NCBI RefSeq assembly: GCF_001612945.1
Contig: NZ_BDBK01000001.1
Coordinates: forward strand, 1,116,001 to 1,180,000
Reading direction: 5' to 3'
Source: Nocardia inohanensis NBRC 100128
Lineage (GTDB): Bacteria > Actinomycetota > Actinomycetes > Mycobacteriales > Mycobacteriaceae
DNA length: 64,000 bases
Positions 1 to 64,000 of this stretch are shown piece by piece. Every line of letters begins with the position of its first letter. The first letter of the stretch is position 1. A program made the position numbers and the translations under genes. The notes under the pieces were generated by a model. It did no database searches. It was not told the origin of the DNA and saw only the letters and a program-made list of their open reading frames with translations.

Positions 1-629
1 GCATCTACGCCGGTGAGCAGGTCGTGGTCCGGAGCGGCCGGATTCCATTGGCGTTCACCACTATTGCGTGGGGTGTGGCGGACCAGGCGCACGACGGTGT
101 GACCGCCGGTGCTGAGGAATGCGGTCAGGGCGGAGCCGACCAGGCCGGTGGCGCCGGTGACCGCGATGACCGACGGGGCTAGGCCGTGCTGGGCGGCGCG
201 CCGGTGTGCGGCCAGGTCATCGGTGAGCTGGCGGTAGCGGTAGTCGAAGGTGGCGGCGAGCATCGCCGCGGGAATCGGGGTTTCGACCCGATCGATGACG
301 CGGGTGTGTTCGGCGTCGACGGCTTGGAACTCGTGGGTGTGCCGCCAGCGCACCGCCAGCGCCGCCGGGATGGAGGCGAGGCCGTCGCGGGCGATTTCGT
401 CGACGAAACGATGCGGTGGTTCGTAGCGGGCGGGGTCGTGGCGGGCGACCCAGCGCAATCCGCCGGGCAAGCCGAGCACGGCGCGTCCGCCGGCCAGCGA
501 ATCGGTCTCCTCGATCAGCGATATCGGCTGCCACGGCGGGGTGAGCCGGGTGAACGCGCCGGGGCGCGCATACCAGTCGAAGACCTCGGCGAGAGGTGCG
601 GGAACAACGGCCGACCGTTCGATGCCCAT
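1..629 (-). CDS. TIGR01777 family NAD-epimerase-like protein with N-terminal SRPBCC domain (partial)
   Basis: The reading frame starts at ATG 629 (MGIERSAVVPAPL) and runs off the left edge, so the C-terminus is missing. The first ~145 residues look like an SRPBCC/polyketide-cyclase-like ligand-binding domain (FDWYARPGAF, TPPWQPI). It is followed by the start of a Rossmann fold with the glycine motif ITGATGLVGSALTAFL, then VRLVRHTP and a QWNP segment. This SRPBCC plus extended-SDR order is typical of actinobacterial TIGR01777 (YfcH-like) proteins, whose substrate is unknown. No operator is visible upstream, and the gene is separated from the secreted hydrolase on the same strand by about 50 bases. 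Confidence 0.85.
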   Translation of the reverse strand, partial: MGIERSAVVPAPLAEVFDWYARPGAFTRLTPPWQPISLIEETDSLAGGRAVLGLPGGLRWVARHDPARYEPPHRFVDEIARDGLASIPAALAVRWRHTHEFQAVDAEHTRVIDRVETPIPAAMLAATFDYRYRQLTDDLAAHRRAAQHGLAPSVIAVTGATGLVGSALTAFLSTGGHTVVRLVRHTPRNSGERQWNPAAPDHDLLTGVD

Positions 630-681
630 AACGGATTCTATTCCGGCCGTACGGTCTGGGACGGTAAGCCCCGGGTGGGAT

Positions 682-1635
682 TCAGGAGCCGGTGAGGATG
701 CGAGCGGCCGGGGCGGCCACGAGATTGCCGCCGGTCGCGTCGGGGTAGTCGTCCGCGGTGATCGCACCCGTGACGAAATCGCGGGCCCACGCGAGCGCCA
801 GTGCGCTCAGCGTCGTCGAATTCGTCTGTGCCGGAACGCCACACAGCAGTTCGCCCACCGTATCGGAGCTGGTGCCCTCGGCGTCGGTGTGCACACCCGT
901 GAGTAGCTCGACGCCGACGAAAGCGCGATGCAGGCGGTTGCGCACGGTCAGGGTGCCGAGTCCGAAACTGTTGCACATCGAGGCGGGGGCCGACACTGTC
1001 AGCACCGGTAGCGAGGTGGTGTCCAGGCCCGACAGTGCGCGATCCATATTGTCGCCGAGGAAGGAGCGGACCGGATCGAGCAGGATCACGCCCTTGAGCG
1101 CGGGCCAGGTGTCGGGATGCAGGGTGCGGAGTTGCTCTGCGACATAGAGGACGGCTTCCGCGCCCGCGGAGTGCCCGATGAAGACGAGATCGTGCGGCAG
1201 CCGGGGAATCGGCCGTTGTGCCAGTCGCGCCGCGTCGGCGAGGCCGGCCGCCAGCGGACCGCCGGAGGGCGTGTCGAACAACGTGGCTACCTCGCGCAGG
1301 AACGCGGTGTTGTCGCCGAGGTTCTGGAGGGTGCAGCCGGAGAGGTTCAGAAACGGCAGGCTCGGGGTGAAGACGAGGTATCCGGCGTCGGCGAAGGCCG
1401 TGGCCAGGGCCGCGACATTGGCGTTGGTGCGCGCGAATCCGTGCTGAATCCATACCAGCCCGATCGGATCGCCCTCCGGCACATACCAATTGGCATCCTG
1501 CGTGAGCGTGGTCCCGGCGCAGGGGATACTGACGGACCCGCTGAGTTCGGTGGTGGCCGCGGCGGTCGCGCTGGTGAGCAGGGTGGCGGAGAGCAGGGCC
1601 GCCGCGAGGGCGCGGACCGGGCTTCGGTAGAACAT
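682..1635 (-). CDS. secreted alpha/beta hydrolase (paralogue A)
   Basis: A 317-residue protein with an N-terminal Sec signal peptide (residues 1 to about 26, ending ATAAA) and an alpha/beta-hydrolase core. The nucleophile elbow is GHSAG near residue 175, with an oxyanion-region motif IQHGFA. Four cysteines in the mature part suggest disulfides. It is homologous along its length to the protein at 42171-43139 (shared WY-P-GEN/GD, QHGFA, GCT-LGN pattern, CG near the end). The ATG at 1635 follows a GGGAG ribosome site. The regulon operator GTTTC-N7-GGAAC-N3-GTTTC lies just upstream at 1661-1685, so it is probably co-induced with the tetrapyrrole operon. An extracellular esterase or lipase role is inferred. 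The substrate is unknown. Confidence 0.87.
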   Translation of the reverse strand: MFYRSPVRALAAALLSATLLTSATAAATTELSGSVSIPCAGTTLTQDANWYVPEGDPIGLVWIQHGFARTNANVAALATAFADAGYLVFTPSLPFLNLSGCTLQNLGDNTAFLREVATLFDTPSGGPLAAGLADAARLAQRPIPRLPHDLVFIGHSAGAEAVLYVAEQLRTLHPDTWPALKGVILLDPVRSFLGDNMDRALSGLDTTSLPVLTVSAPASMCNSFGLGTLTVRNRLHRAFVGVELLTGVHTDAEGTSSDTVGELLCGVPAQTNSTTLSALALAWARDFVTGAITADDYPDATGGNLVAAPAARILTGS

Positions 1636-1660
1636 GGGGACTCCCGCTACGAATACGTCT

Positions 1661-1685
1661 GTTTCCCTTGATGGAACGACGTTTC
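1661..1685. promoter_or_regulatory. regulon operator, GTTTC-N7-GGAAC-N3-GTTTC
   Basis: Three half-sites with the same spacing as the perfect copies at 14397 and 43153, with one mismatch in the middle half. It lies 26 bases upstream of the secreted hydrolase start at 1635. Confidence 0.7.
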
Positions 1686-1799
1686 TTTTGTTGGGAGATC
1701 ATTAGGGGGCATCGGCGAGGACCTGTCAAGCCGAACGCCCGATCAGGTCCCGCGCCGGTGCCGGCGTCGGCGAAACTCCGGACGCCGGTGCATGTTCGG

Positions 1800-2693
1800 C
1801 TATTGGTAGGTGGGGTCGGTCCAAGGCCCGATCGACCGCGAGCGTACCGGCTCGATGAATCGCGGCGACATGCTCTGCGGGAAGTCCGGACCCCAATTGG
1901 TGGCGTCACCGGTCATCACGATCTTGGCATTGTCGGTGTACCAGTCGACGAGGTCGGCATCGGAGCGGACGATCCAGCTGCAACCGCGCTCGGCGTCGGC
2001 GGTGAAGTCGCCGTGCCGGATGCCCTTGGGGCGCCAGAAATACGTTCCGGGCCACATCTTTCCGTAGTTGTAGTCGAAGCCGCCGTCCAGGCAGTACGCC
2101 TCCTCGCTACAGGGGTGATGGGCGAGCGGTTCCTCCCGCCAGCCGGGCTTGGCCTTGATCAGCCGGGTGTAGAAACCGGTCTTCTCATCGCGGTGCAGCA
2201 GTTTGATGTAGAGCCCCGGCACGGGTGTGCCGCCCAGATCGAAGCGCATCGGGCTGCCGTCCTTGACATCGATCCACGGCATCGCCGCCGAATCCAGGAT
2301 CACCAGTTTCTGGTCGGGACGGACGAATTCGCGATCCGCGTCGGCGAGATCGAAGCCCCAGTCGCCGCGTTCCCGGAAGAGCAGGATCTCCGTGCCCGCG
2401 GCCACGCTGATCGCCGGCGTCCAGACCCCGGCGGGCGCCATCCAGAAGCCCTCGGGCCCGAGTTCGGTGTCGCCGACGGTCACCCGGCCCTCCAGCACGA
2501 ACCACTCCGTCTCGGCGCGATGCACACCGGCGGGCCGGGTCCAGTCGCTGGTGAAACGCACCTTGAGCGATGCGGAGCCGTCTTCTTCGTCGTAGCTGAG
2601 ATTGCGCTGTTCGGCTGTGCCGGTGGCGTTCTGGAACTCGGCGAGATGCCAGATCAGGTCTTTTTCGTCGATGAGTTCTACGTGTGGACGCAT
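1800..2693 (-). CDS. bicupin (DUF4437-like) protein
   Basis: A 297-residue cytosolic protein with two cupin barrels. The first (about 35-110) carries GVHRAETEWFVLEGRV and the second (about 190-250) carries HHPCSEEAYCLDG and RPKGIRHG, with H/E/H residues suited to a metal site. It resembles DUF4437 cupins found in aromatic and steroid catabolic clusters. The reaction is not known; possibilities are a dioxygenase, an isomerase or a non-catalytic sensor. The ATG at 2693 has a GGAG site. It is divergent from a TetR gene, with a palindrome between them, so TetR control is likely. Confidence 0.8.
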   Translation of the reverse strand: MRPHVELIDEKDLIWHLAEFQNATGTAEQRNLSYDEEDGSASLKVRFTSDWTRPAGVHRAETEWFVLEGRVTVGDTELGPEGFWMAPAGVWTPAISVAAGTEILLFRERGDWGFDLADADREFVRPDQKLVILDSAAMPWIDVKDGSPMRFDLGGTPVPGLYIKLLHRDEKTGFYTRLIKAKPGWREEPLAHHPCSEEAYCLDGGFDYNYGKMWPGTYFWRPKGIRHGDFTADAERGCSWIVRSDADLVDWYTDNAKIVMTGDATNWGPDFPQSMSPRFIEPVRSRSIGPWTDPTYQ

Positions 2694-2753
2694 GAGGTTC
2701 TCCTACGAGGAGCAAGTATTTCCGCTGCAAAATGTACCGCTTACTAATAACCG

Positions 2754-2771
2754 AAACAAGTTGTATTGTTT
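2754..2771. promoter_or_regulatory. palindrome AAACAA-N6-TTGTTT, candidate TetR operator
   Basis: A perfect 6-6-6 inverted repeat in the divergent region between the bicupin start (2693) and the TetR start (2777). A TATTGT hexamer (2764-2769) overlapping the right arm sits seven bases before the GTG at 2777. This would suit a -10 box of a leaderless TetR transcript repressed by its own product. That arrangement is inferred. Confidence 0.5.
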
Positions 2772-2776
2772 ACTTC

Positions 2777-3337
2777 GTGACCCGCCCTGGACGCCCCGCC
2801 GGCCCGTCGACCGAGACCGAAGCAGTGGTCCTGACCGCGGCCCTGGAGGTGCTGCTCACCGAAGGCGCCACCGCGCTGACTCCGCAACGGCTGCACCTCA
2901 TTACGGGCGTCGCGCGCACCACCATCTACCGGCATTGGCCGACACCGCGCGCGTTCCTGTCGGCCCTGATCGACGTCGCGCCGCACCCGCCCGCGCGCCC
3001 CTCCGGCGATCCGGTCGCGGACCTGCACGCCGAGGTGGATCTGCTCTGTGATCGGTTGCGGGACAAGCCGGTCGCGGCCTTCCTGCAAGCCTTGGTCACC
3101 GCATCGGCCGGCGATCCCGGCTGCGTGGAGCTACGGCATCGCTATGTGATGGACCTGCTGGCCCCGTTCCACCGTGCGGTGCGAGCCATCGGAGTGACCG
3201 GCGCGGATCGCGTGGAAGAGGCTGTCATGGCGATCGTTTCACCACTGCTGGTCGATGCCCTGCTGCTGGACCGGCCCGCCGACCGCGAGCGCGCCCAGCG
3301 CGCCGTCGACGACTTCCTTGCCCGCGTCGGTTCCTGA
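2777..3337 (+). CDS. TetR/AcrR family transcriptional regulator
   Basis: About 186 residues from GTG 2777 (VTRPGRPAG). An in-frame ATG at 2732 exists but would put the palindrome inside the coding region. The N-terminal HTH spans about residues 15-60 (LTPQRLHLITGVARTTIYRHW). The helical C-terminal half resembles TetR_C ligand domains. It is divergent from the bicupin and 43 bases upstream of the isomerase-like and CitE-like genes, which probably form one transcript with it. Confidence 0.85.
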   Translation: MTRPGRPAGPSTETEAVVLTAALEVLLTEGATALTPQRLHLITGVARTTIYRHWPTPRAFLSALIDVAPHPPARPSGDPVADLHAEVDLLCDRLRDKPVAAFLQALVTASAGDPGCVELRHRYVMDLLAPFHRAVRAIGVTGADRVEEAVMAIVSPLLVDALLLDRPADRERAQRAVDDFLARVGS

Positions 3338-3380
3338 CCTGTATCGCATCGAATTACCCTGTGCCACCGAGGATCAACGA

Positions 3381-4124
3381 ATGACCAATGCCGTCGGACC
3401 CCGCGCCGTCTTCGGCGTGATCGTGCCCAGTACCAATACCGTTGTCGAACACGACTATTGGCGGACCGGCCTGCCCGGCATCGCCTTCCGGGCCGGCTCG
3501 ATGTACATCCCGAACCCGGTGATGGGCGACGATGCGGACTTCCAGGCTCTGCTCGGTCAGATCCGCGCCTCCATCGACACCGCGGTACGCGACGTGCTCA
3601 CCGCCGAACCGGATCGCATGGTCATGGGCATGTCCGCCGAAACCTTCTGGGGCGGAGTCGAAGGCAACGCCGCGTTCGAACGACGCCTGCGGGAGCGCAC
3701 GGGGCTGCCGGTGACCACGGGTGCCAGTTCCTGCCGCGCGGCCTTGCGTGAACTGGGTTGCCGCCGGATCGCGGTCTTCTCGCCCTATCAGCCGATCGCG
3801 GACAAGGAGGTCGGCCGCTTCTTCACCGAGGCCGGATTCGATGTCGCGGCCATCACCGGTCTGCGTTGCCCGACCGCGATGGACATCGCCAAGGTCGATG
3901 ACGCCCGCCTGCGTGAGGTGGTGGCCGAGATCGACGGCCCCGGTGTGGAGGCCATCGTGCAGGTCGGCACGAACCTCTCGTTCGTGGCGCCGGCCGACCG
4001 GCTGGAAGGTGAACTCGGCAAACCGGTGATCGCGATCAACGCGGCGACCCTGTGGAATGCGTTGCGCGAGCACGGTTTCGATGATCGCGTGGATCATGCG
4101 GGCTCGCTGCTGCGGGAGCATTGA
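3381..4124 (+). CDS. maleate isomerase / Asp-Glu racemase superfamily protein, paralogue 1
   Basis: 247 residues from ATG 3381. An upstream extension of the frame has no homology to the paralogue and is excluded. The N-terminus has FGVIVPSTNTVVE, as in maleate cis-trans isomerases and arylmalonate decarboxylases. The protein aligns without gaps to the product at 6023-6766. The usual first catalytic Cys position reads MGMSAE (Ser85). The usual second Cys region reads QVGTNLS, with Val195 where the paralogue has Cys. Cys163 in GLRCPTA is conserved in both. The enzyme may therefore be non-isomerising or use altered chemistry. Its stop overlaps the next ATG (TGATG), indicating translational coupling to the CitE-like lyase. 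Confidence 0.82.
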   Translation: MTNAVGPRAVFGVIVPSTNTVVEHDYWRTGLPGIAFRAGSMYIPNPVMGDDADFQALLGQIRASIDTAVRDVLTAEPDRMVMGMSAETFWGGVEGNAAFERRLRERTGLPVTTGASSCRAALRELGCRRIAVFSPYQPIADKEVGRFFTEAGFDVAAITGLRCPTAMDIAKVDDARLREVVAEIDGPGVEAIVQVGTNLSFVAPADRLEGELGKPVIAINAATLWNALREHGFDDRVDHAGSLLREH

Positions 4125-4981
4125 TGGGGGAACGGATCGCCCGCTCGGCCCTGTACGTACCGGGCAACAAACCGGAACTGTTCGACAAGGCCGTCGAAGG
4201 CCCGGCCGATGTGATCCTGCTCGACCTCGAGGATTCGGTCCCACCGCCCGAGAAGGAAACCGCCCGCGCCACGGTCGCGACGTGGCTGCGCGAAGCCGCA
4301 CCCGCCGGCCGCCGCCTATGGGTCCGAGTGAACGCCGGCGAGCTGGGATACGAGGACCTGCGTGCGGTCGCCCTACCGGCCACGGCCGCCATCTGCCTCG
4401 CCAAAACCGAATCGGCACAACAGATCACCGCGGCGAGCGCATTACTCGACAAAGCCGGCCCACCGGCCGCCGAGATCCGGCTCTGCCCGCTCTTGGAAAG
4501 CGCGTCAGCGGTATTCGCCGCCCGCGAGATAGCCGCCGCACCGCGAGTCCTCCGCCTCCAGGTGGGCGAGGCGGACCTGCGCGCCGAACTAGCCATCACC
4601 CCCGCGGCCGACGAACGAGAACTCCTGTTCCTCCGAAGCCAAATCGTGCTCGCGTCCGCCGCCGCGGGCATCGTACCCCCACTGGGCCCCGCCCGCACCG
4701 ACTACCGTGACCTGGACGCCCTGCGAGCATCGACACTGGCGCTGTCCCGCCTGGGCTTCCGAGGCCGCTCCTGCATCCACCCCGCCCAGGTCCCGATCGT
4801 CAACAAGGTATTCACCCCCACCGCAGCAGACCTGGAACGGGCACAGAATGTCGTAAACCTTTTCGAAGCGGCAAACGGGGGAGTAGTCCTCGACCCGGAA
4901 GGCCGCATGGTGGATCTAGCGGTCATCCGCCACGCCCAACGCCTCCTCGGCGACGGAAAAGCCCACACCGACCCGCCGTGA
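4124..4981 (+). CDS. HpcH/HpaI aldolase, CitE-like (citrate lyase beta / malyl-CoA lyase family)
   Basis: About 285 residues. The ATG at 4124 overlaps the upstream stop. The N-terminus RSALYVPGNKPELFDKA and the motif ADVILLDLEDSVPPPEK are typical of CitE-like TIM barrels. Other family marks are LCPLLESA, LQVGEADL and GRSCIHPAQV near the C-terminus. Members cleave (S)-citramalyl-CoA, malyl-CoA or related beta-hydroxyacyl-CoA. Pairing with a maleate-isomerase-like enzyme and a TetR regulator suggests degradation of a small, branched dicarboxylate. The exact substrate cannot be read from the sequence. Confidence 0.88.
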   Translation: MGERIARSALYVPGNKPELFDKAVEGPADVILLDLEDSVPPPEKETARATVATWLREAAPAGRRLWVRVNAGELGYEDLRAVALPATAAICLAKTESAQQITAASALLDKAGPPAAEIRLCPLLESASAVFAAREIAAAPRVLRLQVGEADLRAELAITPAADERELLFLRSQIVLASAAAGIVPPLGPARTDYRDLDALRASTLALSRLGFRGRSCIHPAQVPIVNKVFTPTAADLERAQNVVNLFEAANGGVVLDPEGRMVDLAVIRHAQRLLGDGKAHTDPP

Positions 4982-5048
4982 TCCGCGAATCAAATTCCGA
5001 TGATCGGCTGGGTGGCCGACGGCGCGCGTGGCCGGTAGGAAGGTTGGT

Positions 5049-6026
5049 GTGGATGGGGAGATGACGAGCGGGTGGTATCGGCGGTTCGCGGAGTTCGAGG
5101 CTCGAGGCAATTCAGAGTGTTATGAATTGTGGGCGTTGGGGATTGCCGCGGATCCGGGGCTGTTGTCGCTGATCGATGGCTTGCCACCGGAGAAACGGCA
5201 ACCGAACCTGGTGTTCACGGCCGCACGCTTCCTCGGGGTGGGTGAGGTGTCGTTCCCCGACTTCCGGATATGGGTGACACGGCACTGGGATGCGCTGTCG
5301 CACGTGATCATGGCGCGCCGGACGCAAACCAACGAGGTAGGCCGTGCCGCGGTACTGCTGCCGGTGCTCGCGCAGCTTCCCGGCCCGCTGGCCTTGATCG
5401 AGGTCGGTGCGTCGGCTGGATTGTGCCTGTATCCGGATCGATTCGGCTACCACTACGACGAGCGCACCCCACTCGATCCCGCCGGTGGTGTCTCCGACGT
5501 CCGGTTGCGGTGCGCCACTTCGGGCAAGCCGCCGATTCCGGATCGTCTACCCGAGGTGGTGTGGCGTGCGGGCGTGGACCTGAACCCCCTCGATGTCACC
5601 GACGCCGACCAGATGCGATGGCTGGAGCACCTGGTCTGGCCCGGACAACCCGAACGACTGCAACGACTTCGCGCAGCGGTGACGATCGCGAAGACCGAGC
5701 CCGCGCGGATCGTGACCGGCGATCTGAACGAGACTGTGGCAGAACTGGTTTCAGCTGCACCCGCTGATGCGACGGTGGTGGTTTTCCACAGTGCCGTGCT
5801 CGCATACCTGAGCGTCCGAGAGCGTGAACGTTTCGAACGAACAGTCCGCGCCCTGCCCTGCCACTGGATATCCAACGAAGGCTGCGGTGTCATCGACTCG
5901 ATCGCGGACCGACTGCCGCTGCCCGCACACGAGACGCCCGGCCGGTTCGTCGTCGCGCTCGACGGGATTCCGCTGGCTTACGCCGGCGCCCACGGGCAGA
6001 GCCTGGACTGGATCCAGCCTGACTAA
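5049..6026 (+). CDS. DUF2332 domain protein
   Basis: About 325 residues, cytosolic, spanning nearly the full DUF2332 family. Features are WYRRFAEFEARG at the N-terminus, a central LIEVGASAGLCLYPDR motif resembling a SAM-binding glycine loop, and VVVFHSAVLAYL near 250. The function of the family is unknown. GTG 5049 is preferred because AGGAAGG (5037-5043) lies five bases upstream; ATG 5061 is the alternative. The last codons overlap by four bases with the convergent isomerase gene on the minus strand. Confidence 0.82.
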   Translation: MDGEMTSGWYRRFAEFEARGNSECYELWALGIAADPGLLSLIDGLPPEKRQPNLVFTAARFLGVGEVSFPDFRIWVTRHWDALSHVIMARRTQTNEVGRAAVLLPVLAQLPGPLALIEVGASAGLCLYPDRFGYHYDERTPLDPAGGVSDVRLRCATSGKPPIPDRLPEVVWRAGVDLNPLDVTDADQMRWLEHLVWPGQPERLQRLRAAVTIAKTEPARIVTGDLNETVAELVSAAPADATVVVFHSAVLAYLSVRERERFERTVRALPCHWISNEGCGVIDSIADRLPLPAHETPGRFVVALDGIPLAYAGAHGQSLDWIQPD

Positions 6027-6766
6027 TAGTCGCGCAACAGTGCGCCGGCGCCCTGGATTCGGTCGTCGATTCCGTTGTCGCGTAAGGCCATCCACCAGGT
6101 GGCCGCGTTGATGGCGATTACGGGTTTGCCGAGCCAGCGTTCGGCTTCGTCGGCGAGGCGAACCATCGAGAGGTTGGTGCCGCATTGGATGAGGGCGTCG
6201 ATGTCGTCGCCGTCGACTTCGCGTAGTCCGGCGCGGAGTTCGTCCTCGGTGACGTGGGCGATGGAAACCGCGGTGGGACAGCGTAATCCCTTGATGGACT
6301 TGACGTCGAAGCCGAGTTCGCCGAAGAACCGGATCACATTCTCGTCGCCGATGGGCTGGTAGGGGGTTATTACGCCGATACGTTTGGCGTTGTAGAGGGT
6401 CAGGGCTCGGCGGCAGGCTTCGGCGCCGGTGGCGACCTGTAGGCCGGTGACGTCGTGGATTTGCTGGACGAATTGGCGGTTGCCTTCGATTCCGCCCCAG
6501 AAGGTTTCGGCGGACATGCCCATGACCATGTAGTCGGGTTCGCAGGTGAGGACGCGTTCGCAGGCGGCGACTATCTCGGCGCGGATCTGGGTCAGCAGGC
6601 GGTCCATGCCGGCGTCGTCGCTCATGTTCTGGTCGCGAATGTGGATGCGGCTGAAGTGGGCTGTCACGCCGGGGACGGTCATGCGGTAGAAGTCGGGTTC
6701 GACGATGGTGTTGGTGGAGGGGGCGATCACGCCGAATTTGCGGCGCCAGCCGAGGGCGTCGGTCAT
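6023..6766 (-). CDS. maleate isomerase / Asp-Glu racemase superfamily protein, paralogue 2
   Basis: 247 residues from ATG 6766 with a strong AAGGAG site. It is gap-free homologous to the product at 3381-4124. It has FGVIAPSTNTIVE, MGMSAETFWGG, GLRCPTA and IQCGTNLS. Cys195 lies one residue from the position of the second catalytic Cys of maleate isomerases, while the first Cys position is Ser85. It is the last gene of the RCCR/PaO-like operon; its start overlaps the stop of the membrane-protein gene (ATGA). In this setting it could isomerise an alkyl-maleate released from a pyrrole-derived maleimide. That is inference. Confidence 0.87.
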   Translation of the reverse strand: MTDALGWRRKFGVIAPSTNTIVEPDFYRMTVPGVTAHFSRIHIRDQNMSDDAGMDRLLTQIRAEIVAACERVLTCEPDYMVMGMSAETFWGGIEGNRQFVQQIHDVTGLQVATGAEACRRALTLYNAKRIGVITPYQPIGDENVIRFFGELGFDVKSIKGLRCPTAVSIAHVTEDELRAGLREVDGDDIDALIQCGTNLSMVRLADEAERWLGKPVIAINAATWWMALRDNGIDDRIQGAGALLRDY

Positions 6767-7413
6767 CGGATCATCTCCTTGTCGGGGTCGGCGGGCGCTG
6801 GCGCGGGCGCGCGCGGGAGTCGCCAGGCGGCGAGCAGGAAGGCGGCTTGGGCGGCGGTGTTGCACAGTTGCTCGACCCATTGCAGCGCGACCGTCTGGTC
6901 GGGTCTCGAAGCGAGCGGGCCGAGAATGAAGAACACCAGCAGCTGGGTGCCGAACAGGGCGGCGGTTGCGGTGTCGCCGCGGGCGCGGGCCAGGGCGATC
7001 AGGTGTACTCCGGCGATGGTGGCGAAGACCGTGGTGCTCACCAGCAGGGGGATCGGGTCGGCGGCCAGGATCGCGCCCAGGCCGCAGAGCATGATCAGTC
7101 CGGGGACGAGCAGCAGCATCCAGCGCGGTGTCTCGCCGGTGCGTTGCCGGCCCAATGCCAGGCACAGCAGCCCGAAGCCGAGCGACAGCAGCGGAAAAAG
7201 CAGGTCGCGCAACCACGGCAGGTCGGGACCACCGGTGGCGGCGATCAGTTTGGCGGTGGCCTTGGCGGATCCGCCCGCGCCGATCAGCGCTGCGGCGGGC
7301 ACGGCGCGCGCAGGGGTGAGGATCCGAGAGAGCAACAACACTCCGGCGGTGGTGAACAGCACCGGGGCGAAGTCCTCGACCGCCAGCGAGACCGGATAGT
7401 CGTAGGTGCTCAT
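6763..7413 (-). CDS. polytopic membrane protein, unknown family
   Basis: 216 residues with about six or seven hydrophobic helices (for example FAPVLFTTAGVLLLSRIL, LLFPLLSLGFGLLCLAL, MLLLVPGLIMLCGLGAI, LLVFFILGPLAS). The ATG at 7413 overlaps the SDR stop and the gene overlaps the isomerase start, so it belongs to the same operon. A role in passage or membrane anchoring of a hydrophobic intermediate is possible. No family was recognised. Confidence 0.78.
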   Translation of the reverse strand: MSTYDYPVSLAVEDFAPVLFTTAGVLLLSRILTPARAVPAAALIGAGGSAKATAKLIAATGGPDLPWLRDLLFPLLSLGFGLLCLALGRQRTGETPRWMLLLVPGLIMLCGLGAILAADPIPLLVSTTVFATIAGVHLIALARARGDTATAALFGTQLLVFFILGPLASRPDQTVALQWVEQLCNTAAQAAFLLAAWRLPRAPAPAPADPDKEMIR

Positions 7414-8180
7414 TCGGTGAATGGGTGTCGTTTGCGGAATGGTGCGGCGGCGAACCGGCCGATCACCTTGGGGGCGGTCAGCCAGCGCACATGCGCGCCA
7501 TTGCGGGTGCGGGTGACGGCGCACTCGGCCAGCCACGGCGCGACCGTGTCGACGCGGTCGGCGAGAATGTCGAACACCCTGCGCGCCTTCGCCAATTCGG
7601 CCGGGTCGTAGTAACCGTGGGTGAGCAGATCGGTGGTCACCATGCCGGGGCTGAGCAGACCGACCGAGACTCCCGCCGGCACCTCTTTTGCGAGAGCCCG
7701 GGTCAGGTAGGTGACGGCCCTCTTGCTGGCCCCGTAGGTGCTCAGTCCGGGGACGGTGCGGCCGTCGCTGCCCAGGCCCTCCATATTCCAGACGTGCCCA
7801 CCCCCGGCTGCCTTCATGGCGGCGATGGCGACCGCCGAACCATTGAGCACCCCGAGCAGATTGGTGTCGAGCACCTGCCGCGCCGTGGCGACCGGCAACT
7901 CCCACAGGGGTTTCCGGTCGTGGGAGATGCCCGCATTGTTGATCCAGACGTCGACGGTCCCGAACCTGCCGGCGGTGTCGTCCCAGAGCTGTTGCAGCTG
8001 TGCGCGATCGGTGACGTCGGCGGTCATCACCAGCACCTCGCCGGTGAGTTCGGCCCGCACCTTCGCCACCCGCTCCGCGTCGGTGCCGCACAGGGCGACC
8101 CGATGTCCGTTCGCGAGCAGTGCCCGCGCCATCCCGAGCCCGATGCCGCGGGTCCCGCCGGTCAGCACGACGGTGCTCAT
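7410..8180 (-). CDS. SDR oxidoreductase resembling chlorophyll b reductase (NYC1/NOL type)
   Basis: 256 residues, classical SDR. The cofactor motif is TGGTRGIG (8-15), the strand motif is WINNAG, and the catalytic YGASK is preceded by Ser/Thr. Beyond generic SDR marks it shares features I recall from plant NYC1/NOL chlorophyll(ide) b reductases: GGHVWNMEGLGSDG before the catalytic Tyr (plants GGHIFNMDGAGSGG), SPGMVTTDLL (plants SPGMVLTELL), a downstream FDILADRVDTVAPWL (plants FNI-ETVA-L), and a C-terminal LTAPKVI (plants LTPPRIL). It would reduce a formyl group on the macrocycle. It overlaps both neighbours by four bases within the RCCR/PaO-like operon. Confidence 0.85.
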   Translation of the reverse strand: MSTVVLTGGTRGIGLGMARALLANGHRVALCGTDAERVAKVRAELTGEVLVMTADVTDRAQLQQLWDDTAGRFGTVDVWINNAGISHDRKPLWELPVATARQVLDTNLLGVLNGSAVAIAAMKAAGGGHVWNMEGLGSDGRTVPGLSTYGASKRAVTYLTRALAKEVPAGVSVGLLSPGMVTTDLLTHGYYDPAELAKARRVFDILADRVDTVAPWLAECAVTRTRNGAHVRWLTAPKVIGRFAAAPFRKRHPFTE

Positions 8181-9085
8181 GCCCGCTCCAGTACGCCGTG
8201 CATGACCGCGGTCAAGGTGTTGTGGTCGAACATCTGGTAGACGACGGCGAGGCGGGTCCCCGCACCCATGCCGGGTTCGGCGTCCATCATGAATTCCCGG
8301 CCGATCAGGCGGCGGCCGTCGGCGGTGTGCAAGCGTACGAAATTAGCCCGTCCGTAAGAGTTTCCATTGCCCCAGACGTCAGGCCCCTCATGGAAGGAAC
8401 GCACACCGTCGCGGCGCACCGTGATCCGCGAGCGTGATTCCATCGGCCCCGACATGACCAGCTGATGTTCGGCGACAAGCAGCCCGACCGGATCGATCTC
8501 CAGCTCCATGCGCAGGCTACCCAGCGGCTGCTGACCGGCCGACCACAGCTCCAGGTCTCCGGCGTAGCGACTCTTGTCTTTGGTCGGAACGGTGAAAACA
8601 ACCGCTCCACAGCGTGTTTCGCTGGCAATACGCTCGTCTACGAGCTCCGGATCGCGGGTGTAGACACCGTTGAACACCCCGACCATGGCCGGCCCCTGGT
8701 ACAGCACCGACGAATACACCTGGGTGTCGCCGAGGGTCTGATTCCAGGTATTCAGTGACACCTGCCAGCCGGGCCCGTAATAGTTGGCGTCGACGAATCC
8801 TCCGTAGGGCTGCCCGGATCCGAAGAAGTCCGGCCCGGTGTAGATCCGGTCCGCGTCCGAGTCGCGCACGCCGAAGGCGAACGGCGCACCCAGCGCGAAG
8901 CGGCCCGCCAGGTCACCGCCGCCGGTCAGTCCGCCGTCCATGTAATAGGTGGTGGTGCCGTCGGCGAAGACCGAGGATCGGCGGATGTCCTCGAAACCGC
9001 GCCAGGTGCCCTGTGCGTCGAAGAGCGAAGGACGCCCGACCCATTCGCCGGCGATCCGCTGCTGGAACTCGCTCGGGGCGCTCAC
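8177..9085 (-). CDS. hypothetical beta-rich protein in the tetrapyrrole operon
   Basis: 302 residues from GTG 9085, which overlaps the upstream RCCR-like stop as GTGA. No signal peptide or membrane segment is seen. The sequence is dominated by short alternating strands rich in Gly, Tyr and Trp: RIAGEWVGRPSLFD near the start, then TTTYYMDGG, YGGFVDANYYGPGWQ and MVGVFNGVYTRDP. The opening GEW and the strand pattern suggest a lipocalin- or barrel-like binder, but I do not recognise the family. Its position between two pathway enzymes makes a pathway role likely, for example as a pigment carrier or an unrecognised dechelatase or hydrolase. That is a guess. Confidence 0.8.
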   Translation of the reverse strand: MSAPSEFQQRIAGEWVGRPSLFDAQGTWRGFEDIRRSSVFADGTTTYYMDGGLTGGGDLAGRFALGAPFAFGVRDSDADRIYTGPDFFGSGQPYGGFVDANYYGPGWQVSLNTWNQTLGDTQVYSSVLYQGPAMVGVFNGVYTRDPELVDERIASETRCGAVVFTVPTKDKSRYAGDLELWSAGQQPLGSLRMELEIDPVGLLVAEHQLVMSGPMESRSRITVRRDGVRSFHEGPDVWGNGNSYGRANFVRLHTADGRRLIGREFMMDAEPGMGAGTRLAVVYQMFDHNTLTAVMHGVLERA

Positions 9086-9798
9086 GCGACCAGCTCCCCG
9101 CGCACCCGCTCGGACTGTTCGGCCCCGAGCAACCGGGTCACCTGCGCCCACACCGGATCGACCGCCGGGCTGAACAGGTTCGCGCGGTTGGCGCGATCCC
9201 GCGCCGCGAGATCCCCCTCGATCGCCGGAACCCCCTTCTCCACCAGCGTGAGCCAGTGCTCGAGGTAGGCGTCCACGGTCGCGGTCAGGGCGGTGAAGGC
9301 GTCGGCCCCGGCCCGGCACACCAGCATCCACGGCGACATCAGCGCCCGCTGCCGCGGCCCGATGCCGGCAGGGGAGACGCCCTCGATCCGCCAGGCGTCC
9401 TCGAGCAGCGCGGTCAGCGGCAGATAGGCGGCATCGAGGTACTCGAGGTGCACGGCCAGATCGGCGCGCGGAATCAGGTCCAGATGCATGGCGTAGTAGT
9501 CGCCGCCGTACACCGAGTCCAGCGTGAAATGCGGTACGGCGGAATCACTTCCGGTGAAGGCGAAGATCATATGGCTGTCCAGCCCGATGGGCGGCAACAC
9601 CAGATTCACGGTCACCGCCTTGTCGATCGGACCGCCGCGCAGCACCCGCAGCCGCCCCACCGGCTCCGGAGACATCGGACTGGTCAGCGCCACATCCTCC
9701 ACGGTGTCCAGGTCGAGCGCGGAGCTCAAGGCGGTGAGAGTGCGCGTGCTGAGCGCGGCGGGTAGGCTGCTCGCGCCGGTCGATTCGATTGTGCTCAT
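9082..9798 (-). CDS. red chlorophyll catabolite reductase (RCCR)-like protein 1
   Basis: 238 residues. It shows the RCCR/ferredoxin-dependent bilin reductase layout: PHFTLD (89-94), followed by HLDLIPRADL (105-114), EYLDAAYLPL (119-128), a MSPWMLVCR strand, and ARDRANRANLF near 199. Plant RCCR has APNF-VVE, LDLPHRKDLVLNPDYL, and a late ERRDKSFRR segment in the same order. Asp94 occupies the place of the acidic residue in the plant VVEL strand. RCCR-type enzymes reduce the linear product made by pheophorbide a oxygenase using ferredoxin. The gene overlaps the Rieske oxygenase gene by four bases. Confidence 0.8.
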   Translation of the reverse strand: MSTIESTGASSLPAALSTRTLTALSSALDLDTVEDVALTSPMSPEPVGRLRVLRGGPIDKAVTVNLVLPPIGLDSHMIFAFTGSDSAVPHFTLDSVYGGDYYAMHLDLIPRADLAVHLEYLDAAYLPLTALLEDAWRIEGVSPAGIGPRQRALMSPWMLVCRAGADAFTALTATVDAYLEHWLTLVEKGVPAIEGDLAARDRANRANLFSPAVDPVWAQVTRLLGAEQSERVRGELVA

Positions 9799-10916
9799 AG
9801 GTCATTGCCTCCGGTGCGGGCCTTGTGCACCCAGGCACTGGCCAGTTCGGGATTGTCGCGACGGGCGGGCGAGGCGATGACGGTGGCGGTGCGCCGCGGA
9901 GCGTCACCGGTGACGATGTCGTCGCCCCCGACCCACCAGCCCTGTTTCACGAGTTCGAGCCGCCGCCGCCGATAGGCGACCTGGAGTCCGTCACTGCGCA
10001 CATGCAACTCGTCGGAGAGGTCGAAGGGCAGCAGCTCGGGGCGCTGAGACTCCACCACCGGCCGGTCCTGCAACAGGATCTTCTCGATTCGCTTGCGCGC
10101 GTTGCCGTCCGCCCAGGCGCCGGTGAAGAAGTTGCGGAAGCCCAGAATCTTGACCAGCGTCTTGTCCTGCGACAGCGGAATATTGAAGTCGTAGAGGATC
10201 AGGTCGCCGATCGGCAGCCGCACGTGCAGCTTCACGATATTGGGCAGATACCAGGCATTGGTGACGGTGACATACTCGGCATGCGGTCGCCGCCGCGCGA
10301 GCAGCCCCCACAATCCCTTGGGCGGCGGCGGGCTGAGCTGGATATCGGCCTCGGCCGACCAATCCGTCTGCCGCACCCGGAAATCGGGGATCTCCGGCTT
10401 GTCCGGATTGCCGAAGGCGGTGCCGTGCACGAACGGGGTGTGTGAGGCATCGACCACGTTCTCGAAGGTGCGCTCGTAGTTGGCGTCGATCACCATATCG
10501 ACCTGTACGGCCCGGAAAGCGGGGTCGTCCCACTGCGGGATCTCGGGGATCGGCGGCCGTTCGGCTTCGGGCAGATCACCCAGGAAGGCCCAGATCATGC
10601 CGTGCCGTTCCAGCGTCGGGTAGGCATCCACCCGGGCCTTGCGCGGGATCTTGCGCTCCTCGGCATTGGCCGGGATCTTCACGCATTTGCCCTCGGAGTC
10701 GTACTGCCAGCCGTGGTACGGGCAGGTGATGCAGTCACCGGTGACCTTGCCCATCGAGAGCGCGCCGCCGCGATGCACGCACAGGTCCGAAAGGCACACG
10801 GCCGCACCGGCTTCGGTGCGGTACAGCACGAAGTCCTGGCCCAGGCAGGTCACCCGGCGCGGCTCCCGCGTCACCCGGTCCGCGAATTCGACCGCGTACC
10901 AGAAGTTCTTCAACAT
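9795..10916 (-). CDS. Rieske non-heme iron oxygenase, pheophorbide a oxygenase (PaO)/VanA-type
   Basis: 373 residues. The Rieske [2Fe-2S] ligands are CVH (Cys46, His48) and CPYH (Cys65, His68). The mononuclear iron site is FENVVDASHTPFVH (Asp156, His159, His164, with Asn153). It opens directly with MLKNFWYAVE, as in single-component oxygenases of the vanillate demethylase, PaO and CAO group. It lacks the C-terminal CxxC and membrane anchor of plant PaO, so it should be soluble. No reductase or ferredoxin gene lies in the operon. With RCCR-like genes on both sides, macrocycle cleavage of a pheophorbide-like tetrapyrrole is the favoured role. Demethylation of an aromatic ether is the alternative. 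Confidence 0.88.
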   Translation of the reverse strand: MLKNFWYAVEFADRVTREPRRVTCLGQDFVLYRTEAGAAVCLSDLCVHRGGALSMGKVTGDCITCPYHGWQYDSEGKCVKIPANAEERKIPRKARVDAYPTLERHGMIWAFLGDLPEAERPPIPEIPQWDDPAFRAVQVDMVIDANYERTFENVVDASHTPFVHGTAFGNPDKPEIPDFRVRQTDWSAEADIQLSPPPPKGLWGLLARRRPHAEYVTVTNAWYLPNIVKLHVRLPIGDLILYDFNIPLSQDKTLVKILGFRNFFTGAWADGNARKRIEKILLQDRPVVESQRPELLPFDLSDELHVRSDGLQVAYRRRRLELVKQGWWVGGDDIVTGDAPRRTATVIASPARRDNPELASAWVHKARTGGNDL

Positions 10917-10929
10917 CGTTCGGTTACTC

Positions 10930-11895
10930 CTATCGCCGGATCAGCCGGATGACGGCATCGGACTCGTCCGGCCCGGTATCGGGCTGGGCCAGCTGCGCTT
11001 TGGCCGCGGCATCGCCGCACAGGTGGGTGCGCAGGAAGGCCGAGGTGAGACGGGCGAAAGGCGGCAGCGCATCGGTGTCGCCGGGTCCGTCGAGGAAGGC
11101 CCGCGCCGCGGTCGGGTCGGCGTCGGCGATGCCGAAATGATTGGCTCCCCGCACTACCGCCAGCAGATGCTCGCCCTCGGGCAACGCCTCGGTGAAGGTG
11201 CGGCGCACCGGGTCGGGCCGGTTCGTGCCGTCTTCGCCGTAGCGGTCGGCGCTGCCCTGAATGACACCGTCATTGGTGCCGACCCCCAGTAGCACCGGGC
11301 AGCTCACCTGGGCGGGCAGCACGGTGCCCGGCTCCCAGCCCAGCATGGTCGCCACCATGGTGTGCGCGCCCCATGCGAAAACCGCTGAGACGGAAGGGAA
11401 GAAGCGCGCCGACTGCAATGCCACGGTCCCGCCGGCGGAGTGTCCGCCGAGGGCGACGCGGTCCAGATCAAGGGCGCCTCGCAGTGGCGGCAGCTCGTTC
11501 AATTCGGCCAGCGCATCGAGCACCGCGCCGATGGTGGGGCAGGTGGGACGGGTGCCGTAGGCGTCCGGGCGAGCGGCATCGAGGTCCACGCCGGGCGTCA
11601 ATCCCTTTTGGCCGCCGAACAATTCGGCGACGCGGTCCATCGTGACCACGACGAAGCCGTGCTCGGCGACCGCGGTCGCGAAGCGGCGATAGGCATCCTG
11701 GCCTACGTTCACTCCGGACAGGAATACGACCACCGGGTAGGGCGCGGCCACCGGGTCGGGCGCGAAGACGCCGGTCAGCCGTTCGGCATCGCCGCCGCCG
11801 GCCACGGCGGGGTAGTACACCTTGAGATGTGCGGTGTCGAAGGGCGGTTCGCCGTCGGTGCGGACGGACCACCACAGGGATCGGATCAGGCGCAT
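10930..11895 (-). CDS. chlorophyllase-like alpha/beta hydrolase
   Basis: 321 residues with no signal peptide, so probably intracellular. YPVVVFLSGVNVGQDAYRRF and VAEHGFVVVTMD match the chlorophyllase pattern (FPV-VFLHG then IASHGFIVVAP). The nucleophile elbow is GGHSAGG (Ser153; plants GHSRGG), a candidate acid is Asp209, and the catalytic His is 253 in GANHFGIAD. It shares GANHFG-AD and the upstream motif with the secreted protein at 32590-33471. Removal of the phytyl or a methyl ester from a tetrapyrrole is the expected reaction in this operon. It is 13 bases upstream of the Rieske gene. Confidence 0.82.
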   Translation of the reverse strand: MRLIRSLWWSVRTDGEPPFDTAHLKVYYPAVAGGGDAERLTGVFAPDPVAAPYPVVVFLSGVNVGQDAYRRFATAVAEHGFVVVTMDRVAELFGGQKGLTPGVDLDAARPDAYGTRPTCPTIGAVLDALAELNELPPLRGALDLDRVALGGHSAGGTVALQSARFFPSVSAVFAWGAHTMVATMLGWEPGTVLPAQVSCPVLLGVGTNDGVIQGSADRYGEDGTNRPDPVRRTFTEALPEGEHLLAVVRGANHFGIADADPTAARAFLDGPGDTDALPPFARLTSAFLRTHLCGDAAAKAQLAQPDTGPDESDAVIRLIRR

Positions 11896-11920
11896 GCGGC
11901 CCTGCCTTCCGGGAAACGAG

Positions 11921-12730
11921 TCACAGCTGAGGACGTGGTAGTTCGCGATCGCCGCCCCACAGGGCGCGAACCAGCCGCTGGGTGAGTTCGGGACCGAAGA
12001 GCCGTTCGCCCATCACGTTCGCCGGATCACGCTCGGCGATATTGCGGCGCACCGCGAGATCACGTGCGGCGAGTGCGGCGCGCTCGGGACCGGGCACCGG
12101 CTCGGCCTCGGCGACCCAGCCCAGCCATTGATCCACACGCGCGGTGAGCAATTCGGCGACGGTGTCGAGGTTGGGGCGAGTCGGCGGGAACGAATAGCAG
12201 TAGGCGGTGGGGGAGAGGCTGGCCCGGATGAAGCCGGTGCGGCTGGTGAACCAGGTGAAGTCCCGATGTTCTTCCTTGAACGCCAGCCAGGCCGGATCGT
12301 TCGGCGCGTAATAGCTGTCGTAGTACGCGCCGTCACCGACGAGGTCGCCGCGCGGGATGGCATCGACGTAGAACCAGCCTTCGGGCCAGAGCAGCAATGC
12401 CGAACCAAGATGCGGCGCGCGCACCTGCGGTCCGAGCCATGCGGTCAGGTGCAGATTCACGAAACCGGTACGCGGATCACCGATCCAGGAGTGCACCAGC
12501 CAGTCGATCTCCGGCCCGGAGTACGCGGCCAGGCTACCGGCCGGGCCGGTGGCCGGATCGCCGTAGGAGTCCAGATCGGCGGTGCTGGGATCGCGGGTGA
12601 GCTCGAAGCGCTCCGCGATCCGGGATCGCAACCCGCTCAGCAGTTCTCGCCATTCCTCGAAGGTCTCGGTGACATCGACGCGCGGATTCTCGTCGACCAT
12701 CTGCTCGACGTGTTGCAGGGTTTCACTCAT
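11921..12730 (-). CDS. red chlorophyll catabolite reductase (RCCR)-like protein 2
   Basis: 269 residues, closer to plant RCCR than the paralogue at 9082. HSWIGDPRTGFVNLHL (80-95) corresponds to plant GSWIHCKIPTGVSLNI. APHLGSA (105-111) corresponds to APNFVVE. DAIPRGDL (123-130) and AYYDSYY correspond to LPHRKDL and DYLKEYY. FIRASLSPTA (167-176) corresponds to FVRSAFSPTA. AARDLAVRRNIAERD (221-235), FGPELTQRLVRAL and a trailing G match the plant C-terminus. Ala111 replaces the plant acidic residue of the VVE strand, so the two copies may differ in catalysis or form a heteromer. The gene is 25 bases upstream of the chlorophyllase-like gene. Confidence 0.85.
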   Translation of the reverse strand: MSETLQHVEQMVDENPRVDVTETFEEWRELLSGLRSRIAERFELTRDPSTADLDSYGDPATGPAGSLAAYSGPEIDWLVHSWIGDPRTGFVNLHLTAWLGPQVRAPHLGSALLLWPEGWFYVDAIPRGDLVGDGAYYDSYYAPNDPAWLAFKEEHRDFTWFTSRTGFIRASLSPTAYCYSFPPTRPNLDTVAELLTARVDQWLGWVAEAEPVPGPERAALAARDLAVRRNIAERDPANVMGERLFGPELTQRLVRALWGGDRELPRPQL

Positions 12731-12755
12731 GATCGCCTCGCTGGGTAGGGGGTTG

Positions 12756-14369
12756 TCACACGGTCTCTTTCGTCACGGTCATGGCCGCGAGCGGTCCGCG
12801 CGGGCGGTTCGCCAGCAGATCGGTGCCGCGCGACACCTGACGGTTGACGGCCTGGGCGGGGCGGATGGCGGCGCGGACGCTGGTCGCTCCCGGGGCCACC
12901 GGGGTGACCTCGGGATGGCTGATCACGCCGGTGAACGGTCCCAGCCAGGCGGTCCACAGCGTGAAATCGGCGCTGAGCCCGTGGATTCCGCCGGTCAGCG
13001 AGTGACCGGGGGTGAATCCGGCGGCTACCACATTGAGCCGGTTCTCCGCCGCACGCTCGGGCAGTCCGAGGCGCAGTTCCCACTCCTCGGTGGGCGTGTG
13101 TGGAACGGCGACCACGTCGGCGTCCTGAATCGCGGCCAGCCGGAACGTTTCCGGGAAGAGCGCGTCGTCGCCGACCACGAGGGCGAGCCGACCCCACGCC
13201 AAATCGAATACCTCGAGCTCGTCGCCGGGTTCGGACAGCCATGGGTGCCGGGCGGTGGGATGCAGCTGCGGCTGGCGGCCGACGATACCGTCCGCGTTGA
13301 TGAGCACGCCGTGATGCGCGCCGCCCTCGCGCCGGGAGGTCACCACGTGACACTGCGTATCGCGCAGTGCGCGAACGATTTCCGGCACGGTCAGGGCGGC
13401 CAGTTCGGGCAGGACGATCAGATCGGTGTCCCGGGCCATCCGCGCGATGATGCGGCTGCTGGGCAGGCTGACCGCCGCCATCACATGGTCCGCCCCGGCG
13501 GGACGCAGCCGGGCGGCGGTCGTGCGCAGGGGCGCGTACACCGCGGGCCGGCGGGTCGCGAGGATATCGGTGCCGTCCGGACGCCGCTTGTCCTGTGCGG
13601 CTTCGATATCGATATCGGCGAACACCACCGCGGCACCGTCGGCCGGAGCGATCGCCACGGTGGTGCCGTCGGGCGCCACGATCTGGCTTTCGCCCGCGCC
13701 GTACAGCCGATCCGCCGGCACGCCCAGCCGGGCGGCGATGGCGGGCAACTGTTCGGCGGGCAACAGCGGACCGACCTTGTTCGCCGCCACCACCCACACC
13801 TTGTTCTCCGCGGCGCGCACCGGAATGTGCAGGCTCGCTTCATCGGTCGCGAACGAATTGAGGCTGTTGAGCAGCAGCTGCGCGCCCCGCACCGACAGCG
13901 AGCGGGTGACCTCGTTGATCACCCCCTCCATGCAGGCGTACATGCCGATCCGGCCCAGCGGGGTGTCGATGACCGGTGAATCGTCGAGTCCGGGATCGAG
14001 ATGGTCGTTCTCCGCACCCATCAGGATCTGCTTGTCCGATTCGCCGAGCAGCTCGCCGCCGGGCCCGTACAGCAGGCTGGTGCCGGTGGTGCGCCCGTCG
14101 TCGCGGGCCAGCGTGACGCCGATCTTCACGTACATGGCATGCCGCGCGGCGCGTTCGGCGATCGCCGTCAGGAACGAATCTCCGATCCGGCAGGCCATTC
14201 GATGCGCATGAGCCCGATCGGTATACCACGATAGGTGGTTACAGAACTCCGGTAGCACCACGAGTTCGGCTCGGGCAGCGGCGGCCTCGTCGAGCGCGCG
14301 CAGGCACGCGTCGAGGTTGGCCGCGACATCGGTGCCCGCGGCGAGTTGTGCGGCCGCGACTCGTGTCAT
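12756..14369 (-). CDS. tandem carbon-nitrogen hydrolase (nitrilase superfamily) with degenerate second domain
   Basis: 537 residues from ATG 14369. A TTG at 14393 would extend the protein by eight residues into the region just before the operator. Domain 1 (about 1-275) has the full Glu-Lys-Cys set: LVVLPEF (Glu41), ESDKQIL (Lys113) and YACMEG (Cys146). Domain 2 (about 285-480) keeps DLIVLPEL but has VVGDDALFPE where the Cys should be, so it is probably inactive or regulatory. Nitrilase-type enzymes hydrolyse amides, carbamoyl groups or nitriles. As first gene of the RCCR/PaO-like operon it could deamidate a maleamate-type or lactam fragment. The substrate is inferred. Confidence 0.87.
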   Translation of the reverse strand: MTRVAAAQLAAGTDVAANLDACLRALDEAAAARAELVVLPEFCNHLSWYTDRAHAHRMACRIGDSFLTAIAERAARHAMYVKIGVTLARDDGRTTGTSLLYGPGGELLGESDKQILMGAENDHLDPGLDDSPVIDTPLGRIGMYACMEGVINEVTRSLSVRGAQLLLNSLNSFATDEASLHIPVRAAENKVWVVAANKVGPLLPAEQLPAIAARLGVPADRLYGAGESQIVAPDGTTVAIAPADGAAVVFADIDIEAAQDKRRPDGTDILATRRPAVYAPLRTTAARLRPAGADHVMAAVSLPSSRIIARMARDTDLIVLPELAALTVPEIVRALRDTQCHVVTSRREGGAHHGVLINADGIVGRQPQLHPTARHPWLSEPGDELEVFDLAWGRLALVVGDDALFPETFRLAAIQDADVVAVPHTPTEEWELRLGLPERAAENRLNVVAAGFTPGHSLTGGIHGLSADFTLWTAWLGPFTGVISHPEVTPVAPGATSVRAAIRPAQAVNRQVSRGTDLLANRPRGPLAAMTVTKETV

Positions 14370-14396
14370 GCGCCGCCCCCTGTTCCACTCCAAAGT

Positions 14397-14421
14397 GTTT
14401 CGGAGATCGAAACACTGTTTC
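14397..14421. promoter_or_regulatory. regulon operator upstream of the RCCR/PaO-like operon
   Basis: A perfect GTTTC-N7-GAAAC-N3-GTTTC arrangement; the central part is an 8-5-8 perfect inverted repeat at 14395-14415. It sits 28 bases upstream of the nitrilase start at 14369 and has the same spacing as the site at 43153. Confidence 0.8.
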
Positions 14422-14582
14422 CAACAAGGCCGATTCTGTACCCGCCGGAGTGATCTGTCCAGGGCTGCCTCCGGATTTCACGTCAGCGAAATACCCGGTA
14501 ACCGAGATCGATTGCCGCCGTACCGGTTCCCCGGCGTTCGCCTTGACACCCGCAACCGGCGCGGGTTCAATATGGCAATTCC

Positions 14583-14607
14583 GAAACCGCGTTTCCATGA
14601 GAGAAAC
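14583..14607. promoter_or_regulatory. regulon operator upstream of the permease/neocarzinostatin-like operon
   Basis: GAAAC-N3-GTTTC-N7-GAAAC, with a 7-7-7 perfect palindrome at 14589-14609. It ends a few bases before the AGGAGG site (14614-14619) of the short coding frame at 14626. With the site at 14397 it forms a divergent control region of about 250 bases. Confidence 0.78.
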
Positions 14608-14625
14608 GCTCTCAGGAGGATGGGC

Positions 14626-14706
14626 ATGACGACCTCCGAATCGTCCTTCCGATTCCGGCGCGACCTGACGCCGGTTCCGCTTCCCCGTCGCACGCGAGGC
14701 CACTGA
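14626..14706 (+). CDS. 26-residue small ORF, leader peptide or frameshifted N-terminus
   Basis: The ATG at 14626 follows a strong AGGAGG. The peptide is MTTSESSFRFRRDLTPVPL followed by PRRTRGH and a TGA at 14704-14706. The next gene starts one base later in another frame. The basic, proline-containing end followed at once by hydrophobic helices in the next frame looks like the cytoplasmic tail of a transporter. This is therefore either a coupling leader peptide or the true N-terminus separated by a frameshift. Confidence 0.45.
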   Translation: MTTSESSFRFRRDLTPVPLPRRTRGH

Positions 14707-14707
14707 A

Positions 14708-16090
14708 GTGCCGAGCGCACGAGCCGGTATGGCGGTACTCGCTCCGGCGGGTGTGGCGGCCGGGCCGATGGCGGGCGGCGGGGTAGTGCTGCTGGCCAAG
14801 CCTTTCGGTGGTGAAGTGGGCGTACCGGGCGAAGTGATCGGCTACATCGCCATAACCGCGCTGCTGTGCGGCTGCGCCACCGCCGCGTGGAGCGCGCGCT
14901 CGAACCACACGTCACGGTGGATCGGCGGCTGGGCCATTCTCGCGCGGGGCGGGCGGTCGAACCGCACGTCGCGGTGGATGGGTGGCTGGGCCATTGTCGC
15001 GCGGGGCGGGCGGTCGAACCGCGGGGCACGGTGGATCAGCGGCTGCGCTGTAGTCGCGGGCGCGGCTTGGGTGGTCGCGGGTCTCAGTACGCACATCGGA
15101 GTGTTCGTGGCCGCCGTGCTCATCGCGAGTTCGGCGGCGGGGCCGGTGCTCGTCGCGGGACGCACCCTCGCACTCGCCTACGGCGGCCGCCTTCTCGTCG
15201 GCTGGCATATCGCGATGTGGGCCGGAATCGCGGCGACGGCGGGGCTCGTGGTGCTGTGCCACACTGCGCCCGGCGTCGGCCTGTGCGCGGCGGGTATCGC
15301 CGCGATTCTGCTCGGGTCGATCGGAATGATGCACCCGGCGGCCGACACCACCACCCTCGTTGAAAGTACGGTGCCGCAATCGGTTCCGGACCCTGCGGAT
15401 CGTGCTGAACCGGCCACCGGCTCGCCCTGGCGGCTGCTCATCGGATACGCCGGTATCGGCCTGGGGCTCGGGGGTACCGTGCTGCCCGCGCTGCATCTGC
15501 TGCTGTTCCGATGGAGCGCACTCGACACCGAACAAGCCGAAGTGCTGCTGGTAGCGGTGTTGCCCGCGATCGTGATCGCCGCGCTGCCCGCACCCGCTCT
15601 CCCGGCACTCCCCGCGCTCTCGGTGCTGCTCGCCGGGGGAGCGTTACTGGTCGCGACGGCTCCCGGCCACGAGACCGTCACCGTCGGTCTCGCCGTCACC
15701 CTCGCCGCCGCGGCCCGCGCCCTGCGTGCACTCGACGACGTTCGGACCGTAGGTGTCGCGAAAGCCGTTGGGCAGGTGCGTGAATCGGCCCAGACTTCCG
15801 GCGCGGAGGCATCGGACCCGGCTTCCCGTGCGGAGGCATCGGTCCCGGCTTCCCGTGCGGAACCACCGGGAACCGCACGCGCGGGTGCGTTGCCGACTGC
15901 TCTTACGGTCGCGGGCGCGGGGCTGGCCGGGCTGGGACTGGTGGTGGTGACCGGCCGGATCGCAGGCACTGGAACGGGTATGACGCTGCTCGCCTTACTC
16001 GTCCTCGCCGCGGCCGTCTGGTGCGCACAGCTGTTTCGGACACCGGAACGCGAACGCGCCGTATCGGTTCTGGAAGGAAAGAATCCGTGA
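14708..16090 (+). CDS. polytopic membrane protein, possible MFS-type permease
   Basis: Up to 460 residues from GTG 14708 (ATG 14729 is the alternative). Many hydrophobic helices fall in two blocks separated by a charged linker (around residues 215-240), as in 12-TM MFS carriers. Residues about 63-120 contain three 19-residue repeats (RSN-TSRW-GGWAI-ARGG). A later polar loop has two 9-residue repeats (AEASDPASR, AEASVPASR). No clear MFS signature loop was found, so the family is uncertain. It overlaps the next gene by GTGA and lies behind a regulon operator. Import of a tetrapyrrole or a breakdown product is plausible. Confidence 0.75.
   Translation: MPSARAGMAVLAPAGVAAGPMAGGGVVLLAKPFGGEVGVPGEVIGYIAITALLCGCATAAWSARSNHTSRWIGGWAILARGGRSNRTSRWMGGWAIVARGGRSNRGARWISGCAVVAGAAWVVAGLSTHIGVFVAAVLIASSAAGPVLVAGRTLALAYGGRLLVGWHIAMWAGIAATAGLVVLCHTAPGVGLCAAGIAAILLGSIGMMHPAADTTTLVESTVPQSVPDPADRAEPATGSPWRLLIGYAGIGLGLGGTVLPALHLLLFRWSALDTEQAEVLLVAVLPAIVIAALPAPALPALPALSVLLAGGALLVATAPGHETVTVGLAVTLAAAARALRALDDVRTVGVAKAVGQVRESAQTSGAEASDPASRAEASVPASRAEPPGTARAGALPTALTVAGAGLAGLGLVVVTGRIAGTGTGMTLLALLVLAAAVWCAQLFRTPERERAVSVLEGKNP
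14899..15066 (+). repeat. three tandem 57-bp repeats inside the membrane-protein gene
   Basis: The block beginning TCGAACC recurs with its first base at 14900, 14957 and 15014, a period of 57 bases or 19 codons. Copies 1 and 2 are nearly identical at protein level; copy 3 has diverged. The repeat keeps the reading frame. Confidence 0.8.
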
Positions 16091-16674
16091 TCCACACCGT
16101 CTCCGCCCGCGTGATCGCGACGGGCCTGCTCGCTACCGGCTTGTTCGGCCCGGCGGCCGGCGCCGCCGCGGATGCCGATACCCGCGCCGTGATCACAGTG
16201 TCGGCCTCCGCCGGATTGACCGAGGGACAGCGAATCACCGTGAACGGTAGCGGTTTTCGCCCGGGTCTCGCTGCCGTGGCGGTGGGTCTGTGCAAACTAG
16301 GATTCACCAGCGGCATCAAGCACTGTGATCTGGAGGGCGGCGCGACCTTCGTCAATATCTCCGGCGACGGCACCTTCCCGACCGTGACGCTCACCGCTCA
16401 TCAGCGCTTCCACGACATCGACTGCGCGCGGCAACAATGCGTGATCGCCGCCGCTCCGCTGCCGGGCAGTGAACCGGACACGATCATCGCGGCCAATTCC
16501 TCGGAAATCCCGGTCGCCTTCGCCGGCGCGCAATTGCCCGCTCCGGCACCGGCCGCGCCCGTGGCCGCGCGCCGCTCCGACAACGTATCGGGCCCGTCGA
16601 CTCCGCTCTGGGCGGCTACCGCCGTCCTGCTGGCCATCGTCTCGGCAGTCGCTCTCACGCGTCGCCGACTGTGA
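16087..16674 (+). CDS. membrane-anchored neocarzinostatin-like protein 1
   Basis: 195 residues from GTG 16087, overlapping the permease stop. It has a signal peptide (1 to about 30) and a single beta-sandwich domain resembling neocarzinostatin apoproteins: ITVSASAGLTEGQRITVNG, FRPGLAAVAVGLC, and cysteine pairs (C-C near GIKHCD, and DCARQQC). A Pro/Ala linker follows, then a C-terminal helix (LWAATAVLLAIVSAVAL) ending in RRRL. Neocarzinostatin folds bind large hydrophobic chromophores. Here the domain would face outward on the membrane, next to a permease, and could capture an extracellular pigment or fragment. Confidence 0.82.
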   Translation: MIHTVSARVIATGLLATGLFGPAAGAAADADTRAVITVSASAGLTEGQRITVNGSGFRPGLAAVAVGLCKLGFTSGIKHCDLEGGATFVNISGDGTFPTVTLTAHQRFHDIDCARQQCVIAAAPLPGSEPDTIIAANSSEIPVAFAGAQLPAPAPAAPVAARRSDNVSGPSTPLWAATAVLLAIVSAVALTRRRL

Positions 16675-16694
16675 AATCCCTTGAAGGAGAACAA

Positions 16695-17264
16695 ATGAAG
16701 CAACGCACCAAGCGGCTGGCTCTACTCGCCGCCACCGCGACGGGCCTGCTCGTCGGCGCTCCGGCCGCCACCGCCGCTCCCCACCTGGAGGCGACCCCGA
16801 CCTCCGGTCTGTCGGTGGGCCAGTCCGTCACGATCAAGCTCGACGGTCTGCCCGCGAATATGGCCAGTGTGGCTGTCGGCCAATGCAAGCCGCAGATCGT
16901 CGCGCCCACCGACTGCAATCTGACCGGCGCACTCATGGGCAAGGCGGACGAGCAGGGCACCTGGCAGGCGGCCACCGGTAACGCGGCCGTCGTCCTGGTG
17001 GGCAAGGTCGGCGACACCGACTGCACCGCCGCCCCCGGCGCGTGCACGCTGAGCGTCACCAGCTTGACCAACCCGTCCCAGATCCTCGCCTCGATTCCGC
17101 TCAGCTTCGGGAGCGCACCGACGACGGCACCGGCGGCCGCATCGAGTTCGGTGGACGCCGACGACGACAGCGACACCGGCTGGTACATCGGTGGCGGCGT
17201 GGTCGCGGTGCTGGTGCTCGCCGCCGTACTGCTGATTGTCTTCCGGCGTCGCGGTGCGAGATGA
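16695..17264 (+). CDS. membrane-anchored neocarzinostatin-like protein 2
   Basis: 189 residues from ATG 16695 behind AAGGAGA. It has a signal peptide (to about residue 28, ATAA), the neocarzinostatin-type core (PTSGLSVGQSVTIKL, MASVAVGQC, DCTAAPGAC), an acidic Ser/Asp linker (VDADDDSDTG) and a C-terminal helix (IGGGVVAVLVLAAVLLIVF) ending in RRRGAR. It is a diverged duplicate of the preceding protein and probably acts beside it. Its stop overlaps the Dabb gene as ATGA. Confidence 0.82.
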   Translation: MKQRTKRLALLAATATGLLVGAPAATAAPHLEATPTSGLSVGQSVTIKLDGLPANMASVAVGQCKPQIVAPTDCNLTGALMGKADEQGTWQAATGNAAVVLVGKVGDTDCTAAPGACTLSVTSLTNPSQILASIPLSFGSAPTTAPAAASSSVDADDDSDTGWYIGGGVVAVLVLAAVLLIVFRRRGAR

Positions 17265-17572
17265 GCGATTCCGCGCTCACGCATGTGGTGCTGATGAAGT
17301 TTTACGTGCGTGCCGATGCGGCGCGAGCCGCCGATCTACTGAGCGCTCTCCCCGGCAAGGTGCCGCATATCCGCTCGTTGACCGTCGCGCTGGACGAACT
17401 GGCGACGGCGGTCTCCTACGATCTGTGCCTCACCACGACCCATACCTCATCCACGGAACTCGCCGCGTATCAACAGCATTCGGCGCACCTCGAGGTAGCG
17501 GATTGGCTGGTGCCACGCCTCGCCGCCCGCGCTGTGGTGGACTACCGGAATGCATCGATAGTGCATCGCTAA
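17261..17572 (+). CDS. Dabb (stress-responsive A/B barrel) domain protein
   Basis: 103 residues, one dimeric alpha/beta-barrel domain. LTHVVLMKFYVRADA at the N-terminus, LPGKVPHIRSLTV in the middle and YQQHSAHLEVADW near the end fit the Dabb family. Members act as small cyclases or monooxygenase-like enzymes or are uncharacterised. It is the last gene of the permease/neocarzinostatin-like operon. Confidence 0.85.
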   Translation: MSDSALTHVVLMKFYVRADAARAADLLSALPGKVPHIRSLTVALDELATAVSYDLCLTTTHTSSTELAAYQQHSAHLEVADWLVPRLAARAVVDYRNASIVHR

Positions 17573-18629
17573 TTCGGTCGTTCCGTTCGACCCGGGCTGG
17601 GCGTCAGCCGGGTTCGATACCGGCCGCGAGGGCGCAATACCGCCACACCCGGTCGGTGTCGGCCGCCGAGTTCCGAGTGTGCGGGAGATAGTGCTCGGGG
17701 CGGACGCGCCGATCGTGCCAGAACCGGCCGGACGGCACGTCCGTCGCGGCCAGCCAGGCCGCGGTATCCGCCCCTTGGGCGGCGGTACGCAACAGCGGCC
17801 GCGTGATGCGCCGGAAGGACGGCAGTGCCCCGGCGATGCCCGGTGTATCGACCCATCCCGGGTGCATGCTGTGCACGGAAATGCCCTGGGGCGCATACCG
17901 TTCGGCCAATTTCGGGGTCAGCGCCACCTGAATTCGCTTGCTTCGCGCATATGCGGTCGCGCCGCGATAGGAACCCGTGCGGTACTCGATGTCGTCCGGG
18001 TGCAGCGCCTGGGTGTACATGCCGCCGGAGGAGACCAGGACAACGCTCGCCGATTCCGCGTCCGCCAGCGCCGGTTCGAGCAGTTCGGTCAGCAGTATCG
18101 GGCCGAGTACATGGGTGGCCAGGCAGACCTCGTGCCCTTGTGTGCTCTCGGCCCGTGAGTTCGGCAATACACCCGCGTTGTGCACCAATGCGTCCACCGG
18201 CTCGGTTCGCGTATTCAATTCGCGCGCGCATCTCCGTACGTCGTCGAGGTCGGAGATATCGCAGCGGGTGACGCGTGGCGTATTGCGGGTTCGTGCGGCG
18301 ATCTCGGCGGCGGCAGCTCGGCCGCGTTCGAGGTCGCGGACCACCAACTCGACGGTCGCTCCCAGCCGGGCGAGTTCGGTGGCGATGGCCTTCCCGATGC
18401 CGCCATTCGATCCCGTGACCAGCGCTGTCCGTCCCTGCAATGACCCCGCCTCCAGTGGTTGCCAGCCCGGCCGCCGCAGTGCGAACCCGGGCTTGCCGTA
18501 GCCCAGCACCACCGACCGGTCGAGCAAGGCATCGAGAAGACCGGGTGAGTAGTTCATTCGGATCGCCACCTCTCATCGCGCCCGGGTGCGAGCACACTTC
18601 TCACATTATGCATCGATTATGCATCGTTA
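17550..18629. repeat. pair of similar 22-bp sequences flanking the SDR gene
   Basis: ATGCATCGATAGTGCATCG at 17550-17568 (inside the 3' end of the Dabb gene) and ATGCATCGATTATGCATCG at 18608-18626, each followed by (C/T)TA. Each holds two TGCATCG units. They bracket the SDR gene on the minus strand. The feature spans both copies and the DNA between. Confidence 0.4.
17604..18557 (-). CDS. short-chain dehydrogenase/reductase (DHRS12-like)
   Basis: About 317 residues from ATG 18557 (a GTG at 18569 would add four residues). The Rossmann motif is TGSNGGIG, the strand motif HNAG, the catalytic Tyr-Lys is YARSK, and HPGWVDTPGI follows. The 45 residues before the Rossmann fold (YSPGLLDALLDRSVVLGYGKPGF) are typical of the DHRS12/retinol-dehydrogenase-like subgroup. 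The substrate is probably a lipid or terpenoid alcohol or ketone. It is not linked to a regulon operator. Confidence 0.87.
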   Translation of the reverse strand: MNYSPGLLDALLDRSVVLGYGKPGFALRRPGWQPLEAGSLQGRTALVTGSNGGIGKAIATELARLGATVELVVRDLERGRAAAAEIAARTRNTPRVTRCDISDLDDVRRCARELNTRTEPVDALVHNAGVLPNSRAESTQGHEVCLATHVLGPILLTELLEPALADAESASVVLVSSGGMYTQALHPDDIEYRTGSYRGATAYARSKRIQVALTPKLAERYAPQGISVHSMHPGWVDTPGIAGALPSFRRITRPLLRTAAQGADTAAWLAATDVPSGRFWHDRRVRPEHYLPHTRNSAADTDRVWRYCALAAGIEPG

Positions 18630-18697
18630 GTGTGTTATCGTCGGGCTTCCGAGATCGGGCGACGCCCGCTCCTCGACCACGATCCGCGGAGAAGACC

Positions 18698-19282
18698 ATG
18701 ACTACTACCGCACTCCGGCGCCGGCTCCGGTTCGCCGCCCTCACCCTCACGCTGGCCGGCGGCATCGTATTCGCGCACCCGGCCGCCGCCGCGCCTCCCG
18801 CCCCCGTACCGGCGCTGGATGTCCAGCGCTACCTGGGTACCTGGATCCAATTGGCCGCGATCCCGCAACCGTTCAGCCTGGCCTGCGCCCGCGACACCCG
18901 CGCCGAATACAGCGCCGCCCCGGACGGTCTCGTCGTCCGCAACTCCTGCACCACCTGGCTGGGCACCCGGGACGAGCGCTACGGCACCGCCCGCATCGTC
19001 GACGCGGAGACCGACGCGCAGCTGGCGGTGGCGTTCGGTCGCGAACCCGACCGCACCCCGAATTACGTGGTCACCGCCTTGGACCCGGAATACCAGTGGG
19101 CATTGGTGGTGAATCCGGAGCGGACCGCGGCCTTCGTGCTTTCGCGAACCCCTGCGCCGGACGAAACCCGCTGGGCCGCAGTGCGCGCGGCGGTTGAGGC
19201 GGCGGGCATCGACCCGTGCCTGGTGGTGACCTCACCGGTCACCGGCGGGTCCGATCGGATCGTTCCGCTGTGCGCGCGCTGA
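18698..19282 (+). CDS. secreted lipocalin (Blc-like)
   Basis: 194 residues from ATG 18698. It has a signal peptide (to about 32, AAAA) and the lipocalin signature RYLGTWIQLAAIPQPF, with the conserved GxW. Further strands are DERYGTARIVD and PNYVVTALDPEYQWALV, plus a C-terminal Cys pair. Lipocalins of this class bind fatty acids and lipids. It heads a cluster with an FAD oxidoreductase, DUF1365 and a CFA-type methyltransferase, overlapping the oxidoreductase start by 13 bases. Confidence 0.85.
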   Translation: MTTTALRRRLRFAALTLTLAGGIVFAHPAAAAPPAPVPALDVQRYLGTWIQLAAIPQPFSLACARDTRAEYSAAPDGLVVRNSCTTWLGTRDERYGTARIVDAETDAQLAVAFGREPDRTPNYVVTALDPEYQWALVVNPERTAAFVLSRTPAPDETRWAAVRAAVEAAGIDPCLVVTSPVTGGSDRIVPLCAR

Positions 19283-20607
19283 CCGGCGGAACCCGCCGGG
19301 TCGCCGTGATCGGCAGCGGAGTCTCCGGGCTCACCGCCGCCTGGGTGCTCGCGCGGGACTGCGAAGTGGTGCTCTACGAGGCGGATTCGCGATTGGGCGG
19401 CCACGCGCACACCCACCGGCTGCCCGCCCGCGCCGACGGTTCGGGGCAAGAGCTCGGCGTCGATTCCGGATTCATCGTGCACAACGACCGGACCTACCCC
19501 ACCCTGCTCCGGCTGTTCGGCGAATTGGGCGTCGCCACACAGGATTCCGATATGTCGATGTCGGTCCGGTGCGACGGTTGCGGGCTCGAATACGCCGGAG
19601 CCAAGGGAGCCCGCGGACTGTTCCCCGTCGCCGCGACGCTGCGCCGGGGACAGTATCTGCGCATGCTCGGTGAAATAACCAGATTTCATCGGCTGGCCCG
19701 CGCCGAACTGGACCGAGACGGCGACGACACCCGTACTCTCGGCGACTTCCTCGCGGCCGGAGCGTTCACCCCTTATTTCACAACGCATTTCATGGTCCCG
19801 CTGGTCGCGGCGGTCTGGTCCTGCCCGCCGAACCTGGCGCTGGACTATCCCGCGCGGTATCTGTTCACCTTTCTCGACCACCACGGCATGCTCACGGTTT
19901 TCGGTTCACCGACCTGGCGGACCGTGACCGGCGGATCGGGCACGTACGTGGCCGCGGTCGCGTCGGGATTGCACGAAGTGCGAGCGGGCGTGCCGGTGCG
20001 GGCCGTGCACCGGGCCGCCCGCACGGTCGCCGTACGCGACGATGCCGATCGAGTCGACTTCTTCGATGCGGCGGTCATCGCCACGCATCCGGAACAGGCA
20101 CTGCGCCTGCTGGATTCGCCGACCCTGGCCGAGAGCGAGATACTCGGTGCGCTGCCGTATTCGACGAACCGGACCGTGCTGCACACCGACGATTCGGTGC
20201 TGCCCCGAGCCACCGCCGCACGGGCATCGTGGAACTACCGGCTACCCGATTGCGCCGCCGCGCCCGACCGAGTACTGGTCAGCTACGACCTGACCCGGCT
20301 GCAACGCCTCACCGCGGCCTCCGATCGCCGGTTTCTGGTCACGCTGGGCGACGAGGAAGCGGTCGCGGCCGATTCCGTGCTGGCGCGCATGACCTACGAA
20401 CATCCGCAGTACACCCCGGATTCGATGGCGGCCAGGCGGCGGCTACCCAGCATCGGCGACGGGCTGGTGGCCTTCGCGGGCGCCTACCACGGCTGGGGTT
20501 TCCACGAGGACGGCGCGCTGTCGGGGCTGCGGGCGGCGGAGCGGGTCGGTGGCAGCTGGGCCGGTGCCGGTGCGCGGGAAGCCGACCTGTCGACGGTCCG
20601 GTCATGA
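19270..20607 (+). CDS. FAD-dependent oxidoreductase, amine-oxidase-like (UfaO-like)
   Basis: About 445 residues from GTG 19270. The dinucleotide site is VAVIGSGVSGLTAAWVLA, followed by VVLYEADSRLGGHAHT, a typical amine-oxidase/desaturase-type FAD motif. VDSGFIVHNDRTYPTL and YHGWGFHEDG at the end are hallmarks of the group that accompanies DUF1365 and cyclopropane synthase genes. Related clusters make modified (furan or branched) fatty acids in response to light or singlet oxygen. Here the substrate is probably a phospholipid acyl chain. Confidence 0.87.
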   Translation: MRALTGGTRRVAVIGSGVSGLTAAWVLARDCEVVLYEADSRLGGHAHTHRLPARADGSGQELGVDSGFIVHNDRTYPTLLRLFGELGVATQDSDMSMSVRCDGCGLEYAGAKGARGLFPVAATLRRGQYLRMLGEITRFHRLARAELDRDGDDTRTLGDFLAAGAFTPYFTTHFMVPLVAAVWSCPPNLALDYPARYLFTFLDHHGMLTVFGSPTWRTVTGGSGTYVAAVASGLHEVRAGVPVRAVHRAARTVAVRDDADRVDFFDAAVIATHPEQALRLLDSPTLAESEILGALPYSTNRTVLHTDDSVLPRATAARASWNYRLPDCAAAPDRVLVSYDLTRLQRLTAASDRRFLVTLGDEEAVAADSVLARMTYEHPQYTPDSMAARRRLPSIGDGLVAFAGAYHGWGFHEDGALSGLRAAERVGGSWAGAGAREADLSTVRS

Positions 20608-21326
20608 CGCGCGCACGGCTGGTGCGCACCGAGATCCGGCACACCCGCATTCATCCGCTCCGGCATCACTTCGCCTACCGCGGTTACAGCTGGCTCGTCG
20701 ACCTCGACGAAATGCCGGTCCTGCCTTGGTATTTGCGTCCCTTCGCGGAATTCCGTGCGCGCGACCGGCTCGGTGCCGATCCGGATTCCATTCGCCGCAA
20801 TGTCGAGGATCACCTCGCCGCGGCCGGAATCGATCTCGCCGGGGGCCGGGTGCTGATGCTCGCCAACGGCCGCGTGCTCGGCCACGTCTTCGATCCGCTC
20901 ACGGTGTTCTGGTGTCACCAGCACACCGGCGAATTGCGTTGCGTGATAGCCGAAGTGCACAACACCTACGGTGAACGGCACCGCTACCTGGTGCACGGTG
21001 AGTCCGGCGCGATCGCCAAAGAGTTCTACGTCTCACCGTTCAACCCGGTGGCAGGTACCTACCGGGTCAGTCTGCCGGTTCCGTCGGATCGGCTGCGGTT
21101 GGCCATCGCGCTCGCGGACACGGACGGCCGCACCATGTTCACCGCCACCGTGGACGGAACGGTGCAGCCCGCCGGAACCGGCGCGCTCGTTCGAGCGCTG
21201 GTCGCGCATCCCTTGGAAACCTGGCGGGTCAGCGCCCGGATCCGGATCCAGGGTCTGCGGCTGTGGGCGCGCGGACTGCCGGTCATCCCACGCCCATCAC
21301 GTGCAAGTCAGGAGGCACTCTCGTGA
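20604..21326 (+). CDS. DUF1365 domain protein
   Basis: 240 residues from ATG 20604, overlapping the FAD oxidoreductase stop (ATGA). It has the DUF1365 pattern: RHTRIHPLRHHFAYRGYSWLVDLD at the start, LGHVFDPLTVFWCH in the middle, AEVHNTYGERHRY and KEFYVSPFNPV. Members sit between an FAD oxidase and a CFA-like methyltransferase and probably modify membrane acyl chains. The reaction is unproven. Confidence 0.88.
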   Translation: MTRARLVRTEIRHTRIHPLRHHFAYRGYSWLVDLDEMPVLPWYLRPFAEFRARDRLGADPDSIRRNVEDHLAAAGIDLAGGRVLMLANGRVLGHVFDPLTVFWCHQHTGELRCVIAEVHNTYGERHRYLVHGESGAIAKEFYVSPFNPVAGTYRVSLPVPSDRLRLAIALADTDGRTMFTATVDGTVQPAGTGALVRALVAHPLETWRVSARIRIQGLRLWARGLPVIPRPSRASQEALS

Positions 21327-22684
21327 TCACCCCAGTTCGTTCGCCGGACACCGTAGCCGTCGACCTCGAGGATAAGTGGGCGGACCTGTGGCCGCTCCCG
21401 CGCGGGGCCCGCGCCACGGTCGGCCGCCCGGTTGTCATGGCTCTGTTCCGCAACGCGGTTCGAGGTCTGCCGATGCGGGTGGAGCTGCCTGACGGACGGG
21501 TCCTCGGCGGCGGCGATGCCACGGCGCCCCGCATGATCGTGCACGATACGCGGGCTTTCGCCACCCGCATCGCCGCCCGCGGTCTCATCGGGTTCGGCGA
21601 GTCGTACATGACCGGCGACTGGTCCGCGCCGGATCTGCCCGCCGTGCTAACGGTGCTGGCCGCCCGGATCGACAGGCTGATACCCGCTCCACTGCAACCA
21701 CTTCGAGCGCTGTTGCTGGCGCGGCAACCCCGCGAGACACGCGCGGACCGCGCCGGGGCCCGCGACAACGCCGCCCGCCATTACGACCTGTCCAACGAGT
21801 TCTTCGGGCTCTTCCTGGACCCGTCCATGACCTACTCCTCGGCGCTGTTCGACAGCCTCGAGCCGGCCCCGGATTGGAATGACCTCGCCGCGGCGCAGGC
21901 CCGCAAAATCGATCGGCTGCTCGACGACGCGGATGTGGGGCCGGGGAGCTCGGTACTCGAAATCGGTACCGGCTGGGGCGAATTGGCCATCCGTGCGGCG
22001 CGGCGTGGGGCGCGGGTGCGCTCGGTGACGCTCTCGGCGCAGCAGCAGCGGCTGGCCCGCCGGCGCGTGGCAGCGGCCGGGTTCGCCGATCGGGTCGAGA
22101 TCGAACTGCTCGATTACCGGGCGGTGCGCGGGCGTTACGACGCGGTCGTGTCGGTGGAGATGATCGAGGCGGTCGGCTACGACTACCTGCCCGAATACCT
22201 GTCCGTATTGGACGGACTGGTAGCGCCGGGCGGCCGGATCGCCTTGCAGGCCATCACGATGCCGCACGACCGGATGCGGGTCAGCCGCCGGACGCACACC
22301 TGGATCCAGAAGTACATCTTCCCCGGTGGCTTCCTGCCTTCGGAAGTCCTTTTGACGCAACTGCTTTCCGAGCACACCGGCTTGGGTATAGCGGACCGGC
22401 GGGCATTGGGGCCGCACTACGCCGAAACGCTGCGGCTGTGGCGGGAACGCTTCGTCGAGGCGGCAGACCAGGTCGGCACCCTCGGCTTCGATGAGGTCTT
22501 CCGGCGTATGTGGTTGCTGTATCTGGCCTATTCGGAGGCGGGTTTCCGATCCGGCTACCTGGATGTGGTGCAGCTCGTACTCACGCAACGTGAGGGAGTG
22601 GCCACCGTGTGCACCGACCGCGTCCAGGAGACCCTGCCCTCGGCGATCATCGCCGCCGATTCCGGCGATACGGCGGTGGCGTGA
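21323..22684 (+). CDS. cyclopropane-fatty-acyl-phospholipid synthase-type methyltransferase
   Basis: 453 residues from GTG 21323 with AGGAGG eight bases before it. The SAM site is VLEIGTGWGELAIRAA. Other CFA-synthase marks are NAARHYDLSNEFFGLFLDPSMTYS, VSVEMIEAVGYDYL and QKYIFPGGFLPS. It transfers a methyl or methylene group to an unsaturated phospholipid acyl chain at the membrane. It overlaps DUF1365 by GTGA and the next gene by TGATG, so the cluster is transcribed as one unit. Confidence 0.9.
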   Translation: MITPVRSPDTVAVDLEDKWADLWPLPRGARATVGRPVVMALFRNAVRGLPMRVELPDGRVLGGGDATAPRMIVHDTRAFATRIAARGLIGFGESYMTGDWSAPDLPAVLTVLAARIDRLIPAPLQPLRALLLARQPRETRADRAGARDNAARHYDLSNEFFGLFLDPSMTYSSALFDSLEPAPDWNDLAAAQARKIDRLLDDADVGPGSSVLEIGTGWGELAIRAARRGARVRSVTLSAQQQRLARRRVAAAGFADRVEIELLDYRAVRGRYDAVVSVEMIEAVGYDYLPEYLSVLDGLVAPGGRIALQAITMPHDRMRVSRRTHTWIQKYIFPGGFLPSEVLLTQLLSEHTGLGIADRRALGPHYAETLRLWRERFVEAADQVGTLGFDEVFRRMWLLYLAYSEAGFRSGYLDVVQLVLTQREGVATVCTDRVQETLPSAIIAADSGDTAVA

Positions 22685-23091
22685 TGACTGCCGCGCTCCC
22701 GCGCCGGGTGCTGGGGGCGGCTACGGCCGCCTACGGTGCGGCCGTAGCCGTGCGCCCCGAGATCCTGTTGCGCCCCAGCGGGCTCGGAGCCGGTGACGAG
22801 CCCGCGCTGCGCACCCTGACGCGCCTGGTCGCACTGCGCGACCTCGCCTCGGGGCTGGCGATGGCGGTCGCCTCCGGCCCGCAGGCTCGCCGCGGCGTGG
22901 TGGCTGTCCGGCTGGCCTCCGACCTGGCCGACACCCTCGTCTTCGGCCGGGCGCTCGCCGGTCGGCCCGAACGCACGAAAACGCTTGCCGTGACCGGTGG
23001 TTGGGGCCTGTTGTGCGCGGCCGCGGCCGGCTACGAGGCATATGCGGACACCCGGCGGCCGAGCACCACCACGCCGGGATCGGGGGTGTGA
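22684..23091 (+). CDS. small membrane protein of the light/lipid cluster
   Basis: 135 residues with two to four weakly hydrophobic helices (VLGAATAAYGAAVAV, LRDLASGLAMAVAS, GWGLLCAAAAGYEAY). A DLADTLVFGRAL segment is reminiscent of DUF4267-like proteins, but no firm family is assigned. Its start and stop overlap both neighbours, so it is coupled to the methyltransferase and the MerR gene. Confidence 0.75.
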   Translation: MTAALPRRVLGAATAAYGAAVAVRPEILLRPSGLGAGDEPALRTLTRLVALRDLASGLAMAVASGPQARRGVVAVRLASDLADTLVFGRALAGRPERTKTLAVTGGWGLLCAAAAGYEAYADTRRPSTTTPGSGV

Positions 23092-23963
23092 TGCCCGCCC
23101 CGCCCGGCGATGCGGAGCCGCGCGGGCTCACCGAATACACGGTGGCCGAGGTGGCGCGACGGCTGGGCCTGCCGGTCGCGACGCTGCGCAGCTGGAACCG
23201 GCGCTACGGCATCGGCCCGCTACAGCATCGGCCCGGGCGGCACCGCCACTACACCGAGGACGATCTCGCGGTCGTGACCCGGATGGTCGAATTGGTCCGG
23301 GCCGGAGCCGTCCCGGCCAGCGCCGCCCGGGCCGCGCGCGCAATGTCGGGGCCGGTGCCGGCGCTCGGCGACGCCGCAGCGGTCGTGGCCGCGAGCGCGG
23401 CAATGGATGTCACCCGGCTGCTGAGCCTGCTGGGCGCACACCTGGCACACCACGGCGTGAACGCCACCTGGAATCTGCTGTGCCGCCCCGCTTTCGACAC
23501 AATCGTGGCACGGCAACAAGCCGGGCTGGGCTACATCGAAGTCGAGCACCTGCTCACCTGGGCGATCACGGCAAGCCTGCATCGCATCGTGCCCCTGCTG
23601 CCGGACGCGCCAGGTCTGCCCGGCGGAGTGGTCCTCGCCTGCACCGACGGCGAACAGCACGTACTACCCCTGGAAGTCCTACGCGCCGGCCTCGCCGAAC
23701 GCGGCCACGCCGCACTGCTGCTGGGCGCATCGGTGCCGCCGACCGCCCTCGCCGACGCCCTGGTCTCGAACGGCCCACCCGTCACCGTGGTGCTGTGGTC
23801 GCATTCGGCGTTCACCGCCGGACCCGCATCGGTGCGAGTGGCGGAGTCGCACGCCGACCGAGTCCTGCTGGCGGGCCCGGGCTGGAACCAGGACAAGCGA
23901 GCGCGCCAACACCGGCATCTCACATCACTGGAAGCGGCGCTCGATACCCTCACCAGCCCTTGA
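23091..23963 (+). CDS. MerR-family regulator with B12-binding-like domain (LitR/CarH type), copy 1
   Basis: 290 residues from ATG 23091. The N-terminal MerR HTH is YTVAEVARRLGLPVATLRSWNRRYGIGP with RHRHYTEDDL. A four-helix region (about 95-175, ending EVEHLLTWAITASLHR) and a Rossmann-like cobalamin-binding region follow (HVLPLEVLRAGLAERGHAALLLGASVP). The DxHxxG cobalamin motif is not clear, so B12 binding is uncertain. CarH/LitR proteins repress light-induced genes until cobalamin photolysis. It is the last gene of the lipid-modification cluster, which it probably regulates. Confidence 0.85.
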   Translation: MPAPPGDAEPRGLTEYTVAEVARRLGLPVATLRSWNRRYGIGPLQHRPGRHRHYTEDDLAVVTRMVELVRAGAVPASAARAARAMSGPVPALGDAAAVVAASAAMDVTRLLSLLGAHLAHHGVNATWNLLCRPAFDTIVARQQAGLGYIEVEHLLTWAITASLHRIVPLLPDAPGLPGGVVLACTDGEQHVLPLEVLRAGLAERGHAALLLGASVPPTALADALVSNGPPVTVVLWSHSAFTAGPASVRVAESHADRVLLAGPGWNQDKRARQHRHLTSLEAALDTLTSP

Positions 23964-24020
23964 CCTTCCGCGCCACTCGATTGACTCTATGGGCGAGTGC
24001 GTGGTTCGTGCGAGGCTCTA

Positions 24021-24878
24021 TCAGTCGGGGATGGAGGTGAGTTGTTCGACTGCCTCGGCGAGGCCGGTCAGGCGGACTACCGGGGTGGGAAGCAGCAGTG
24101 TTTCCCAGCCGGGGCCGCCGAGATAGACGCGGGCGTCGACGTCGAGGCATGCGCGTACCGCCGAGGTCAGTGCCGTGGATTCCTGTTGTGACCACAGGAC
24201 GACGCTGGCGCGTCCGGACGTGCGGGAGAGGGTTTCGCGGAGGGCGCTCGTCGGTACGTCGGGGCCGAGCATGTGTGCGCCGGTGCCGTGTTCGGCTAGG
24301 GCGGCGCGTAGTACTTCCATTGGCAGGGAATGGGTTTCGCCGCTGGTGCAGGCCAGGACCAGGGGTGCGGTGACGCGGGTGGGGAGTGGCGGCGCGGCCC
24401 GGTGCATGGTGGTGGTGATGCACCAGGAGAGCAGGTGCTCCACGTCGACGCATCCTTCGCCGCCGAGCTGCCGCGTCACGATGTCGGCGAAAGCCGGGCG
24501 GCACAGGCGGTCCCAGGTGTCGACGACGCCGTGGACGCGCACATGTTCGGCGAGCAGCTCGCAGACCGCGGGGGTGTCGAGAGCGAAGGCGGCGTCGAGC
24601 AGCGCCGCTGTGTCCAGGCGCTCGAGTGTGGGTCCGCGCACCGCCGCGGCGGCCGCGGCCGGTGAGGATCCGGCGCGAATGAGTTCGAGCATGCGGGTGA
24701 GCAGCGCCAGATCCGCTTCGCTGTACAGGCGATGCTGGCCCGGGCGGCCCTGTTCGGGTCCGATGCCGTAGCGCCGGTTCCAGCTCCGCAGCGTCGGGGT
24801 GGGTATGCCCAGCCGTTCGGCGACCGTGCCGACCGGATAGCCGGCCTGCGCCGGGACGGATAGCGAGCGGTGAGGCAT
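24021..24878 (-). CDS. MerR-family regulator with B12-binding-like domain (LitR/CarH type), copy 2
   Basis: 285 residues from ATG 24878. It is a paralogue of the regulator at 23091: YPVGTVAERLGIPTPTLRSWNRRYGIGP, QHRLYSEADLALLTRM, DVEHLLSWCITTTMHR and HSLPMEVLRAALAEHGTGAHMLGPDVP. As in copy 1, a complete DxHxxG motif is missing. The two genes converge with 57 bases between them. The 250 bases upstream (24879-25128) hold no recognisable gene. Confidence 0.83.
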   Translation of the reverse strand: MPHRSLSVPAQAGYPVGTVAERLGIPTPTLRSWNRRYGIGPEQGRPGQHRLYSEADLALLTRMLELIRAGSSPAAAAAAVRGPTLERLDTAALLDAAFALDTPAVCELLAEHVRVHGVVDTWDRLCRPAFADIVTRQLGGEGCVDVEHLLSWCITTTMHRAAPPLPTRVTAPLVLACTSGETHSLPMEVLRAALAEHGTGAHMLGPDVPTSALRETLSRTSGRASVVLWSQQESTALTSAVRACLDVDARVYLGGPGWETLLLPTPVVRLTGLAEAVEQLTSIPD

Positions 24879-25128
24879 GGCAATGATTGTGCCCGGCGTC
24901 GGCGCGTGGTTCGCGCAGGCCCACAGCGTTCGGCGGGGTCGGGAGGAAAACTCGGCGCGGTTGAGCGGAAATACGCTGTGCGCGGCCCGGAGCAGGCGGA
25001 CCCCCTGGGGACAGCCGGTGGCATTCGGAAAGCGTCGTGACGCCGAACGAGAACCGGATGACCGCCGGTTGCCCGCTGAGTCGCCATGACCGGCTCCCGG
25101 ATTCCGGCCGGCGCCCGGGTGTTCCTGC

Positions 25129-26568
25129 TCAACCTGGCTGCTCGCCGAGCTGGCCGGGGTAGGCGCGGGCGGGCATGCCGGTGCCGCCGGGACGGAAAGC
25201 CGCGGGGGCGTGGATGACCGTGGTCTGGAGGTATTCGCGCAGGCCCTCGTCGGCGTACTCACGGCCGAAACCGCTGCGTTTGGTGCCGCCGAAGGGGGCG
25301 CGCAGGGACATTCCGGTGCGGTTGTGGGTATTGATGAAGGTGAACCCCGCCTCGACCTGGGCCGCGACAGCGTAGGCGTGGGCTTCGTCGGCGGACCAGA
25401 CCGAGGCGGCCAAGCCGAGCTCGGAATCATTGGCCCGGGCGATGACTTCGTCCTCGGTGTTGTAGGTGAGCAGGGGGACGAGGGGACCGAATTGCTCGCG
25501 GCGCACCAGGTTCGCGTCGTCGGGGAGGTCCAGGGCCAGCGCCGGGGCGATGAAGTAGCCGTCGGTTCCGGTTGGGGCATCCGCGAGCGGGATCAGCCAG
25601 CCGCCCCGGTTCCAGCTGTCGGCGATCAGGTCCGTCATGCGGTCGGTGGCGGCGCGGTTCACCAGCGGGCCCATGGTGACCTGCTCGTCGAGCGGATCGC
25701 CGACCCGCAGGATGCGTCGCGCCGCGGCCAGATAGGACTCGACGAACTCGTCGAGCCGTGTCTTGGGGACGTACAGGCGTTTGGCGGCCATGCACACCTG
25801 GCCGGCGGTGGCGAAGGAGGCGAGTACGAGACGCTCGTAATCGCTTGGGGTGAGCGCGAAGTCGGGCAGGAAGATGGCCGGGTCGTTACCGCCGAGCTCG
25901 AGGGTGACCGGGGTGAGGGCGCTTCCGGCCGCCGCGGCGATGCTGCGTCCGGCCTGCTCACCGCCGGTGAAGGCGACCTTGGCGATCAGCGGGTGGGTGA
26001 TGAGCGCGCCGACGGTATCGGGGCCGCCGTGGATCACGTGGACGCCGGGCAGCAGAGCGGCAGCCTCGGTCACCGCGAGCGGGGCCAGCGGAGAAGGCTT
26101 GAGCACCACCGTGTTTCCCGCCGCGAGGGCCGGTCCGAGCTTGAGCATGGCCAGGATGATGGGCGCGTTCCACGGGGTGATGGCGGCGATCACGCCATAC
26201 GGGGCGGGGATGCGGGACAGGCGGCCCTGCTCGTCGTCGATGACCGCACCGGTCAACACCCTCGGCGCATTATCGCGCACCCAGCGTAGATACGTTGCCG
26301 CGAAACGGATTTCGCCTTGGCAATCGGTGACCGGTTTGCCGCTCTCCCGGGCTAGCAGGACCGCGAGCCTGGCGGCCTTCGCCTCCAAAGCCCCCGCCGC
26401 CGAGTCGAGCGCCGCGAGCCGCTGCTCCACCGGTGCCTGCGACCACGCCCGAAAATCTCGATGCGCGCGCCGCACCACCACGTCCACCGCGCCCGGGGCG
26501 GTCATCGGGACCGAGCCGACGATTTCGGCAGGGCGAGCGGGGTTCTCGCGCCTGATCCGCTCACTCAC
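25129..26568 (-). CDS. aldehyde dehydrogenase (NAD(P)-dependent)
   Basis: 479 residues from GTG 26568, overlapping the upstream stop. ALDH motifs: TPWNAPIILAMLKLGPALAAGNTVVLKPSPLAP, FTGGEQAGRSI, catalytic Glu in LELGGND, catalytic Cys in TAGQVCMAAKRLYV, and EQFGPLVPLLTY. It is the last gene of the flavin-monooxygenase operon that begins at the operator 30853-30877. It likely oxidises an aldehyde made by that operon, possibly from the phytol side chain or an aromatic fragment (inferred). Confidence 0.9.
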   Translation of the reverse strand: MSERIRRENPARPAEIVGSVPMTAPGAVDVVVRRAHRDFRAWSQAPVEQRLAALDSAAGALEAKAARLAVLLARESGKPVTDCQGEIRFAATYLRWVRDNAPRVLTGAVIDDEQGRLSRIPAPYGVIAAITPWNAPIILAMLKLGPALAAGNTVVLKPSPLAPLAVTEAAALLPGVHVIHGGPDTVGALITHPLIAKVAFTGGEQAGRSIAAAAGSALTPVTLELGGNDPAIFLPDFALTPSDYERLVLASFATAGQVCMAAKRLYVPKTRLDEFVESYLAAARRILRVGDPLDEQVTMGPLVNRAATDRMTDLIADSWNRGGWLIPLADAPTGTDGYFIAPALALDLPDDANLVRREQFGPLVPLLTYNTEDEVIARANDSELGLAASVWSADEAHAYAVAAQVEAGFTFINTHNRTGMSLRAPFGGTKRSGFGREYADEGLREYLQTTVIHAPAAFRPGGTGMPARAYPGQLGEQPG

Positions 26569-27698
26569 GACCGCGCCTCCAGCGAATCGAGCAGGCAGGC
26601 GCGCCGCAGGTAGGCGCGGGCGGCGACCGGGTCGGCGGGCAATTCCCGCACCTGCTGCCGGAAGCCGTCGTCGTGTCCGCGCAGGCGCTGCCAATTGTCG
26701 TGGCTGGTGCGCTGCACATACTCGATCGCCACGGTGCGGCGACGTGTGGCCGCCAGATCGAGGGCGGTCTCGGGTGCGCCGTCGAGAACATCGGCGAGGG
26801 TGTTCGCGAGTTCGACGGCATCGTGGATGCCGCTGTTCATGCCCATCCCGCCGAGTGGATTGTTCACGTGCGCGGCATCGCCCATGAGCAGCACGCGGCC
26901 GATCCGGAAATGGTCGGTGACGCGCTGATGCACCCGATAGAGGGAGGCGTGCAGCAAACGCCACGGTCGGCCGAGATCGGCTACCGCGGTCAAACGTTCT
27001 GGTAGCCGGGACAATTCGAGCTCGTCCGGCGTATCCCCGGGAGTGGGCAGCAGCACCCGCCAGTGTTGTGGGGTGCGCAGCAATACCAGCCACTCATCGG
27101 GGTCGAACACGTAGTTGATGGGTGCGATCCCCGGTAGCGCCGCCGCGAGATCCTCGTCGACCGAGGCGACCAGGAAGCGTTCGGGGTAGGTGGTGCCCTC
27201 GAAGCGAGCGTCGAGGCCGGTGCGGACCGCCGAATGCGCGCCGTCCGCGCCGATCACCCATTCCGCACGCAGCGGCCCGCGTGAGGTGTGCAGGATGACG
27301 CTGTCGTCACCGCGATAGAGGCCCTGCACCGGCTGATCGAAACGCACGTCGGCGTCGAGGGCATCGAGCAGGATCGGGGTGAGTTTGCTCTGCTCGCACT
27401 GCACTCGGAACGGATACCGGGTGTCACCGGCCAGCACGCCCAGATCGAGGGTGGCGATCTCGCCGCCGCCGCGTTCCCGATACTGGAAGGTCGAGGCGAC
27501 GATTCCCTTGTCCAGCAACGGATTCAGCACACCCAGGTCCTCGAGCATCTCGAGGGTGGGCGGATGAAAGGTGGAGGCGCGGGATTCGGTGGCCAGCGTC
27601 TTACCGGCCTCCAATACCGTCACGTCGTGACCGCGCCGGTGCAGGGTCAGGGCGGCGGTCAATCCGACCGGTCCGGCCCCGACCACGACGACGCTCAC
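26565..27698 (-). CDS. FAD-dependent aromatic hydroxylase (PHBH/UbiH family)
   Basis: 377 residues from GTG 27698. The N-terminal FAD motif is VVVVGAGPVGLTAALTLHRRGHDVTVLEAG. The second is ADGAHSAVR and the third GDAAHVNNPLGGMGMNSGIHDA. It lacks the C-terminal thioredoxin-like domain of phenol hydroxylases. Members use NAD(P)H to hydroxylate or epoxidise aromatic or unsaturated rings. It overlaps its neighbours on both sides by four bases in the flavin operon. Confidence 0.9.
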   Translation of the reverse strand: MSVVVVGAGPVGLTAALTLHRRGHDVTVLEAGKTLATESRASTFHPPTLEMLEDLGVLNPLLDKGIVASTFQYRERGGGEIATLDLGVLAGDTRYPFRVQCEQSKLTPILLDALDADVRFDQPVQGLYRGDDSVILHTSRGPLRAEWVIGADGAHSAVRTGLDARFEGTTYPERFLVASVDEDLAAALPGIAPINYVFDPDEWLVLLRTPQHWRVLLPTPGDTPDELELSRLPERLTAVADLGRPWRLLHASLYRVHQRVTDHFRIGRVLLMGDAAHVNNPLGGMGMNSGIHDAVELANTLADVLDGAPETALDLAATRRRTVAIEYVQRTSHDNWQRLRGHDDGFRQQVRELPADPVAARAYLRRACLLDSLEARS

Positions 27699-29083
27699 GA
27701 GGTGTGCAGGGCAAAGCGGCCCTCGACGCCGAGAACGCGGGTGCCGGTGAAGAACCGGAGGGTCTCCGCGGTGCCTTCCTCACCGAGGCCGGACAGACCC
27801 CAGGCCGGGCGCGGAGTCATCAGGTGCAGGCTCATGATCGAGGACCCGTTGACCTTCACTTCTCCGGCTCGAATCCGTTGCGCCACCGACAAAGCCAGCT
27901 CTTCGTCGGCCCCGCAGACATAACCCTCGAGCCCGAACGGGCCGGAGTTCGCCAGCCGGACGGCCTCGTCGATGGAGGTGTAGGTGACGACGCCCGCGAC
28001 CGGGCCGAAGACCTCATCGGTCAGATCATCGTCGAGCAGGGTGGGGGCGAAATAGTTCCCCTGTTCGGGAATCGTCCCGAACGACCGCGACCCGCGCCCC
28101 GATACCGCCGTTCGCATGGCGGCCACATGCCGGGAGTGCACCAGGGGCCCGAAGTCGGTTCCAGGGTCGAGCGGGTCGCCGATTCGCAAGTCCGCCAGCC
28201 GTTTACCGATGGCTTCCAGCAGGTCTTCGGCATGATCCGCCGGCAGGACGAGTCGCCCCAGTGCCCGGCACCACTGCCCGTTGAGGGTGGTGAGCAGCTC
28301 CGCGGCCATCCGGGCGGCCGTCTCGAGGTCCGCGTCCGGTAAGACCACGAGTGGATTGTTGCCGCCCAGTTCCAGCTGACAGGGCCGCAGCAGCGGAGCC
28401 GATGCGGTGGCCACGGACCGCCCGCCGGCCAGCCCGCCGGTGAACGACACCGCCCTGATGCGCGGGTCGCCCACCAGCTGCGCCCCGGTTTCCGCGCCGC
28501 CGTGCACGAGCTGGAACATGCCGTCGGGGACATGCTCGGCGATCACCCGGGCGAGCGGAATCGAACTGTAGGGGGCGAATTCGCTGACCTTGAGGATGAC
28601 CGGGCAGCCCGCCGCGAGCGCATTGGCGACCTTGTGCGCGGCCATCGGCGCGGGTGCGTTCCACGGTGTCAGGCACAGCGCGGGCCCGAGTGGCAGCCGG
28701 TGCACCTGCACCCCGTCGCGATCGGCGCGCAGCACGCCGTTGCGCAGCTGGTCGGCGGCGAGCCGGAAGGATCCGGAGACGATCACGCCGAGCGGGGCGG
28801 TCTGCCGGATCGGGACACCCGTTGCCCGCGAATCCAATTCGGTGATGACGCCCAGTTGCTTGTCGAGATCGTCCGCGATGGCGTCGAGCAGTTCGGCGGT
28901 GATCGCGCCCCCGGCACGATCGGCGACCTCGAGTGCGCGTTCCACTCGTTCGGGAGCGGTGGCCATGCCGCGTGCCACCGCCGCGCCGGTCGCCGGATTC
29001 TCCAGGTCCAAACCGAGATCGACAGTGGGGCGGCCCCATTGCCCGTCGACGAAATCGAGTATCCCGGGCAGTTCCGCGCTCAC
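27695..29083 (-). CDS. aldehyde dehydrogenase (vanillin/benzaldehyde dehydrogenase-like)
   Basis: 462 residues from GTG 29083. Motifs: LTPWNAPAPMAAHKVANALAAGCPVILK, FTGGLAGGRSV, catalytic Glu in LELGGNN and catalytic Cys in NGQWCRALGRL. The EVFGPVAGVVTYTSIDEAVRLAN segment is also typical. The region around the catalytic Cys differs from the standard GQxC, and the protein is shorter than usual, suggesting an unusual subgroup. It overlaps the flavin monooxygenase gene by GTGA. Confidence 0.88.
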   Translation of the reverse strand: MSAELPGILDFVDGQWGRPTVDLGLDLENPATGAAVARGMATAPERVERALEVADRAGGAITAELLDAIADDLDKQLGVITELDSRATGVPIRQTAPLGVIVSGSFRLAADQLRNGVLRADRDGVQVHRLPLGPALCLTPWNAPAPMAAHKVANALAAGCPVILKVSEFAPYSSIPLARVIAEHVPDGMFQLVHGGAETGAQLVGDPRIRAVSFTGGLAGGRSVATASAPLLRPCQLELGGNNPLVVLPDADLETAARMAAELLTTLNGQWCRALGRLVLPADHAEDLLEAIGKRLADLRIGDPLDPGTDFGPLVHSRHVAAMRTAVSGRGSRSFGTIPEQGNYFAPTLLDDDLTDEVFGPVAGVVTYTSIDEAVRLANSGPFGLEGYVCGADEELALSVAQRIRAGEVKVNGSSIMSLHLMTPRPAWGLSGLGEEGTAETLRFFTGTRVLGVEGRFALHTS

Positions 29084-30363
29084 CGGACCGCCTCCGCAGC
29101 GGATTCCGGTGCGGTGGTGAACAATTCGTTCGCCTTGGCGTCGGTGACGAGCCGTGCCACCTCGAGCATGCCGCGTTCGGCGGGGAAGGTCATCACCAAC
29201 CCCATGGCGAGATCCCGCAGCGCGCGCCCGGCCGTGCCGTCCATCGAGGCCGCCGAGGTGCCACCGGCTTTGAACGCGCCCAGCGCCACCTGGAAGCACG
29301 CCTCGGTGACCGCACCCTTGCCGAGCCGCCACTGCGCGAAGACTTCCTGTTTGGGTTTGATGGGCGGCTCCACCGTCTCGATAGCGAGCTGATAGCGCAG
29401 CCACAGATAGGCGGTGTGCAATTGCCGCGTCATCTCACCGATGAGCAGCTGATGCACGGGGGAGGAGGCGATGGGTGCGCCGGTGTCGGCGAAGGTCTTT
29501 CGAGTGGTGGCAGCCAGGGTCTCGTCGTAGACCTGCTGCGCGCACCCGGTATAGACGGCCGCGATGGCCAGTTGGTTGCCGACGAAACTGCCTCTGCTCA
29601 TGGTGAGCATCTTGGTGAACGCCCCCGGCACCGCCAGCGCCTCGTCGTCGGGGATGAACACCTCATCGAGCCGGATGCCGTTGTTGGCGGTGGCGCGCAT
29701 ACCCAGCCCGTCCCACGGCGCGCGCACGCTCACGCCGGTCGCGTCGCGCGGCACGAAGAACGTCGCCAGCCCCTCGGCGGTGTCGTAGCCCTCCAGTTTG
29801 GCCGAGGTCAGGTAATAGTCGGCGACGCCGGTCGCACAGCCGAAGGACTTCTCTCCGTTGAGAATCCAGCCGCCGTCCACCTTGCGCGCGGTGGTGGCGA
29901 TGGTGATGTTGGCCTTGGCGGTCTTCACCGCTTCGGAGGCGAAGTTGGCCAGCCACACCCCCTCGGCCATCCGGGTGAGCACCTTCTCGGCGAAGGCGCG
30001 CACCAGCGGGATCTCGTCGTCGGCGAACAATCCGGCGTCGATGGCTTCCAGGGGGAGCAGCCCGCGCGAGGCGCTGGTGTTGTGGAAGAAGAAGGCCAGT
30101 GCGGTCGATGGGCATGCCGTGCCCATGGCGAAGGTGGCCGCGGCCAGATCGCGCAGCGTGCCGCCGAGGCCGCCGAACTTCTCCGGCACCACCAGGCCCA
30201 GCAGCCCGGCTTCGCGCAGCAGTGCGATATGCGAGGCCGGGAAGGTGGCGGTGCGGTCGGCCTCCGCGGCGGCGGCGCGCAGGGCGGGCAGGACCGACTC
30301 GACCCGCCCCGCGCGAGCGCGTTCGGCGTCGGTCATGTCTTCGACGAGTCGTTCGCCGATCAT
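29080..30363 (-). CDS. acyl-CoA dehydrogenase-fold flavin-dependent monooxygenase (group D-like)
   Basis: 427 residues from ATG 30363. The acyl-CoA dehydrogenase fold is visible: LREAGLLGLVVPEKFGGLGG, FASEAVKTAKANITIATTARKVDGGWILNGEKSFGCATGVADY and LGMRATANNGIRLDEVFIPDDE. The usual catalytic Glu context is absent and a flavin reductase gene overlaps its start, so it is probably the oxygenase half of a two-component monooxygenase (DszC/HsaA-like) rather than a dehydrogenase. It may hydroxylate a pyrrole, aromatic ring or terpenoid. Confidence 0.87.
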   Translation of the reverse strand: MIGERLVEDMTDAERARAGRVESVLPALRAAAAEADRTATFPASHIALLREAGLLGLVVPEKFGGLGGTLRDLAAATFAMGTACPSTALAFFFHNTSASRGLLPLEAIDAGLFADDEIPLVRAFAEKVLTRMAEGVWLANFASEAVKTAKANITIATTARKVDGGWILNGEKSFGCATGVADYYLTSAKLEGYDTAEGLATFFVPRDATGVSVRAPWDGLGMRATANNGIRLDEVFIPDDEALAVPGAFTKMLTMSRGSFVGNQLAIAAVYTGCAQQVYDETLAATTRKTFADTGAPIASSPVHQLLIGEMTRQLHTAYLWLRYQLAIETVEPPIKPKQEVFAQWRLGKGAVTEACFQVALGAFKAGGTSAASMDGTAGRALRDLAMGLVMTFPAERGMLEVARLVTDAKANELFTTAPESAAEAVR

Positions 30364-30842
30364 CGGGTCATCCCCTCGTAGTAGGTGCGATCGTGATAGA
30401 TGAGCGGGGGTGCGGGTCGCGGGGCGGCGGCCTCCTGGACCAGGCCGAGCACGATGGTGTGGTCGCCGGCCGGATGGCAGGCGGCGACCACGCAATCCAT
30501 CCAGGCCACCGCATCGGCGAGGACGGCCGCGCCGGTGGTCGCGGATGCCCAGCGGCCCAGAGCGAATCGGTCGCCGCGCACCGGCGTCCCGGCGAACCGG
30601 CGGCTGATGTGCTCGTGGTCGTGACCGAGCACATTGACCGCGAAGACGCCGCTGTCGCGGATGGATCGGCAGGTGGTGCTCTCGGATGCCAGGCATATCG
30701 AGACGAGCGGCGGTTCCAGGGCCACACTGGTGAACGAGCTGGCCGTCATGCCGTGCCGGGTTCCGTTGTCGCGGACAGTCGTGACTATGACGACCCCGGA
30801 CGCCCACTGGGCCAGCACCGACCGGAGAGCTGTCGGCTCCAC
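30360..30842 (-). CDS. flavin reductase (HpaC-like), partner of a two-component monooxygenase
   Basis: 160 residues from GTG 30842, chosen because GGAGG precedes it and the regulon operator occupies the upstream extension of the frame. Family motifs: LRSVLAQWASGVVIVTTV, HGMTASSFTSVALEPPLVSICL, GVFAVNVLG and AWMDCVV, with HTIVLG near the end. It supplies reduced FMN/FAD to the monooxygenase whose gene it overlaps (ATGA). It is the first gene of a five-gene operon running to 25129. Confidence 0.9.
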   Translation of the reverse strand: MEPTALRSVLAQWASGVVIVTTVRDNGTRHGMTASSFTSVALEPPLVSICLASESTTCRSIRDSGVFAVNVLGHDHEHISRRFAGTPVRGDRFALGRWASATTGAAVLADAVAWMDCVVAACHPAGDHTIVLGLVQEAAAPRPAPPLIYHDRTYYEGMTR

Positions 30843-30852
30843 GTTCCCCTCC

Positions 30853-30877
30853 GTTTCGATAGTGGAAACGCTGTTAC
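30853..30877. promoter_or_regulatory. regulon operator upstream of the flavin-monooxygenase operon
   Basis: GTTTC-N7-GAAAC-N3-GTTAC. The first two half-sites are perfect. It ends at a distance typical for overlap with the promoter of the flavin reductase gene (start 30842). Confidence 0.75.
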
Positions 30878-30919
30878 GCACAAGGTAACGCCAGGGGTGG
30901 GGTGGTGCAAGTGGGCGAC

Positions 30920-30980
30920 CGGGAAATCCAGTGCTGGCAGTGGATTCGGGACGTCGTTTCCCATCGGGAAATCGAGTGCT
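30920..30980. promoter_or_regulatory. iclR promoter region: operator variant and 45-bp-spaced direct repeat
   Basis: GTTTC-N7-GAAAT at 30956-30972 is a one-mismatch copy of the regulon operator, ending 21 bases before the IclR start. A 16-base element CGGGAAATC(C/G)AGTGCT occurs at 30920-30935 and again at 30965-30980, exactly 45 bases apart, the second copy overlapping the operator. This suggests autoregulation. Confidence 0.6.
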
Positions 30981-30993
30981 CTAAGCTGGAGCC

Positions 30994-31779
30994 GTGTCGG
31001 ACATCGAGGCCGAGAATCAGAGTCGATCCATCGCCGCCGTGGAGCGAGCCATGGATGTGTTGTTGCTGTTCGGCCGGAGCGGGCGGGCGGATCTCGGTGT
31101 CACCGAGATCGCCAATGAGCTCGGCCTGACCAAGGCCGCGGTGCACCGCATTCTGACCGCGCTGCGCAATCGCGAGCTGATCGCACTCGAACCGACCACC
31201 CGGCGCTACGCGCTCGGCCATGCCGCGATCGCACTGGGGCGCGCGTACCTGGCGCGGACCGATCTGCGGGTGATGGCCGCGCCCGAACTGCGCCGCATGG
31301 CCAATATGACCGGCGAGACCGCGACCCTGTCGATCCGCCGCGGTGACACCCGCATGTACGTGGATCAGGTTGTGCCGGAACAGGAATTGCGCATGGAGGT
31401 GGCGCTCGGGGTGCCGTATCCGCTGCACGCCGGCAGCTCCTCGAAGGTCATCCTCGCGCACCTGCGCAAGGAGGAGATCGACGAGTACCTCGACCGCCAC
31501 GAGCTGACCCCGTTCACCGACGCCACCATCACCACCCCGCGCAAGTTGCGCGGGGAACTCGCCACCATCCGCAAGCAGGGGTACGCGATCTCGTTGGGGG
31601 AGCGGCAGATCGGCGCGGCCTCGGTGGCGGCGCCGGTGCTCGACCATGACGGTGGGGTGGTGGGCGCGATCAGCGTGTGCGGGCCGCTCTCGCGGTTCGA
31701 GCCCCGGATCCCGGAGCTCATCCCGCTGTTGCAGAAGGCCGCCGGCGCGCTCTCGGCCCAGCTGGGGTATTCGGGGTAA
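30994..31779 (+). CDS. IclR-family transcriptional regulator, candidate regulator of the window-wide regulon
   Basis: 261 residues from GTG 30994. The winged HTH (about 10-70) is VERAMDVLLLFG and LGVTEIANELGLTKAAVHRILTAL, and the IclR effector domain (about 85-255) has ETATLSIRRGD, YPLHAGSSSKVILA, GYAISLGE and GVVGAISVCGP. IclR proteins bind short palindromes, commonly as a pair of dimers. The recurring GAAAC-N3-GTTTC palindromes spaced 20 bp centre to centre suit this. A copy precedes this gene and the flanking transcription units on both sides. That it is the regulator is inferred from position. Confidence 0.9.
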   Translation: MSDIEAENQSRSIAAVERAMDVLLLFGRSGRADLGVTEIANELGLTKAAVHRILTALRNRELIALEPTTRRYALGHAAIALGRAYLARTDLRVMAAPELRRMANMTGETATLSIRRGDTRMYVDQVVPEQELRMEVALGVPYPLHAGSSSKVILAHLRKEEIDEYLDRHELTPFTDATITTPRKLRGELATIRKQGYAISLGERQIGAASVAAPVLDHDGGVVGAISVCGPLSRFEPRIPELIPLLQKAAGALSAQLGYSG

Positions 31780-31784
31780 ATCCG

Positions 31785-32492
31785 TTACAGCCGCGCGCCG
31801 GGCTTGAACACCCCCAACGCTGCCGCGGCCAGTACGCTGCCCCAGATGATCCAGACGTACGGCAGGCAGCCGTCCACGCTGCGGCGCAACGTCCGCTCGA
31901 TCTGATCGGACGATCCGCTCGTCTGCAATGCGCCGAAGGCGGCACCGAAGGGGCGCAACGTCATTCGGATGCCGAGCCCGGCCGCGATGGCCGCGGTATA
32001 CAGCAGGATTTTCGCCCCCAGCCACTTCGGATTGGTGGTGACCCCGAACGGTTCGGCCGCGAACAATGCGTACCCGCCCGCGCCCGCCATGGCCGCGATG
32101 ACGGCGAACCGGATACCGAGGTCGGTGCGTTGCACCAGGGTGATACGCCCGTGAGTGCGGTGCTGAATCACGGTGAGCGCCAACCAGATCGCGGCGAATA
32201 CCCAGACGGCTGCCACCGACCACCAGGGAAACAGCGCTATCCCGAACAGTGACGCACCGTGCGGCGCGGTCGCCATCAGTGTCACGCCACTGGGCAGGAA
32301 CAACACCAGGCAGACCTTCGGCCCGAGATCCAACCCGCTCATAATGCCCAGCGCGGTCGCCCGCGCCGCCGGGGTGAGATCCGGATCGATCACGAACCGG
32401 CTGGAATAGAACACCCCCAGGTCCCCACCCAGCCAGAACACGAACAACACCAGGTGCAGCAGGATCCACCAGCCGTAGGGGTGCGCTCCCAT
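31785..32492 (-). CDS. integral membrane protein, unknown family
   Basis: 235 residues, about six helices. The N-terminus GWWILLHLVLFVFWLGGDLGVFYSSRFV has a His and Gly pattern like heme- or copper-related membrane proteins. Later helices are VCLVLFLPSGVTLMA, WWSVAAVWVFAAIWLALTV, FAVIAAMAGAGGYALFA and YVWIIWGSVLAAAALGVF. It faces away from the secreted hydrolase at 32590 with two regulon operators between. It converges with the IclR gene with a five-base gap. A transport or redox role in the tetrapyrrole regulon is possible. Confidence 0.8.
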   Translation of the reverse strand: MGAHPYGWWILLHLVLFVFWLGGDLGVFYSSRFVIDPDLTPAARATALGIMSGLDLGPKVCLVLFLPSGVTLMATAPHGASLFGIALFPWWSVAAVWVFAAIWLALTVIQHRTHGRITLVQRTDLGIRFAVIAAMAGAGGYALFAAEPFGVTTNPKWLGAKILLYTAAIAAGLGIRMTLRPFGAAFGALQTSGSSDQIERTLRRSVDGCLPYVWIIWGSVLAAAALGVFKPGARL

Positions 32493-32515
32493 TCCATCTC
32501 CCTGTTCTCTTCTGC

Positions 32516-32528
32516 GAAACGCTGTTTC
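32516..32528. promoter_or_regulatory. regulon operator half (GAAAC-GCT-GTTTC)
   Basis: A perfect 5-3-5 palindrome (6-3-6 with flanking C and G). It lies 24 bases upstream of the membrane-protein start at 32492, and its centre is 41 bases (about four helical turns) from the second palindrome at 32557-32569. Confidence 0.72.
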
Positions 32529-32556
32529 GGAGTACGCTCCCGCAAAGTCTCACACC

Positions 32557-32589
32557 GAAACGCTGTTTCCACAACCGAAACGGGGTCCC
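32557..32589. promoter_or_regulatory. regulon operator, four half-sites
   Basis: GAAAC-GCT-GTTTC, then seven bases, GAAAC, three bases, GTCCC. This is the most complete four-half-site copy and it abuts the ATG at 32590. Binding here would cover the start region of the secreted hydrolase gene. Confidence 0.75.
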
Positions 32590-33471
32590 ATGCGCATCGT
32601 GCTGGCCGCCGCCCTGTCCCTGCTATTCCTCACCGCCGCACCGGCATCCGGCGACGACGCCGTCCTCCAGCGGCAAACCCGCGTCGGCTCCGACGCGGCC
32701 ACCGTCTGGTATCCGGCGCACGCCGACCACCGCCTCCCGATAGCGCTCATGCTCCCCGGAGCCAATATGCGCAGCGAGTACTACGCCCGATTCGCCTCCG
32801 CCGTAGCCGATTACGGCTTCATCGTGGTCATCCCCGAACGCTATGCCATGCCCGGCTACAGCCTGCCCAACGAGGAATCGGTCACCGAAGTTCTCACCTG
32901 GGCCCGTGAACAGACCGCCGACCCATCCTCCCCGCTCCGGACCCTCGCAGACCCCGAAACCCTGGTCGTTGCCGGCCACTCCTACGGCGGCGCCACCGCC
33001 CTGTACGCCGCCGCCGACCGCTGCCAGCCACCCTTCTGCTTCGGACTCTCCTACCACCACCCTCCGCAGTTGAAGGCGATAGTCGGCCACGGCACCAACA
33101 CCACCATCGGCAATTTCGTCGATGCGGTTGCGGTACAGGGCATTCCGGTCCTCTACATCAACGGGACCGACGACACCATCAGCGAACCCGCCGAGGCTCA
33201 CGAGAGCTTCGCGAGCCTGACCGGCGCCCCCGCCGCCGAGTTCGTAAACCTGCTGGGCGCCAACCACTTCGGCCTGGCCGACCAGGACAACCCACCCGGT
33301 GCCGCCCCCGACTCCCACCCCGGCACCGCCCCCCGCGACCAAACCATCACCACCGCGGCCCGCTGGACCGCCATGTGGTTCCTCGCCCAACTGGGCGACG
33401 AGACAGCCCGCTCCTACGTCTACGACATCGGCCCACGCACCGACTCCGCCGTGCGCGTCGAGGCGAGATAG
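32590..33471 (+). CDS. secreted chlorophyllase-like alpha/beta hydrolase
   Basis: 293 residues from ATG 32590. It has a signal peptide (to about 21, APASG). LPIALMLPGANMRSEYYARF and VADYGFIVVIPER match the chlorophyllase-like protein at 10930. The nucleophile elbow is AGHSYGG, a candidate acid lies in INGTDDT, and the catalytic His is in LLGANHFGLAD. Cysteines in DRCQPPFCF may form a disulfide. An exported form of the chlorophyllase-like enzyme would allow ester cleavage of insoluble chlorophyll outside the cell (inferred). Confidence 0.85.
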   Translation: MRIVLAAALSLLFLTAAPASGDDAVLQRQTRVGSDAATVWYPAHADHRLPIALMLPGANMRSEYYARFASAVADYGFIVVIPERYAMPGYSLPNEESVTEVLTWAREQTADPSSPLRTLADPETLVVAGHSYGGATALYAAADRCQPPFCFGLSYHHPPQLKAIVGHGTNTTIGNFVDAVAVQGIPVLYINGTDDTISEPAEAHESFASLTGAPAAEFVNLLGANHFGLADQDNPPGAAPDSHPGTAPRDQTITTAARWTAMWFLAQLGDETARSYVYDIGPRTDSAVRVEAR

Positions 33472-33488
33472 CCGCGGACGGTCAGCGT

Positions 33489-34283
33489 TCAGCTGACGGC
33501 GGTCGTGGCCTCGACGATGATCTTCGCTACGGCGCTGGCCTGCGAGACGGCGAGTGCGTGCGAGGCGCCCTTGATCTCCACGGTGCCGCGAGAGCCCGCC
33601 CGTTCGGCCATGAAACGGTGTGCGGCGACCGGAATGTTGTTGTCGGCATCGGGGAAGATGAACCAGGACGGCAGTGTCTTCCAGTTCGGCGTTCCGGATT
33701 TGCCGTTGAGGGCGCGGTCGTTGAGGGGGCGCTGGGTCGTGGCGTCGATCACGGCCTGGGATGCGGGTACGTCGGCGGCGAATTGCTGATGGAACTTGGC
33801 GGGCTGAATGTAGAGGTCGGTGCTGCCGTCCGGGAGCGCCACTTTGTTCAAGGTGTCGCCGAGCGTGCTGCCGGGGAATTTGCCCGAGAGCTCACCGATG
33901 GTTTCGCCTTCTTCGGGGGCGAAGGCCGCGACGTAGACCAGCCCTTTGACCTTGGGGTCGTGAACCTGGGAGATGACCTGGCCGCCATAGGAGTGTCCGA
34001 CCAGGACAACCGGACCGTTGATGGAGGCCACCACACTGCGTACGGCGTCGGCGTCGCCGGAGACGCTGCGTAGCGGATTGCCCGCGGCGATGCTGGCCAG
34101 CCCCTGCTGGTTGAGTTTGTCGATCACGCCGTTCCAGCTGCTGGACTCGGCGAAGGCGCCGTGGACGAGGACGATGGTCGGCTTGGCGGGTGCGGGCTGG
34201 GCGCTCGCGCAACCAGCGCTGGCGACCGTGGCGGTGAAGCCCAGCGCGACAGCGGTGAGCTTCATGAGAGTGGTGACACGCAT
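33489..34283 (-). CDS. exported alpha/beta hydrolase (EstC/pyrethroid-hydrolase-like)
   Basis: 264 residues from ATG 34283. It has a signal peptide with a Cys at the likely cleavage site (TVASAGCAS), so it may be a lipoprotein, although the lipobox is atypical. The core has PTIVLVHGAFAESSSWNGV, LVGHSYGG with the nucleophile Ser, FIFPDADNNIP and the catalytic His in KGASHALAVS. It is next to another hydrolase of the same orientation and behind a LuxR regulator. No regulon operator precedes it. Confidence 0.87.
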   Translation of the reverse strand: MRVTTLMKLTAVALGFTATVASAGCASAQPAPAKPTIVLVHGAFAESSSWNGVIDKLNQQGLASIAAGNPLRSVSGDADAVRSVVASINGPVVLVGHSYGGQVISQVHDPKVKGLVYVAAFAPEEGETIGELSGKFPGSTLGDTLNKVALPDGSTDLYIQPAKFHQQFAADVPASQAVIDATTQRPLNDRALNGKSGTPNWKTLPSWFIFPDADNNIPVAAHRFMAERAGSRGTVEIKGASHALAVSQASAVAKIIVEATTAVS

Positions 34284-34318
34284 GATGGTTTCCTTCGGGG
34301 AGTAGGGGTCGGAGCGGG

Positions 34319-35143
34319 TCAGTGCGCGAGGAAGGCGAGCAGGTCGGCTTCGAATGCGCTGCGGAATTCGCCGTAAAGGCCGTGCGGCGCACCGGGATAC
34401 ACCCGCAGCGTCGCGTTCTTGATCAGTGCGGCCGACTGCATCGCCGAAGCGTGCAGCGGGACGATCTGGTCGTCGTCGCCGTGGGCGACCAGCACCGGCA
34501 CGTCGATCGCTTTCAGGTCTTCGGTGAAATCGGTCTCGGAGAACTGGGCGACGCATTCGTAAGCGGCGCGCACCCCCACCTGCATGCCGAGCCGCCAGAA
34601 CGCCCGGCGCGCACCCTCGGAGCCGACCGTGCCGGGGCGATCGAATCCGTAGAAGGTCTCGCTCAGCTCCCAGTAGAACTGCGAACGATCGGTGGCGACC
34701 CCGGCGCGGATGCCGTCGAAGACCTCGATGGGGGTGCCGCCGGGGTTGGTCTCGGATTTGACCATCACGGGCGGCACGGCCCCGAGCAATACCGCCTTGG
34801 CAATCCGGCCGCTACCGTGACGTCCCAGATAGCGCGCGACTTCGCCGCCACCGGTGGAGTGGCCGACCAACACCGCGTCGTGCAAGTCCAAGTGCTCGAT
34901 CAGCTCGGCCAGATCGTCGGCGTAACGGTCCATGGTGTTGCCGTCCCAGGTCTGGCTCGATCGGCCGTGGCCGCGGCGGTCGTGGGCGATGGCCCGGTAG
35001 CCGTGCTCGGCGACCAGTCGGGCCTGGTCATCCCAGGCGTCGGCGCTCAGCGGCCAGCCGTGGCTGAAGACGACCGGCGTTCCGGTTCCCCAGTCCTTGA
35101 AGAAGATCTCGGCGCCGTCGGAGGTGGTGAAAGTGTTTGTCAT
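34319..35143 (-). CDS. alpha/beta hydrolase, cofactor-free chloroperoxidase / arylesterase family
   Basis: 274 residues, cytosolic. [17 protein letters not shown] opens the protein, then [31 protein letters not shown], the elbow [18 protein letters not shown], and the His in [12 protein letters not shown]. These match bacterial non-heme perhydrolases and aryl esterases. It lies 36 bases upstream of the exported hydrolase gene, forming a two-gene unit, and is divergent from the LuxR regulator. Confidence 0.9.
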
Positions 35144-35305
35144 GCCGACGAAATTACGAGCGGACCCGCCCCCTGCGAATCAGTCGGATGACTGCATGGA
35201 TGACTGAATCGTGACGCTGTTCGATGACTCGGTCGGTCCCCGAAGAACGGCGTCTGCCTGCACCGGCGCTTTGTGAAACCATCGGGCTTCTGTCAGAATC
35301 CGGCG

Positions 35306-38065
35306 ATGATCGGCGAGATTTCCCAGGCGGAGTTGTTCGGCCGGGAACGGTATTCGGCCATGCTGGCAGACCTGCTGGAGCGGGCGGTCGCGGGTAGCGG
35401 CTCGGCGATCATCCTGCGCGGACCCGCGGGCATCGGAAAGTCGGCTCTGCTGAGCTCGATTCGGGAGGTAGCAACCAGCCGGCGTCTGACTGTCCTCGCC
35501 GCCGTCGGTGTCGAGAACGAAGCGGGTCTGCCTTTCGCGGCGCTGCACCAGCTCCTGCGCCCCCTGCATGCGGAGATGGCCAAGCTTCCGGTCGCTCAGC
35601 AGCGCCCGCTGCGCGCGGCCTTCGGACAGGAAGACGGATCGCCCGACCTGTACGCGGTGGCGTTGGCCGCATTGCAACTGGTCGGCGAGGCCGCTGCGGT
35701 TCGTCCCACGGTCCTGATCCTCGACGACCTGCAATGGCTCGACAGCTGTAGCGCCGACGTACTCAGTTTCCTCGCGCGCCGGATCGGCAGTGACGCGGTG
35801 CTCGTACTCGGTGCCGCCCGAAGCGAATCCGCTGCCACGCAGTTGGCGGGGCTGCCGGAGGTCGTAGTCGAACCGCTCGATGAAGGAGCCGCCGCCGCGC
35901 TGCTCGACGCGCAAGCGCCGACGCTGTCGAGTACGGTGCGGCAACGGCTGCTCGGTCAGGCCGCCGGAAATCCGTTGGCGCTCACCGAGTTGCCGCGGGC
36001 GATGCGTCAGACCACGGAGCGGGTGATCGAGGACTTCCCGTTGACCGCTCGCCTCGAAGCCGCCTTCGCCACCCGGTCGGCCGCGCTCAGTGAACCGGCG
36101 CGGGTGCTGCTCGTCGTCCTGGCCTCCGATGTCAGCTGCGACGTCGGCAGGCTGCTGCGTGCGGCCACTGTTCTCGCAGGTACACCGGTCGATGCCGCAC
36201 ACCTGCAAGAGATCATCGACGCGGGGCTGGTGGAGATGGCCGAACCGCTGCTGCGGTTCAGGCATCCGCTGATGCGTTCGGCGACCTATGTCCGGGCGCC
36301 GCTCACCCAGCGCCTCGGCGCGCATTCGATTCTGGCCGAGGTTCTCTCGGACTTCCCAGACCGGCAACTCTGGCATCGTGCGGCGGCCACCCTCGGTACC
36401 GATGACGCCCTCGCCGCGCGGCTCGAAGCCTATGCGCAGCGATCGCGATCGCGTGGCGCCCTGATGGCCGCGGTCGCCGCGCTGGATCGTGCGGCGGAGT
36501 TGTCCGAGCGCCCGGATCACACGACCGGACTGCTGTTGCAGGCTGCGGAACTCGCCGCCGAAACCGGTGCGCGCCGCGAGGCCGCGGACCTGTTGGATCG
36601 GGCAGACCTCAGCGTTTTGGGCCCGATCGAACGGGCCCGATTGGCGGTCGTCGAGGAAATCGTCGCCTATCAGCGTTACGGCGACTCCGACCCGCGAATC
36701 CGGGACCTCGTCGACCTCGCCGCCGACGCACACGCGGCAGGAAATACCGATCTGGCGGCGGAGCTACTGTGGTGCGCCGCCGCACGATGCTCGTCCCAGG
36801 ACGCCGACGAGACTTCACGCAAATCCATTGCCGCTCAACTGGATTCCCTAGGACTGCCCGCGCATGACCCCCGCGTCCTCGCGGTCGGCGCGCTCAGTCT
36901 GCCGTGGGAGCGCGGTCGCGAAACCCTGGCGCAGCTCGCACAACACGATCCGGATCGCACCAACCCGGCGGCCATGAGATTGCTCGGCTACGCCGCGCTG
37001 TTCCTCGGCGACTTCCGGCGCGGCACCGCATACATCGACGACGCCGCCGCGATCAGCCGCAGCCAGGGACGACTCGGCCTGCTCTCCGGGATTCTGGGCG
37101 CCGGAAACTGGACCCGCATCTGGCTCGGCGACTGGGACAAGGCTCGTGCCGAATCCGAGGAGGCACGCACGTTCGCCGAGGAAAGCGGTCAGGAGTTCTA
37201 TGCCGTGACCGGGCGCGTCAACCTGGCGATGATCGCCGCGCTGCGCGGCGAAACCGAACTGGCCGACGAGCATTTGCGCGCGGTCGGCGCCAGCCCGCTG
37301 GCCACCGGGATGCGGTGTATCCAGATCGCCGCGCAACAGACCCGCGGCCTGCTCCTGTTGTCGGCCGGGCGGGCGGATGACGCCTTCACGGCATTGGCTC
37401 GGGTCTTCGATCCGGCCGACCCGGTGAGTCATCCCATGCAGTGCTGGTGGGTCGCCCCCGAACTCGCCGATGCCGCCGCGGCGTCCGAGAACATCGGTGT
37501 CGCAAGGGACTTGCTCGCCGACCTGCCGACACTGGCGAAGCGAGTACCCGGATCGATGCTGCTCGTCGTCGACGAATACAGCCGCGCGGTACTCGCCGAC
37601 GACATCGACGCCGACGCGGCTTACACCGCTGCGCTGCAAGGCCAGTCGGGTGCGTGGCCGCTGTACCGCGCCCGACTGCAACTTCATCAAGGCCGCCGGT
37701 TGCGCCGGCAACGCCGCACCTCCGAGGCTCGCGAACCGCTGCGTCAGGCCCGCGACACCTTCGATGCCCTGGGCGCCGGCCCATGGGCGGAAGCCGCACG
37801 CAGTGAACTGCGCGCCGCCGGCGAAGCCAGCGCCCGTCGTACCCCCAGCGCCCGCGACCAACTCACCGCCCAGGAATTACAGATCGCCACCCTGGCGGCC
37901 GAGGGGCTCACCAACCGCCAGATCGCGGAGAGGCTGTTCCTGTCCCATCGCACCGTGGGCTCGCACCTCTACCGCATCTATCCTCGGCTCGGAATCACGA
38001 GCCGAGTCGAACTCGTCGGCGCCATCGCCGCGATCCCAGCGGCCGCGACCCGCTCATCTGTATGA
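35306..38065 (+). CDS. large LuxR-family (LAL/MalT-like) ATP-binding regulator
   Basis: About 919 residues from ATG 35306 (a GTG at 35273 is the alternative). An AAA/NACHT-like N-terminal ATPase has Walker A GPAGIGKS (39-46) and Walker B LILDDLQWLD (137-146). A long helical, TPR-like middle follows, then a C-terminal LuxR HTH, LTAQELQIATLAAEGLTNRQ and IAERLFLSHRTVGSHL. It is divergent from the two hydrolase genes at 34319 and 33489, which it probably activates. Confidence 0.9.
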   Translation: MIGEISQAELFGRERYSAMLADLLERAVAGSGSAIILRGPAGIGKSALLSSIREVATSRRLTVLAAVGVENEAGLPFAALHQLLRPLHAEMAKLPVAQQRPLRAAFGQEDGSPDLYAVALAALQLVGEAAAVRPTVLILDDLQWLDSCSADVLSFLARRIGSDAVLVLGAARSESAATQLAGLPEVVVEPLDEGAAAALLDAQAPTLSSTVRQRLLGQAAGNPLALTELPRAMRQTTERVIEDFPLTARLEAAFATRSAALSEPARVLLVVLASDVSCDVGRLLRAATVLAGTPVDAAHLQEIIDAGLVEMAEPLLRFRHPLMRSATYVRAPLTQRLGAHSILAEVLSDFPDRQLWHRAAATLGTDDALAARLEAYAQRSRSRGALMAAVAALDRAAELSERPDHTTGLLLQAAELAAETGARREAADLLDRADLSVLGPIERARLAVVEEIVAYQRYGDSDPRIRDLVDLAADAHAAGNTDLAAELLWCAAARCSSQDADETSRKSIAAQLDSLGLPAHDPRVLAVGALSLPWERGRETLAQLAQHDPDRTNPAAMRLLGYAALFLGDFRRGTAYIDDAAAISRSQGRLGLLSGILGAGNWTRIWLGDWDKARAESEEARTFAEESGQEFYAVTGRVNLAMIAALRGETELADEHLRAVGASPLATGMRCIQIAAQQTRGLLLLSAGRADDAFTALARVFDPADPVSHPMQCWWVAPELADAAAASENIGVARDLLADLPTLAKRVPGSMLLVVDEYSRAVLADDIDADAAYTAALQGQSGAWPLYRARLQLHQGRRLRRQRRTSEAREPLRQARDTFDALGAGPWAEAARSELRAAGEASARRTPSARDQLTAQELQIATLAAEGLTNRQIAERLFLSHRTVGSHLYRIYPRLGITSRVELVGAIAAIPAAATRSSV

Positions 38066-38109
38066 GCATGTTCGAATCCTGAGGAATTTCACGACGGTCT
38101 CTTTCGTGC

Positions 38110-38137
38110 TGACGGTAAATCTGGGCAGGTATCGTCA
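38110..38137. promoter_or_regulatory. CGNR-type operator copy 1 (imperfect palindrome)
   Basis: TGACGGTAAA-N8-GGTATCGTCA, 7 of 10 arm positions matching. It has the same left arm and spacer length as the perfect copy at 38697-38724. It ends six bases before the CGNR gene start. Confidence 0.55.
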
Positions 38138-38142
38138 GGGAG

Positions 38143-38694
38143 ATGGAGTACCCACTGCTGGGCACCGAACCGTTGGCGGTCGAGTTCGCCAACACCCGGT
38201 ACGAAGACGGCGGCGAGGTCGTGGACTTCCTGGCCACGCCGGAGTTGATGGCGGGATGGTTCGCCGAGCTGGATGTGGTGAGCCGGGCGCGGGTTGTTCC
38301 GGCTCGTGATCTGGGCCGGTTGCGGGAGCTGCGTGATCACGTCCGCGCGGTGCTGGCGGCGCTCGCCGAGGGTACGCATCCGGGTGCGGAATCCATCGAG
38401 GCGGTCAATGACTGTGCGGCTCAAGCGCATTCCTCGATCCGTATGGAGTGGCCCACGGACAGCACACCACGCTTGCTGACCGATTCGTCGAGCACCGGCA
38501 CGACCAGGCTGCTGGCCGATTTGGCGTCGGAGACGATCGCGCTCGCGACCGACGGCTCGGTGCTGGCCAGGTGCGCGGGCGCGGATTGCCGGATGCTGTT
38601 CGTCCGTCAGCACGGCCGGCGGCGCTTCTGTCACTCCTCCTGTAGCCAGCGTGCCCGGCAAGCGCGCTACCAGCGGCGCCTCGCAACCCGATAG
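38143..38694 (+). CDS. CGNR zinc-finger transcriptional regulator (ABATE domain)
   Basis: 183 residues from ATG 38143 behind AGGGAG. The N-terminal ABATE domain begins LLGTEPLAVEFANTRY. The C-terminal zinc finger has CAGADCRMLFV and FCHSSCSQRARQARYQRR, giving four Cys ligands followed by a basic DNA-contacting tail. A palindrome precedes it, and an exact version precedes the GNAT gene 55 bases downstream, so it probably regulates itself and that gene. Confidence 0.9.
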   Translation: MEYPLLGTEPLAVEFANTRYEDGGEVVDFLATPELMAGWFAELDVVSRARVVPARDLGRLRELRDHVRAVLAALAEGTHPGAESIEAVNDCAAQAHSSIRMEWPTDSTPRLLTDSSSTGTTRLLADLASETIALATDGSVLARCAGADCRMLFVRQHGRRRFCHSSCSQRARQARYQRRLATR

Positions 38695-38696
38695 CT

Positions 38697-38724
38697 TGAC
38701 GGTAAATGTAATCTTTTACCGTCA
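38697..38724. promoter_or_regulatory. CGNR-type operator copy 2 (perfect palindrome)
   Basis: TGACGGTAAA-N8-TTTACCGTCA, a perfect 10-8-10 inverted repeat between the CGNR stop (38694) and the GNAT start (38750). A TACAAT hexamer at 38726-38731 could be the -10 box. Confidence 0.7.
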
Positions 38725-38749
38725 GTACAATTGCGAGTCGAGGGAACTC

Positions 38750-39298
38750 ATGACCTTCACATTTCAGCGCCTGACGCGGGCCGAATTTCCCCTGCTCGCA
38801 AAGTGGTTGGCCAATTCGCACGTGGCGCGCTGGTGGAATCACGAAACGTCCCCCGAAGCCCTCGAACGCGATTTCGGCGCCGTCGTAGACGGTGCGGAAC
38901 CGGCCGAGGATCTGCTGGCTTTCCGAAACGGCATACCGCTCGGGCTGATTCAGCGTTGTCGGCTTGCCGACTACCCGGAGTACCTGACCGAACTACAGGC
39001 CCTCACCGAGGTACCACCAGAGGCGATGACGATCGACTACCTGATCGGTGAACCCGGCGACACCAACCGCGGCGAGGGGACGGCGATGATCCGCGCCCTG
39101 GTAGCCCAGACCTGGACCGACCGTCGTGAAACCGATGCGATCGTGGTCGCCGTCAGTGCAGGCAACACCGCATCCTGGCGGGCGCTGGAACGCGCAGGGT
39201 TCCAGCGGGTTTCGGCAGGACCGATGGATCCGGACAACCCCATCGACGATCCGCTGCACTACGTCTACCGAATCGACCGCCCGCAGCCGGCCCGGTAA
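38750..39298 (+). CDS. GNAT acetyltransferase, AAC(6')-like
   Basis: 182 residues from ATG 38750. FQRLTRAEFPLLAKWLANSHVARWW is characteristic of the AAC(6')/IucB-like GNAT group. The acetyl-CoA region is EPGDTNRGEGTAMIRALV, and SAGNTASWRALERAGFQRV is the late GNAT motif. It could acetylate an aminoglycoside or a siderophore-type amine; the substrate is unknown. It lies directly behind a palindrome shared with the CGNR regulator. Confidence 0.88.
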   Translation: MTFTFQRLTRAEFPLLAKWLANSHVARWWNHETSPEALERDFGAVVDGAEPAEDLLAFRNGIPLGLIQRCRLADYPEYLTELQALTEVPPEAMTIDYLIGEPGDTNRGEGTAMIRALVAQTWTDRRETDAIVVAVSAGNTASWRALERAGFQRVSAGPMDPDNPIDDPLHYVYRIDRPQPAR

Positions 39299-39328
39299 CG
39301 CACGACAGCATTTGGGTTTAACGGCCTT

Positions 39329-39946
39329 TCAACGCAATAGGGCTGTGGCTTGCTTCAGGTCGATTACGTCGGCGTATTTGGCGTTGAGGTCGAAGAGGTT
39401 TGCTTCGTGTAGGCGGGGGTCGCGGTCGCCGCAGGCGTCGGCTACTACCTGGGGGCGGAAGCCGTGTTGGAGGGCGTCGGTGGCGGTGGCTCGGACGCAG
39501 CCGCTGGTGGTGAGGCCGACGATGAAGACGGTGTCGATGCCTGCCGCGGTGAGGTTGGCGGCGAGGGGGGTGCCGTGGAAGGCGCTTGGGTAGTGTTTGG
39601 TGATGATCGAGTCTCCGGGGTGGGGAGCGGGGGTGGGGAGGAACTCGGCCAGGGGGTTGCCTTCTTCGAAGACGTTGAGGTTGGGGATCTTTCGGCGGAA
39701 GAGGCCGCCTTCGGTGGAGCCTGGGCGGTAGCTGACTCGGGTGAAGATGATCGGGTGGCCGCCGCGGCGGGCTTGGTCTACCACGTCGGCCGCGGCGCGT
39801 ACCGCGTCTTCGACCGGTGCGCGCAGGGGGGAGGCGTCGTCGAGGTAGGCCGCGCAGATGTCGATGACCAACACCGCCGGGTGGGCGCCCACGCCGAGGG
39901 GGGTGCCGTATCCGGCTCGGCGGGCGTCTTCGTGTAGGTCTGTCAT
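39329..39946 (-). CDS. isochorismatase-family cysteine hydrolase, N-carbamoylsarcosine/maleamate amidohydrolase-like
   Basis: 205 residues from ATG 39946. The catalytic triad is visible: Asp in VLVIDICAAY, Lys in ITKHYPSAFHGTPL and Cys in GLTTSGCVRATATDAL. The N-terminal GYGTPLGVGAHPAVLVID resembles N-carbamoylsarcosine amidase and maleamate amidohydrolase (NicF) more than isochorismatase. It is downstream of the CaiB gene (12-base gap) behind the operator at 41205. In the proposed pathway it would turn a substituted maleamate into a maleate plus ammonia. Confidence 0.88.
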   Translation of the reverse strand: MTDLHEDARRAGYGTPLGVGAHPAVLVIDICAAYLDDASPLRAPVEDAVRAAADVVDQARRGGHPIIFTRVSYRPGSTEGGLFRRKIPNLNVFEEGNPLAEFLPTPAPHPGDSIITKHYPSAFHGTPLAANLTAAGIDTVFIVGLTTSGCVRATATDALQHGFRPQVVADACGDRDPRLHEANLFDLNAKYADVIDLKQATALLR

Positions 39947-39957
39947 GCGAATGGTCC

Positions 39958-41172
39958 TCAGATCACGCCGGTTTCGGTGAGTTTGGCCAGTTGGTCGGTG
40001 TCCAGGCCGAGTAGGTGGGTGTAGATGTCGGTGTTGTGTTCGCCGAGGGCGGGGCCGGGGTGGCGGACTTGGCCGGGGGTGGCGCTCAGTTTGGGGAAGA
40101 CGTTCTGCATGGGGAGTTCGCCCAGTTCGGGATGGGTCAGGCGGATGATGGCTTCGCGGGCGGCGAAATGGGGGTCGGTGAACATGTCACGGGCGGTGTA
40201 GATGCGGCCGGCGGGTACACCGCCCTCGTGCAGGCGGGTGAGCAGGGTTTCGGCATCCTGCGTGGCGGTCCAAGCGGAGATCAGCTCGTCGAGTTCTTCC
40301 ATGCGTGCGCCGCGGGCGGTGTGGTTGGAATACCTGTCGTCACTTGCCAATTCGGGGCGGCCCATGAGGTTGGTCAGGCGGGTGAAGACGGAGTCCTGAT
40401 TGGCGGCGATGAGGATCATTTCGCCGCCGGCGGTGGGGTAGACGTTGCTGGGGGCGACGTTGGGGAGGACCGAGCCGGTGCGTTCGCGCTGGTAGCCGGT
40501 GAGGGCGTATTCGGGGAGCAGGGATTCCATCATGGCCAGGACCGCTTCGTAGATGGCGGAGTCGACTATCTGGCCGTGGCCGGTGCGGTCGCGGTGGTGC
40601 AGGGCGGACAGGGTGCCGATGGTGGCGAAGACGGCGGCCAGGGAGTCGCCGATGGAGATGCCGGTGCGGGCGGGGCGGTGGTCGGGATCGCCTGTGGTGT
40701 AGCGGATTCCGCCCATGGCCTCGCCGATGGAGCCGTAGCCGGCGCGGGGGGCGTAGGGGCCGGTCTGGCCGTAACCGGTGACTCGGACCATGATCAGGCC
40801 CGGGTTGGATGCGCGCAGTTGCTCGTAGTCGAGGCCCCAGCGTTCCATGGTGCCGGGGCGGAAATTCTCGATCACGATGTCGGATCGGGCGATCAGGTCG
40901 CGGGCCAGACGCTGTCCTTCGGCCTCGCGCAGGTTGCAGGTCACCGATTTCTTGTTGCGCGCCACTACCGGCCACCACAGTGACGCGCCGTTGGATTGTT
41001 CACGTCCCCACTGGCGCATGGGATCTCCGTTGCCGGGGGATTCGAGTTTGATCACCTCCGCGCCGAAGTCGCCGAGCAGCTGCCCGCAGAACGGTCCGGC
41101 CAGCAACTGGCCCATCTCGATCACGCGGAGATCGGCGAGTGGTCCGGTCTGTGGCGTGTCCTCGGCTGTCAT
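39958..41172 (-). CDS. CaiB/BaiF-type CoA transferase 1
   Basis: 404 residues from ATG 41172 with a GGAG site. Class III CoA-transferase marks: LRVIEMGQLLAGPFCGQLLGDFGAEVIKLE, NKKSVTCNLR, the catalytic Asp context IVIENFRPGTMERWGLDYE, and VRVTGYGQTGPYAPRAGYG. It moves CoA between acids such as succinate, itaconate or mesaconate. It is divergent from the lyase at 41263, with the operator between, so acid activation and lyase cleavage are probably co-induced. Confidence 0.92.
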   Translation of the reverse strand: MTAEDTPQTGPLADLRVIEMGQLLAGPFCGQLLGDFGAEVIKLESPGNGDPMRQWGREQSNGASLWWPVVARNKKSVTCNLREAEGQRLARDLIARSDIVIENFRPGTMERWGLDYEQLRASNPGLIMVRVTGYGQTGPYAPRAGYGSIGEAMGGIRYTTGDPDHRPARTGISIGDSLAAVFATIGTLSALHHRDRTGHGQIVDSAIYEAVLAMMESLLPEYALTGYQRERTGSVLPNVAPSNVYPTAGGEMILIAANQDSVFTRLTNLMGRPELASDDRYSNHTARGARMEELDELISAWTATQDAETLLTRLHEGGVPAGRIYTARDMFTDPHFAAREAIIRLTHPELGELPMQNVFPKLSATPGQVRHPGPALGEHNTDIYTHLLGLDTDQLAKLTETGVI

Positions 41173-41204
41173 GGGGCTGCTCCGTTCGAGTAAAGTCAAA
41201 AGTG

Positions 41205-41237
41205 GATACACTGTATCCCTGAGAGAAACACTGCGGC
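41205..41237. promoter_or_regulatory. regulon operator between CaiB 1 and the HMG-CoA-lyase-type gene
   Basis: GATAC-ACT-GTATC-N7-GAAAC-ACT-GCGGC, with the four-half-site spacing of the other copies; the left palindrome carries a symmetric A/T change. It can serve both divergent units (starts at 41172 and 41263). Confidence 0.68.
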
Positions 41238-41262
41238 AAGGTAAGAGAGACAGGGAGGCTCC

Positions 41263-42216
41263 GTGGAGGTCACGGTGCTCGAGGTCGCCCCGCGCGACGG
41301 CTTGCAGAACGAATCGGAAATGGTTGCGACGCAGGACAAGATCGAGTTGATCGAACGCTCGATCGCGGCCGGGCTGCGGCGCATCGAGGCGGTGAGCTTC
41401 GTCAATCCGCGTGCGGTGCCGCAGATGGCCGATGCCGAGGCGGTCATGGCCGGGGTGCCACGACCCGGCGGCGTCTCCTACGCGGGGCTGGTTTTCAACG
41501 ATCGCGGACTGGACCGGGCGCTGGCGGCGGGCGTACACGAGATCAATGTGGTTGTGGTGGCTACGGATACGTTCAGCGGCCGTAATCAGGGGTGTTCGAC
41601 CGCCGAGGGGGTGCGGCGCTGGCGTGGCCTGGCCGAGCGGGCCGCCGAGTCCGGGCTGTTGCGCACCGTCACCATCGCCGCCGCTTTCGGCTGCCCGTTC
41701 GAAGGGGAGGTCGCCGAATCGACTGTGCTGGAACTGGTTCGGCAGGTCGCCGAGGCCGGTCCGGAGGAGATCGCGCTGGCCGACACCATCGGGGTCGGCA
41801 CTCCCGACCGGGTGCGCGCGCTGGTTTCCGGAACCGCCGCCCTGGCCCCGGACACGGTGGTGCGCTGCCACTTCCACAACACCCGGAACACCGGTTACGC
41901 CAATGCTTTCGCCGCGCTCGAGGCCGGTGCCCGGGTACTCGACGCGAGCACCGGCGGGATCGGCGGCTGCCCGTTCGCGCCCGCCGCTACCGGGAACATC
42001 GCCACCGAGGACCTGCTCTATTCGCTCGACCGCATGGGTTATGTCACGGGCGTGCGGATGGAAGAGGTCGGTGCGACCGGTGAATGGCTGGGATCGGTGC
42101 TCGGTCAACGGGTTCCCGCGCTGCTGGGCCGGGCCGGGGCATTCCCCGGCCCGGCCGTCCGACTCGAACCTCAGGACAGCGTCTCGATCGTGCCCGCCGA
42201 CTTCAGCCCTTCGTAA
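41263..42216 (+). CDS. HMG-CoA lyase-type acyl-CoA lyase
   Basis: 317 residues from GTG 41263. The TIM-barrel lyase has APRDGLQNE at the start, a metal-binding HFHNTRNTGYANA, and the signature DASTGGIGGCPFAPAATGN with the catalytic Cys. Relatives cleave 3-hydroxy-3-methylglutaryl-CoA or homologous branched 3-hydroxyacyl-CoA such as citramalyl-type thioesters. Its last 46 bases overlap the convergent secreted hydrolase gene. Confidence 0.92.
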   Translation: MEVTVLEVAPRDGLQNESEMVATQDKIELIERSIAAGLRRIEAVSFVNPRAVPQMADAEAVMAGVPRPGGVSYAGLVFNDRGLDRALAAGVHEINVVVVATDTFSGRNQGCSTAEGVRRWRGLAERAAESGLLRTVTIAAAFGCPFEGEVAESTVLELVRQVAEAGPEEIALADTIGVGTPDRVRALVSGTAALAPDTVVRCHFHNTRNTGYANAFAALEAGARVLDASTGGIGGCPFAPAATGNIATEDLLYSLDRMGYVTGVRMEEVGATGEWLGSVLGQRVPALLGRAGAFPGPAVRLEPQDSVSIVPADFSPS

Positions 42217-43139
42217 TAGCTACCACCGGGGTAGTAGTCGGCGGTCTTGCCGCCGGAGACGAAGTCGCCCGCCCATCCGATCGAAAGGCGTTGCAGCGCT
42301 TCGATGTTCTTGGCCTGCGGCGTGCCGCACGCCGTCTTGTCCGGACCGGGTGCGCTCGCGCCCTCCACGTCGATGTGCGCGCCCGAGGTCAGCCGCACGC
42401 CCAGGAACGGCCGGTCGAGCTGATCTTGCAGCACCTTGGTGCCCGCGCCGTCGCGATTGCAGCTGTAGGGCGGCGCGGTGACCGCGAGGATGGGCAGGGT
42501 GGTGTTGGCGAGATGGTTCAGCGCGCTGCTGAGGTTGTTGCCGATGAAGCTCTTCACCGGGTCGTAGAGGACCATGCCGCGCAGGTTCGCGAAGGCCGCG
42601 GGGTAGTCCTCGCGAAGTTCCTGCGTCACATACGGAACCGCTTCACCGCCCGCCGAATGCCCGGCGAACACCCAGGAGGTCGGCAGCGGCAGGCTCGCCC
42701 GGCCGGCCTTGGAGCGCGCTTCGGTGAAGCTGCGGCCGAGCTTGTCGTTCAAATCCGCTGATTTGCCGAACAGATCGGCCACATTGTGCAGGAAATCGGT
42801 GTTGTTGCCGAGGTTTTCGAGGGTGCAGCCGAGCAGGTTGGCGGTGGGCAGGGTGGGCGCGAACACCAGGAAGCCCTGCGCGGCGAATTTGCGGGCGGTG
42901 TCGTCGACCGAGTCGTTGGAGCTGGCGAAGCCGTGCTGTAGCCACACCATCGCCTTGGGATTCTCGCCGGGGAAGTACCAGGCGCTGCTCTGGTGCAAAG
43001 TGGTGAAGCTGCACCGGATGTCGACTTTGTTCTCGATCTTCGTGACGGCGGTGTCGGCGGCCGCGTGCGGTGTGGACGGGGCCGTCATGAGGGCGGCGGT
43101 ACATGCGATCACTGCGGCGAGCAGATGTCTGATTCGCAA
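42171..43139 (-). CDS. secreted alpha/beta hydrolase (paralogue B)
   Basis: 322 residues from TTG 43139, chosen because AGGAG lies five bases upstream and the signal peptide starts at once (RIRHLLAAVIACTAALMTA). The mature part has WLQHGFASSND, LLGCTLENLGNNTDFL and the nucleophile elbow AGHSAGGEAVPYV. It is homologous to the protein at 682-1635. A regulon operator (43153-43177) directly precedes its ribosome site. It is probably an extracellular esterase for the same substrate class. Confidence 0.87.
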   Translation of the reverse strand: MRIRHLLAAVIACTAALMTAPSTPHAAADTAVTKIENKVDIRCSFTTLHQSSAWYFPGENPKAMVWLQHGFASSNDSVDDTARKFAAQGFLVFAPTLPTANLLGCTLENLGNNTDFLHNVADLFGKSADLNDKLGRSFTEARSKAGRASLPLPTSWVFAGHSAGGEAVPYVTQELREDYPAAFANLRGMVLYDPVKSFIGNNLSSALNHLANTTLPILAVTAPPYSCNRDGAGTKVLQDQLDRPFLGVRLTSGAHIDVEGASAPGPDKTACGTPQAKNIEALQRLSIGWAGDFVSGGKTADYYPGGSYYEGLKSAGTIETLS

Positions 43140-43152
43140 TGTGGCTCCTAAT

Positions 43153-43177
43153 GTTTCTCATCTCGAAACGGTGTTTC
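43153..43177. promoter_or_regulatory. regulon operator upstream of secreted hydrolase B
   Basis: A perfect GTTTC-N7-GAAAC-N3-GTTTC copy, 14 bases from the TTG start at 43139. It has the same half-sites and spacing as 14397-14421. Confidence 0.8.
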
Positions 43178-43282
43178 GTTTCTAGCGGTCCATTAGGGGT
43201 CCTCGCGGTCTCGTCGTCAAGAGTCTGAAACGAGATTGCGCGACAATAGCTCTGGGGGTGAGAGAATTCGGGCACGCCAATG

Positions 43283-43306
43283 GACCGGCCCCCTTCAGGG
43301 CCGGTC
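43283..43306 (-). terminator. terminator-like hairpin after the CaiB/cyclase/PrpD operon
   Basis: A 9-bp perfect inverted repeat, GACCGGCCC-N6-GGGCCGGTC, 21 bases past the PrpD-family stop on the minus strand. There is no clear T tract, so it may be an I-shaped actinobacterial terminator. Confidence 0.55.
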
Positions 43307-43326
43307 TACGGGCAGGAATGCCTGAT

Positions 43327-44739
43327 TCAGTCCGAGGCGGGCAGTTGTTCGATCAGGGTTTGCACGGTCTCCAGTTCGGCTGTGCTGTAGACGATTTCGC
43401 CGAGTAGTTCGGCTTGTTCGGCCGGAAGAGCCGACGCCGCGTTCAGCCGGAACTTCGTTGCCAGCTCCGTGGCCGTCAGCGGGTTGCCCGGCCCGCCGCG
43501 ATTGACCTCCACACGTTCGGTCAGCGTGCGGCCGTCGTGCAGCTCGGCGGTGAGTACGGCGGGAAATTGATAGGGGAAGATCGCGTCGCATCGCGCATCG
43601 GGCACGCATTCGACCTTGGCGGCCAGAGCCAGCCGCCGGGGATCGCGCGCGGCGGCATCGGTGAAATCCTCGTGGAATACCCCGAGACCCCCACCGCCCA
43701 CCAGCGCCGCCGCCACCGTGTACGGCCCGGAAAACGCAGCGTGGTAACCGGATTCGGGGCTGCGCTTCGCATCGGGTGGCTCGCCGATGGTGCGCAGGAC
43801 CGGGGCCGGCGCACCGAGCGTCAACCGCACCACATCCTCGGGCGTGACACCCTGCGCACGCAGGCGCAATGCCGCGTCGATCCCCGCATGGGTGAAGTGA
43901 TTGCACGGATACGGTTTGAAGAACACCCCGGGCAGCTCCCACTGCTCCCCGAGCCCGTGCACGATGCGCTCCGGTACGGCCCGATCCCCGCAGAATGCTT
44001 GCAGCAGACCGAATCTGCCCTCCAGTACGGTCGGCGGCCCCGTCAGCCCGTGGCGCGCCAGCTCCGCGGCCGTGACCGCCGCATGCGCCGCCCACCCGCA
44101 GTGCACGCGCTTCACCGTGCCCCCGGTCCGATTCGCCTCCAGCAGACCCGAACCCATACTCGCCGCGATCCCGAGCGCGTGCGCGATGCGCGGCGCGTCC
44201 AGCCCGGAGAGCATGCCGGCCGCCGCCGCGCCGCCCACCGCCCCGCAGATGGCGGTGGCGTGCAACCCGCGCTCGAAGAACACCGAATTGCCCAATTCCG
44301 CGTCGTACCCGGCCATTCCGACCCGCACCGCGATCTCCACCCCCACCGCGATGGCATCCAGCAACGCCGCACCACTCGCGCCCACCGCCTCGGCCACCGC
44401 CAACGCGGTAGGCACCACCGTCGCGGACGGATGCAACACCGAAGGCAGGTGCGTGTCGTCGAAATCCAGCGCATGCGCCAGGGTTCCGCCCAACAACGCC
44501 GCACTCGCCGCCGGATATCGGCCGGGCAACCCGAGCGCGGTGGCCACGGGCCGCCCGCCCCACTCGCCCACCAACGCTCGCACGGCCGCCGCCGCGGGCG
44601 TCCGCCGCGCCGCCAGGCTGTTCCCGAGCACATCGAGCAGACGTCGTGCGGCGTCGGCGCGCAGCGGGCCGCCCACCCCACGCCGCCGATGCCCCTCCGC
44701 GAAGTCCGCGAGCTGCTGCACGAGGGTGTGGTCACTCAC
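43327..44739 (-). CDS. MmgE/PrpD family protein
   Basis: 470 residues from GTG 44739, overlapping the cyclase stop. Family features: RRLLDVLGNSLAARRTPAA, GTLAHALDFDDTHLPSVLHPSATVVPTALAVAE, CGWAAHAAVTAAELA and FKPYPCNHFTHAGIDAAL. PrpD-like enzymes hydrate or dehydrate methylcitrate and related branched acids; some are epimerases. Here it could act on an alkyl-malate or alkyl-fumarate. It is the last gene of a three-gene operon behind the operator at 46764. Confidence 0.9.
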   Translation of the reverse strand: MSDHTLVQQLADFAEGHRRRGVGGPLRADAARRLLDVLGNSLAARRTPAAAAVRALVGEWGGRPVATALGLPGRYPAASAALLGGTLAHALDFDDTHLPSVLHPSATVVPTALAVAEAVGASGAALLDAIAVGVEIAVRVGMAGYDAELGNSVFFERGLHATAICGAVGGAAAAGMLSGLDAPRIAHALGIAASMGSGLLEANRTGGTVKRVHCGWAAHAAVTAAELARHGLTGPPTVLEGRFGLLQAFCGDRAVPERIVHGLGEQWELPGVFFKPYPCNHFTHAGIDAALRLRAQGVTPEDVVRLTLGAPAPVLRTIGEPPDAKRSPESGYHAAFSGPYTVAAALVGGGGLGVFHEDFTDAAARDPRRLALAAKVECVPDARCDAIFPYQFPAVLTAELHDGRTLTERVEVNRGGPGNPLTATELATKFRLNAASALPAEQAELLGEIVYSTAELETVQTLIEQLPASD

Positions 44740-45551
44740 CGCGTCACCGCCGCGAACGGGCGTACCGGCGATCCGGTACCGCCGACTATGCGCAGCGGTG
44801 CGAGCAGGAAAGCGAACTCGCGAAGTTCTTCCGTGGCAAGGGTTTCCAAATCCAGGTGCTCCATGATGTAGATGCCGGAGTCGACCAGCAGCACTCGATG
44901 TACCGGCAGCACACTGTGACCGGCGCCCGGGGCCAGGCATTCGTAGGCGGTGGTGTCGGCCCCGGTGGCGGCGATGCCGTGCGCGGCCAGCCAGCGCGCG
45001 CCGTCGACGCCGATGCCGGGTACGCCGGAGTCGGAGCCCAAGTAGGCGGGGGCGTGCTCGTAGAGTCGCGCCCAGCCGGTTCGGATCAGGACCACGTCGC
45101 CGCGTTCGATGCGGATCCCGGCCCGCTGCGCTGCCCGTTCGAGGTCCTCGACGGTGATCTCGTATCCGCCGCTGAGCGTTCGGGTCTCGTGCAGCCCGGC
45201 GATATCGAGAAGCACGCCGCGGCACAGGAATCCGGGTAGATGTTCGGCTCCGTGCGCCGTGAACGCGCCGCCGCGCTGCGCCTCGGCCGCATCGATGCCG
45301 CCGTGCAGTTTGCCCTCGTGGCTGACGTGGCTGAGCGCGTCGATATGGGTGCCCACGTGCCCGCCGGTCACGATGATCTCGCTGGCCGCCGATCCGCCGT
45401 CCGGGCGCACCAGGTCGCCGTGGCGGCGGGACAGGGTCATGCGAAAGCCCGGATGGTTCGGGGAGCAGGGCATGCCGGTGACGTAGGGCCGCCCGAGTTC
45501 GATCAGCCGGACGCCGCCGCATACCAGGTCTACCAAGGGATCTCGCGTCAT
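44736..45551 (-). CDS. cyclase-family metal-dependent hydrolase (kynurenine formamidase/isatin hydrolase-like)
   Basis: 271 residues from ATG 45551. The metal-binding motif is GGHVGTHIDALSHV (HxGTHxD...H). LIELGRPYVTGMPCSP and RGVLLDIAG are also typical of the cyclase superfamily. Members hydrolyse N-formyl groups, cyclic amides (isatin) or lactones. In the present setting it could open a lactam or imide ring. It overlaps both neighbours (ATGA/GTGA). Confidence 0.88.
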   Translation of the reverse strand: MTRDPLVDLVCGGVRLIELGRPYVTGMPCSPNHPGFRMTLSRRHGDLVRPDGGSAASEIIVTGGHVGTHIDALSHVSHEGKLHGGIDAAEAQRGGAFTAHGAEHLPGFLCRGVLLDIAGLHETRTLSGGYEITVEDLERAAQRAGIRIERGDVVLIRTGWARLYEHAPAYLGSDSGVPGIGVDGARWLAAHGIAATGADTTAYECLAPGAGHSVLPVHRVLLVDSGIYIMEHLDLETLATEELREFAFLLAPLRIVGGTGSPVRPFAAVTR

Positions 45552-46735
45552 CGAACCACTCCGGCCGTCCGCAGCCGGGTCAGTGCCGCGTCGTCGACGC
45601 CGTATCGCTTCAGCACTTCGGCGGTGTGCGCGCCCAGCGGCGGCCCGGTCCAGCGGATGCGGCCCGGGGTCTCGGAGAGCCGGAACAGGATGTTCTGCAT
45701 GCGTATCGGTCCCAATTCGTCGTCGTGGAGGTGGGCGATGGTGCCCAGCGCGCGGAACTGCGGGTCGGCCAGGACGTCGGCGGCGGTGTAGATGGGCGCG
45801 ACCGCCGCTTCGGCCCGCTCGAATTCGCGCACCACCTCGTCGGCGTCCCGTGCCGCGATCCACCCGCCGACCGCCGCGTCGAGTTCGTCGGCGTGCCGGG
45901 CTCGTTCGGCTCCGGAGGCGAACCAGGGCTGTGCGGTGAGATCGGCGCGCCCGACCAGCCGGAGCACTCGTTCGGCGATCGATTGGGTGCTGGTCGAGAC
46001 CGCCACCCAGCGGTTGTCGGCGGTGCGGTAGGTATTGCGCGGCGCGTTGTTGCTGGATCGATTGCCCATGCGCTGCTGTACTTCGCCGAGCTGGTCGTAG
46101 GCGATGAGCTGCGGCCCGAGCAGGGTGAGGATCGGTTCGATGATGGCCAGGTCGATCTGCTGGCCCTTGCCGTCCGTGTCGCGGGCGCGCAGCGCGGTCA
46201 TGATCGCGAAAGCCGTGGTGAGCGCGGTGATTCCATCGGCCAGTCCGAACGGCGGCAGGGTCGGCGGTCCGTCCGGTTCGCCGGTGACGGCCGCGAAGCC
46301 GCTCATGGCCTCGGCGAGGGTGCCGAATCCGGGCCGGTGCGCGTAGGGCCCGATCTGCCCGAAGCCGGTGACCCGCGCGAGCACCAGACCCGGATTGTGC
46401 TCGCGCAGCGCGGAATACCCCAGACCCCAGCGTTCCAGGGTGCCGGGGCGGAAGTTCTCGATCACCACATCGGCCTCGGCGGCCATCCGCCGAAATATCT
46501 CCTGGCCCTCCGGCGCGCCGAGATACAGCGTGACCGACTTCTTGCCGCGCCCGAGCATCTTCCACCACAGGCCCACCCCGTCGCGTTGCGCGCCGTGGGT
46601 GCGGGCCGGATCCCCGCGCGGATGCTCGATCTTGATCACCTCCGCGCCGAAATCGGCCAGCAGTGTCGCCGCCAACGGCCCGGCGAACAGGGTCGCCGCA
46701 TCCAGCACCCGGATTCCCGACAGCGGTCCGTCCAT
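45548..46735 (-). CDS. CaiB/BaiF-type CoA transferase 2
   Basis: 395 residues from ATG 46735 with GGAGG upstream. Motifs: IRVLDAATLFAGPLAATLLADFGAEVIKIEHP, GKKSVTLYL, VVIENFRPGTLERWGLGY (catalytic Asp region preceding) and ARVTGFGQIGPYAHRPGFG. It is a second class III transferase in the regulon, so two different acids are probably activated. It is the first gene of the operon with the cyclase and the PrpD-family protein. Confidence 0.92.
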   Translation of the reverse strand: MDGPLSGIRVLDAATLFAGPLAATLLADFGAEVIKIEHPRGDPARTHGAQRDGVGLWWKMLGRGKKSVTLYLGAPEGQEIFRRMAAEADVVIENFRPGTLERWGLGYSALREHNPGLVLARVTGFGQIGPYAHRPGFGTLAEAMSGFAAVTGEPDGPPTLPPFGLADGITALTTAFAIMTALRARDTDGKGQQIDLAIIEPILTLLGPQLIAYDQLGEVQQRMGNRSSNNAPRNTYRTADNRWVAVSTSTQSIAERVLRLVGRADLTAQPWFASGAERARHADELDAAVGGWIAARDADEVVREFERAEAAVAPIYTAADVLADPQFRALGTIAHLHDDELGPIRMQNILFRLSETPGRIRWTGPPLGAHTAEVLKRYGVDDAALTRLRTAGVVR

Positions 46736-46763
46736 GGTGCGCTCCTCCCTTGCCGCCCGCAGT

Positions 46764-46780
46764 GTTTCGCTGAAGGAAAC
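46764..46780. promoter_or_regulatory. regulon operator upstream of CaiB 2
   Basis: A perfect GTTTC-N7-GAAAC copy 28 bases from the CaiB 2 start at 46735; outer half-sites are degenerate. Confidence 0.72.
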
Positions 46781-46848
46781 ATGAATATTGCTGAGCCGCA
46801 TTGACTGTCAGCGCATACTACTGCGAAGATCGCCGCATTGGTAAAGCT

Positions 46849-46865
46849 GTTTCGCACAGAGAAAC
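46849..46865. promoter_or_regulatory. regulon operator upstream of the imidase-type gene
   Basis: A perfect GTTTC-N7-GAAAC copy, with a weak GTAAA half-site three bases before it. It ends at the ribosome site of the amidohydrolase gene (start 46877). Confidence 0.72.
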
Positions 46866-46876
46866 TGGAGTGGATG

Positions 46877-48340
46877 ATGGCGGCAACCGATCTGCTGATC
46901 CGGAACGCACGGGTGGTGCGGCCCGGCGCAACCGCGGGCGATGATCCGGAACCGGTCGATATCGCGGTCGCGGACGGCGTCATCACCGAGGTCGGACCGC
47001 GCTTGCCCGCGACCGGGGCGAACCGGGTGGTCGATGCCGACGGCCGGCTCGCCTTCCCCGGCGTGATCGATGCCCATCAGCACTGGGGCATCTACCGGGA
47101 ACTGGCCTCCGACACCGAAACCGAGAGCCGCGCCTGCGCCCAGGGCGGCGTGACCACGTCCCTGAGCTATCTGCGCACCGGCAGGTACTACCTGAACAAG
47201 GGCGGGGCCTACCGCGACTTCGTACCCGAGGCGCTGGATCGGATGGCCGGGCGCGCCTTCGTCGACCACGCCTTGCACCTGGCTCCCATGACCGCCGAGC
47301 ACATCGCCGAAATCCCGTCGCTGGTCCAGGATTTCGGCATCACCTCGTTCAAGATCTTCATGTTCTACGGCGGCCACGGCCTGCACGGCCGCTCCGCGGA
47401 CCAAGCCGACTTCCTGATGATCGGCCCCGAAGAGCGCTACGACCTGGCGCATTTCGAATTCGTCATGCGCGCCGTGCAGCGGGCCCGGCAGCAGCTGGGT
47501 GATCGCATCTCGCTGTCGCTGCACTGCGAGACCGCCGAGATCATGGCCGCCTACACCGCGCTCGTCGAACGCGAAGGCGACCTCACCGGCCTGCGGGCCT
47601 ACAGCGCCTCCCGCCCACCGCACTCCGAGGGCCTGGCCATCACCATGGCCGCCTACCTGGCGCACGAGACCGGGCTGGCCAATATCAACCTGCTGCACCT
47701 GTCCTCGGCCAAAGCCGTCGAAGCCGCCCTCACCATGGCGGGTGCGTTCCCGCGCGTGGACTTCCGCCGCGAGGTCACCATCGGCCACTTGCTCGCCGAC
47801 GTGGACACCGCGCACGGCCTGGGCGGCAAGGTGAATCCGCCGCTGCGCGAACGAGCCGACGTCGAAGCGCTGTGGCGGCATCTGCTCGCCGGTGAGATCG
47901 ACTGGGTGGTCAGCGATCACGCCTGCTGCCGCGACGAACAGAAGTTCGGCGCCGATCGCGACGACGTGTTCGCCGCGAAATCCGGTTTCGGCGGCGCGGA
48001 GTACCTGCTGCCCGGTCTGGTGGGGGAGGGGCTGAAACGTGGTCTGCCGCTGGGGCGCATCGCGGAACTCACCGCCTGGAATCCCGCGCAGCGCTACGGT
48101 TTGCCGGGCAAGGGCGATCTCGCGCCCGGCTTCGACGCCGATATCGCGCTGGTCGACCCGCACGCTCGCTGGACCGTCCGCGCCGCCGACTCCGAATCCG
48201 CCCAGGAGTACACCCCTTTCGAGGGGTTCGAGATGAGCGCTCGCGTCACCGATGTGTTCCTGCGCGGTCAGCAGGTCTGCGCGGACGGGCGCGTCCAGGG
48301 CGATCCGCGCGGCCGCTACCTGCACCGCGCTCCGGCATGA
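46877..48340 (+). CDS. cyclic amidohydrolase (hydantoinase/dihydropyrimidinase/imidase family)
   Basis: 487 residues from ATG 46877 (ATG 46874 also possible), with GGAG six bases upstream. Binuclear amidohydrolase ligands are visible: DAHQHWG (HxH), the Lys for carboxylation in TSFKIFMFYGG, His in SLHCET, His in LLHLSS and Asp in VVSDHAC. Relatives open cyclic ureides and imides; hydantoinases of this family also open succinimide and maleimide rings. With a maleamate-amidase-like and a maleate-isomerase-like enzyme under the same operator, a maleimide substrate is the favoured guess. Its gene is divergent from CaiB 2. Confidence 0.88.
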   Translation: MAATDLLIRNARVVRPGATAGDDPEPVDIAVADGVITEVGPRLPATGANRVVDADGRLAFPGVIDAHQHWGIYRELASDTETESRACAQGGVTTSLSYLRTGRYYLNKGGAYRDFVPEALDRMAGRAFVDHALHLAPMTAEHIAEIPSLVQDFGITSFKIFMFYGGHGLHGRSADQADFLMIGPEERYDLAHFEFVMRAVQRARQQLGDRISLSLHCETAEIMAAYTALVEREGDLTGLRAYSASRPPHSEGLAITMAAYLAHETGLANINLLHLSSAKAVEAALTMAGAFPRVDFRREVTIGHLLADVDTAHGLGGKVNPPLRERADVEALWRHLLAGEIDWVVSDHACCRDEQKFGADRDDVFAAKSGFGGAEYLLPGLVGEGLKRGLPLGRIAELTAWNPAQRYGLPGKGDLAPGFDADIALVDPHARWTVRAADSESAQEYTPFEGFEMSARVTDVFLRGQQVCADGRVQGDPRGRYLHRAPA

Positions 48341-48392
48341 TCGAATCGACGAGTTGCTCGGTATCGATAGGCGGGAACGGGATTCGGACGGT

Positions 48393-49025
48393 ATGTGGTC
48401 GGTAGTACTGCTGGTAGCGGCCGCCTTCGACCTCGGCTGCCTGGTGTACCTCCTGCGCTCGCCCGGGTCCGATTCGATGCGCACCGCAGTGCTCGTGGTA
48501 GTCGGTCTCGGACTCGCCTACGATGCGGCGGTTTTCGGGTCGGGCACCTTGGTAGGTGAGGGTGCGGCACTGCACGCGGCGAGTATCGGGCGCTTCCTCG
48601 GCCATGCGGTGTGCACGCCCCTGCTGTTGTTGTGGGCCGCTGATGCGCTCCCCGGACGCCCGGTCCGCCGCTGCTGGGCAGCCGTCGCGGCGGGCGCGCT
48701 CGTGGTGTGGGGCCTGGCCGACCTATCCGGTTTGCGGCTGGTGCCGAAGCATTTCGCCGATACGCTGCGCTACTCCGCCGAATCACCTTCCGGTCCACCG
48801 ATTCCCGCGCTGCTCGTCACCGCGGCCCTGCTGGTCGTCGGCCTCTCGCGGTGGCGTGCCGGTGACGGGCCATGGCTCACGGCGGGCGTGCTCGCCTTGG
48901 TTCTCGCGTCCGGTGCGGCGATCGCATGCCCGCCGCTCGGCAATCTCGGTGAATCGATACTGCTGGCCGCACTCGTCACGCACGGCGCTGCCGGCTTGCT
49001 GAGGTACGTGATAATGAGCAGGTGA
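48393..49025 (+). CDS. seven-helix membrane protein, unknown family
   Basis: About 210 residues from ATG 48393. Seven hydrophobic helices can be drawn, from VVLLVAAAFDLGCLVYLL to ESILLAALVTHGAAGLLRYV. Helix 3 has GRFLGHAVCTPLLLLWAADAL, superficially like helix C of microbial rhodopsins, but no Lys is found in the last helix for a retinal Schiff base. Its stop overlaps the TetR start (GTGA), and a carotenoid oxygenase gene follows. A role with carotenoid-derived molecules is possible. Confidence 0.7.
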   Translation: MWSVVLLVAAAFDLGCLVYLLRSPGSDSMRTAVLVVVGLGLAYDAAVFGSGTLVGEGAALHAASIGRFLGHAVCTPLLLLWAADALPGRPVRRCWAAVAAGALVVWGLADLSGLRLVPKHFADTLRYSAESPSGPPIPALLVTAALLVVGLSRWRAGDGPWLTAGVLALVLASGAAIACPPLGNLGESILLAALVTHGAAGLLRYVIMSR

Positions 49026-49645
49026 GTCAGAGCAGAAGAGGTCGTACCGGCCCGGGTCGCCCGGCCGGGATCGACAGCGTCGAGACCCGCCAGCGCGTGG
49101 TCGACGCGGCGATCGTGTGTTTCGCGCAGCACGGCTACGGTCCGGCGACCAACAGCACCATCGCGAGCATGGCCGGTATCACCGCGGGGGCGGTGTACTA
49201 CCACTTCGGCACCAAGAGCCAGCTTTTCGAAGCCGCCTGCGCGGAGGTGTACGGCCGGATCCAGGAACGCGCGGCCGTCGCGATCGCGGGCGCGCTGTCG
49301 GTGCGCGGACTGCTCAAGGCGGTGCTGGGGGTGTCGATGCAGATCAACCACGAGTTCCCGAGTCTGGCCGGGTTCGTGGCGACCGCGCCGATCGACGCGC
49401 GCCGGCACACCGAGTTGTCTGAAGCCTTCAGTGCGGTGAGCAAGGGCATGGTGGAGGGGATCGCGGACGCGGTCGTACGCGGGCAGGACGCGGGATTGAT
49501 TCCGGCGGAACTGAATCCGGTGCAGGTGGCGCGCCTGGTGCTGGCCGTGGTCGACGGTTTCGCGCATGCCGCGGCGGCCAGCGATCCGATCCAGATGGAT
49601 ATTCTCGACGACCTGTTCGAGCGGCTGCTGCTGGACGCGGCCTGA
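49022..49645 (+). CDS. TetR-family regulator
   Basis: 207 residues from GTG 49022. The HTH (about 20-65) is RQRVVDAAIVCFAQHGYGPATNSTIASMAGITAGAVYYHF, a strong TetR match. The C-terminal ligand domain is not assigned. It is coupled to the membrane protein and lies 125 bases upstream of the carotenoid oxygenase gene, which it likely regulates through the repeats at 49696-49721. Confidence 0.9.
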   Translation: MSQSRRGRTGPGRPAGIDSVETRQRVVDAAIVCFAQHGYGPATNSTIASMAGITAGAVYYHFGTKSQLFEAACAEVYGRIQERAAVAIAGALSVRGLLKAVLGVSMQINHEFPSLAGFVATAPIDARRHTELSEAFSAVSKGMVEGIADAVVRGQDAGLIPAELNPVQVARLVLAVVDGFAHAAAASDPIQMDILDDLFERLLLDAA

Positions 49646-49695
49646 ATGGTCCGGCTCGGTCTTCCGGTCATTGACACTGGAAAGCGGCGCGTGTT

Positions 49696-49721
49696 ACCAA
49701 TTAATTATCGGACCAACTAAT
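49696..49721. promoter_or_regulatory. direct repeat ACCAA(T/C)TAAT upstream of the carotenoid oxygenase gene
   Basis: Two 10-base copies with one mismatch, 16 bases apart start to start, in an AT-rich patch unlike the surrounding DNA. Likely promoter or TetR-site region for the gene at 49771. Confidence 0.5.
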
Positions 49722-49770
49722 ACCTGGTGCTGGTTGGGATCGACACCGCCGCAAGCGTTTAGGAGAGACC

Positions 49771-51219
49771 GTGGCGACAGCTCGCTATCGGGAAAGCCGC
49801 TTCCTCACCGGGCACCACCAGCCCAATCGGATGGAGGTGGACGCGCCCGACCTGTTCGTCGAGGGCGAGCTGCCGGCCGATCTTGCGGGGGTGTTCTATC
49901 GCAACGGTGCCGAACCGCTGTACCCGCCCACCGAAGAGGACTATCACTGGTTCGACGGGGACGGCATGGTCTACGCCTTCTTCCTCGGCGACGGGCGGGT
50001 CTCGATGCGGAACCGCTGGGTGCGCACCGACAAGCTGATGCTCGAATTGAAAGAGGGCAGAAGGCTTTTCGGGGTGCACGGCAACCCGGTCACGACCGAT
50101 CCGCGGGCGGCGGGGACGCGGTACAACACGGCCAACACCAACGTGATCATTCACGGCGGCAAGCTGCTGGCGCTGATGGAGGGTGCGCCGCCGGTCGAAT
50201 TGGACCCGCGCACCCTCGACACGCTCGGCGAGGAGCATTACGGCGGGGTGGTCACCACCACCTTCTCCGCGCACCCGAAGGTCGACCACCGGACCGGCGA
50301 GCTGATCAATATCGGCGTCATCGCGCGGAACAAGGGCAGGTCGCCCGAGATTCGTTACGACATCATCGATTTCGAGGGGCGGCCGACCAAGACGGAGGTC
50401 ATTCCGGTGCCGCACCAGAGCATGATGCACACCTTCTTCGTCACCGAGAACTACGTGGTGTTCCCGGTGACGCCGCTGGATGTGAGCATCCGCCGCGCCA
50501 TGAGCGGCGGGCCGATGGTGGCCTGGGATCCGGATCGCCCGACCGAGCTCGGGCTGATGCCGCGCACCGGCACCGCCGCGCAGGTGCGCTGGTTCGAGGC
50601 CGCGCCCCGGCAGATGATGCACGAGGCGAACGTGTGGGAACAGGACGGGCGGATCATCGCCGACGTCGCGGCCGCGGACGGCACGGCGCTCTTCCCGGAT
50701 ATTCACGGCCACCGGCGTTCTCACGCCGAGACCCGGCAGAGCCTGCGACGCTGGACCATCGACCCGGCGGCGGGGACGGATGTGGTGCGCGAGGAGATCC
50801 TCAACGACCGCGATATCCAATTCCCGCGCCCGGACGACCGGCTCATGACCCGGCGCAGCGATCACGCGTTCGCCAACAGCAACCTGCACTCCAGCGACGG
50901 GCGGGCCGACGGCATGGATTCGGTGCTGCGGGTGGACACCCGCACCGGTGCCGAGGACCTCTACCATTTCGGCCCGGGCGCGGCCGCCGGTGAGCTGATC
51001 TTCGCACCGCGCGTGGGCAGCACCGGCGAACTCGACGGTTACGCCTTGACTCTCGTGCATCGCGATGGGGCCGCCGAGACCGAACTGGTGGTGTTCGACG
51101 CGGGCGACCTCGCCGCCGGACCGCTGGCGCGAGTACTGATCCCGTTCCGGATTCCCAGTGGATTCCACTGCAACTACTACAGCGTGGACAGTCCGCTCTA
51201 CCGCCAGGCCATGGCATGA
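49771..51219 (+). CDS. carotenoid cleavage oxygenase 1
   Basis: 482 residues from GTG 49771. The seven-bladed-propeller oxygenase family is recognised by VFYRNGAEPLYPP, HWFDGDGMVYAFFLGDG and the four iron-binding His: FSAHPKVD, SMMHTFF, QMMHEANVW and GFHCNYYS. It cleaves a C=C bond of a carotenoid, apocarotenoid or stilbene-type substrate to aldehydes. The aldehyde dehydrogenase gene overlapping its stop (ATGA) would oxidise the product. Confidence 0.9.
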   Translation: MATARYRESRFLTGHHQPNRMEVDAPDLFVEGELPADLAGVFYRNGAEPLYPPTEEDYHWFDGDGMVYAFFLGDGRVSMRNRWVRTDKLMLELKEGRRLFGVHGNPVTTDPRAAGTRYNTANTNVIIHGGKLLALMEGAPPVELDPRTLDTLGEEHYGGVVTTTFSAHPKVDHRTGELINIGVIARNKGRSPEIRYDIIDFEGRPTKTEVIPVPHQSMMHTFFVTENYVVFPVTPLDVSIRRAMSGGPMVAWDPDRPTELGLMPRTGTAAQVRWFEAAPRQMMHEANVWEQDGRIIADVAAADGTALFPDIHGHRRSHAETRQSLRRWTIDPAAGTDVVREEILNDRDIQFPRPDDRLMTRRSDHAFANSNLHSSDGRADGMDSVLRVDTRTGAEDLYHFGPGAAAGELIFAPRVGSTGELDGYALTLVHRDGAAETELVVFDAGDLAAGPLARVLIPFRIPSGFHCNYYSVDSPLYRQAMA

Positions 51220-52739
51220 GCACGCCGGGTGCGGAGATCGAGGTGCGCAATCCCGCCGACGGGCGGGTGGTGGGGCGGGTCCGTGATCACACGGTGAGCG
51301 AAGTGGCCGCGGCGGTGACGGAGCTGCGCCGCCACCAACCCGCCTGGGCCGCCCTCGCGGTGCGCGAGCGCGCGGAATGGGTTATGCGTCTCCAGGATTG
51401 GCTGGTCGATCACGCGGCGCGCCTGACCGACGTGGTGCAATCCGAGACCGGCAAGACCCGGTTCGATGCCGAGATCGAAGTACCGTGCTCGATCGACCTG
51501 GCCCGATACTGGGCGCGTCACGCCGCGGCCTTCCTCGCCGATGAGCACCCCGCCCCGCACAGCCCGATCGGGCAGACGAAGCGACTGGTCACCACCTTCC
51601 GGCCGTATCCGGTGGTCGGCATCATCACGCCGTGGAATCTGCCGCTGATGAACCCGTGCTTCGACGCGTTCGCCGCGCTCTTGGCCGGCGCCGCGGTGGT
51701 GGTGAAGCCCTCCGAGATCACCCCGCTCAGCGCGCTGGAGTTGGCGCGCGGCTGGACGGAAATCGGTGCGCCGCCGGTGTTCACGGTGCTGACCGGCGGC
51801 GGCGAGACCGGGCGCGCCGTAGTCGGCGAGGTCGACTACGTACAGTTCACCGGATCCACCCGGACCGGCCGGGCGATCGCGGTGGCCTGCGGGGAACGTC
51901 TCATGCCCTACAGTCTGGAACTGGGCGGTAAGGATCCGGCTATCGTGCTCGCCGACGCGGACGTGGACCGCGCCGCGGCGGGCATCGTCTACGGCGGCCT
52001 GTTCAATTCCGGTCAGGCGTGTATCTCGGTAGAGCGCGTGTATGTCGAAGCGCCCGTTTACGATCGCTTCGTTTCCACCCTGACCGCTCAGGTCGAACGC
52101 CTGCGCCAAGGCCACGACGATCGCGGCTTCCGCTACGACATCGGGGCGATGGCCACCTTCGCGCAACGCGATATCGTGCAGCGCCACATCGGCGAAGCCG
52201 TCGCCGCCGGTGCGCGAATACTCAACGGCGGCAAGGCAACCGGCGTCGGCACCTTCTTCCCGCCCACCGTGCTGGTGGACGTCGACCACTCCATGTCCTG
52301 CATGACCGAGGAGACCTTCGGCCCCACCCTTCCGGTGATGCGGGTCGCCGACGAAGACGAAGCCGTGCGCCTCGCCAACGACTCGGCCTACGGATTGTCG
52401 GCCACGGTATGGACCGGCGATCGCGCCCGCGGCGAGCGGGTGGCACGCCGGCTGGAAGTGGGTGCGGTCAACATCAACGACGCCTTCGCCAACCTGGTCA
52501 ATTTCGCGCTGCCCATGGGCGGTTGGAAGGAGTCCGGGATCGGGGCGCGCTGGGGCGGAGCCGCCGGCATCCGCAAATACTGCCGCGGGCAAGCCATTAC
52601 GATTCCGCGCGGCCCGGAATTGCCGCGGGAACCCCTGTGGTACCCGGCCTCCCGCTTCCGCTCGCGGCTGGTGACCACACTGATGCGGGCCGTCGACGCC
52701 CGCGGCCTCCGCAAACTACCGATTCGGCTGCGGGGCTAG
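51216..52739 (+). CDS. aldehyde dehydrogenase, probable apocarotenal dehydrogenase
   Basis: 507 residues from ATG 51216. ALDH motifs: ITPWNLPLMNPCFDAFAALLAGAAVVVKPSE, FTGSTRTGRAI, catalytic Glu in LELGGKDP, catalytic Cys in NSGQACISVERVYV and EETFGPTLPVM. Pairing with a carotenoid oxygenase is known for retinoic and apocarotenoic acid formation, so an apocarotenal substrate is favoured. Confidence 0.9.
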   Translation: MSTPGAEIEVRNPADGRVVGRVRDHTVSEVAAAVTELRRHQPAWAALAVRERAEWVMRLQDWLVDHAARLTDVVQSETGKTRFDAEIEVPCSIDLARYWARHAAAFLADEHPAPHSPIGQTKRLVTTFRPYPVVGIITPWNLPLMNPCFDAFAALLAGAAVVVKPSEITPLSALELARGWTEIGAPPVFTVLTGGGETGRAVVGEVDYVQFTGSTRTGRAIAVACGERLMPYSLELGGKDPAIVLADADVDRAAAGIVYGGLFNSGQACISVERVYVEAPVYDRFVSTLTAQVERLRQGHDDRGFRYDIGAMATFAQRDIVQRHIGEAVAAGARILNGGKATGVGTFFPPTVLVDVDHSMSCMTEETFGPTLPVMRVADEDEAVRLANDSAYGLSATVWTGDRARGERVARRLEVGAVNINDAFANLVNFALPMGGWKESGIGARWGGAAGIRKYCRGQAITIPRGPELPREPLWYPASRFRSRLVTTLMRAVDARGLRKLPIRLRG

Positions 52740-52798
52740 CTGTTTCGCTGAGCATCGCACGAATCACGGCGCGGGTGTTCTTCGCCGCACGGAACGGT

Positions 52799-53050
52799 TC
52801 AGCGGTAGGCGACGGCGCGGGTGGGTGCGCAGGAGCGCAGGAACGGATTGCGGGCGTGCGGGTGGCGCGGGTCGGGTGATCGGGGGACGGCGGGGTCGGC
52901 GGGCATGGCGGAGGCCATGATCGACTCCCACCACGGCCGTAGTGGGCTGGGGTCGGGCCAGCGCACCACCGTGTTGTCGGGTTCCTCGTGCGTGGCGGTG
53001 CGGTGTCGTTCGGTGCCGGTGGGCGTGGCGGTAGTAGTCATCGTCGTCAT
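52799..53050 (-). CDS. small hypothetical protein
   Basis: 83 residues from ATG 53050: a low-complexity Thr-rich start, then VVRWPDPSPLRPWWESIMASAM and a Pro/Arg-rich end with CAPTRAVAYR. No signal peptide, membrane helix or known domain is visible. The intergenic stretch 52740-53168 otherwise contains only a lone GTTTC half-site at 52742, with no partner. Coding is supported mainly by the WP-rich middle, which looks like a folded or peptide motif. Confidence 0.4.
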   Translation of the reverse strand: MTTMTTTATPTGTERHRTATHEEPDNTVVRWPDPSPLRPWWESIMASAMPADPAVPRSPDPRHPHARNPFLRSCAPTRAVAYR

Positions 53051-53168
53051 CGCGGTCGTGTCCGGTGCGAAGGGCCGGGTGAGCCCGCAAGCCTGGTCCT
53101 GCTGAACGGGCCCACCCGTCGGGTAAGAGATTCGGATGTGACTGTTTTCGTCGTGCGAACCGGACCGG

Positions 53169-53588
53169 TCAGGCGTTGATGGCCTGGCGGTCGTGGTCGC
53201 GAGTGATCTCGATCTTGCGGGGCTTGGCCTTCTCCGCGACCGGCACGGTCAGGCGCAGCACGCCGTTGCGGTATTCGGCCTGGATTCGATCGGTGTCGAG
53301 GTTCTCGCCCAGGAACAGCTGGCGGGAGAAGACGCCGCGGGTGCGTTCGGCGGCGATCATCGACCGGCTCTGATCCAGTTGCGGGCGTGCGGCTTTCACG
53401 GTCACCACGTTGCGTTCGACATCGAGGTCGAGGGAGTCCGGGTCGATGCCGGGCAGATCGAACTCCACGAAGAACTCGTCGCCCTCACGCCAGGCGTCCA
53501 TCGGCATGGCTGCCGGGCGCGCGGGTGTACCGAAGACCTGCTGCGTCAGGCGATCCAGGTCACGGAAGGGATCGGTACGCATCAGCAT
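53169..53588 (-). CDS. Hsp20 small heat-shock protein
   Basis: 139 residues from ATG 53588, eight bases after AGGAGG (a GTG at 53597 would overlap that site). The alpha-crystallin domain (about 30-130) has [25 protein letters not shown] and a late [14 protein letters not shown] with the IxV-like end. It is an ATP-independent holdase. A CIRCE element and an HspR-like gene lie upstream, indicating stress control. Confidence 0.93.
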
Positions 53589-53664
53589 GGTCGCCACCTC
53601 CTGCTCACTCCATTCTCGATAGAAGGAAACTCAGATTTTCTAAGTCATCTGACAGAGATAATTT

Positions 53665-53691
53665 TTAGCACTCGACTCCCGCGAGTGCAAG
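53665..53691. promoter_or_regulatory. CIRCE element (HrcA operator)
   Basis: TTAGCACTC-N9-GAGTGCAAG, matching the CIRCE consensus TTAGCACTC-N9-GAGTGCTAA in 16 of 18 arm positions. It lies between the divergent hsp20 (53588) and MerR/HspR-like (53719) genes. Confidence 0.85.
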
Positions 53692-53718
53692 TAGGCGGCG
53701 GAGGTAATCTCAGTCCGG

Positions 53719-54093
53719 ATGACCATGAACGAGATACGGGAGAGCGGTCGGATGCCAGGACGCGAGCACGGCCATCTGCCGGGTGCCGCACACGCGGTGT
53801 ATGCGATCTCGGTCGCCGCCGAACTCGCCGGCGTCGGCGTGCACACGCTGCGCCTGTACGAGCAGCAGGGGCTTGTCACCCCGGTCCGCAGTAGCGGCGG
53901 CACCCGCCGCTACAGCGGTGACGATCTCGCCCGGCTGGCCCGCATCGTCGCCTTGGCCGGGCAGGGGATCAACCTGGCCGGGATCGCGCGGATTCTGGAT
54001 CTCGAGGATGCCAACGCCGCACTTCGGGCGAGCAACGACGCCCTCATCGCGGAGCTGGGTCACACTCCGCGCCCGCGGGCGCCCCGCTCGTAA
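53719..54093 (+). CDS. MerR-family regulator, HspR-like
   Basis: 124 residues from ATG 53719 (ATG 53752 is possible). YAISVAAELAGVGVHTLRLYEQQGLVTPVRSSGGTRRYSGDDL and INLAGIARIL follow the HspR pattern. HspR represses chaperone genes by binding its own inverted repeat. Divergence from hsp20 fits this role. Both this gene and hsp20 share the CIRCE element, so HrcA may add a second layer. Confidence 0.88.
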   Translation: MTMNEIRESGRMPGREHGHLPGAAHAVYAISVAAELAGVGVHTLRLYEQQGLVTPVRSSGGTRRYSGDDLARLARIVALAGQGINLAGIARILDLEDANAALRASNDALIAELGHTPRPRAPRS

Positions 54094-54190
54094 CCGGCTC
54101 CCCGAGACCGAAGAGGCTGCGGGGGAGGCGTTCACCGCCGCCGCCCAACCGGCCGCCAACGGCAAACGCGCCCTCGTACCGGCGGCCGAC

Positions 54191-54874
54191 CTATTCCGTC
54201 GTGATGCGGTTGTGGCCGGTGAGCAGGACGTGGTCGAGTCGGGTGCGCAGGCCGATGTCCGCGGCGGGGAGGGTGCCGAGGTCGGCGATGAGTTGCGCGG
54301 CTAGGTCGCGCAGTTTGAGATTCGTTGTCTGAGAACGCCAGACGAGCACCCGGAAGGCTTGTTCGGCGGTGAGGCCGTAGCCGAGCATCAGGACGCCCTT
54401 GGCCTGTTCGATGGTGGCCCGCTGTTCGATGACGGTGGGCAGCAGCTCTTCGAGCAGTTCGTCGCGATGGGTGGCCATGGCGTCGGTGATGTCCACGTAG
54501 TAGCCGAGGGTGCCGATCACCTTGTCGTTCTCGTCGGTCACCGAATCGGAGACGACGATGACGGGGTGCTCCCGGCCGGCGGTGTCGATGATGCGGTGGC
54601 GGCTCGAGAACGGTGCGTGATCGCGGACGGAGGTGACGATCGCGGCCTCCACCCTTTCCCGGTCCTCGGGATGCTGGTGCGAGAGCAGCAGTTCGGTCGT
54701 GGGCGTGACCGTGCCGGGACGGTAGCCGAACATCTCGGCCACCTCGTCCGACCATTCCCAGCGTTCGTCGGCGAACCAGAAGCGGAACCAGCCGACGGTC
54801 TGGGGGTCACCGGCTCCGACCACGCCCTCGGCGGCGAGGGGCGCGGACGGGTCGATGTCATCTGCGGAGAGCAT
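54191..54874 (-). CDS. PAS-ANTAR signalling/antitermination protein
   Basis: 227 residues from ATG 54874. The PAS-like sensor (about 25-135) has WFRFWFADERWEWSDEVAEMFGY and LLSHQHPEDRERV, ending GTLGYYVDITDAM. The ANTAR RNA-binding domain (about 145-205) has RATIEQAKGVLMLGYGLTAEQAFRVL. Such proteins bind stem-loops to stop termination after a light, redox or ligand signal. It is followed on the same strand upstream by the carotenoid oxygenase unit, 50 bases away, without overlap. Confidence 0.9.
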   Translation of the reverse strand: MLSADDIDPSAPLAAEGVVGAGDPQTVGWFRFWFADERWEWSDEVAEMFGYRPGTVTPTTELLLSHQHPEDRERVEAAIVTSVRDHAPFSSRHRIIDTAGREHPVIVVSDSVTDENDKVIGTLGYYVDITDAMATHRDELLEELLPTVIEQRATIEQAKGVLMLGYGLTAEQAFRVLVWRSQTTNLKLRDLAAQLIADLGTLPAADIGLRTRLDHVLLTGHNRITTE

Positions 54875-54924
54875 GCAGTCAGTATCGCGCCGGCGCGCCC
54901 GAATCAGTGCGCCGCCCGTCAGGT

Positions 54925-56355
54925 TCATCCCCGCGGGGTGAAGTTGCCGTGGAAGGTCAGGGGCAGGTGGTGACGCAGGCTGCCCACGTACAGCGGGTCG
55001 GCCTCGAGGTGTGCCGCGTCCAGGACACGCAGGTGTGCCAGTGCGTTGGGGCGGTCCTGGGTGGCGACCAGCAGGTAGCCGTCGTCCTCGGCGGTCGCCC
55101 CGGGGCGCGGGGTGAAGATGGCTTCGTGGGCGAAATGGTAGGGCGGCAGCCGGTGCAGTTCTTGCCGGCCGGAGATGTTGTCCACCTTGGCGATCGCGTT
55201 CGGATAGGAGTGCCCGTCCACGCCGACCGCCAGGTAGGTGTAGCGGTTCTGCCGGCTGGTGTAGCCGAGGTTGAAGGTGGGGAAGTCGCCGCGCAGGTCG
55301 GAGAGGTCCTCGTGGATCACCCGGTCGGACTTGGTGATTCGCAGCCGCAGCAGCGAACCGCCGTAGCCGAGTGCGGCGTCGGACAGGCCGTTCTGCGCGC
55401 CGCTGAGCTGGCCGTTGAGCTGTTCCCAGCTGGCGTGATAGTTGACCAGTTCGACGACGGTGTCGGTGCCGTCCTCGTAGGAGTTGCTCAGGTGCAGGTG
55501 CATGAGCGGATCGGTGTGCAGGATGCGGGGTTTGCCGCCGTAACGGGGTAGCAGCGCGATCATGGTGCCGCGCGCGGCCTCGTACTCGATGGCCTCGATG
55601 TAGTTGCGCAGGCCCAGGCCCGCGGCCGCAATCTTGCCGATCGGGAAGACCAGCGGCGCGACCGCGAAGACCAGGTGTTTCGGGGTGAGGCCGAAGTCGT
55701 GATTGAACATGGGCCGGGGCAGCGGCACCCGGCCCACCTTGGTGAGTTTGCCGTGGCGATCGACCCGATAGCAGACCAGTCCGGGATTGGGGACCATGGC
55801 CAGGCCGAAGTTGTACATGTCGCCGGTGGCGTGATCCCACTTCGGGTGCGCGGAGAACGCGCCGAGCCATTTCAGCGCGCCGTCGAAACGGTGGACGCCG
55901 AGCGTGCCGAGATCGTCGGGATCGATCTCGGTGGGCGGCCCGCCTTCCCAGAGCGCCAGCAGTTTCCCGGCGTGCATGACCACTCCCGTGTTGGCGACAT
56001 TCGCCGGGAATTGCATGGCGTTGGTGAGGACGCCGCCGGGGCGCAGGGTGCCGAGGGCGCGGTAGGGTGCGCCCTTCGTCGCGGTGAGTGACTTGTGATA
56101 GTGCTTGGTGCGCACGAATCGATTGCGGAAGTGCACTTTTCCGTCGGTGATGGCGAATTTGGAGATCATGCCGTCGCCGTCGAACAGGTGGCCCAGTTGC
56201 TGGCCGCCCGCGTCGAGTTTGCCGGGCCCGTTGCGGTACAGCGCACCGCGCAGGTCGGCCGGGATGGCGCCCTCGAATTCGTCGATCTCGTAGTCGTATT
56301 CGTCGTACAGCGGGATGTAGTCGCGATAGGTGTCTTCTTTGACCGGGCTGGACAC
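54925..56355 (-). CDS. carotenoid cleavage oxygenase 2
   Basis: 476 residues from GTG 56355 behind AGGAGGGG. Propeller signatures: ALYRNGPGKLDAGG, HLFDGDGMISKFAI, and His ligands in FSAHPKWD, MFNHDFG, HLHLSNSYEDG and TFHGNFTPRG. It is closer to plant-type CCDs than copy 1, with LHTDPLMHLH and AHEAIFTPRPGATAEDDGYLL. It is 29 bases downstream of a DWARF27-like gene and the end of an mce operon, suggesting joint import and cleavage of a carotenoid-like lipid. Confidence 0.9.
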   Translation of the reverse strand: MSSPVKEDTYRDYIPLYDEYDYEIDEFEGAIPADLRGALYRNGPGKLDAGGQQLGHLFDGDGMISKFAITDGKVHFRNRFVRTKHYHKSLTATKGAPYRALGTLRPGGVLTNAMQFPANVANTGVVMHAGKLLALWEGGPPTEIDPDDLGTLGVHRFDGALKWLGAFSAHPKWDHATGDMYNFGLAMVPNPGLVCYRVDRHGKLTKVGRVPLPRPMFNHDFGLTPKHLVFAVAPLVFPIGKIAAAGLGLRNYIEAIEYEAARGTMIALLPRYGGKPRILHTDPLMHLHLSNSYEDGTDTVVELVNYHASWEQLNGQLSGAQNGLSDAALGYGGSLLRLRITKSDRVIHEDLSDLRGDFPTFNLGYTSRQNRYTYLAVGVDGHSYPNAIAKVDNISGRQELHRLPPYHFAHEAIFTPRPGATAEDDGYLLVATQDRPNALAHLRVLDAAHLEADPLYVGSLRHHLPLTFHGNFTPRG

Positions 56356-56384
56356 AGCCCCTCCTGACAGGTGATGGGATCGAT

Positions 56385-57086
56385 TCAGACGGCGGCGGCC
56401 GGATGGACGCGCAGGGTGCAGGACAGTCCGGGCAGGTGCGGCTCGAACTCGAGCGGCATGGGGGAGGAGGCGTCGAAGACGCTCTCGCAGGCGGCCTTGC
56501 AGCCCATCAGGCACGAATTCTGCTGCGCTACACCAGTACCCGTGGCGGTGTGCATGGCGCATTCGGGGATCTCGTAGACCAGGGTGCCGTCGGCCTCCAC
56601 CCCGGTGCGATGAATCGGCCCGACCAGGAAGGCGGCGACGGCGACCCCGGTATCCATGACCTGCGGGTAGATCGAGCGCGGCACCAGCCCGACCGATCCG
56701 AAGGCGGGCAGTACGAAACGCAGCCAGCGGCGCAGGCGGCCCGAGACCGCGGTGGCGACCAGTTCGGTGACGTCCTCGCTGGGCAGGTGCTTGACCAATT
56801 CCCCGGCGGTCCACTCCAGTTCGCTGACGAACTGGCCGTAGCGTCGCTGCCAGGAGCGTCGCGGCGACTCCAGGGCCAGGCCCCGCACCCGGTGCGCGGT
56901 CAGCGCGGTCCAGCCGGCGTCGACCGCGGCGCGATCGTCGGTGACCATGCGCAGCACCGGCAGCAGCACGCCCTCGGGGATATCGCCCACGCGCCGGAGC
57001 ATGGAGCGCATGATGAGATCGTCGCGCAGCGCGGCGACGGGGCCGGTTTCGTGGCTCGTATCGTCTTGTCGGGTAATCATTTTCAC
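56385..57086 (-). CDS. DWARF27-like (DUF4033-like) carotenoid isomerase candidate
   Basis: About 233 residues from GTG 57086 (ATG 57080 possible). The C-terminal Cys-rich region resembles plant D27: VYEIPECAMHTATGTGVAQQ, NSCLMGCKAACESVF, then MPLEFEPHLPGLSC, in the order of plant CR(Y/F)LE, C-GMC-NLC and MPLTM-PN-DMSC. A hydrophobic, Arg-rich stretch (RRWLRFVLPAFGSVGLV) precedes it. D27 uses iron to isomerise all-trans-beta-carotene ahead of CCD7. Its adjacency to a CCD gene supports the call, but the similarity is short. Confidence 0.55.
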   Translation of the reverse strand: MKMITRQDDTSHETGPVAALRDDLIMRSMLRRVGDIPEGVLLPVLRMVTDDRAAVDAGWTALTAHRVRGLALESPRRSWQRRYGQFVSELEWTAGELVKHLPSEDVTELVATAVSGRLRRWLRFVLPAFGSVGLVPRSIYPQVMDTGVAVAAFLVGPIHRTGVEADGTLVYEIPECAMHTATGTGVAQQNSCLMGCKAACESVFDASSPMPLEFEPHLPGLSCTLRVHPAAAV

Positions 57087-57108
57087 TTCTTCCCCCCGTG
57101 GCGGAATG

Positions 57109-57813
57109 TCACGGGATGTCGACCTTGGCGGCCTTCCACTGGCCGTCGACGTTCTGCATGGTCATCACGATGCGGCTGTGATCGATGCGCGGATCCGGCA
57201 TCTCGGTGTTGGAGACGGTCTGATCGACGAAGAGCAGCACCACGACCTCGTGCTCGGAGGCCGATTTCACCGCCGCCTGGAGCACGACGCCGTGCCCGGT
57301 GGCCTTGTGGTCGATGAGCAGCTGGCGCAGCTGGGAGCTGGATTTGGTGTAGACGTCACGGAATTCACCGGTGGAGCCCGCGAGCACGGCGGTGAAGTTG
57401 GCGTCGAGATTGCCGGTGTCCACCGAGGTGAGCGTGACCGCGTAGTCGGTGGCGGCCCGCAGTGCCGCCGCCCCGGCGGCGTCGATGTCACGCTGCCGCT
57501 GGTATTTCCAGCCGAGCACACCGGTGGTGGCGGCCAGGACGACCAGCAGGATCAGCGCCAGGGCGGGCAGCGCGCGCCGGGTCGCGCGCAGTGCGGTTCG
57601 CCCACTCGTGGCGAGCCGGGCTCGCACGGACGGAGTGGGCTCGGGTTCCGGCGCGGCGGATTCGGAGTTGCTCGCCGCGACATCGGACTCCGCCGGTGGG
57701 GCGGTCTCGGAGTTCGGATCTTCGGATGTGCCGGTGCCGCTCTCGTCGGAGTCGACCTCGTCGTCGACCGCGGCGTCGGTTTCGTTCAGTTCCTTCGCCT
57801 GTTGATCTGGCAT
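57109..57813 (-). CDS. Mce-associated membrane protein (Mas)
   Basis: 234 residues from ATG 57813 with GAGGAGG. An acidic Ser/Glu-rich cytoplasmic tail (1 to about 75) is followed by one helix (ALALILLVVLAATTGVLGW) and a periplasmic SnoaL/NTF2-like domain with AATDYAVTLTSVD and RIVMTMQNVDGQWKAAKVD. Such proteins stabilise Mce complexes. The stop is 22 bases from the D27-like start, extending the mce transcript. Confidence 0.88.
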   Translation of the reverse strand: MPDQQAKELNETDAAVDDEVDSDESGTGTSEDPNSETAPPAESDVAASNSESAAPEPEPTPSVRARLATSGRTALRATRRALPALALILLVVLAATTGVLGWKYQRQRDIDAAGAAALRAATDYAVTLTSVDTGNLDANFTAVLAGSTGEFRDVYTKSSSQLRQLLIDHKATGHGVVLQAAVKSASEHEVVVLLFVDQTVSNTEMPDPRIDHSRIVMTMQNVDGQWKAAKVDIP

Positions 57814-57844
57814 GGTTTCCTCCTCGGGTCGGGTGCTGCCACCG

Positions 57845-59116
57845 CTAGTTGCCCTGCCTGGTCGGCTCGGATTCCGGCGGCATGGCCGGACCGCCGTAGG
57901 GCAGCGGAATGGTGTGCGGGCCTTCCGGTGTCGGGTTGGTGCGCTGCATGGGGTCGAAGCCCGCGGGCGGTCCGGCGGTGTCGTCGCCGGGCGGGCGCGG
58001 GGCATTGCGGGCGCCGCGCACCAGCAGGGCGGGATCGTCGCTGAGGCAGTAGGTGTTGACGAACGGCTCCGGATAGCTGGGGTCGAACGGCACGTCGCGC
58101 GGGTGCGGATAGTCGCAGAAGTGCCGGAAATAGAGGCTCGCCACCGCCCAGACCCCGCCGTCGTGCATGATCGACTGCACCGCTTCCAGCAGCGAGCCGC
58201 GATCGTCGCGGAACAGTTGCCGCAGCGCGGGCACCCGGACGTAGGACAGCTGCGCGACGGTGGTCAGGTTCCCGAGCAGCTGCACCATGGTCGGCGAGTT
58301 CTCGGCGATGATCTCGTCCATCCCTCGCAGCAGCTGCGGCGTGGTGTCGAGGAGTGTGCGCAGACCGCCATCCTTGGCACCCACCCCGGCCAGGGTCGCG
58401 GTGAGATTGTCTGCGGTAGTCCGCAATCCGGCGGCTTTGTCGCCGAGCAGTTGGAAGACCGGGCGGCTTTCGCGCAGCAGTGCGGTGGTCTGCGGCAGCA
58501 CGCCGTCGAGAGTGGAGAACAGCAGTTGCATGCTGGACAGCAGCTCGCGCAGCTTCTGCGGGCCCCGATCGCTGACGCCCAGTTCGTCCACGATGCCGCG
58601 CAACTGCTCCGGATTCGCCTGCGCCAGTAGCCCGTCCACATTGCCGAGTACTCGCCACAGCGGAATCGGCGTGGTGGTCTGGTTCTGGTCGATGACGCCG
58701 CCGTCGCCGAGCAGCGGACCGTCGCTGCCGGTGGGCTGGAAATCCAGGTACTGCTCGCCGGCGGGGGAGAGCGCCGACACCCGGACCAGGGTGTCACGCG
58801 GAATTCGGGCCGTGGCGTCGATGCGGACGGTGGCCTCGACGCCGTGCTCGCGCAGCCGCACCGCCTGCACCCGGCCGATGGGTACGCCGCGCAGCGTGAC
58901 GTCCTGATTGGCCAGCAGCCCACCGGATTCGGCCAGTCGCACGTGCAGCAGCATGTGCTCGGCGAAGGGATCGGTGCGCAGCGAGCCGAACACCAGGTAC
59001 GCGACGCCGACGACCACCAGGGTGACCTGCGCCAGCGTAGAGAGCAGGAGTTTGCGCGCCACTCCGAATCGGACGGTGCGCACCAGTGCGCGGGCCGGGA
59101 GCTCGATCAGGTTCAT
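57845..59116 (-). CDS. mceF: MceF family protein
   Basis: 423 residues. The N-terminal helix is ARKLLLSTLAQVTLVVVGVAYLVF, the MCE domain follows (about 55-130, GLLANQDVTLRGVPIGRVQAVRL), then long coiled helices (LRTTADNLTATLAGVG). A Pro-rich, disordered C-terminus ends PTRQGN. MceF forms part of the hexameric lipid shuttle. The ATG at 59116 overlaps the MceE stop. Confidence 0.9.
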   Translation of the reverse strand: MNLIELPARALVRTVRFGVARKLLLSTLAQVTLVVVGVAYLVFGSLRTDPFAEHMLLHVRLAESGGLLANQDVTLRGVPIGRVQAVRLREHGVEATVRIDATARIPRDTLVRVSALSPAGEQYLDFQPTGSDGPLLGDGGVIDQNQTTTPIPLWRVLGNVDGLLAQANPEQLRGIVDELGVSDRGPQKLRELLSSMQLLFSTLDGVLPQTTALLRESRPVFQLLGDKAAGLRTTADNLTATLAGVGAKDGGLRTLLDTTPQLLRGMDEIIAENSPTMVQLLGNLTTVAQLSYVRVPALRQLFRDDRGSLLEAVQSIMHDGGVWAVASLYFRHFCDYPHPRDVPFDPSYPEPFVNTYCLSDDPALLVRGARNAPRPPGDDTAGPPAGFDPMQRTNPTPEGPHTIPLPYGGPAMPPESEPTRQGN

Positions 59117-60210
59117 CGGCCCGGCCCCATCACGCGGGTGCCCAATTGGTTGAGCACGAAAGCCAGCGAGCCCACGAAGTTGGCCCAGTCGGCCGATTCG
59201 GGCCAGTGGAAGGCCGGGTCGGCCAGATGCGCCGGATCGTCGATGGGCCCGACCACGACCTGCCGCAACTCCACATCCGCGTGTGCGGCATTGGAGCTGA
59301 AGAACTTCAGGGTGGGCGGCAGGATCCGGATCAGGTTCGCCATGGTGACGCGCGGATCGGTGGCGGGCTCGTTGAACGAGGCCGACAGCTTGTTCAGATC
59401 CTGGATCAGGCTGCGATCGTCGGTGCCCGCGATGGACGGGAACTTCTCGAGCTGCCGGGTGATGGCCGCGAGTTGGTCGGCCAATCCGGCGATCCGGGAG
59501 GTGTTGTCCGCGATCACCGCCAGCGCCGGAGCGGTGCTGGTGAGTATGTCGTCCAGCGCTTCCCGGCGAGCGCTCAAATCCGCGGCGAGAGCGGCGGTTT
59601 GGGCCAGGACCCCGTGCAGGTCGCCGGTGCGGTTCGACAAGGTGGTGAGCAGGTCCCGGGATTGCCGGATGAGGTCGGTGAGCCGGTGCCCGTCATCGCC
59701 CATGGCGGTGCCCACGCCATTGAGCACCTGCGTGAGATTGCGGATGACCCCGCCGTTGACCAGCAGTGAGGTGGAGGTGAGGACGTCCTCGACGGTGGCC
59801 GCGGCCAGCGTGTCGGCGAGCGCGATGGTGTCGCCGTCGCGCAGCGCCGGACCCGATCCGGTGTCGCCCTGCGGCGGGCGCAGCGAGACGAACACATCGC
59901 CCAGCGGTGTGGCCGAACGCAATTCGGCCGTGGTGCCCACCGGCAGGCGGACGGTGTCGAGCACACGCAGCGAGACCACGGCCGTGTAATCGCGCACGGC
60001 CATGGATTCCACTTCGCCGACATCCGCGCCGACGACCCGTACCTTGGCGCGGTCGGGCAGGTTCAGTGCGTTGGAGAACACCGCGGTCACGTGATAGCTG
60101 GGCCCGCTCACCCCGGGCGCGGGCAGCGGCAGATCCTCGAGGGTGACCGAGCAGCCGGCCAGTACCAGCGCGGCCGACAGGATGACCGGCGCGCGGCGCC
60201 GGCGGCTCAC
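59113..60210 (-). CDS. mceE: MceE family lipoprotein (LprK-like)
   Basis: 365 residues with a lipobox LVLAGC (Cys at about 20). The MCE domain (about 35-110) has VTAVFSNALNLPDRAKVRVVGADVGEVESMAV. A helical tail follows, with LPPTLKFFSSNAAHADVEL. It anchors the Mce subunits to the outer leaflet. It overlaps MceD and MceF genes. Confidence 0.92.
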   Translation of the reverse strand: MSRRRRAPVILSAALVLAGCSVTLEDLPLPAPGVSGPSYHVTAVFSNALNLPDRAKVRVVGADVGEVESMAVRDYTAVVSLRVLDTVRLPVGTTAELRSATPLGDVFVSLRPPQGDTGSGPALRDGDTIALADTLAAATVEDVLTSTSLLVNGGVIRNLTQVLNGVGTAMGDDGHRLTDLIRQSRDLLTTLSNRTGDLHGVLAQTAALAADLSARREALDDILTSTAPALAVIADNTSRIAGLADQLAAITRQLEKFPSIAGTDDRSLIQDLNKLSASFNEPATDPRVTMANLIRILPPTLKFFSSNAAHADVELRQVVVGPIDDPAHLADPAFHWPESADWANFVGSLAFVLNQLGTRVMGPGR

Positions 60211-61355
60211 CGGTTCATCCTCGTCATGGCCTCCAGCACCGAGGTGATGCCGAAGTCGGGTCCCATATCGCGCAATTGCCCGGTGTTGCAGCCCAATTGG
60301 CGCAGGCCGAGGATATTGCAGACCTCCTTGGTCATGGAGCTGTCGAAGAACACATTGTCGAAATGCGCTCCGACGCGCAGGTATCCGTTCTTCTGATCGA
60401 TCGCCTCGTAGACGTTGTCCACCGCCAGCGGCGCGAGGTCGAAAACCTCCGACAGTTCCCGCCGATAGTCGACCAGCGCCTGAGTGAACGAGGTGCTGCT
60501 GGCGACGGTGGCCTTCAGGTTGTCGCCCTGGGTGGCCAGTAGCGTATTGAGTTGCTCCAGTACGGCATTGAGCCGCCGACCGGTGTCGCCTTGGCCCAAA
60601 CCCTCGGCGGCGAGCAGATCGGAGAGTTGCCCGACGCCGGTCCCGAATTCGGTGATGGTCTCCTGATTGCGGGCCGCCGCCTCGGTCATCCGGCTGAGGT
60701 CGGTCACGATGGTGGTGAGGTTCTGGCGGGTCGCCGCACCGTTGTCGTCTCCGGTTCGCAGGGCTTCCGCCAAGGCGGACAGCGCCGTTTTGAGTTGTTC
60801 GCCATCGGTTTTCGCGACGTCCGCCGTCGCGGTGAGCACATCCGCCATCGGACCGCCGCCGTGCCCGTCCCCGCGCATGGCGGTGCCGAGTTTGTCGACC
60901 ATGCCGATGACGCGATCGATTTCGATGGGGGTGCGGGTGCGATCCAATCCGAGGACCGCGCCGTCGGCGAGGGTGGGACCGGCAGTGTAGGCGGGCGTGA
61001 GCTCGACGTGGCGGTCGGTGAGGATCGAGGTGCCGACGGTGACGGCCTGGGCGTCGGCCGGAACTCGCACTCCCGCATCGACTTTCATCCGCACCTCGAC
61101 ATACCCGCCGCGTACGGTGATCCGTTCGACGGTGCCCACCGGCATACCCAGCACGGCGACGGTATTGCCTTCGTAGAGCCCGATCGCATTGTCGAATTGC
61201 GCGGTGAGGTGCAGTGCGTCATCCACGCCGGTCGGCAGCAACCGGTATCCGGCCCCCGCCGCGGCCAGTACGAGCAGGACGGCCGCGATGCGCGCCATCC
61301 GCCCCCGGGTTCGGCGGCGCGGGCCGCCCGGGCTTCGCGAGAGGGGATTCTTCAC
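60207..61355 (-). CDS. mceD: MceD family protein
   Basis: 382 residues from GTG 61355, overlapping the MceC stop. N-terminal helix ARIAAVLLVLAAAGAGYRLL, MCE domain LTAQFDNAIGLYEGNTVAVLGMPVG, long helical region ending with NILGLRQLGCNTGQLRDMG. It belongs to the Mce lipid-import complex. Confidence 0.9.
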   Translation of the reverse strand: MKNPLSRSPGGPRRRTRGRMARIAAVLLVLAAAGAGYRLLPTGVDDALHLTAQFDNAIGLYEGNTVAVLGMPVGTVERITVRGGYVEVRMKVDAGVRVPADAQAVTVGTSILTDRHVELTPAYTAGPTLADGAVLGLDRTRTPIEIDRVIGMVDKLGTAMRGDGHGGGPMADVLTATADVAKTDGEQLKTALSALAEALRTGDDNGAATRQNLTTIVTDLSRMTEAAARNQETITEFGTGVGQLSDLLAAEGLGQGDTGRRLNAVLEQLNTLLATQGDNLKATVASSTSFTQALVDYRRELSEVFDLAPLAVDNVYEAIDQKNGYLRVGAHFDNVFFDSSMTKEVCNILGLRQLGCNTGQLRDMGPDFGITSVLEAMTRMNR

Positions 61356-62398
61356 TGGCAGTCCTTGAAATACTGGAAGTGCTCGGGCCAATTCTGTTGG
61401 GCGGCTTGCTTACTGATGGCGCACATCCAGGAGTCGATCATCAATCCGCCGGGCAGCAGGAAGTCCAGGAACGGGCCCGACCCCGTGGCATTGGCGATAT
61501 TGCGCAGCGCGACCGGCATCACCTCGAAGGTGCTGCGCAGCAGTGCGTCGTGGTCGCCGAGCATGGCGGTCAGCCGGCGGATATTCGCCAGCATCTGATC
61601 GAGTTCGCCACGATTGGTGGTGAGCACGCCGTCGGCGGTGGTCACCAGCCGGCTGGCGGCGTCGAGCAACCGGACCACGGCGTCGCGGCGCGTGAGGATT
61701 TCGCGTAGCAGGCTGTTGCCCTGCCCGATCAGCGCGCCGACACTGGATTGCTGATTGCCGAGAATGGTGGCGATCCGCGCGGTGTTGCGCAGCAGCCCGC
61801 CGATCTGGTCGCGGCGTTCGGAGATCACCCGGGACAGGTTCTGGATATTGGTCAGTGCCTCCGGCAGGACCTCGGGCGTGCCCTTCAATTGCCCGGCCAG
61901 GGCCTGCATGGAGCGCGCGAATTGTTCGGCGTCGACCTGTTCGAAGGTGGTCGTCGAGTCCTGGAGGAGTTTCTGTAGATCGTAGGGAACGGTGGTGTGG
62001 TCCAGGGTGATCCGGTGGCCGGGCAGCGTGCCCGCGCCCGCCGGTTTGATCACCACCTCGCGGGAGCCCAGCACCGAGGTCAGCTTGATCGCGGCGGTGG
62101 AGGCCGCGCCGACGGCCACGCCCTTGCGGATCTTCATGGTCATGACGACCCGGTCCCCGGCCAGCCGGGTGCGCTCGACGGTGCCGACCGGTACCCCGGC
62201 GACGGTGACCTGCTCGCCGCCGCGAATCCCGGCGGCCTGCGCGAACTCGGCCGTGAAGGTGAGCTGGCCCAGATGCAGCTGGGTGACCGCCGTGGTGGCC
62301 GCGACGAGCACGGCGATCACCGCCAGCGAAATTCCGCCCAGCCACGCCTTGTTCATCGATTCCAATGCCCGCCCGCGGCGGAACACGCGCTTCAGCAT
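61352..62398 (-). CDS. mceC: MceC family protein
   Basis: 348 residues. Membrane helix WLGGISLAVIAVLVAATTAV, MCE domain LTFTAEFAQAAGIRGGEQVTVAGVPVGTVER, coiled helices, and the late FLDFLLPGGLMIDSWMCAIS with a conserved Cys. It begins six bases after the MceB stop, in the same operon. Confidence 0.9.
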   Translation of the reverse strand: MLKRVFRRGRALESMNKAWLGGISLAVIAVLVAATTAVTQLHLGQLTFTAEFAQAAGIRGGEQVTVAGVPVGTVERTRLAGDRVVMTMKIRKGVAVGAASTAAIKLTSVLGSREVVIKPAGAGTLPGHRITLDHTTVPYDLQKLLQDSTTTFEQVDAEQFARSMQALAGQLKGTPEVLPEALTNIQNLSRVISERRDQIGGLLRNTARIATILGNQQSSVGALIGQGNSLLREILTRRDAVVRLLDAASRLVTTADGVLTTNRGELDQMLANIRRLTAMLGDHDALLRSTFEVMPVALRNIANATGSGPFLDFLLPGGLMIDSWMCAISKQAAQQNWPEHFQYFKDCQ

Positions 62399-62404
62399 GC
62401 CGAT

Positions 62405-63448
62405 TCACCTACACATCGCGGAATATTGCCGGTGGCCGCCGGGTGTCGCCGCGTTCACGATCGCCGGGACGATCGGCGTGAGGAAGTCGGCGATCGTGAA
62501 ATTGAAGTCGCAGGCCTGCGCGCTCATGGCGGTGCTGTCGCCGGTGACGCGAGCCAAACCTTTGAACACCGCCGGAATATTCGCGCCGAGCGTGGCCATC
62601 CCGTCCGGATCGGCCACGATGGTCGCCAAGAATCCGGGTTGCCGTCCGAGCAGGGCGCTCAGGTCCGGGGCGACGGCGGTGAAGATGGCCGAGAGCCGGC
62701 CCACCACAGTGGATATCGCCCCGACCGAGGAGACCAGTTGATCGCGCCGCTCGTTGAGCCCCGTCACCACCGTGCGGACCTGGGTGAGAGTGGATTCGAG
62801 CGCGCCGCCCTGGGCCGCGAGGGTTCGCATCACCTCGTCCAAGCTGGTGATCACTCGTGCCAGCAGCTCGTCGGGCCCGGCGAGAGTCTGTGCCAGCCGC
62901 GAGGTTTCGGTGATCAGGGTGGTGATCGCGGCGGTATCGCCCTGTAATGCCTTGATCAGCGCGTTCGACATATTGCCGCGATTGCTCGCATCCAGCAGCG
63001 TGAACAGCGGTTCGAAGCCGTTGAGCAGTGCGGTGACATCGAAGGACGGCTCGGTGCGTTCCACCGGAATCACCGCGCCGCCGGGCAGGCGTTCGGGATG
63101 GCCGAACTGGCCCAGCGAGAGCCCGAGATACCGTTGCCCGACCAGATTCTGGTACACCACGGCCGCTTTGGTGTTGCCGTAGACGGGCTGGTCACGCTGG
63201 ACGCGGAACTCGACGCGCGCCTGCGCGCCATCGAGATCCACCGCGTCCACCCGGCCGACCCGGACGCCCGCCATTCGCACATCCGAACCGGCTTTGAGCC
63301 CGGACACATCGGTGAACACGGCCGTGTAGCTGTCGGTCGGCCCGGCCACATCCCGGCGCAGCGTCACCAGGATCATCCAGGTCAGGGCGAGGCATACGGC
63401 GAGGAAGACGCTGAGCCACACCACTTGCCGTCGGTATGCGGTGATCAT
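62405..63448 (-). CDS. mceB: MceB family protein
   Basis: 347 residues. N-terminal helix VVWLSVFLAVCLALTWMIL, MCE domain YTAVFTDVSGLKAGSDVRMAGVRVGRV, then VVYQNLVGQRYLGLSLG and a helical tail with FTAVAPDLSALLGRQPGFL. Overlaps the MceA stop by four bases. Confidence 0.92.
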   Translation of the reverse strand: MITAYRRQVVWLSVFLAVCLALTWMILVTLRRDVAGPTDSYTAVFTDVSGLKAGSDVRMAGVRVGRVDAVDLDGAQARVEFRVQRDQPVYGNTKAAVVYQNLVGQRYLGLSLGQFGHPERLPGGAVIPVERTEPSFDVTALLNGFEPLFTLLDASNRGNMSNALIKALQGDTAAITTLITETSRLAQTLAGPDELLARVITSLDEVMRTLAAQGGALESTLTQVRTVVTGLNERRDQLVSSVGAISTVVGRLSAIFTAVAPDLSALLGRQPGFLATIVADPDGMATLGANIPAVFKGLARVTGDSTAMSAQACDFNFTIADFLTPIVPAIVNAATPGGHRQYSAMCR

Positions 63449-64000
63449 CGCGGCCCCTCCTGACCGCTGGTCAATGGCGCGAAAACCGGTGGCAGCGACG
63501 GCAATTGCAGCGGGCCGAGCAGTATCTGATCAGCCGGGTTCTGCGCCGTGGGCAGCGCGACGGTGCCCGGTGGCGGCACGTAATTGCGCATGTCCGGGAT
63601 GCCGACGGTCTCGGGTATCGGGGTGGTTTCGGGCGCGGTGTCGCAACTGGGGCCGCGCAATTCGCCGTAGACGGGGCAGTCGGCGCGGGCGTAGAGCCGC
63701 AGCGGGGTGAGCGAGACGACCAGGCGGAAGGTGAAGGCGAGCTTGTTTCCGGTGCGCGTCCAGAGTTCCTGGAAGAACTTGTCGACGGTGCTGTTGAGCC
63801 GCACCATGACCGCCGGGTATTTGGCGTGATTGTCGGCCAGCACGCCGATGACCGGCGTGAGGTCGGTGGTGATGCCGACCAGCTGATCGATGTGGTTGTC
63901 GATCGCGGTGCCCATGGTGCCGAGGGTGCCTTGCGCTCCGGTCAGCAAATCGACCAGCTGCGTTCGCTTCTCGGTGACGGTCCGCATCGGAGCGACGGTG
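63445..64000 (-). CDS. mceA: MceA family protein, C-terminal part
   Basis: The C-terminal ~184 residues of a protein whose N-terminus lies beyond the right edge; the frame stays open to base 64000. The MceA C-terminal motif LYARADCPVYGELRGPSC is visible, followed by a Pro-rich tail (TIPETVGIPDM, LPSLPPVFAP). The preceding helical stretch (VRLNSTVDKFFQELWTRTG) matches the MceA tube region. Upstream YrbE permease genes are expected outside the window. Confidence 0.88.
   Translation of the reverse strand, partial: TVAPMRTVTEKRTQLVDLLTGAQGTLGTMGTAIDNHIDQLVGITTDLTPVIGVLADNHAKYPAVMVRLNSTVDKFFQELWTRTGNKLAFTFRLVVSLTPLRLYARADCPVYGELRGPSCDTAPETTPIPETVGIPDMRNYVPPPGTVALPTAQNPADQILLGPLQLPSLPPVFAPLTSGQEGPR

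What the first reader, a model, noticed from the sequence alone, without database searches (positions are those of the whole stretch)
6023..14421. Bacterial operon resembling the plant chlorophyll-degradation (PaO/phyllobilin) pathway
Nine minus-strand genes, most overlapping or within 25 bases, encode homologues of several chlorophyll-catabolic enzymes side by side: NYC1/NOL-like SDR, chlorophyllase-like hydrolase, PaO/VanA-type Rieske oxygenase and two RCCR-like proteins, with a nitrilase-type and a maleate-isomerase-like enzyme. Seen in the sequence: gene order, overlaps and motifs (HSWIGDPRTG, APH, IPRGDL, SLSPTA, ARDLAVRR in the RCCR-like protein; Rieske CVH/CPYH; GGHVWNMEGLGSDG in the SDR). 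Established: in plants these families act in sequence on chlorophyll b, phytyl ester, pheophorbide a and red chlorophyll catabolite. Inferred: this actinomycete degrades chlorophyll or a related tetrapyrrole through ring opening and bilin reduction. I do not know of a described bacterial operon of this composition.
Basis: partly seen in the sequence, partly recalled or inferred. Interest (0 to 1): 0.97.

Follow-up and report, generated by a model that had tools for sequence, protein, structure and literature searches.

The report
Actinobacterial chlorophyll-breakdown gene island
A Nocardia chromosome carries, within about 45 kb, a gene set largely shared by actinomycetes of several families that includes that genome's best matches to three plant chlorophyll-breakdown enzymes, and it is predicted to open chlorophyll-type pigments and likely digest them further for food, a bacterial route we could not find described.

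The parts
12756..14369 (-). NIT: nitrilase-superfamily amidase; the first domain keeps Glu-Lys-Cys, the second domain has lost the Cys
   Evidence: PF00795 152.5 bits, two stretches; motif check 12 of 12
11921..12730 (-). RCCR1: red chlorophyll catabolite reductase family protein
   Evidence: PF06405 48.8 bits; profile vs solved Arabidopsis RCCR E 1.6e-15 over 28-257; single place in the genome
10930..11895 (-). CLH: alpha/beta hydrolase with GHSxGG, weak chlorophyllase-profile match
   Evidence: PF07224 29.6 bits; GHSxGG 14 of 14; PET-hydrolase/cutinase relatives in PDB
9795..10916 (-). PAO: Rieske non-heme iron oxygenase, PaO-like by rank but outside PF08417
   Evidence: Rieske + VanA_C in 14 of 14; best genome match to plant PaO, 68.3 vs 44.1 bits
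9082..9798 (-). RCCR2: second RCCR-fold protein
8177..9085 (-). LIPO: all-beta protein of no known family, weakly DUF3598-like double barrel
   Evidence: no Pfam match in the window protein; model pLDDT 73, Foldseek 1.2e-8 to 2o62 with TM 0.37; GTG start
7410..8180 (-). SDR: NOL/NYC1-like short-chain dehydrogenase
   Evidence: 36% identity to plant NOL; best of 29 genome hits, 117.7 vs 67.9 bits
6763..7413 (-). MEM: small membrane protein, present in part of the loci
   Evidence: no Pfam family; about five hydrophobic segments; 53 of 80 loci
6023..6766 (-). MAI: Asp/Glu-racemase superfamily enzyme related to maleate isomerase and arylmalonate decarboxylase
   Evidence: PF17645 69.2 bits; alignment with maleate isomerase 2xed; start
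25129..26568 (-). ALDHb: aldehyde dehydrogenase, module 2
   Evidence: PF00171 402.9 bits; upstream on the same strand in 70 of 72 loci with at least 6 kb upstream
26565..27698 (-). FADMO: FAD aromatic-hydroxylase family, module 2
   Evidence: PF01494 187.6 bits; linked in 14 of 15 genomes
27695..29095 (-). ALDHa: aldehyde dehydrogenase, module 2
   Evidence: PF00171 303 bits; linked in 14 of 15 genomes
29080..30351 (-). ACADMO: acyl-CoA-dehydrogenase-fold protein, candidate group-D-type flavin monooxygenase
   Evidence: Pfam acyl-CoA_dh domains; best PDB matches 3m9v/4kcf (FAD-dependent oxidoreductase) and 3mxl (nitrososynthase); linked in 14 of 15 genomes
30360..30881 (-). FLR: HsaB-like flavin reductase; its L036 relative is fused to an HMGL-like domain
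   Evidence: PF01613 149 bits; HsaB profile 128.6 bits, below cut-off 230; fusion in L036; linked in 12 of 15 genomes
30994..31779 (+). IclR regulator, divergent from module 2
   Evidence: PF01614 152.2 bits; linked in 14 of 15 genomes
31785..32492 (-). MEM2: membrane protein next to IclR
   Evidence: no Pfam family; linked in 12 of 15 genomes
3381..4124 (+). MAI2: second Asp/Glu-racemase superfamily enzyme (Val at the C-terminal Cys of MAI)
   Evidence: PF17645 82.7 bits; linked in 7 of 15 genomes
4121..4981 (+). HpcH/HpaI C-C lyase, RipC/CitE-like
   Evidence: PF03328 110.1 bits; RipC profile 170.9 bits, below cut-off 375; linked in 11 of 15 genomes
39329..39946 (-). ISO39: isochorismatase-family amidase candidate
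   Evidence: PF00857 131.6 bits at this place; best plasmid relative annotated N-carbamoylsarcosine amidohydrolase; linked in 11 of 15 genomes
39961..41157 (-). CoAT1: class III CoA-transferase
   Evidence: 63% identical to the PF02515 protein of L093; linked in 12 of 15 genomes
41269..42147 (+). HMGL41: HMG-CoA-lyase-like lyase
   Evidence: 57% identical to the PF00682 protein of L093; linked in 12 of 15 genomes
44742..45539 (-). Cyc44: 'putative cyclase' metal hydrolase
   Evidence: 55% identical to the PF04199 protein of L092; linked in 12 of 15 genomes
45548..46801 (-). CoAT2: second class III CoA-transferase
   Evidence: 60% identical to the PF02515 protein of L092; linked in 11 of 15 genomes
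46838..48340 (+). HYD46: dihydroorotase/allantoinase-family cyclic amidohydrolase
   Evidence: 70% identity to an annotated dihydroorotase family protein; linked in 10 of 15 genomes

Best explanation
This is a conserved actinobacterial gene island that likely degrades chlorophyll-type tetrapyrroles: a Rieske oxygenase would open the macrocycle, two RCC-reductase-fold proteins would reduce the open chain, and linked oxidative and cyclic-amide/lyase modules would break the pyrrole fragments down. Shown: nine-gene operon, homologies, folds, conserved order, and linkage of two further modules. Inferred steps: (1) CLH removes an ester (phytyl, or the ring-E methyl ester); (2) the NOL-like SDR reduces a formyl group of b-type pigment or of the opened chain; (3) PAO opens the ring with O2 and electrons from an unlinked ferredoxin; (4) RCCR1 and RCCR2 reduce two sites of the bilin, possibly held by the LIPO barrel; (5) MAI, a relative of arylmalonate decarboxylase, decarboxylates the freed ring-E beta-keto acid; (6) flavin monooxygenases and aldehyde dehydrogenases of module 2 cut and oxidise the chain; (7) HYD46, ISO39, NIT and Cyc44 open lactam or maleimide rings and release ammonia, and CoA-transferases plus lyases feed the branched diacids into central metabolism. 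Steps 5-7 are the least certain.
Against: PF08417 absent in 14 of 14 PAO members and not found in the genome; no C-terminal CxxC. Glu154 of Arabidopsis RCCR (importance recalled) aligns with Ala in 20 of 20 RCCR1 sequences in one alignment and with a gap in a joint one. CLH is matched best by PET hydrolases in the PDB and ranks third of three to the chlorophyllase profile. No Staygreen Mg-dechelatase rang, but no control rang either. No ferredoxin gene was recognised among the island genes scanned; a pyridine-nucleotide flavoprotein stands there in L053 and L065 only. The PaO bait was run in one genome only. In the stretches fetched the two most distant genomes lack SDR and one lacks CLH. Three of 15 genomes lack CoAT1 and HMGL41 nearby. 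A module-3-like cluster also occurs without RCCR on a Rhodococcus plasmid. No substrate evidence of any kind.
Confidence: 0.6

Rival explanations
1. The island degrades already open bilins or heme-derived tetrapyrroles (biliverdin, bilirubin, urobilin-type), with the Rieske enzyme demethylating or hydroxylating the bilin rather than opening a macrocycle.
Against: The SDR is specifically NOL-like and RCCR1 prefers RCCR over bilin reductases (60 vs 39 bits). No heme oxygenase was recognised among the genes scanned in the island, but the genome was not searched for one.
Confidence: 0.17
2. A catabolic island for a non-tetrapyrrole N-heterocycle or plant compound, in which RCCR-fold proteins were co-opted for another reduction.
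For: Modules 2 and 3 contain generic aromatic and cyclic-amide catabolic families; a module-3-like cluster stands alone on a Rhodococcus plasmid; the PAO relatives with structures include demethylases and hydroxylases of small molecules.
Against: Two RCCR-fold genes, a NOL-like SDR and the most PaO-like Rieske enzyme of the genome in one operon would have to coincide.
Confidence: 0.15
3. A housekeeping or detoxification system for the cell's own porphyrins (for example coproporphyrin overflow) rather than a food pathway.
Against: Patchy distribution (5 of the 15 same-genus genomes listed, 0 of the other 186 sampled in the family; 3 of 396 across the phylum) and linkage to CoA-transferase and lyase genes fit catabolism better.
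Confidence: 0.05

Closest known systems
Plant PaO/phyllobilin pathway (NYC1/NOL, CLH/PPH, PaO, RCCR)
   Same: Similar set of enzymes side by side: NOL-like SDR, ester hydrolase, Rieske oxygenase, RCCR
   Different: Bacterial operon; two RCCR-fold proteins; Rieske enzyme outside PF08417; extra genes NIT, LIPO, MAI; linked oxidative and cyclic-amide modules; no Staygreen found (but no control rang)
Ferredoxin-dependent bilin reductases and pre-PcyA clusters of heterotrophic bacteria (PMC10151467; abstract and passages seen)
   Same: Same fold; bilin reductases in non-photosynthetic bacteria
   Different: Those clusters encode bilin-binding globins per that paper's abstract; here the partners are a Rieske oxygenase, an SDR and hydrolases; RCCR appears in the passages seen mainly as outgroup
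Two-component flavin monooxygenase pathways for pyrrole-2-carboxylate or aromatics (Rhodococcus; reference entry seen in PMC6165268)
   Same: Acyl-CoA-dehydrogenase-fold oxygenase candidate plus flavin reductase and aldehyde dehydrogenases
   Different: The pathway layout is recalled; the substrate here is unknown and the module is tied to RCCR/PaO-like genes
Cyclic imide/maleimide degradation (imidase, half-amidase, maleate isomerase; recalled)
   Same: Cyclic amidohydrolase, isochorismatase-family amidase and maleate-isomerase-like proteins occur together in the window
   Different: No Cys at the first active-site position of maleate isomerase in the alignment of MAI; function untested

Membership tests
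RCC reductase (RCCR) family, RCCR1 | Significant full-length match to the family profile and to solved RCCR | tested here: met
   PF06405 48.8 bits, cut-off 24.9; E 1.6e-15
RCC reductase (RCCR) family, RCCR1 | Active-site Glu154 and Asp291 of Arabidopsis RCCR (numbering and role recalled) | tested here: inconclusive
   Glu154 aligns with Ala in 20 of 20 or with a gap; the conserved Asp of RDPAN lies within two places of Asp291, depending on the alignment
RCC reductase (RCCR) family, RCCR2 | Family profile over cut-off | tested here: not met
   17.9 bits against cut-off 24.9
RCCR/bilin-reductase fold, RCCR2 | Fold shared by RCCR and bilin reductases | tested here: met
   [not shown]
Pheophorbide a oxygenase (PaO) family | PF08417 domain | tested here: not met
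   0 of 14 members; 0 in genome
Pheophorbide a oxygenase (PaO) family | C-terminal CxxC (recalled) | tested here: not met
   0 of 14 members
Pheophorbide a oxygenase (PaO) family | Rieske centre | tested here: met
   Rieske Cys/His pattern 14 of 14
Pheophorbide a oxygenase (PaO) family | Opening of the chlorin macrocycle | not testable with these tools
   needs an enzyme assay
NYC1/NOL chlorophyll b reductase | Closest SDR of the genome to plant NOL, along its length | tested here: met
   117.7 vs 67.9 bits, residues 71-342 of 347
NYC1/NOL chlorophyll b reductase | Reduction of the 7-formyl group of chlorophyll b | not testable with these tools
   needs an enzyme assay
Chlorophyllase (PF07224) | Profile over cut-off and GHSxGG serine | tested here: inconclusive
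   29.6 bits against 26 but best stretch short; GHSxGG 14 of 14; PET hydrolases best among solved structures
Maleate cis-trans isomerase, MAI | Two active-site cysteines (recalled) | tested here: inconclusive
   Met81 aligns with the first Cys in a low-confidence stretch; Cys192 aligns with the residue just before the Cys that differs between 2xec and 2xed

The most novel reading that the evidence does not exclude
Actinomycetes carry a complete mineralisation route for chlorophyll: NOL-like reduction, ester removal, PaO-like ring opening, two successive RCCR-type reductions, ring-E decarboxylation, oxidative cutting into monopyrroles, and hydrolysis of the resulting lactams or maleimides to branched diacids that enter central metabolism, all encoded in one island.
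Probability: 0.4. Interest if true: 0.96.

Novelty: new variant of a known kind. Interest (0 to 1): 0.9.

Why it matters
Plants stop at phyllobilins (recalled), and how soil microbes dispose of chlorophyll is, to our knowledge, genetically undescribed: nine searches of the open literature library listed no paper on a bacterial operon of this kind (listings only, capped in 67 and 81). A defined gene set in cultured actinomycetes makes the fate of leaf pigment directly testable. It also bears on the origin of RCCR, and offers enzymes for making or removing phyllobilins.

Tried and rejected
Considered and rejected: (1) that RCCR2 is an unrelated fold: refuted. (2) That the NOL-like match is an ordinary SDR score: refuted by the operon-less controls, although in 2 of 10 operon genomes another SDR scores higher and in 4 of 10 a second SDR above 100 bits exists elsewhere in the genome. 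(3) That MAI is a plain maleate isomerase: no Cys at the first position in the alignment, but that stretch aligns poorly, so this is left open. (4) That LIPO is a known bilin lyase: no family match, and only a weak DUF3598/BFA1 match from a low-confidence model; not excluded. (5) A plasmid-borne origin: RCCR1 has no match in 72,556 plasmid records. (6) Reading PF12638 absence as evidence: no control rang.

Led nowhere: the listings of literature searches held no relevant paper. L146 carries no annotation. Around the second NOL-like SDRs no module 1 or 2 gene was found besides the SDR; one of them (L088) stands among module 3 relatives of the same genome.

Limits: gene calls in scripts are heuristic. 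Three window genes (MerR, abh33, x54) were mistranslated and left out of the counts. The 15 genomes are 10 operon genomes that I chose, 3 of the 4 other Nocardia found (G164 left out) and the two others found; the stretches are shorter than 40 kb a side in several. In one search only six candidates per genome were scored. The 80 loci are the best 80 of 150. Of the 50 window genes counted, 24 are the module genes, 18 were linked in 0 of 15, and eight others in 1 to 10 of 15: NCS1 10, DUF4437 9, TetR 5, r317b 5, r317 4, NCS2 4, CLHsec 2, d460 1.
Full report
Observation. The nine minus-strand genes are present as described. Five neighbouring pairs overlap by four bases and the other gaps are 25, 25 and 13 bases. 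The stretch has the G+C of its surroundings (0.67-0.69) in an 8.1-Mb genome; the nearest named relatives are Nocardia.

Tests with plant baits. A plant NOL protein (P0254, obtained through a recalled bait) was searched against the whole genome: the operon SDR ranks first of 29 hits, 117.7 against 67.9 bits, with 36% identity in a direct comparison. In ten further operon genomes the operon SDR is first in 8 and second in 2 (positions matched to the loci and coordinates). In ten Nocardia genomes without RCCR1 the best score is 69.1 bits, and one of the ten has no match at E 1e-16. A recalled Arabidopsis PaO (family confirmed) ranks the operon Rieske first of 7 hits, 68.3 against 44.1 bits; the same test in other genomes did not complete. 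The chlorophyllase profile ranks CLH third of three, so CLH is the weakest of the four parallels.

Conservation. Of 150 related stretches the best 80 were fetched. The eight core genes stand in one order on one strand in 73 of 80; five exceptions lack or flip a gene, one is a short contig (L074) and one is an orphan RCCR1 (L029). Carriers include Nocardia, Streptosporangium, Nonomuraea, Planobispora, Actinomadura, Thermomonospora, Streptomyces, Yinghuangia, Micromonospora, Actinoplanes, Catellatospora, Dactylosporangium and others. The system is nevertheless rare: 5 of the 15 same-genus genomes listed and none of the other 186 in the family sample, and 3 of 396 in the phylum sample, window included.

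A second module. Clustering of neighbours showed, upstream of NIT in the same direction, aldehyde dehydrogenase, FAD hydroxylase, a second aldehyde dehydrogenase, an acyl-CoA-dehydrogenase-fold protein and a flavin reductase (fused to an HMGL-like domain in L036), with a divergent IclR gene. The distance from ALDHb to NIT runs from 0.07 to 7.9 kb. The window carries the same set at 25129-31779, about 10.8 kb from NIT. ALDHb lies upstream on the same strand in 70 of 72 loci with at least 6 kb of upstream sequence, and all three of ALDHa, FADMO and ALDHb in 63 of 72.

A third module. The two other relatives found in the phylum sample (G456, G496; RCCR1 45-46% identical) keep RCCR1-PAO-RCCR2-LIPO together. 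They also carry CoA-transferase, HpcH/HpaI lyase and either cyclase and hydantoinase A/B (G456) or HMGL (G496) beside it. Homologues of the CoA-transferases, cyclase and HMGL lie in the window at 39961-46738, and the HpcH lyase at 4121-4981. I then fetched up to about 40 kb either side of RCCR1 in 15 genomes and searched 50 correctly translated window genes. At 40% identity or more: RCCR1, RCCR2, PAO and NIT in 15 of 15, LIPO, CLH and MAI in 14, SDR in 13, MEM in 6; module 2 genes and MEM2 in 12-14; ISO39, CoAT1, HMGL41, Cyc44, CoAT2, HYD46 and HpcH in 10-12; MAI2 in 7. Eighteen other window genes, including four mce-like genes, were linked in none; eight more in 1 to 10, among them a neocarzinostatin-family protein in 10 and a DUF4437 cupin in 9. 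Distances vary between genomes, which argues against mere shared synteny. ISO39 is isochorismatase family and HYD46 is dihydroorotase/allantoinase family by its annotated relatives. A module-3-like cluster also exists on a Rhodococcus plasmid in a collection without any RCCR1 match, so it is linked but separable.

Mechanism. Shown are homology, fold, order and linkage. Inferred is the chemistry: ester removal, formyl reduction, ring opening by PAO, two reductions by RCCR1 and RCCR2, then oxidative cutting and hydrolysis of lactam or imide rings, with CoA-transferases and lyases finishing the branched diacids. A flavin-dependent attack on a pyrrole ring has precedent in a Rhodococcus pyrrole-2-carboxylate monooxygenase (title in the reference list of PMC6165268, passages seen). 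The decarboxylation role of MAI and the binding role of LIPO are guesses.

What speaks against it. No PaO domain, no CxxC, RCCR Glu154 not conserved in RCCR1, an uncertain hydrolase, no ferredoxin gene recognised among the island genes scanned, loss of SDR in the two most distant genomes, a PaO bait run in one genome only, and no substrate evidence. No importer was recognised in the window's island; ABC- and MFS-type genes stand near 12 and 6 of the loci (by eye). The rivals (bilin or heme degradation; another N-heterocycle; porphyrin detoxification) are therefore kept with about 0.37 together.

Relation to the known. It works like the plant PaO/phyllobilin pathway but is not filed as a member of it: PAO fails the PaO family test. 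Rockwell and colleagues (PMC10151467; abstract and passages seen, supplements not) describe bilin reductases of heterotrophic bacteria in globin-containing clusters and use RCCR as outgroup; the word actinobacteria does not occur in the main text. Passages of PMC4950323 describe PaO, RCC and RCCR in plants. Individual RCCR1 proteins already bear the name 'Red chlorophyll catabolite reductase' in databases, but no description of the gene set was listed by searches.

Noticed in passing
window 16021-17264: Two neocarzinostatin-family proteins (PF00960); NCS1 is linked to the operon in 10 of 15 genomes. The family's prototype binds a chromophore (recalled), so a secreted pigment-binding role is conceivable.
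   Followed up: partly
window 32590-33471: Alpha/beta hydrolase with a hydrophobic N-terminus (possible signal peptide) and the genome's best chlorophyllase-profile score (42 bits), beside module 2; linked in only 2 of 15 genomes.
   Followed up: partly
window 682-1635 and 42171-43139: Two related hydrolase-like proteins with signal-like N-termini (by eye); relatives stand near the operon in 4 and 5 of 15 genomes.
   Followed up: partly
window 1800-2693: DUF4437 cupin protein linked to the operon in 9 of 15 genomes; role unknown.
   Followed up: partly
window 49771-52739: By eye a carotenoid-cleavage-oxygenase-like gene followed by an aldehyde dehydrogenase, next to the island; linked in 0 of 15 genomes.
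   Followed up: no
L085, L086, L087, L088: Second NOL-like SDR genes in four operon genomes; the one in L088 lies about 27 kb from the operon, among module 3 relatives.
   Followed up: partly
L029 10001-10819: Orphan RCCR1 (70% identical) in Nonomuraea corallina without the operon in the 20.8 kb held.
   Followed up: no
L092 1692-15964: In a distant actinobacterium the core follows CoA-transferase, cyclase, hydantoinase B/A and a luciferase-like monooxygenase on one strand.
   Followed up: partly
L145 249-16678: Rhodococcus gordoniae plasmid pDND3A carries a module-3-like cluster with hydantoinase A/B, cyclase, CoA ester lyase and MFS transporter but no annotated RCCR gene.
   Followed up: partly
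[not shown]
   Followed up: no
window 57845-63987: A run of mce-like membrane genes (by eye), four of which were tested and linked in 0 of 15 genomes.
   Followed up: no
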